From: Erythrobacter sp.
GTDB lineage: Bacteria; Pseudomonadota; Alphaproteobacteria; Sphingomonadales; Sphingomonadaceae
DNA: 19,752 bases
NCBI GenBank assembly: GCA_002695185.1
Contig: NZOF01000169.1
Coordinates: 4,076 to 23,827, forward strand
Direction of reading: 5' to 3'
The notes below the pieces were generated by a model. That model was given only the letters and a program-made list of their open reading frames with translations, made no database searches and was not told the origin of the DNA. The position numbers and the translations under genes were made by a program. Below are positions 1 to 19,752 of this stretch, one piece after another (within the stretch, counting starts at the first letter, position 1; each line of letters opens with the position of its first letter).

Positions 1-46
1 AACGCGACAACCCGACATAAGGGGGGGACGCATTCCGTCACCTGAC

Positions 47-229
47 CTAATGAGAGACTGGCGGGCCGAAACCGATGAAACCGAGAACTACAGCTACGCT
101 ATAGCCCTCCAAAACTGAGGAGTGGGCCTGCGTCCATTCTGCCTTCGGAACCAGCCATTCTGCTGTTGAAGGCTTTTCGGCAACTGTCGTGGCCAAGCTG
201 ACATTCGCATCGGGTTTCGCCACTTTCAT
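47..229 (-). CDS. Short ORF after gluconolactonase gene, possible truncated or decayed gene
   Basis: A 60-codon reading frame lies just downstream of the SMP-30 gene on the same strand. The first half is hydrophilic and the C-terminal half carries one short hydrophobic run (around residues 43-54), which could be the start of a first membrane segment. There is no good ribosome-binding site before its ATG. A different frame starts with an ATG overlapping the SMP-30 stop (ATGA at 260-257), as the operon style would predict, but runs only about 50 codons. Together these suggest a third operon gene, perhaps a transporter, that has been frameshifted and cut short. This is inference; it may also be non-coding. 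Confidence 0.3.
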   Translation of the reverse strand: MKVAKPDANVSLATTVAEKPSTAEWLVPKAEWTQAHSSVLEGYSVAVVLGFIGFGPPVSH

Positions 230-256
230 CGTGGCGAGACAGATGGTTATCCTTCA

Positions 257-1108
257 TCATACCGCCTCCTCATAATCGACTTCCAGAAGCGCCCCTGAGG
301 CCGGAGCGCAGGCAATGCGTTCGTCTGTCAGACCGATCCGGGCCGTGGTGACGAACAAAGTCCGGCCACCGCCGCCAAAAGAGCAACTCGTCGGGCGCGG
401 CACAGGGAGAGGGATCAGACGCTCAAGAGAGCCGTCAGGAGCAATGCGGGCGATGGCCGATCCGTCGAACAGAACACTGAGAAGATGGCCGGCACTGTCC
501 ATCGTCAAGCCATCGGGCTTTCCCTCTTTGGGGTCCATGCCGTAGAACAGGCGGCGGTTGCTGATTTCGCCTGTGGCCGGATCGAAGTCGTAGGCGTAGA
601 TCTCCCCCTTGCGCGAGTCCGTGTAATAGAGTGTTTGGCCATCCCGGCTCCATTCCAGGCCATTGGGCAGATCGAAGCCGGTATCGGCTATATGCCACGT
701 TCCATCCGGATCGAACCGGTAAAGGATGCCGACGCCCTTCTGTCCTTCCTTGTTCATTAGCCCGGTCCACAGGCGACCCTGGCGATCATATTTCCCGTCG
801 TTGAACCGGAATGCCTGATCGGCATTTGGAGCGCGTGCGAAGCGTTCGATGCGGCCATCCGCTCCAAGGCTTGCCAGCTCGCAGCCGAGGCCCAGAACGA
901 TCTGGCCCGTGGCGCTCTCTGCCAGCAGGCCGACATTGCCCGGAACGTCGATGACGTCATCATGCCCGGTTGCCGGGTCGTAGCTGTGGACCTGCCCGCC
1001 CATTATGTCGACCCACAGCAGCCGGTTGCGCCGCGCGCTCCAGATGGGACTTTCGCCAATGATCGCGTTCGTTCTGACTGCAATCTTGAAATCGGGGGCG
1101 GCGGTCAT
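257..1108 (-). CDS. SMP-30/gluconolactonase/LRE family protein (sugar lactonase)
   Basis: The 283-residue protein has the SMP-30 beta-propeller signatures: GESPIW with candidate metal ligand E19, an RFNDGK segment (N103, D104), LPNGLEW (N149) and KPDGLTMD (D199). In this family these residues bind one divalent metal and the enzyme hydrolyses aldonolactones to aldonic acids in the cytoplasm. The start at 1108 is chosen because its ATG overlaps the stop of the upstream dehydrogenase as ATGA, which indicates translational coupling; a longer frame opens at 1147 but would run into that gene. A dehydrogenase forming a lactone followed by a lactonase is a sensible pair in oxidative sugar catabolism, but the actual substrate cannot be read from sequence. 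The family call is firm and the substrate is unknown. Confidence 0.9.
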   Translation of the reverse strand: MTAAPDFKIAVRTNAIIGESPIWSARRNRLLWVDIMGGQVHSYDPATGHDDVIDVPGNVGLLAESATGQIVLGLGCELASLGADGRIERFARAPNADQAFRFNDGKYDRQGRLWTGLMNKEGQKGVGILYRFDPDGTWHIADTGFDLPNGLEWSRDGQTLYYTDSRKGEIYAYDFDPATGEISNRRLFYGMDPKEGKPDGLTMDSAGHLLSVLFDGSAIARIAPDGSLERLIPLPVPRPTSCSFGGGGRTLFVTTARIGLTDERIACAPASGALLEVDYEEAV

Positions 1109-1977
1109 GACCGAGGCTCCCGCGCAAGGACCGTAATCCGGTCCCATGCCGTAGCCACGGCGGCTGGAGTGCCGGCATGTACCGCGCGCAGGTCGCGCGG
1201 ATAATCCACCCCCTCGGCCTCAACTACGCGAGTCGCATGGAACTGCCCGTTCGCGGCCCGCAATATCCAGCCCCCTTCTGAACATGCGGCGGAGGCAAGG
1301 AAGGCTACACCCGGCGCGACGGCTTCGGGCTTCAGTTCGTCCGGTTCGCCCTCCACACCCCACATCCGGGTCTTCGCAACCGGAGAAACCGCATTGACGA
1401 TAATGCCGTGCGCAGCCCCTTCGTCCGCAAGCACATTCATGATGCCCACGGCGGCCATCTTGGCGGCGGCGTAGGAAGCAAGACCCTTCTGGACATATTG
1501 CGGATAAAGAGCGCGGCAGGAGGTCGTCACCACGATCCGGCCATAGCCAGCCTCCCGCATGCCGGGCCATGCGGCTTGCGCGATCCATAGCGGCGCCTTC
1601 GCCGTGACCGTCATCATGTGGTCGAAGGAGGCATCCTGAAAATCCTCGATCCGCTCGTAGCCCACCCAGCCGGCATTATGGATCACCGCATCAAGGCGTC
1701 CGTTTACAGCCAGGCAATTGCGCACCAGTGTATGGCAATCATCGCGCGTGTTTATGGGGGTGTGGAAGGGGTGCGCGGTGATCCCTTCGATGGAAAGGCT
1801 TGCGGCGGCGTTTTCCGCAATCGCCGGCTCGGTTCCGGTTCCATCCGTATCCGCGCCGACATCGTGCAGCAGAACAGTCGCGCCGAGCTTTCCGACCGCT
1901 CTCGCATAGGCGAGGCCCAAGCCCCGGCCCGCTCCGGTTATGAGGACAGTGCGTCCGCGAAAATCCATCTGGCTCAT
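1105..1977 (-). CDS. Short-chain dehydrogenase/reductase (SDR)
   Basis: The protein of about 290 residues has the classical SDR pattern: cofactor motif TGAGRGLG at residues 14-21, HNAG at 100-103, catalytic S153, and YxxxK at Y169/K173. The N-terminal style resembles the dehydrogenase domain of multifunctional enzyme type 2 and 3-oxoacyl-ACP reductase-like proteins. It should be a cytosolic NAD(P)-dependent oxidoreductase. The start at 1977 is preferred because an AAGGAGG-like ribosome-binding site sits 5 bases upstream; the adjacent ATG at 1980 is too close to it. It is the first gene of the minus-strand operon and overlaps the lactonase start by 4 bases. It is divergent from the LysR gene, which probably regulates it. 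The substrate is not determinable here. Confidence 0.9.
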   Translation of the reverse strand: MSQMDFRGRTVLITGAGRGLGLAYARAVGKLGATVLLHDVGADTDGTGTEPAIAENAAASLSIEGITAHPFHTPINTRDDCHTLVRNCLAVNGRLDAVIHNAGWVGYERIEDFQDASFDHMMTVTAKAPLWIAQAAWPGMREAGYGRIVVTTSCRALYPQYVQKGLASYAAAKMAAVGIMNVLADEGAAHGIIVNAVSPVAKTRMWGVEGEPDELKPEAVAPGVAFLASAACSEGGWILRAANGQFHATRVVEAEGVDYPRDLRAVHAGTPAAVATAWDRITVLAREPRS

Positions 1978-2094
1978 CATGGCCTCCTTCATTGCGCGGA
2001 GGATGGCCAAAGCGCTACGATACGTCCAATATTGAATAAGGTATATTACGATATGCATGATATATCACAAGCGCCGCTTGCGTCGGGCCGCGGC
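1978..2094. promoter_or_regulatory. Divergent promoter region between SDR operon and LysR gene
   Basis: This AT-rich stretch separates a LysR-type regulator from an oppositely oriented operon, the usual place for a LysR operator. It contains an imperfect dyad, AATAT (2028-2032) to ATATT (2043-2047) with a 10-base spacer, which fits the T-N11-A style of LysR boxes. The SDR ribosome-binding site (GGAGG) lies at the left edge. The operator assignment is inference from arrangement and from the dyad alone. Confidence 0.4.
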
Positions 2095-3000
2095 ATGATC
2101 GACCTGCGCAAGATGGAGCAGTTCGTCGCCGTCGCGGAGGAGCAGCATTTTCATCGGGCGGCTCACCGCCTCGGAATGTCCCAGCCACCGTTGACGGTTG
2201 CGATCAAACGGTTGGAAGAGGATCTGGGCGTCGTTCTGATCGAGCGTGGCGGCAACCGGATTCTGGGCCTGACCGCCGCAGGTCATGCCTTTCTCCGTGA
2301 AGCGCGTGAGACGCTTCGTCAGGCGCATTACGCAATCCGCATGGCGCAGGACACCGCAGTCGGCCACACCGGCCTTGTCCGGCTGGGCTATGTCGGCAGC
2401 GCGCTCTATGGGCGATTGCCCGATACGGTAAGAGCGTTTCGTCAGGCGCGGCCTGATGTGCGCCTGGAATTGCGAGAGGCGACCACGGCAACCCAGATCG
2501 TCGGTCTTCTGAACGAAACGCTGGATGCCGCGATCATCATTCCCCCACTGGCCGATGCGGAGGGGATCGAACTGCACGGCTTCGATCATGACCGGCTTTG
2601 CATGGCCCTGCCGATTGACCATCCCCTGTCGAGGCAAGAGAGGCTGACGCTTGCGGACCTTGCGGATGAAGCATTCATTCTATGGCCGATGATCGAGGGG
2701 CGTGGCTTCCACCTTCAGGTGATCCGCTTGTGCACAGACGCCGGTTTTGCGCCGAGGATCATGCAGGAGGCGCATGGCATGCATGCTGTCCTGTCGCTTG
2801 TCGCGGTCGGCGCAGGCGTGTCCATCGTCCCGGAGAGCATGGCGGGCTTTCGGCCGGATCGCATTGCATATCGCGCAATAGCCGAGCCGGAAGCCGCTTT
2901 CGAACTGTCTCTGGCGGTCTGCGAGCCAACCCCGGCGACCAAGGCCTTTGTGATGATAGCTACGGAGCCGCCAGGTAGCTTGAATATTGATGCTACGTGA
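2095..3000 (+). CDS. LysR-family transcriptional regulator
   Basis: The 301-residue protein has a typical LysR N-terminal winged HTH (residues about 5-64; the stretch with HRAAHRLGMSQPPLT is the recognition region) followed by a co-inducer-binding domain. Length fits the family. The reading frame is open much further upstream (to 1618), but that part is antisense to the dehydrogenase gene and has no LysR similarity. The start at 2095 gives the standard N-terminus MIDLRKMEQF; an in-frame ATG at 2053 with an AAGG 11 bases upstream is possible. It is divergent from the SDR-lactonase operon and is probably its regulator, responding to an unknown pathway compound. The regulatory link is inference. 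Confidence 0.9.
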   Translation: MIDLRKMEQFVAVAEEQHFHRAAHRLGMSQPPLTVAIKRLEEDLGVVLIERGGNRILGLTAAGHAFLREARETLRQAHYAIRMAQDTAVGHTGLVRLGYVGSALYGRLPDTVRAFRQARPDVRLELREATTATQIVGLLNETLDAAIIIPPLADAEGIELHGFDHDRLCMALPIDHPLSRQERLTLADLADEAFILWPMIEGRGFHLQVIRLCTDAGFAPRIMQEAHGMHAVLSLVAVGAGVSIVPESMAGFRPDRIAYRAIAEPEAAFELSLAVCEPTPATKAFVMIATEPPGSLNIDAT

Positions 3001-3190
3001 CGTTCCTCGAGCGGCGGCTTCGAGCTCCAGGCTGACATACTTGCGATCCAGGGCAAACGTCGGAAGCTGACGTCGCTGAACTTCAAGACATAACGGGCTG
3101 AAGCGCAGAAACGACGCCTTGCTATCTCACACGGCGGACATGCGGTGATCGGCGGCACATGGGCTATTGTATGCGGCAATCGGCGGTGAA
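3001..3190. other. Non-coding interval between LysR gene and island left end
   Basis: I see no complete gene in this stretch. Directly after the LysR stop, in the same frame, about 30 codons stay open to 3093 and contain a protein-like piece (SGGFELQADILAIQGKRRKL) ending at TAA. It could be the tail of a lost gene or chance. Before island insertion this interval would have lain directly downstream of the tRNA-Ser gene now at 19654-19743. Confidence 0.4.
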
Positions 3191-3207
3191 TGGCGGAGAG
3201 GGTGGGA
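3191..3207. repeat. attR: 17-base copy of tRNA-Ser 3' end
   Basis: TGGCGGAGAGGGTGGGA is identical to 19654-19670. Identity stops on both sides (A versus T before it, AAC versus TTC after it), as expected for an att core. This copy is not part of a tRNA gene: the sequence beyond it does not continue the T arm. Confidence 0.9.
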
Positions 3208-3270
3208 AACTACACCATCTCGATACGACCGTTATTTTTCAATGACTTGTTTTAGATATCCAAAAATTTT

Positions 3271-3289
3271 TGTAGCATTTTTTGTAGCA
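3271..3289. repeat. Paired TGTAGCA motifs, left candidate integrase arm site
   Basis: TGTAGCA occurs at 3271-3277 and 3283-3289, a 12-base period, each preceded by a T-run. The pair begins 63 bases inside attR. The same pair with the same period occurs 64 bases inside attL (19571-19589). Symmetric placement around what would be the attP core suggests binding sites for the N-terminal domain of the integrase. Function is inferred. Confidence 0.6.
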
Positions 3290-3364
3290 AATCAGAGAGT
3301 TATATTTTGCCCCTCCCGGTTGCATCTACAACCTACACTCCCGCCGACCCGCCCCACACGCCGA

Positions 3365-4294
3365 TCAGGCAATGCTCGCAGCATCAACGCGACAGCCCAG
3401 CTTCGTTGCCTGCTTGTTGACGAACCCCATGTTGAGCTTTCTGAACGTCTTCGTTTTCCGCGCATCCACTATCTCGTAGAGGACGCGGGTGTTGGTATCC
3501 GTGACCGTGCCAGATGGCCCTCGGCTCTCGCAGGTGATTGTGAAGTCCTTGAGGTTCGAGAGCGCATCGTTCCGCAACGTGATGTCAATAATCAATATGT
3601 TGCCAAACGCTTCCTTGCGGCCCGCCACCTTCTCAACGCTCATGCCCAACTCTGGACTTTGTCGAAGGTATTCGAGCTTTTTGAGCTGCGCTGCCAATTC
3701 ATCCCGCTTTCGGGCATATTCGGTGTTCGCAGGAGCGAGCGCGGTGATCTCCTTCCAAAAATCCAATCGGCTTTCGTAATCACGCTCATTGAGGGTTTCG
3801 ACGTCGGCAAGACGGGATGCGATCTTGGCCTTATTCTCTCGCTCCATGGCTTTGCCTGCCTCCACCTCGGCTTTCTTCCGTTCGGCTGTGCTGATCCGCT
3901 TTGGCTTTGCCGGGCCTGCCTCAGCGGCCGTGCTAGTGCTTTTGCGAGGCATATTGGCGGATTTCGTGGGCCGATCCGGCGCGCCAGCTATAAACGCCAT
4001 AACCAGCGCGGATGCTCCAAACAGCGTCCGACGCTTAACTGTCCAATCGAAGCCCTTGCGCTTCAGCCATGGCCAAAGCGGCGGTAGCCCCATAGCGCCC
4101 GACGCAGCATAGCACAGGGCAGCAAGTCCATATCCGAGCGCCGCAGAAGCTACTGCCCCAAATGCCCCATTCACGAACCATAGCCAGCCGACAATGCGTA
4201 ACCATCGAGGTGGGGCCTCCCGCCGCCTCTGCTCGATATCTGGGGACGCCACTGCTGCATCCACGCCGGGCTTCGTGCTGAGTTCGTTGCTCAT
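3365..4294 (-). CDS. Membrane-anchored charged protein with conserved-looking C-terminal domain, unknown function
   Basis: The start at 4294 gives 309 residues. Residues about 33-75 contain one or two hydrophobic segments rich in Gly, Ala and Trp, and about 89-104 another. A lysine/alanine-rich linker follows (112-160), then a charged, probably helical region (140-210). The C-terminal part (about 228-302) looks like a compact beta domain: it has a GNILIIDITLRN strand, a central Cys (TITCESRGPSGT) and a second Cys near the end (LGCRV). That arrangement resembles small domains seen in many proteobacterial membrane proteins, but I cannot name the family. It lies 101 bases downstream of the exported-protein gene on the same strand and may be co-transcribed with it. 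A longer frame reaches 4378, but its N-terminus looks non-coding. Confidence 0.7.
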   Translation of the reverse strand: MSNELSTKPGVDAAVASPDIEQRRREAPPRWLRIVGWLWFVNGAFGAVASAALGYGLAALCYAASGAMGLPPLWPWLKRKGFDWTVKRRTLFGASALVMAFIAGAPDRPTKSANMPRKSTSTAAEAGPAKPKRISTAERKKAEVEAGKAMERENKAKIASRLADVETLNERDYESRLDFWKEITALAPANTEYARKRDELAAQLKKLEYLRQSPELGMSVEKVAGRKEAFGNILIIDITLRNDALSNLKDFTITCESRGPSGTVTDTNTRVLYEIVDARKTKTFRKLNMGFVNKQATKLGCRVDAASIA

Positions 4295-4395
4295 AATGCT
4301 TTCAACAAAGTTGGAGTTCTGTCGAGGCCGGACAGTGCGTCTAGACGAGCGAAACGTCGGGCACGTCCTCGGGGCCAATATTAGGATACGCTCGC

Positions 4396-4875
4396 TTACA
4401 GCCCGGCACCGGCCCCGGAGACCAATGGAGCATATTGAAGCTCGCAGAAGTTCAGGTCAGTCGTGATCAGAACCACGCGGTTATTGGCCGTCTTGTCAGG
4501 CCACATGCGGCGCTGAACCGCCCCGCCAGTCTTTTCGACCGGCTCTCCATATTTCGCCAGCAAATCACGTTGCAGCCCGAGGCATTGGACGTTGTCGCGC
4601 AATTTCAGGCTAACCATTGAAAGCCCTGATGCGCCGAACCAAAAATCGGCGTCGAAGTTATATATTCCCGTAGTATAACGCCCCTGAGCGCCCATCACCG
4701 CGTTTCCTTGAGCAGATGTTGCTCCGGAGCCTTGGACCGCAGCACCTGCGCTGGCGGTGATCAACTGATCCGGCGTCATGCCCCATCGACTATACTGCCA
4801 ATGCGCTTCGGCGGGAGCGGCTGCCCCGGCCATGGCGACGAGCACAATCTGCCATGCTCTTTTACTACTTAGCAT
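4396..4875 (-). CDS. Predicted exported protein, unknown function
   Basis: The 159-residue protein begins with a basic then hydrophobic stretch (KRAWQIVLVAMAGAAAPAEA) ending in an A-x-A site before residue 25, a convincing Sec signal peptide. The mature part opens with a WQYSRWGMTPDQL segment. This resembles periplasmic proteins of proteobacteria with a W-x-x-x-x-W-G-M-T-P start, but I cannot give a family name. Two cysteines (C98, C144) could form a disulfide. The ATG at 4875 is chosen because AAGGGGA lies about 8 bases upstream and the signal peptide then starts correctly; the frame opens further up at 4932. It is the first gene of a two-gene minus-strand unit, divergent from the XRE regulator. 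Confidence 0.75.
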   Translation of the reverse strand: MLSSKRAWQIVLVAMAGAAAPAEAHWQYSRWGMTPDQLITASAGAAVQGSGATSAQGNAVMGAQGRYTTGIYNFDADFWFGASGLSMVSLKLRDNVQCLGLQRDLLAKYGEPVEKTGGAVQRRMWPDKTANNRVVLITTDLNFCELQYAPLVSGAGAGL

Positions 4876-4999
4876 CACTATCCCCTTGAACTTAGCCAGA
4901 GAGATTAGAGCATAAAAAGAAGCAATATGCATCTAGTAGTATTCGTTTTGCACTCTTTTGGCTGTGGAAAATTTGCTGCTCGGCTGGCCGATGGTCTGT

Positions 5000-5236
5000 A
5001 TGGACCAGAGCGAAATCGAGAAGGCAGATGCCGAGCTATGCAAGCGTTTCGCGGCTCACGTGAGACGATTGCGGCGCGCCTCAGATAAATCGCAGGAACA
5101 GCTTGCCGAGGATGCGGGCGTTCACCGCACCTATATCTCGTCACTTGAACGCTCCGGTCAAAGAAACCCAACCATCAGCGTCGCCACCCGCATAGCAAGC
5201 GCACTGGGCGTCAGCTTGAGCGACTTGCTTGATTGA
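5000..5236 (+). CDS. Small XRE-family HTH regulator (controller-protein-like)
   Basis: The 78-residue protein is almost entirely a Cro/C1-type HTH (residues about 12-75): the segment SQEQLAEDAGVHRTYISSLE is a typical XRE helix-turn-helix, and NPTISVATRIASALGV is typical of the following helices. Size and sequence style resemble controller proteins of restriction-modification systems as well as small phage-type repressors. The start at 5000 (MDQSEIEK) is tentative; ATG 4991 and a TTG at 4958 are in frame, and none has a clear ribosome-binding site. Its last 26 bases overlap the end of the convergent reverse-transcriptase gene. It is divergent from the exported-protein gene and lies 4 kb from hsdM, so any control of the R-M operon would act in trans. 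Confidence 0.85.
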   Translation: MDQSEIEKADAELCKRFAAHVRRLRRASDKSQEQLAEDAGVHRTYISSLERSGQRNPTISVATRIASALGVSLSDLLD

Positions 5237-6368
5237 GAGAGATTACCTCTTTCAAGGTTGTTGCCGACGCCCAGCCGTTGTTTTCGCAAGCTATCTCAAG
5301 CGGCGCGCCACGGATGAGCGGAAAAGAGGATGCAAGCCATCCTTCAATGTCTTCCTCCGTACACCGGCCCTCAGCCCTATTTGCCAACTTGTCCCAGTTT
5401 TTCAATGACAGGCCGACTTCCACCTGATCACGCAAGCGAAGCGAATATCCAAGATGCTGGAACTCGTCCGTGACACTTTGCACCTTTTCCTCGCTCATCA
5501 AAAATGGCCCCGCTCGATGACCGGAGAGATACACAGCCAGAGAGTTATGTGCCCGCTGGGCCTGCGACATATTTGGTGCAAGCAGAATGATGTTATCACA
5601 ATAGACGAAAACCTGTATGGTCGCGTCCAATTGATCCGGCAGATCATCCAAAAACACCGCGAATATCGCGTTCGACGCGGGTGAACCCTCCATTAAACCG
5701 GACGGGACCATTTTTGACATGTCCACTGCATCAGGTGATACTCTATTCACCTGCTCGTGGCTTCGCTCCCTGCGCACGAACCTATGGGTCCGGTGGTCGA
5801 TGGCCCCACGGATCAGTTGTTCGGGCAGGTAGGGAATTTCGTAAATCGCTTCGGCGTTGACGCTTTCAAAAGCATGGCGGATGTCGGCGACCACCACCGC
5901 TTGTTCAGGCGAGACGATGGCTGCGATCAGATCGCGAACTTGTCTATGCCGCCCTCTACCCTTCCAGTCGCCAATATGCGGTCGCGGACGATGCTGGGCG
6001 CAGATAAGTTCTCGGGCCATGACATGCCACATCTTTACGGCAACCTCGAAGGAGCAAATCTTGCGATAGCCAGACGTGCTTCGTGCTTTCGGATGCCACT
6101 CGACCGGGCGTCGCCGTATCCGTCTGTAATCCGCAGGAGTATTCCGGCACTGCTGACGGGCTGACCACCGCTCAATTGCTATTGGCACGTTCCCCTGCTC
6201 ATACCAGATGTCATACAGCACGGCAGATTGGACAGCATGAGACATGAGATACCGTTCCGTCTCGCGCGCAAGCTGACCGGCAGATATGGGTTCTGTTCGC
6301 GTGAGGCTACGCCGACCAATCTGTTGAAGGAGCCGCCGGGCATAGCGTCGCTGATGCTGGAGCGTCAT
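5211..6368 (-). CDS. Divergent reverse transcriptase (RNA-directed DNA polymerase family)
   Basis: The 385-residue protein shows RT landmarks in order: a fingers-like segment (residues about 98-122, SGYRKI...), motif A with VVVADIRHAF (D162), motif B GLMEGSPASN (224-233), motif C VYCDN (Y256, D258, N259), and an LGYSLR segment (306-311) matching the palm/thumb boundary. Two hallmark positions differ from ordinary RTs: the second Asp of YxDD is Asn, and the Gln of GLPQGSP is Glu. There is no group II intron maturase or HNH domain, and no accessory variability protein or template/variable repeat nearby. It starts with an ATGA overlap on the AlpA-like gene, so the two are translationally coupled. 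It may belong to an uncharacterised or defence-associated RT class; I cannot name the class. Catalytic activity is uncertain. Confidence 0.85.
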   Translation of the reverse strand: MTLQHQRRYARRLLQQIGRRSLTRTEPISAGQLARETERYLMSHAVQSAVLYDIWYEQGNVPIAIERWSARQQCRNTPADYRRIRRRPVEWHPKARSTSGYRKICSFEVAVKMWHVMARELICAQHRPRPHIGDWKGRGRHRQVRDLIAAIVSPEQAVVVADIRHAFESVNAEAIYEIPYLPEQLIRGAIDHRTHRFVRRERSHEQVNRVSPDAVDMSKMVPSGLMEGSPASNAIFAVFLDDLPDQLDATIQVFVYCDNIILLAPNMSQAQRAHNSLAVYLSGHRAGPFLMSEEKVQSVTDEFQHLGYSLRLRDQVEVGLSLKNWDKLANRAEGRCTEEDIEGWLASSFPLIRGAPLEIACENNGWASATTLKEVISLNQASRSS

Positions 6369-6592
6369 GCTTTACGCCTTGCAACTGTTGCAACGGGACT
6401 GACGCCTTCCAAGCTCAATAGCCACGCGTCCAGCGTCTCGCGTCTGTAATAGGAAGCTCTGCCAACCTTGATGCTGGGCGGTCCCCTGTCTGATAGTTCC
6501 CAACGGTATAGGGTGCGCGGAGTGACGGCCAAAAGTCCGGCAACCTCGGTTCTGGTTAACAGGGTTCCAGCGAGTTGCGTTTGGTCCGTCAT
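6365..6592 (-). CDS. AlpA/excisionase-like helix-turn-helix protein
   Basis: The 75-residue protein has the small MerR-like winged HTH common in excisionases and AlpA regulators: LLTRTEVAGLLAVTPRTLYRW at about 11-31, then a basic wing (KVGRASYYRRE) and DAWL. Such proteins bind DNA either to direct excision by a tyrosine integrase or to regulate transcription. A GGAGG lies 11 bases before the ATG. Its stop overlaps the RT start (ATGA), making a two-gene unit. A TTGCAAC-T-GTTGCAA palindrome sits in its last codons (6379-6393). It could be the island's excision factor or the RT regulator; the context does not decide between these. Confidence 0.85.
   Translation of the reverse strand: MTDQTQLAGTLLTRTEVAGLLAVTPRTLYRWELSDRGPPSIKVGRASYYRRETLDAWLLSLEGVSPVATVARRKA
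6379..6393. repeat. TTGCAAC-T-GTTGCAA palindrome (copy 1 of 4)
   Basis: A perfect 15-base palindrome lies at the end of the AlpA-like gene, 11 bases before the RT start codon. Related palindromes occur at 8484, 17800 and 19634, and I found none outside the island. It is a candidate binding site for an island-encoded DNA-binding protein. Confidence 0.55.
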
Positions 6593-6650
6593 GTCCGTCT
6601 ATGCCTCCGTTTGTCTATGGAAGGCACCTTAACGGCCAGCTACGAAAATC

Positions 6651-6684
6651 TCCGTGACAACAATACAGCCGAAAATGTCACGGA
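6651..6684. promoter_or_regulatory. Perfect 9-base inverted repeat between 230-aa gene and AlpA-like gene
   Basis: TCCGTGACA (6651-6659) and TGTCACGGA (6676-6684) are perfect complements separated by 16 bases. The right arm covers the stop codon of the 230-aa gene. On the minus strand the hairpin is followed by GATTTTC, too poor in T for a confident intrinsic terminator. It may be a weak terminator, a processing site, or an operator for the AlpA-RT unit, whose promoter would have to lie in 6593-6650. Confidence 0.45.
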
Positions 6685-7370
6685 TTTCCCCGCTTCTTCA
6701 TCTCGCGCAAAATCCAAAGCGCCTTCTCAATATCAGCCGGGAAATCACATTCTAACGCCATGACTTCTTCGATCACGCGCTTAATTCGGCGGGTAACATT
6801 CCATCCCCGCAGTTCATAATAGGTCTCGTCCAATGTAGGAACACCGGTTCCGCCGACTTTGGACCTCAGAGCGTCATGCTGCTGCTCATAATCCCAAGCC
6901 CGCCGAACATCTTTGTGCCAATCGTCATCAGGGTCGCCGATTTTGTCCAAGCGAACACCAAGGCGGCGACAGGCTGCGATAACCGCCTGCCGAAACGGAG
7001 GAGCCCTATAGCGCGTTTGAAGAGGATTAACGTCTACCCGCGCCGAAACCTGCAAAGTTTCCTCACGTTTTCGCAGGGCCGCTGTGTGGAAATCCTCTGC
7101 TTTCAGATAAAATCGAACGATCTCATCCAAGATGTTCCGCATGGCGTGGCCCGACGAAAAATCATCAAAACCCCTTATCGCAGCTCTATGCGTTCGTCCC
7201 CGCAATTCAATGCAGGCTAACATTGCCCACGTTGGAGGGGAAAATGGATGTTCACCGATGGCAAGCGCTACAAGGCGGTAGTCTGGATTTCCATCGGCCT
7301 CGGACTGTAGGAACCTCTCTTCGGCGGTTGCAATCTCAAGCGCCCCGCTTTCTCTCCTTTTCCGCCCCAC
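6678..7370 (-). CDS. Hypothetical protein, 230 aa
   Basis: I do not recognise this protein. It is soluble-looking with no signal peptide or membrane span, and is rich in charged helices. Its C-terminal half contains a segment with WHKDVRRAWDYEQQHDALRS and ends in basic residues (REMKKRGNP). The start is GTG at 7370, supported by GGAG 8 bases upstream. It lies 54 bases downstream of the HNH-like gene on the same strand and is followed by a strong inverted repeat, so it is probably the last gene of the recombinase-led unit. Nothing in it indicates catalysis. Confidence 0.7.
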   Translation of the reverse strand: MGRKRRESGALEIATAEERFLQSEADGNPDYRLVALAIGEHPFSPPTWAMLACIELRGRTHRAAIRGFDDFSSGHAMRNILDEIVRFYLKAEDFHTAALRKREETLQVSARVDVNPLQTRYRAPPFRQAVIAACRRLGVRLDKIGDPDDDWHKDVRRAWDYEQQHDALRSKVGGTGVPTLDETYYELRGWNVTRRIKRVIEEVMALECDFPADIEKALWILREMKKRGNP

Positions 7371-7424
7371 TAGATGCGCTCCCGACTTGCCTTCAAGGAT
7401 CGACCTCGTCTCTTGCAGACAATA

Positions 7425-7832
7425 TTAGTCCTGCAAATGACTGGCCGACCACAACGGATAGGTATGCGCGAAAGGCTGCCATTGCGACAGGGGGCAAAGC
7501 GTCAGATTTCTGGCCCAACCAAAATGATTAAGCCTGTCAAGAAGGCGCAGCCAGTGCTCAGGTCGAACGAACCGCGCGTGGAGCAACTGATGGCATCTTC
7601 CGCAGCATCCAATGCCCGTCAGCGGGGAAGAATAGTCTTCCAGATGCAGGGTTATCGCGCCGGGCGTGGGCGGAGTGTCAAAGCCGCATATCGAACAACT
7701 TGTCGGGCGAGCAATAAAGCCGTCGCGAAAGGCCGCCCGTTGGATCGGTATTGTCACCTGCCGTTCTTCCGGCGACCAGCCATTATACCAAGAGCGGCAC
7801 CATCCACGATGCACGGTCAGGCGACAGACCAC
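7425..7832 (-). CDS. HNH-like zinc-binding protein
   Basis: The 135-residue protein carries a CSIC pair (C46, C49) and a CGRCH pair (C77, C80, H81), with the LHLEDYSSPL segment (H63) between them and LLHARF after. This matches the layout of small HNH proteins of phages and islands, in which the segment is normally LHHEDY; here the second His is Leu, so nuclease activity is uncertain. The proposed start is GTG at 7832, overlapping the upstream 64-aa gene by 16 bases. It has no clear ribosome-binding site, and a downstream GTG is possible. The C-terminal part contains LSQWQPFAHTYP, consistent with a conserved family that I cannot name. It may act as an endonuclease or a DNA-binding zinc protein. 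Confidence 0.7.
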   Translation of the reverse strand: MVCRLTVHRGWCRSWYNGWSPEERQVTIPIQRAAFRDGFIARPTSCSICGFDTPPTPGAITLHLEDYSSPLTGIGCCGRCHQLLHARFVRPEHWLRLLDRLNHFGWARNLTLCPLSQWQPFAHTYPLWSASHLQD

Positions 7833-8011
7833 GGTAATTTTCGGATCGCGGCGATCTGCCGCTTACCCTGTGTCAGACCCGCCGTGAGGCTGACAGAAAG
7901 TGCCTTGCTGATGTCCTCGGTAAGATCGGGATGCTGCCCCTCGACTGCCAGTCCATGAAGGTCTTCAAGCAGCGCGGTCAAATCAGCGAAATGTTCTTGC
8001 GGCGACGTCAT
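7817..8011 (-). CDS. Small hypothetical protein, 64 aa
   Basis: A 64-residue acidic, helix-prone protein without recognised motifs. Its ATG overlaps the recombinase stop codon (ATGA at 8011-8008), and its end overlaps the next gene by 16 bases, so it is very likely translated as part of this unit. It may be a partner or regulator of one of its neighbours; there is no direct evidence. Confidence 0.65.
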   Translation of the reverse strand: MTSPQEHFADLTALLEDLHGLAVEGQHPDLTEDISKALSVSLTAGLTQGKRQIAAIRKLPWSVA

Positions 8012-8571
8012 GCCACGACTTTCGCAAGCACCCGGTAGACCGAGGCGCGACCGATACCGAGGGCAGCAGCAATTTCGGACGCTCCCGCCCCTGCATCCCT
8101 CATAGCTCGCACCTGCTGAGCCTTAGCGCGTGCGGTGGGCGCTCTGCCCCGATATTTCCCAGCAGCCTTTGCTTTTGCGATACCGTCCCTCTGCCGGGAC
8201 AACATCACGGACCTCTCGAACTCTGCAACGGCGGCAAACATGGTCAGAAGCATCCGGCCACTGGGAGATTTCGTGTCCATTTCAGAGCCGCCGAAATCGA
8301 GTATGCGCAGGCCGACGCCTTTGGCCTCCAGCTTTCCAACGATGCTCAGAAGATCGGTGGTGGATCGGGCAAGCCGGTCAAGCCGCGTTACGACGAACAC
8401 ATCGCCCTCACGGACAAAATCCAATGCAGCATCCAGTTGCAGACGAACCGCGACCGACGACACCATTTCACGCATTATCTTTGTGCAACCCGTTGCAAGA
8501 AGTTGCCTCTCCTGAGCCTCCAGCCCCGCAATTTGCTCTGATGTGCTGCTGCGGCAATATCCTACCAGCAA
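8008..8571 (-). CDS. Serine recombinase (resolvase/invertase family)
   Basis: The 187-residue protein is a standard small serine recombinase. The N-terminal GYCRSSTSEQ carries the nucleophile S9 (with R7), TRLDRLARST holds catalytic arginines (R63, R66, R69), MFAAVAEFER (E117, R120) starts the long dimer helix, and a Hin-type HTH lies at about 160-182 (GIGRASVYRVL). It would catalyse resolution or inversion between short sites. The start is TTG at 8571 with GGGAGG 5 bases upstream. This start lies inside an 8-base inverted repeat, which may be its operator or a recombination subsite. It heads a minus-strand unit with the 64-aa, HNH-like and 230-aa genes. No second site for inversion was recognised. 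Confidence 0.92.
   Translation of the reverse strand: MLVGYCRSSTSEQIAGLEAQERQLLATGCTKIMREMVSSVAVRLQLDAALDFVREGDVFVVTRLDRLARSTTDLLSIVGKLEAKGVGLRILDFGGSEMDTKSPSGRMLLTMFAAVAEFERSVMLSRQRDGIAKAKAAGKYRGRAPTARAKAQQVRAMRDAGAGASEIAAALGIGRASVYRVLAKVVA
8484..8497. repeat. TGCAAC-CC-GTTGCA palindrome (copy 2 of 4)
   Basis: A 14-base palindrome inside the recombinase gene, followed by AG, as in copies 17800 and 19634. It belongs to the island-specific palindrome set. Confidence 0.5.
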
Positions 8572-8597
8572 TTCAACCTCCCGCTGTTATGCTGGTA
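8563..8597. promoter_or_regulatory. Inverted repeat around the recombinase start
   Basis: TACCAGCA (8563-8570) and TGCTGGTA (8590-8597) are perfect 8-base arms over a 35-base span. A further near copy, TGCTGGTG, follows at 8608-8615. The ribosome-binding site lies in the loop and the TTG start at the edge of one arm. The span resembles serine-resolvase subsite lengths (roughly 25-35 bases), so autoregulatory binding or a recombination site is plausible; an RNA hairpin covering the start is another reading. Confidence 0.5.
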
Positions 8598-8765
8598 GCA
8601 GCCTACCTGCTGGTGCAGTGCGCGCCAGCCCGAACTGTATCACCTGCCTAATACGGACTGAAAAGCGGCCGGTCGCAAAGCAACCATTTTTTGCCGTTCA
8701 GCTTTAGCTCTGGCGACGCCAAAAGCCGACGTTGACTTTGACGACATTCGCAGCAAGTTTTCGTT

Positions 8766-8987
8766 ATGTCGTTGAAGCAAGAGTTGATGATTTTTGGCGT
8801 TACCGCCCTGCTGTTTGTGGTTTGCTCAGTTGCGATGGTCATGGCGCATGAGGAACTCTCTCGGTTTCCAATTGTAACTTATGCGTTCCTTGGAATTTAT
8901 GGCGTCAGTGCAATTGGCTGGCCTGTATTTTTTATTTGGTCGATCCAAAAACTCATATGGTCCGCTTTCCGCAAACGGCGATCCTAA
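8766..8987 (+). CDS. Possible small membrane protein, 73 aa
   Basis: The frame encodes two hydrophobic helices (about residues 8-27 and 36-60), separated by HEELSRFP, and ends in a basic tail (FRKRRS). That is a credible two-span inner-membrane protein with the C-terminus inside. There is no strong ribosome-binding site (AGCAAG is about 12 bases upstream). It stands alone between divergent units. Small two-span membrane proteins are common in defence islands, but no function can be assigned. Confidence 0.5.
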   Translation: MSLKQELMIFGVTALLFVVCSVAMVMAHEELSRFPIVTYAFLGIYGVSAIGWPVFFIWSIQKLIWSAFRKRRS

Positions 8988-9060
8988 ATCTGACAGTCCG
9001 CTAACCACCCCTATCTGCCGTTCACCGCTGCTGAGCGGCAGGCAATGCCCCTTTCTGGGC

Positions 9061-9173
9061 GAGACCTTCCACGGCGGCTGTCTCTTTGATCCCTAGACGT
9101 GATGAGACTTTGTCCCATTGGGCGTTGGATGGGCCCAGTGAGACAATACTGCCAGCGGGAGAGAGTGTCTCAC
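9061..9173. promoter_or_regulatory. Cluster of GAGAC/GTCTC inverted repeats upstream of hsdM
   Basis: Three dyads occur in 113 bases: GAGAC (9061-9065) with GTCTC (9080-9084); TGAGAC-TTT-GTCCCA (9103-9117, one mismatch); and GTGAGACA (9138-9145) with a perfect TGTCTCAC (9166-9173). TGGGCCCA is also present at 9130-9137. They lie 88 bases or more before the hsdM start. They could be operators controlling the R-M operon, or remnants of an insertion sequence end. Confidence 0.4.
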
Positions 9174-9260
9174 GAGGGCAAGCCGCTGCGAGAAATTTTT
9201 GAGCGGAGGGCGTGACTTAATCTCGCTCAATTGGCACATGCGAACCCGATTGGGGGAAAT

Positions 9261-11456
9261 GTGCTCACTGAAACTCACAAAGCCATCGCGGGCAAAATCT
9301 GGGAAATCGCCAACCGACTGCGCGGCCCATATCGGCCGCCGCAATACCGTCTCGTCATGCTCCCGATGGTCGTGCTGCGGCGCTTCGACTGCGTGCTGGA
9401 GCCAACCAAGGACGCCGTAGTCGCAGAACATGCGCGCCTGATTGCGGCCGGAACGCCCGAACGTGCGATCCCTAAGCTATTGAGCAAGATTGTCGATCCG
9501 GCCCGCCGTCGCCAGCCGCTCTACAACACCAGCCCCTACACATTCTCCAAGCTGCTGGACGACAGCGAGAACATCGCGCCAAACCTCGTTGCCTATATCA
9601 ACGGCTTTTCGGAAACCGCCCGCGCCATCTTCGATCGCTTCAAGTTCAGCGAGCAAATCGAAAAGCTCGACGCCAGCAACCGCCTCTTCAACATCGTCAA
9701 AGCGATGGCGGATGTCGATCTGCATCCCGATGCGGGCATCGACAATCTCCAGATGGGATACCTGTTCGAGTATCTTGTCATGAAGTTCAACGAGCAGGCG
9801 AACGAAGAGGCCGGGGATCACTTCACACCGCGCGAGGTCATCCGCCTGATGACCCACCTCGTCTACACGGGCGAGGAGGATGTCTACAAACCGGGCGTCT
9901 ACCGCGAGATTTACGATCCGGCCTGTGGCACCGGCGGTATGTTATCCGTGTCGGAAGAGACAATCCGGGCTGGCAACGTCAAGGCCAATCTGGGCCTCTA
10001 CGGACAGGAATATAACGACGAAAGCTGGGCGATCTGCTGTTCGGACATGCTCATCAAAGATGAGGATACCGACAATGTCGTCCTTGGTGACACGCTGGGC
10101 GACGGTAAAACGTTCGACGGTTTCCCAGAAAAGAAATTCCATTACATGCTCGCCAATCCGCCATTTGGCGTGGAGTGGAAGGACCAACAGAAGATCGTCG
10201 CCAAGGAAGCGGAGGAGCTGGGCTTCTCCGGCCGGTTCGGTGCGGGTCTGCCCGCGATCAACGATGGCTCACTGCTCTTCCTTCAACATATGATGTCGAA
10301 GATGCACCCCAGCTCGGCCAAGGGCGGCGAAGGGTCCAAGATCGCAATCATCTTCAACGGCTCGCCCTTATTCAGCGGCGATGCGGGGTCCGGCCCGTCT
10401 AATATCCGGCGCTGGATAATCGAGAATGACCAGCTCGACGCGATCGTCGCGCTGCCCGATCAGCTTTACTACAACACCGGCATCTTCACCTACATCTGGC
10501 TTGTCACGAACCGGAAGCCGCCAGAGCGACGCGGCAAGGTTCAGCTCATCGACGGCACCCGCTTCTTCCGCAAGATGAAGAAGAGCCTAAACAACAAGCG
10601 CAATGAGCTGTCCGATGAGCCGGGCGGCCATATCGACCAGCTGACCAGGATTTACGGCAACTATCAGGACGGAGAGACGGCGGGCGTCTGCACAGATGAG
10701 AAGGCTGGAACGTGGGAGAAGCGCGTTGTCAGCCGCATCTTTGAGAACCGGGAATTTGGCTTCCTGAAAGTCACTGTCGAACGGCCGTTGCGCCTCAATT
10801 TCGAAGCGACGGCGGAGCGGATCGCACGGCTGGATGAGCAATCCGCCTTCGTCAATCTGGCCGTGTCGAAGAAGCGCAAGGACGCCAAGGCCGTCGAAGC
10901 CGAAGAGGCCGAAGGCCGCGCCTCGCAGGAGGCCATACGGGCGCTGCTCAGCACACTCGCAGGCGACGGGCTGTATAAGGACCGGGACCGCTTCGAGGCT
11001 GCGTTAGAGGCTACCGCAAAGCGCGCAAAACTCAAGTTGCCCACGCCGATCAAGAAGGCGATCTTCGCCGCACTGGGCGAGCGCGATCCGACGGCAGCGA
11101 TTTGCCACGACAGCAAGGACCGGCCGGAGCCGGACAGTGAGTTGCGCGATACCGAGAATATCCCGCTGCCGCCCGGCACCGCGCTGCCCTTACCGATGAA
11201 CTTCGGGCCGGACATGCCCAATGACGATTTGGTGAAGGCGATGCGGCCGGCGATCGACGCCTATATCGATGCAGAAGTGCTGCCGCACGTCCCCGATGCT
11301 TGGGTCGATTACAGCAAGACCAAGATCGGCTATGAAATCCCGATCAACCGGCATTTCTACGTCTACAAACCGCCGCGCCCGCTGGGCGAGATTGAGGCGG
11401 AAATTACGGCGCTGGAAGGCGAGATCGCTGGCTTGCTCAAGGGTTTGGTGGCGTGA
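9261..11456 (+). CDS. hsdM: Type I restriction-modification DNA methyltransferase subunit
   Basis: The 731-residue protein begins with the HsdM N-terminal helical domain (KIWEIANRLRGPYRPPQY...LPMVVLRR) and continues with the N6-adenine methyltransferase domain. That domain has SAM motif I DPACGTGG at about residues 219-226 and catalytic motif IV NPPF at about 299-302. HsdM with HsdS methylates adenine in a bipartite target. The start is placed at GTG 9261, which yields the family-like N-terminus MLTETHKAI and has GGGGGA just upstream; the frame also allows TTG at 9231. The C-terminal part (about 530-730) is longer than in the shortest HsdM proteins. It is the first gene of a five-gene operon, with a GTGA overlap to hsdS. 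Confidence 0.95.
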   Translation: MLTETHKAIAGKIWEIANRLRGPYRPPQYRLVMLPMVVLRRFDCVLEPTKDAVVAEHARLIAAGTPERAIPKLLSKIVDPARRRQPLYNTSPYTFSKLLDDSENIAPNLVAYINGFSETARAIFDRFKFSEQIEKLDASNRLFNIVKAMADVDLHPDAGIDNLQMGYLFEYLVMKFNEQANEEAGDHFTPREVIRLMTHLVYTGEEDVYKPGVYREIYDPACGTGGMLSVSEETIRAGNVKANLGLYGQEYNDESWAICCSDMLIKDEDTDNVVLGDTLGDGKTFDGFPEKKFHYMLANPPFGVEWKDQQKIVAKEAEELGFSGRFGAGLPAINDGSLLFLQHMMSKMHPSSAKGGEGSKIAIIFNGSPLFSGDAGSGPSNIRRWIIENDQLDAIVALPDQLYYNTGIFTYIWLVTNRKPPERRGKVQLIDGTRFFRKMKKSLNNKRNELSDEPGGHIDQLTRIYGNYQDGETAGVCTDEKAGTWEKRVVSRIFENREFGFLKVTVERPLRLNFEATAERIARLDEQSAFVNLAVSKKRKDAKAVEAEEAEGRASQEAIRALLSTLAGDGLYKDRDRFEAALEATAKRAKLKLPTPIKKAIFAALGERDPTAAICHDSKDRPEPDSELRDTENIPLPPGTALPLPMNFGPDMPNDDLVKAMRPAIDAYIDAEVLPHVPDAWVDYSKTKIGYEIPINRHFYVYKPPRPLGEIEAEITALEGEIAGLLKGLVA

Positions 11457-12733
11457 GTTTCGACATTTCTACTCCACCCGATTGGACACGATCCTCCGTA
11501 TCGAAATACTGCCAAGTGCAACTTGGTAAAATGCTCCAGTCCGATCCCAGCGGAGCTGAGGACGAGTTGCTGCCCTATTTACGCGCAATCAGCATTTCAA
11601 AAAGTGGCGGCGTTGATCTGTCTCATCAATTCACAATGTGGATCAAACCCCACGAAAAAGAAAAATTTCTCCTCAAGCGCAACGACGTTCTTGTTAGCGA
11701 AGGAGGCGATGCTGGACGCACAGCCCATTTCGATACGGAGGGGGAATATTATTTTCAGAATGCTATCAATCGGGTGCGATCTTTGGACCGGAATAGGGTC
11801 GATAGTCGCTACCTGTTTTACTGGTTCACTTTCTTGAAGCTGGCCGGATATGTAGACCTGATTTGCAACGTGGCGACAATTGCTCACTTCACCGCCGAGA
11901 AAGTGAAGGCTGCTCCATTCGCTCTGCCTCCGCGCGAAACCCAGAAGCGCATCGCCGCCTTTCTGGATAGAAAAACGGCGCAGATCGACGGACTGATCGC
12001 AAAGAAGCGGGCGTTGCTGGAGCACCTCGTCGAAAAGCGGCAGACGATAATCACTCAAGCCGTCACCAAGGGCCTCAATCCCTCCGCTCCCATAAAAGAC
12101 AGCGGCACCGATTGGCTCGGCCATATCCCCGCGCATTGGGAGGTGAAGCGCCTATCATTTGTGTCTGAGGTAATCGACTGCAAGCACCGGACGCCAGAAT
12201 ACATCGATGACGGCATTCCACTTGTCAGCACTACCGAGATTTCTCCGTATGTAATCGACTATAATACCAAGCGGCAGGTCAGTGATGATGAACTCGCGAT
12301 CATGTCGGAGGGCGGACGGCAGCCTCGGGTTGGCGACGTAATCTACAGTCGCAATGCGTCTGTAGGCTCTGCCGCCCTTGTGCGAGATGATCGAACGATA
12401 TGCTTGGGACAGGACCTGTGCCTTGTCAGGCCGTCTGTCATCCACCCAGAGTTTCTTGAGCATTTTTTGAACTCAACAGCCTGCTGGGTGCAATTAGGGA
12501 GCTATCTCGTCGGTGCGACCTTCAAGCGGGTCAATGTTGATGTAATCAAAAAATACCTGCTTCCTTTGCCGCCGCCGGAGGAGCAGATGGCTATCGCTGA
12601 GCAGGTCAGCGTCGCTATCGTGAAAGCCGAAGCGATCGAACGCAAAGTTTCAGATAGCATTTCTGTGCTGAGCGAATACCGATCCGCCGTTATCACTTCC
12701 GCAGTTACGGGGCAGATAGAGGGGCTGAAATGA
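11453..12733 (+). CDS. hsdS: Type I restriction-modification specificity subunit
   Basis: The 426-residue protein has the duplicated HsdS plan. Target-recognition domain 1 is at about 10-155. The central conserved helix follows at about 158-205, with LPPRETQKRIAAFLD. TRD2 is at about 225-370, opening with WLGHIPAHWEVKRL, and the distal conserved helix is at about 372-420, with LPPPEEQMAIAEQV. It binds DNA and sets the two half-sites of the target; the sequence recognised cannot be predicted by eye. The GTG start at 11453 overlaps the hsdM stop (GTGA) and the end overlaps the next gene as ATGA, so translation is coupled on both sides. It appears intact, with no internal inverted copy suggesting shuffling. 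Confidence 0.95.
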   Translation: MSFDISTPPDWTRSSVSKYCQVQLGKMLQSDPSGAEDELLPYLRAISISKSGGVDLSHQFTMWIKPHEKEKFLLKRNDVLVSEGGDAGRTAHFDTEGEYYFQNAINRVRSLDRNRVDSRYLFYWFTFLKLAGYVDLICNVATIAHFTAEKVKAAPFALPPRETQKRIAAFLDRKTAQIDGLIAKKRALLEHLVEKRQTIITQAVTKGLNPSAPIKDSGTDWLGHIPAHWEVKRLSFVSEVIDCKHRTPEYIDDGIPLVSTTEISPYVIDYNTKRQVSDDELAIMSEGGRQPRVGDVIYSRNASVGSAALVRDDRTICLGQDLCLVRPSVIHPEFLEHFLNSTACWVQLGSYLVGATFKRVNVDVIKKYLLPLPPPEEQMAIAEQVSVAIVKAEAIERKVSDSISVLSEYRSAVITSAVTGQIEGLK

Positions 12734-13362
12734 GCCTCACAGCGCAGACCTATTTCCAACATCTCAAAGCCTATGTGAACGACGATTACGTCATTCACGA
12801 TGGTGCCGGTGGCAAGGTCATACTGACCGAAAAATATTTCCGCACGCAGGATGTGAAACCGCAGGTTCGCAAAATCGAACTTCTTCTGCCGGGAGCTGGC
12901 ATGGCCTTCAAGCTCGACCATGACGACTTCGACAATCGCGAGCAAGACAAAGACAAGGATAAGCGAAACCGCAAGCCCGCGCTCTTTCACTTTCTCGACG
13001 ATAACGGCAAAGCGTGGTCGAAGCGCTGCGATTTCGTAATTTTCTACGTCAATCGTCGATCTTTCCATGCCGACTGCATTGAGTTCAAATCAAAAAGCCT
13101 CGCGGCGGACAAGATCGTTCCTCAATTGAGAGCTGGTGCTTGCTGGGTAAGCGCGCTCAAGCGAACGGTCGAACAATATACGGGCGACAAACAGCGCATA
13201 AGGCTCCGCAAATTCGTATTTGCCGAGAATACCACGCCGGAGACATATTTGGATGCAAACCGGCAGTTGCTCGCCGATCCTTCCGTGCGATACTATCATT
13301 TTGATGAAGTTCACGGCCGATCGCTAACGGACCTGCAAAACAATTCATCTCAGGACGTTTGA
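12730..13362 (+). CDS. R-M operon protein with PD-(D/E)xK-like nuclease signature
   Basis: This 210-residue protein is not a known Hsd subunit. Its central part has a hydrophobic strand after an Asp (CDFVIFYV, D101), then a second strand ending in IEFKSK (E118, K120). This D-x16-E-x-K spacing matches PD-(D/E)xK nucleases, with a following helix (ADKIVPQL) in the expected place. A very charged loop (about 62-82, with repeated DKDK) precedes it. The ATG overlaps the hsdS stop (ATGA) and the stop is 3 bases before hsdR, so it belongs to the operon. It may be an accessory nuclease or a modulator of restriction; the fold assignment is from motif spacing only. Confidence 0.75.
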   Translation: MSLTAQTYFQHLKAYVNDDYVIHDGAGGKVILTEKYFRTQDVKPQVRKIELLLPGAGMAFKLDHDDFDNREQDKDKDKRNRKPALFHFLDDNGKAWSKRCDFVIFYVNRRSFHADCIEFKSKSLAADKIVPQLRAGACWVSALKRTVEQYTGDKQRIRLRKFVFAENTTPETYLDANRQLLADPSVRYYHFDEVHGRSLTDLQNNSSQDV

Positions 13363-13365
13363 GCA

Positions 13366-16300
13366 ATGGCGGGCCACACCGAAACCGATTTTGAGCACGC
13401 CATAGAATATGGCCTCATCACTAACGACCGCTACCGCAAGGGCGACCCCAAGGCGTTCGATCCGGCGACAGCATTGTTTCCCGATGAGGTGATCGCCTTT
13501 ATCCGCGATAGCCAGCCCACGCGCTGGGACCAGCTTGAGGCGATGCTCAGGGATCGCACGGCGGCGACGGTCATCGACAGCCTCGTTAAAGAGTTGGCGA
13601 GCAAAGGCAGTCTGGGCGTGCTGCGTCACGGCTTCAAATGCTATGGCAAAACGCTCCGCCTTGCCTATTTCCGGCCAAATTCCGGGCTGAACCCGGAGAG
13701 TGCGGCGCGCTATGCCGCCAACCGGCTAATGATCACCCGGCAAGTGCGATTTAAGTCCGAACCGCTCAAATGCGATTGCATCCTCGACGTGGTGCTTTCC
13801 GTCAACGGGTTGCCGGTGGTAACGGCAGAACTTAAAAATCCGCAAACCGGCCAGCGCGCCAGAGATGCCTGCACGCAGTATAAAAAGGACCGCGATGGCC
13901 GCGATCCGATCTTCCGCTTCAAGGAGCGGACGCTGGTGCATTTTGCAGTCGATCCAGACGAGGTGTGGATGACGACACATTTGAAGGGCGAGGAAACCCA
14001 TTTCCTGCCTTTCAACCGGGGGCACAATCACGGTGCGGGCAACCCGCCGGTCGAGGGCAACTGGAAAACCCGTTATCTATGGGGCGAGGCGCTTTGCGCT
14101 GACAGCCTGCTCGATATTCTCCAGCGGTTCATACATCTCGACGTGAGCGAGCGGACGGTTGAAACGCCCACCGGCTTTCGCACGGTTCGCAAGGAAGTGA
14201 TGATCTTCCCGCGCTATCATCAGCTCGACGCGGTGCGAAGCCTCGTCGGCCATGCGGCTGCGCATGGATCGGGCCACAATTATCTGATCCAGCATTCGGC
14301 CGGTTCCGGCAAATCGAACAGCATCGCGTGGCTCGCCCACCGGCTGGCGACGCTGCACGACGCCAAGGACGAGAAGGTGTTTCATTCGGTGATCGTCATC
14401 ACCGATCGCCGCGTCCTCGATCAGCAATTACAGAACACCATCTACCAATTCGAGCATAAGACGGGTGTGGTCGAGAAGATCGACGAGAACACGCAGCAAC
14501 TCGCTAAGGCACTGTCGAACGGCACGCCGATTATAATCTCGACGATCCAGAAATTCCCCTTCATCTCACAGGCGATCAAGACGCTGGAGGCCAAGGGCGA
14601 AGGCGTGGCGATCGACACGCGCGACCGGCGCTTCGCGGTAATCGTGGACGAGGCGCATAGCAGCCAGTCGGGCGATACTGTTGCCGCTCTCAAGGGCATC
14701 CTCAACAAGGACGGCATCGCCGATGCCATCGCCTCGCAGGCGGGTGATGAGGAGGATGAGGATCTATCCGAAGAGGCCAAGGCGGCCATCCGTCAGCAAA
14801 TGATGCAACGGGCACGCCAACCGAACCTCAGCTTCTTTGCCTTCACCGCGACGCCTAAGTTCAAGACCAAAGCGGTGTTCGATGAGCCGGGACCATCCGG
14901 CGCGGCACCCTTCCACGAATATACGATGCGGCAGGCCATCGAAGAGGGCTTCATCCTCGATGTCCTCCAGAACTACACCACCTACAAACGCTTTTTCGGG
15001 CTAGTGAAGCAGGTCGAGGACGACCGCGACGTGCCGAAGAAGAAGGCGGGTAAGGCGCTGGGGCAGTTTCTGGAGCTGCATCCGACCAACATCGGTCAGG
15101 TGGTCGCCATCATCATCGAGCATTTCCGGCTGCGGGTCATGCACGAGTTGGGCGGCCGGGCAAAGGCGATGGTTGTCACCGGGTCGCGCCTCTCCGCCGT
15201 CCGCTACAAGCGGGCGTTCGATCGCTACATTCGCGACAATGGCTATCAGGGCATCCGGGCGCTGGTCGCCTTCTCCGGCACGGTCGAAGACCCAGATGAC
15301 CCCGGCTCCGCCTTTACCGAAGTCGGCATGAATGATGGCCTTGCCGAAAAGGAGCTGCCTGAGCGGTTCGCAGGCGATGACTATCGCGTGCTGATCGTGG
15401 CGGAAAAATATCAGACCGGCTTCGATCAACCGCTGCTCCAGACAATGTATGTCGTGAAGAAGCTGGCAGGCGTTCAGGCAGTCCAGACGCTATCCCGCCT
15501 CAACCGCACCGCTCCAGGCAAGACGCGCACTTTCGTCCTCGATTTCAACAATGAAGAGGCAGACATCTATAAGGCGTTCAAACCCTATTATGAGACAACT
15601 CCAGTGGGCGAAAATGCCGATCCTCATCGGTTGAACGAACTGCACCACAAATTGCTGGAACCGGCCGTGTTTGCTCCATCGGACGTCGATGAATTTGCGG
15701 AAGTCTGGTTCAAGCGTCGACGCGACCATACAGGGCAAGATCATCGGGCCATGAACGCCGTGCTGGATCGATCGGTTGAACGCTTCAAAGGGCTGGAAGA
15801 AGCGGTGCAGGAGGAATTTCGCGGCCAGATGACCGCGTTCAACAACCTCTATGCCTTTCTCTCGCAGATCATGCCCTATTTCGATGAGGGGCTGGAGCGG
15901 CTGTATGCCTTCTCGCGAAACCTTTCGCCCAAACTTCCACGACCAGGCGATGGATCGAAATTCACGCTCGACGATGATGTGGCGCTCAAATTCTTCCGCC
16001 TCAGTCAGGTGAACGACGGCACTATTGATCTGACGCAGGGCGAAGCGCAGCCGCTCAAAGGGCCGACCGATGTTGGCACCGCCCGCGAGAAGGACATAGA
16101 GATTGCTTTGTCGTCGCTGGTCGAGAAGCTGAACGAACGGTTTGGGACGGATTTCACCGAAGCCGACCAGCTCTTTTTCGACCAGGTGCGAGCGTCGGCG
16201 GAGCGCGACGAGAAGGTTGTCGAAGCGGCACAGGCTAACAGTTTCTCTAACTTCTCGTCGTTCTTCGGACGTATCCTTGATGACCTCTTCATCGAACGCA

Positions 16301-16434
16301 TGGAAAATAATGACGAAATTTTCAGCCGGGTTATGAGCGACAAACAGTTCCGAGGCGCGGCACAGGAGCATATCGCTCGCGAGGTCTATGATCGTATTCG
16401 AAAGGCGAGAGAAGCGGAGGTAGACGGCGAATGA
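13366..16434 (+). CDS. hsdR: Type I restriction endonuclease subunit R
   Basis: The 1022-residue protein has the HsdR order. An N-terminal PD-(D/E)xK nuclease carries VVTAELKNPQ (E155, K157). The superfamily 2 translocase follows: Walker A SAGSGKS at about 311-317, VDEAH at 427-431, FTATP at 492-496, a VTGSR segment near 603, AEKYQTGFDQP at 678-688 and SRLNRT at 709-714. It uses ATP to translocate DNA and cleaves at a distance from unmodified sites, in complex with HsdM and HsdS. The C-terminal 250 residues are helical and may contact HsdM. The start is 3 bases after the previous stop; the stop overlaps the next gene as ATGA. All key residues appear intact. Confidence 0.96.
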   Translation: MAGHTETDFEHAIEYGLITNDRYRKGDPKAFDPATALFPDEVIAFIRDSQPTRWDQLEAMLRDRTAATVIDSLVKELASKGSLGVLRHGFKCYGKTLRLAYFRPNSGLNPESAARYAANRLMITRQVRFKSEPLKCDCILDVVLSVNGLPVVTAELKNPQTGQRARDACTQYKKDRDGRDPIFRFKERTLVHFAVDPDEVWMTTHLKGEETHFLPFNRGHNHGAGNPPVEGNWKTRYLWGEALCADSLLDILQRFIHLDVSERTVETPTGFRTVRKEVMIFPRYHQLDAVRSLVGHAAAHGSGHNYLIQHSAGSGKSNSIAWLAHRLATLHDAKDEKVFHSVIVITDRRVLDQQLQNTIYQFEHKTGVVEKIDENTQQLAKALSNGTPIIISTIQKFPFISQAIKTLEAKGEGVAIDTRDRRFAVIVDEAHSSQSGDTVAALKGILNKDGIADAIASQAGDEEDEDLSEEAKAAIRQQMMQRARQPNLSFFAFTATPKFKTKAVFDEPGPSGAAPFHEYTMRQAIEEGFILDVLQNYTTYKRFFGLVKQVEDDRDVPKKKAGKALGQFLELHPTNIGQVVAIIIEHFRLRVMHELGGRAKAMVVTGSRLSAVRYKRAFDRYIRDNGYQGIRALVAFSGTVEDPDDPGSAFTEVGMNDGLAEKELPERFAGDDYRVLIVAEKYQTGFDQPLLQTMYVVKKLAGVQAVQTLSRLNRTAPGKTRTFVLDFNNEEADIYKAFKPYYETTPVGENADPHRLNELHHKLLEPAVFAPSDVDEFAEVWFKRRRDHTGQDHRAMNAVLDRSVERFKGLEEAVQEEFRGQMTAFNNLYAFLSQIMPYFDEGLERLYAFSRNLSPKLPRPGDGSKFTLDDDVALKFFRLSQVNDGTIDLTQGEAQPLKGPTDVGTAREKDIEIALSSLVEKLNERFGTDFTEADQLFFDQVRASAERDEKVVEAAQANSFSNFSSFFGRILDDLFIERMENNDEIFSRVMSDKQFRGAAQEHIAREVYDRIRKAREAEVDGE

Positions 16435-17789
16435 AGCTCGTGCTTGGGGGCATCAACGGCACCTACATGCGCGACTTGATCGAGCGTGCAAGCCGCTTCG
16501 TTGATGGCAAGGTAGAGACGGAGGCTGTGTGGGCGGCCGTTGCCTACGCAACTGATACGGGCTTACTCTTCGACTGGTGTTGGGAGAATGGTGTGCCCCT
16601 ACGCTTTTGGGGGCGACTGGACGACGAAGTCGCCGTCAATGTTGGCGTGTTAGACCGCTTCCTCACCCGCCGATCACCAAATTTCGTTTGCAAGCTCGTC
16701 CAGCATCACCACGCCAAGGTCATCTGGTGGCGTGGTTTCGGGGTTTATATTGGCTCGGCCAATCTTACCCAAAAGGCTTGGTATAAGAACATTGAGGCAG
16801 GGTGCTTTTTTCCTGAAAACGAAATCGACGGAGAGCTTGACCAAGAGCTATCCGATTTGTTCGCGCAGCTTGAGGCGCGGGCGACGCCTTTGACCACTGA
16901 GCTTCGCGACTGGATGGCCGCGCGAGCCAAGAAGCTCGTCACACAGCCGGACCCGAAACCATTCTGGCAGCATCCAAGCATTAAAACGTGGCCGGGGTTG
17001 ATCCAGACCACGCCCAAGAGCGCCCGCGAACGGCAAAGGCGCGCATTTCTGGATGAGTGGCATTCAACGCTCGAAACGTTGCGAGACATAGGTTCGCTTG
17101 TCAGCCAATCCAAACACCAACCGCCGTGGGTAAAGCCCGACGCAGCGGTGGGAGCGCAGGCCGATCAATTCCTTCATGCACATTATTACATGCGAACCTT
17201 CGATCAGCGAAGGGCCGACTATGAACGCCATTATGAGCAAAACCGCAGCAACCCGGCCAAGGCGCTGTCGGAAGCGATGACATGGTGGAGGGGTTTGGAG
17301 GAGCTTGAACACGAGGCAGTTGCTATTAACGAAACAGCTCCTCGGTTGCGGGATGCTCTCGCTCCAGAAAATCTCTCTCGGATGACGCTGCCAGAGTTTC
17401 AGGCTGTAGCCGAGCACGTCCACGCAATGCGAGAATATGCGAGGCGCGTAAGCAACAAGACGGTTGGCTTGCCTTCAAATGGCACGCGATACACCATACC
17501 TGAGAAACTGGACGCACTGACGAGGCACATTTGGTCGCAAAGATCGGCTTCGGGCGCATCCGTGACCGACGTGATTGGTTACATCCTCTACGGTGGCGCA
17601 GTTGATTTACTTCCCGATCGGCTATGGGACGCGATTTCCGACCCAGCATTAAAGCTCGACTGCTTGGGAATATCAGCCTTTGGCGAGTTAGTAGGATGGG
17701 CGATGCCCGACCGTTTCCCTCCGCGCAACGGTCGGACATCCAAGGCACTGCGATCCCTCGGATATGACGTGCACGTGCATGTCGGATAG
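16431..17789 (+). CDS. Phospholipase-D-like domain protein of the R-M operon
   Basis: The 452-residue protein has one PLD-type motif in its N-terminal domain: HHHAKV (H94, K96) followed by GVYIGSANLTQKAW (G108 to N111). This is the HxK...GSxxN pattern of PLD-superfamily nucleases. The Asp expected four residues after the Lys is Arg (R101), so the motif is incomplete. Single-motif members usually act as dimers. Residues about 140-452 form a long helical region with no motif I can name. The ATG overlaps the hsdR stop (ATGA), so it is part of the type I operon, as its last gene. Possible roles are nuclease, DNA end-binding or restriction partner. The DISARM defence system also has a PLD protein, but its other genes are absent here. 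Confidence 0.85.
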   Translation: MKLVLGGINGTYMRDLIERASRFVDGKVETEAVWAAVAYATDTGLLFDWCWENGVPLRFWGRLDDEVAVNVGVLDRFLTRRSPNFVCKLVQHHHAKVIWWRGFGVYIGSANLTQKAWYKNIEAGCFFPENEIDGELDQELSDLFAQLEARATPLTTELRDWMAARAKKLVTQPDPKPFWQHPSIKTWPGLIQTTPKSARERQRRAFLDEWHSTLETLRDIGSLVSQSKHQPPWVKPDAAVGAQADQFLHAHYYMRTFDQRRADYERHYEQNRSNPAKALSEAMTWWRGLEELEHEAVAINETAPRLRDALAPENLSRMTLPEFQAVAEHVHAMREYARRVSNKTVGLPSNGTRYTIPEKLDALTRHIWSQRSASGASVTDVIGYILYGGAVDLLPDRLWDAISDPALKLDCLGISAFGELVGWAMPDRFPPRNGRTSKALRSLGYDVHVHVG

Positions 17790-17799
17790 GGCGTCTTGC

Positions 17800-17813
17800 T
17801 GCAACTCGTTGCA
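17800..17813. repeat. TGCAAC-TC-GTTGCA palindrome (copy 3 of 4)
   Basis: This 14-base palindrome starts 11 bases after the R-M operon stop, in the 149-base gap before the convergent integrase gene. The gap otherwise shows no clear terminator hairpin, so this dyad could contribute to one, although no T-run follows. Confidence 0.5.
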
Positions 17814-17938
17814 AGCATTTGGGTGGCGGTGGGTTTAAACCTAGCTTGTAAGTATTTGATCTTGGATAGGTATACATGCGGCGTTTTACAGAAAAAGCCG
17901 CGAAAAATCTTCCAATTCCAACGGTGGAAGGCTTGTGA

Positions 17939-19600
17939 TCAGTCGATGACGTAGCGCGGCAGCCGCTTGATTTCGCGAAAGGTAACCTCAGGCGAAATAT
18001 CACCATACGCTTCGCCTTCGGTCCGCGGCGCGTGACCTTGTATGTAATCTCGAATTTCGGGGTCCATGCGGCAAATTCGAGCCTGAGATTTGAAGCGATG
18101 TCGCCAGCCATGGCTTGGCTGCACGAGACGGTCATCTACCCCAACGTCATCTCTAACCCAGCGCGCTATAAATTCCCCGACATTCTTCCACAGGGGGTTC
18201 TGCTCAGAGCCGCCCCGCCTCATCGTGGGATCGAAAAACAGAGGACCCGATTTTCCCCGAACGATTTTATGGAAGCCTTGATCGAGAAGATGCGGATGTA
18301 GCGCCACCACGCGCGCTTCATGATTTTTCGTGCTCCCGGCCTCCGGGGTAATCCTAATTGTCCAAATTCCCGCTTTCTGAGACACGTCCTCAGCCCTGAG
18401 CTGCGTAATCTCATTCACCCGCGCACCTGTGTAGGCACAAAGCCACGGAACCCAGCGCCGTGCCAATTTGCGTTCAGGAGACAATCTCGTTTTGTCCTCA
18501 GTCAACGTGGCACGTAGAATTTTCAATGCTTCATCATCGCTCAGGCTGGGCGACCGCAACCGAGCGGTCTTCTTCTTGCCGAGCACGCCGACGCCTTTGG
18601 CAACATTTTCGGTCAGCACGCCGCTATCGACCCCGCGTTGAAGCGCGACGCGGATCGCAGGCAAATAAGTTTCCCGCACAGTTCTCGGATTAAGCGGCGC
18701 TCCGTCTTTGCCCCCGCGCGCCAGTAGCTCGACCTTCCACCGATCCACATCCTGCTTGGACACTCTTCTTGCGTCATCGTGCTGGAGAAACTCGGAAAAG
18801 CGACGAACTTGGCGACCGAAGGCCTTTATCGTTGCTGGGGCTGGCTTTCGTTCAGCAACATATTCATCGAAGAGCGTGAGCAATGAGACTGGCTCAACCG
18901 CCTTACTCTGCTCACGCATTTGGGCGTCGGCAATGAAATGCTCGGCGCTAAACATCTCGTCCGAAGTCTGCTGCGGCCTTCCTTGCAACCCTTGAAGTTG
19001 GCGTTCAGTCGCCTCGATCTGCGCACGCGTGACCAGATCAATGAGCTTCCACCAAGTATCGCTGCCCTCTTCGACCGCCCACCTGTTTCGTTCACACAAG
19101 GCCTCGGTCATCCAGACGACGTCAAGCGTGGGGCCATCAGAACCAAGGCGGCGAGAGGCCATGGTCTCTCTCAAGAAGCATTTTAAATCATCCAGCCGTC
19201 GTAAGGCCGCGTAAACAGCATCAGGGTCCGCTCGATTGACGCTCTGAACGCGTTCCATCCTTTCCGCGAAGGCCTCTCGGACGCCTGCCTCCAAGACGCG
19301 AACGGAGGGCCGTGAGGGAGCGTGAGCTATCTCTGATGGTGCTACTTCGCCTCGATAGGGGGCAACTGCCTGCTCAAATTTATCGAGTTCCCGCTGACGC
19401 TTGTGCCGGGCCTCCGCGATGCTGGAGGTTCGGAGAGAGACTTGCACTTCCGCTCGTCCGCCAAACAGCCCTCGCACATCGTCGGGAACGCCCCTCCGAA
19501 AATAGAGGCGATCTCCGCGCCGATATATGTAGCGTTCGCCCCGAACCGCCTTCAAACCCGACCCCCTCTTTGTAGCAGATTTTGTAGCAGTTAGCCGCAC
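17939..19600 (-). CDS. Tyrosine site-specific integrase (DUF6538-type N-terminus)
   Basis: The 553-residue protein carries the complete tyrosine recombinase set: R394 (YTGARVNEI), K425 (STKNHEAR), HxxR at H497/R500 (HGWRHR), H523 (QGHAPR) and Y532 (EAYGD). Its N-terminal 70 residues (YIYRRGDRLYFRRGVPDDVR) match the arm-binding-type domain of DUF6538 integrases, and a core-binding domain spans about 238-330. It integrates and excises the island at the tRNA-Ser 3' end, 54 bases from its start. The start is GTG at 19600. The first codons contain two TGTAGCA motifs, which may be integrase sites, so the enzyme could repress its own gene. A GCAAC-CA-GTTGC dyad lies in its promoter region. Confidence 0.95.
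   Translation of the reverse strand: MRLTATKSATKRGSGLKAVRGERYIYRRGDRLYFRRGVPDDVRGLFGGRAEVQVSLRTSSIAEARHKRQRELDKFEQAVAPYRGEVAPSEIAHAPSRPSVRVLEAGVREAFAERMERVQSVNRADPDAVYAALRRLDDLKCFLRETMASRRLGSDGPTLDVVWMTEALCERNRWAVEEGSDTWWKLIDLVTRAQIEATERQLQGLQGRPQQTSDEMFSAEHFIADAQMREQSKAVEPVSLLTLFDEYVAERKPAPATIKAFGRQVRRFSEFLQHDDARRVSKQDVDRWKVELLARGGKDGAPLNPRTVRETYLPAIRVALQRGVDSGVLTENVAKGVGVLGKKKTARLRSPSLSDDEALKILRATLTEDKTRLSPERKLARRWVPWLCAYTGARVNEITQLRAEDVSQKAGIWTIRITPEAGSTKNHEARVVALHPHLLDQGFHKIVRGKSGPLFFDPTMRRGGSEQNPLWKNVGEFIARWVRDDVGVDDRLVQPSHGWRHRFKSQARICRMDPEIRDYIQGHAPRTEGEAYGDISPEVTFREIKRLPRYVID
19571..19589. repeat. Paired TGTAGCA motifs, right candidate integrase arm site
   Basis: TGTAGCA occurs at 19571-19577 and 19583-19589, with the same 12-base period as at the left end. 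The pair ends 64 bases before the attL core and lies within the first codons of the integrase gene. Both pairs have the same orientation on the plus strand. Confidence 0.6.
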
Positions 19601-19633
19601 AGAAACACCGCTTTCAAGGGTTTTCTAACAGTC

Positions 19634-19645
19634 GCAACCAGTTGC
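19634..19645. repeat. GCAAC-CA-GTTGC palindrome (copy 4 of 4)
   Basis: This 12-base dyad is followed by AAGGG and sits between the integrase start and the tRNA 3' end, 8 bases from the attL core. The position suits control of integrase expression or of recombination. Confidence 0.5.
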
Positions 19646-19653
19646 AAGGGAAT

Positions 19654-19670
19654 TGGCGGAGAGGGTGGGA
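19654..19670. repeat. attL: 17-base att core within tRNA-Ser 3' end
   Basis: Identical to 3191-3207. It comprises the encoded CCA, the discriminator base, the 3' acceptor strand and the edge of the T arm of tRNA-Ser, read on the plus strand as TGGCGGAGAGGGTGGGA. Confidence 0.9.
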
Positions 19671-19743
19671 TTCGAACCCACGTTACGGTTTCCCGTAAAC
19701 CGCATTTCGAGTGCGGCGCATTCGACCACTCTGCCACCTCTCC
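19654..19743 (-). tRNA. tRNA-Ser (anticodon CGA)
   Basis: On the minus strand the 90-base gene folds as a class II tRNA: acceptor GGAGAGG pairs with CCTCTCC, followed by discriminator G and encoded CCA. The anticodon stem CCGCA/TGCGG encloses loop CTCGAAA (anticodon at 19709-19707), a long variable arm (TACGG-GAAA-CCGTA) follows, and the T loop is TTCGAAT. The long variable arm and anticodon CGA identify serine, reading UCG codons. The gene is intact because the island supplied an identical 3' end. Confidence 0.96.
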
Positions 19744-19752
19744 GCAGAAGGT

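Follow-up and report, generated by a model that had tools for sequence, protein, structure and literature searches.

The accepted signature of reverse transcriptases (RTs) includes a third catalytic aspartate. In the RT described here, encoded in a 19,752-nt stretch of Erythrobacter sp. DNA (hereafter the window; GCA_002695185.1, contig NZOF01000169.1, 4,076-23,827 of the forward strand), this residue is an asparagine. Mutated RT aspartates are reported to inactivate or severely disrupt retroviral RTs (PMC554778, PMC2148107). Asn at the same place as in the window RT, i.e., the second Asp of YXDD, is found in eukaryotic LTR elements, an unrelated setting. YVDN occurs naturally in the Cer7-Cer12 Pao/BEL retrotransposons of C. 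elegans, the activity of which was untested at the time of that report (PMC554778), and the engineered Ty1 D211N RT keeps its polymerase activity in vitro, with a 223-fold lower kpol and a preference for Mn2+; transposition of this mutant is lost in vivo (PMC2148107). No bacterial YxDN RT family appeared in the titles and abstract openings of the literature searched.

Several bacterial systems offer points of comparison. Unlike group II intron RTs and the domesticated G2L4 RT, the window RT has no Rfam intron match, has Asn in motif C and falls on a separate branch. The RTs of diversity-generating retroelements (DGRs) carry GxxxSQ as motif B (PMC4244168), a motif that the window RT does not have. 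A weak profile likeness links its family to the UG/DRT defence RTs (e.g., UG4, UG17 (DRT10), or UG26), and tyrosine recombinases are described nearby in DRT10 too (PMC12632851); the differences are the Asn in motif C, scores far below that of a retron control, and the absence from the window of a recognised SLATT partner in Pfam scans. GInt genomic islands, likened here by description only, are integrated as well and are defined by a set of genes for recombination (PMC5385486).

Asparagine in motif C across an RT lineage

The window RT (Table 1) matches Pfam RVT_1 over residues 98-309 (E 4.5e-10, 40 bits vs. a cut-off of 29.6) and has a confident predicted RT fold, the C-terminal part of which aligns to group II RT structures; profile and fold both place it in the RVT_1 family. 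A protein search returned 76 proteins, among them a 273-aa record (P0003) identical to the window RT over its length, and searching again with a 16-row profile retrieved 73, of which P0084 alone was new. In the resulting alignment of the window RT with 76 others (77 rows, identity down to about 30%), D162, D258, and N259 are identical in every row, Asn being the sole residue seen at 259, so that the usual trio of catalytic aspartates (one in motif A, two in motif C) is replaced throughout by two aspartates and an asparagine. P222, G224, G228, and S232 are also invariant in 77/77 rows. At residue 227 of motif B, 70 rows have Glu and seven have Gln; the latter form one side of a 100/100 branch, and the switch therefore needs a single change on that tree. 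Motif C of the core family reads YCDN, with YSDN (P0076, P0084) and NCDN (P0059) as exceptions. Invariance of N259, D258, and D162 despite divergence to about 30% identity argues for a working site rather than decay, and a decaying copy is ruled out by the Asn in 77/77 rows. Nine of the entries carry an organism name (Sphingobium, Tsuneonella, Croceicoccus, Novosphingobium, Pontixanthobacter, Qipengyuania, and three times Erythrobacter), and all nine belong to what we take to be Sphingomonadales genera.

Genome searches extended the sample. The 38-row RT profile matched 1/398 Pseudomonadota genomes (E up to 1e-10), five of the 397 genomes of the family of G088 matched at 1e-20 (core loci L012 and L013, divergent loci L014, L015, and L016), and 3/297 relatives of G441 matched at 1e-12, two of them already in the previous set and one new (L033). 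With a 15-row profile, 8/385 genomes of the class matched (1e-10), and two of these were used (L030, L031); L021, L022, L023, and L025, matches to the same profile, look group II-type by eye, L022 serving as a reference row in the trees (the stretch around it, L034, has no integrase by phmmer), and neither L026 nor L024, whose genome has three more copies, was used. Two more RTs, L047 and L050, were found through a DNA palindrome, without use of RT similarity. The D-N pair recurs in the divergent RTs of L014 (YGDN), L015 (YSDN), L017 (HCDN), L050 (YADN), and L047 (WSDN; the frame identified is truncated, and this RT is absent from the trees); D-D is present in L016 (YADD), L030 (YGDD), L031 (YVDD), and L033 (HGDD).

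These relatives were placed in two trees, both built without UG or Abi sequences. The second has 30 rows, 25 integrase-linked RTs (family and relatives) and five references (two group II, one group II-like, one RT-Cas1, and one DGR); retron and phage BT-TP2 rows, included in the first tree, were dropped from it for their long branches. The 25 integrase-linked RTs form one side of a 99/95 branch separating them from the five references. Both trees need three changes between D-N and D-D. A single origin of D-N among the integrase-linked RTs was considered and rejected, a one-clade test giving p-AU 0.005 against it, with the qualification that branches are long and the group was named after a tree had been seen.

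Sequence comparison thus supports a separate lineage, with YxDN fixed, that falls in none of the described classes tested, the models being those of PADLOC 2023 and the tree lacking UG and Abi. The best PADLOC (2023) score of the window RT is 36.9 bits, to a CRISPR-type RT model, and its best UG-class score is 24.3 bits, to UG17; the retron Ec86 RT, used as a control, scores 401.7 bits in its own class. Across 38 members of the family the best UG E-value is 3.4e-12 (UG4), and 8/8 integrase-linked relatives stay at or below 54.7 bits to any UG model (highest for L031, to UG17); no strong match to a UG/DRT or Abi class model was obtained with this library. The group II maturase model TIGR04416 (NCBIfam) gives 22.3 bits against a cut-off of 300, and RT_I-B, the only retron-type model listed, 11.8 bits. 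At gathering thresholds, Rfam returned only tRNAs in the window and in L001, with neither intron nor msr-msd RNA among the matches, a search that undescribed RNAs, including those of retrons, would escape; for a possible ncRNA template, there was no match in the cassette regions of L012 and L013 and one chance-level snoRNA match in L016. Motif B is GLMEGSP, not the GxxxSQ of DGRs, and within 4300-9300 the repeat search found no TR/VR pair, only families of 27 nt or less. No cas domain was seen by Pfam in nine window proteins (3365-8571), the cargo, or the integrase. By tblastn at 1e-5, RT homologues were absent from the plasmid and phage collections, as they were from viral contigs searched with the single sequence or the 38-row alignment; raising E up to 10 brought in only weak matches, to four phage and 23 plasmid records, the latter chiefly group II intron RTs with one cas1-type and a few others.

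The preliminary description of this DNA had read YCDN in motif C, GLMEGSP in motif B, and D162 in motif A, and each of these letters is right. It had also proposed a separate RT branch, which the low PADLOC scores and the 99/95 branch against group II, CRISPR, and DGR references bear out, and had seen no intron, retron-type RNA, or DGR repeats, in agreement with the searches above. As to whether YxDN is fixed in its clade, N259 is invariant; close homologues with YxDD, which would have spoken for a decaying copy, did not appear, the YADD of L016 belonging to a distant cassette relative (25-27% identity). Its further suggestions, a possible defence role or an altered use of metal or template, go beyond what these data show.

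Table 1. Features of the window (positions are those of the window)
Feature	Position	Strand	Details
Left island end repeat, 17 bp	3191..3207	.	Identical to 19654-19670
XRE/C-protein-like regulator	4958..5236	+	HTH_3 3.6e-16; PADLOC Control_protein 3.5e-19
Reverse transcriptase (RT)	5211..6368	-	385 aa, ATG start; motifs A, B, and C located
RT motif C, YCDN	5592-5603		
RT motif B, GLMEGSP	5679-5699		
RT motif A Asp, D162	5883-5885		
HTH_17 excisionase-type DNA-binding protein	6365..6592	-	75 aa; Pfam HTH_17 2.2e-8; PHROG excisionase 1.4e-8
Perfect palindrome TTGCAACTGTTGCAA, 1-nt centre	6379..6393	.	At HTH/RT junction
ORF1	6678..7370	-	230 aa, without known domain; conserved upstream of HTH-RT
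HNH-like protein (weak)	7425..7832	-	PHROG endonuclease 6.3e-6; no Pfam match over cut-off
Serine recombinase (resolvase family)	8008..8571	-	Pfam Resolvase 1.6e-35
Palindrome TTGCAACNNGTTGCAA, 1 mismatch	8483..8498	.	Inside serine recombinase gene
Type I restriction-modification cargo	9231..16434	+	Pfam HsdM_N, N6_Mtase, Methylase_S, HSDR_N
hsdM	9231-11456	+	
hsdS	11453-12733	+	
hsdR	13366-16434	+	
PLD-domain protein	16431..17789	+	PLDc_2 1.9e-6
Palindrome TTGCAACNNGTTGCAA, 1 mismatch	17799..17814	.	Between 3' ends of PLD gene and integrase
Tyrosine-type integrase beside tRNA	17939..19600	-	NCBIfam XerA-like 3.4e-9 (below cut-off); DUF6538, Phage_int_SAM_1
Palindrome TTGCAACNNGTTGCAA, 1 mismatch	19632..19647	.	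Between integrase start and tRNA
tRNA-Ser(CGA), attachment site	19654..19743	-	ARAGORN; last 17 bases repeated at other island end

The ORF1-HTH-RT cassette and its tRNA-anchored islands

In the window, the stop of the HTH gene overlaps the RT start (ATGA), and the HTH protein additionally matches the excisionase model TIGR01764 of NCBIfam at 3.5e-5, below its cut-off. The order ORF1-HTH-RT is found in 4/4 core loci, i.e., the window, L001 (Novosphingobium pokkalii), L012, and L013, as well as in the distant YADD relative L016. In L012 and L013 the order is integrase-ORF1-HTH-RT, with overlapping integrase/ORF1 frames and overlapping HTH/RT frames; L016 has the same four genes, and its integrase/ORF1 overlap is one base. 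HTH and RT frames overlap in the four core loci and in the distant L033. The gap between ORF1 and HTH is 85 nt in the window and 63-87 nt across loci (86 in L001 with the HTH start at 7700), and no common sequence was noticed in it by eye. On the other side, the XRE/C-protein-like regulator is convergent with the RT gene and overlaps its 3' end. The preliminary description, accurate as to the letters of the RT, had left this context unreported, namely ORF1, the HTH gene coupled to the RT, and the 17-bp repeats at the ends of a tRNA-Ser island.

The proteins of the cassette diverge to different extents. Core RT pairs are 44-52% identical and the L016 RT is 25-27% identical to them; the integrase (45-50%) and HTH protein (48-52%) of L016 are as close as between core loci, which indicates that the RT changed faster there. 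The L001 HTH protein has 47% identity over 60 residues. ORF1 identity is low throughout (27-45%). A search with ORF1 gave seven proteins, one of them (P0077) identical to that of the window; the contigs of P0078 and P0080 are equal in length to those of the RT entries P0001 and P0004, which suggests that the two genes are linked there as well. The predicted ORF1 model is helical and too poor to use (pLDDT only 66.7), and no fold matched it at E below 0.001. Searches of L014, L015, L017, L030, L031, and L033 gave no ORF1, which is therefore not a partner of the whole lineage. L016 has the same cassette with YADD, so the system as such does not require the Asn.

An integrase is a frequent neighbor of these RTs. 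In 9/9 genomes tested (G441, G642, G605, G424, G636, G383, G1071, G478, and G1179, a set without the window and L001), less than 4 kb separates the RT from the nearest PF00589 match, and the chance of an integrase within 5 kb, calculated from integrase counts per genome, averages 2.3%. The distance is 11.6 kb in the window, and phmmer found no integrase in the 17 kb of L001; that of L030, missed by phmmer, was recovered with the Pfam profile. The genes read in one direction from the tRNA through the integrase and HTH genes to the RT in L033, and through the integrase and small genes to the RT in L031 and L015, and the RT is opposite in orientation to the integrase in L014, L017, L047, and L050. 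Three other RTs were present in the eleven genomes searched (G605:C1:110245, G441:C1:1134032, and G383:C35:448132), the first at about 0.4 kb from an integrase and the remaining two at about 38 and 9 kb. That first one (G605:C1:110245-110820; open frame of 348 aa) gives the L014 genome a second RT, and the integrase beside it is a different one. Proximity alone is thus not unique to the lineage, and gene order and overlapping frames weigh more.

The window holds a tRNA-anchored integrative island of 16.5 kb, with an integrase beside the tRNA and a repeat of the tRNA end at the far end, that carries the RT cassette, the serine recombinase, the type I restriction-modification system, and the PLD protein. 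The same 17-bp repeat bounds islands in L015 (12.8 kb) and L050 (12.2 kb), and a 46-bp piece of tRNA-Lys bounds those of L012 (11.1 kb) and L013 (10.7 kb); the RT is internal to each of these five islands. An intact tRNA stands beside the integrase in L014, L017, L031, and L033, and the DNA before the integrase of L016 resembles, by eye, the 3' portion of a different tRNA. In L001, about 300 nt separate ORF1 from a 40-nt 5' part of a tRNA-Gly that lies upstream of it and shares 95% identity with the L045 tRNA-Gly. Methylase or restriction genes occur near the RT in the window, L001, L012, and L013. Serine recombinase matches by phmmer were obtained in 8/12 other RT loci (L012, L013, L014, L016, L017, L033, L047, and L050) and not in L001, L015, L030, or L031.

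Further observations concern the surroundings of these islands. Two island ORFs of the window (3365-4932; 337 and 178 aa) have no Pfam match over cut-off, the first having a weak PHROG match of unknown function. Outside the island, window positions 261-2953 show 84% DNA identity to a 1-Mb Ochrobactrum plasmid; a similar record annotates the genes there as SMP-30, SDR, and LysR types. The genome of L012 (G441) contains a second, 10-kb island in tRNA-Ser(GCT) (L039, 6397-16658), with a window-like integrase flanked by the palindrome TTGCAACNNGTTGCAA and, by eye, DNA methylase-like genes; it has no RT. In G533, a tRNA-Gly(CCC) and a 40-nt copy of its 5' half bound a stretch of 13 kb (L045, 250-13323); the tRNA-Gly that is cut in L001 is related.

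Besides the copies of the window, TTGCAACNNGTTGCAA is found in L012 (10379), L013 (10438), L016 (9932, 11208, and 12477), L015 (11891), and L031 (11810). With up to two mismatches, 23 copies were counted in 12 loci vs. 1.6 expected from shuffles, a count made after the palindrome had been noticed there; L030 and L034 have no copy at this threshold. It often stands just after the RT or integrase gene and also at recombinase starts. In nine RT genomes, there are eight exact copies, in five of the nine genomes, seven of them in the DNA retrieved on either side of the RT and the eighth (G1071) on the contig of its RT, some 14 kb away; one-mismatch copies number 15, five in RT stretches and ten elsewhere. 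Exact copies occur in 7/149 genomes of the family of G025. Six of these were not already known to have this RT: RTs of this type are present in two (L047, L050) and a serine recombinase island in a third (L045), and in the other three control loci (L046, L048, and L049) neither an RT nor an integrase or recombinase was matched in its vicinity. The 2-nt centre of the palindrome had at first led to its reading as a serine-recombinase crossover site, which we do not maintain, since its flanks show no conservation, coding starts of recombinases overlap with it, the L039 copy comes without an RT, and 3/6 control loci are bare.

Possible roles of the RT

Taken together, these data describe a real, conserved RT lineage tied to tRNA-anchored islands and undescribed within the literature searched. 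Were the RT catalytically dead and a mere RNA- or DNA-binding subunit, its third aspartate would be free to change, and YxDN for YxDD, the Gln to Glu change in motif B, and the damage that mutation of these aspartates is reported to do to retroviral RTs (PMC554778, PMC2148107) could be read in that way. Drift would then be expected, yet the other two aspartates and P222, G224, G228, and S232 are invariant in 77/77 rows and Asn alone stands at 259, and we consider this explanation very unlikely. Given the activity of Ty1 D211N and the invariant D162 and D258, the RT is more probably a working, altered polymerase than a dead enzyme, and, by analogy with this mutant, altered metal use by the window RT is plausible.

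As to what such a polymerase would do, our first choice, held tentatively and at a little under an even chance, is island-borne defence by a maintained, integrase-linked RT with ORF1 and the HTH protein. The RT would still polymerise DNA with two remaining aspartates and an Asn in third place, probably slowly or with a preference for Mn2+, as in the Ty1 mutant; the HTH protein would control it together with the integration genes of the island; and the RT and its ORF1 partner would give a DNA product shielding island and host from phages or competing elements, working alongside the restriction-modification cargo. This idea draws on the restriction-type cargo and on analogy with other RTs, and the evidence points first to tRNA-anchored integrative islands. 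Restriction and methylase cargo and the faster RT change in L016 fit island defence, the divergence of that RT being what a fast-changing conflict gene would show; the cargo argument is weak because many islands carry restriction systems. Also counting against this reading are the failure to find an ncRNA template, the score of at most 36.9 bits to any PADLOC model, the loci in which no ORF1 was found, the 11.6 kb between RT and integrase in the window with no integrase found in L001, and the YADD of L016.

The main rival, rather unlikely in our judgment, is that the RT belongs to a mobility module of the island with the integrase, ORF1, and the HTH protein, where it might, for example, make cDNA or extend DNA ends during excision, circularisation, or re-integration at the tRNA. 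An integrase operon with an excisionase-type HTH protein fits mobility, as do the one-directional arrangements starting at the tRNA in L033, L031, and L015, the integrase match within 4 kb in 9/9 genomes, and the frame overlaps, HTH/RT in L012 and L013 and integrase/ORF1 in these two and L016, the latter suggesting mobility at least as much as defence. However, no integrase adjoins ORF1 in the window or L001, RT and integrase face opposite ways in L014, L017, L047, and L050, and the L039 island has a window-like integrase without an RT. In DRT10, moreover, a tyrosine recombinase accompanies two of the three RT operons tested, and its deletion left defence unaffected (PMC12632851); a nearby tyrosine recombinase can thus be dispensable for RT defence. 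A stronger form of the idea, a new integrative element with an integrase-ORF1-excisionase-RT core, in which reverse transcription takes part in excision from or integration into tRNA genes and YxDN is fixed in the lineage, we consider unlikely.

It is very unlikely that the RT is ordinary cargo without a special link to the integrase, their adjacency reflecting island ends as insertion hot spots. RT orientation and neighbors do vary outside the core family, the RT is rare (5/397 and 3/297 genomes, the second set sharing two matches with the first), and one of the three other RTs in the same genomes (G605:C1:110245) is also beside an integrase; but L012 or L013 and L016 share gene order and the integrase/ORF1 overlap with RTs only 25% identical.

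A natural lineage with Asn in third place, beside Asp-keeping relatives in similar islands, provides a ready-made test of the role of that residue. The recurrent link between this RT and tRNA-targeting integrases raises in turn the question of whether reverse transcription plays a role in the life of these islands, or whether the link marks a defence family missing from the PADLOC library used.
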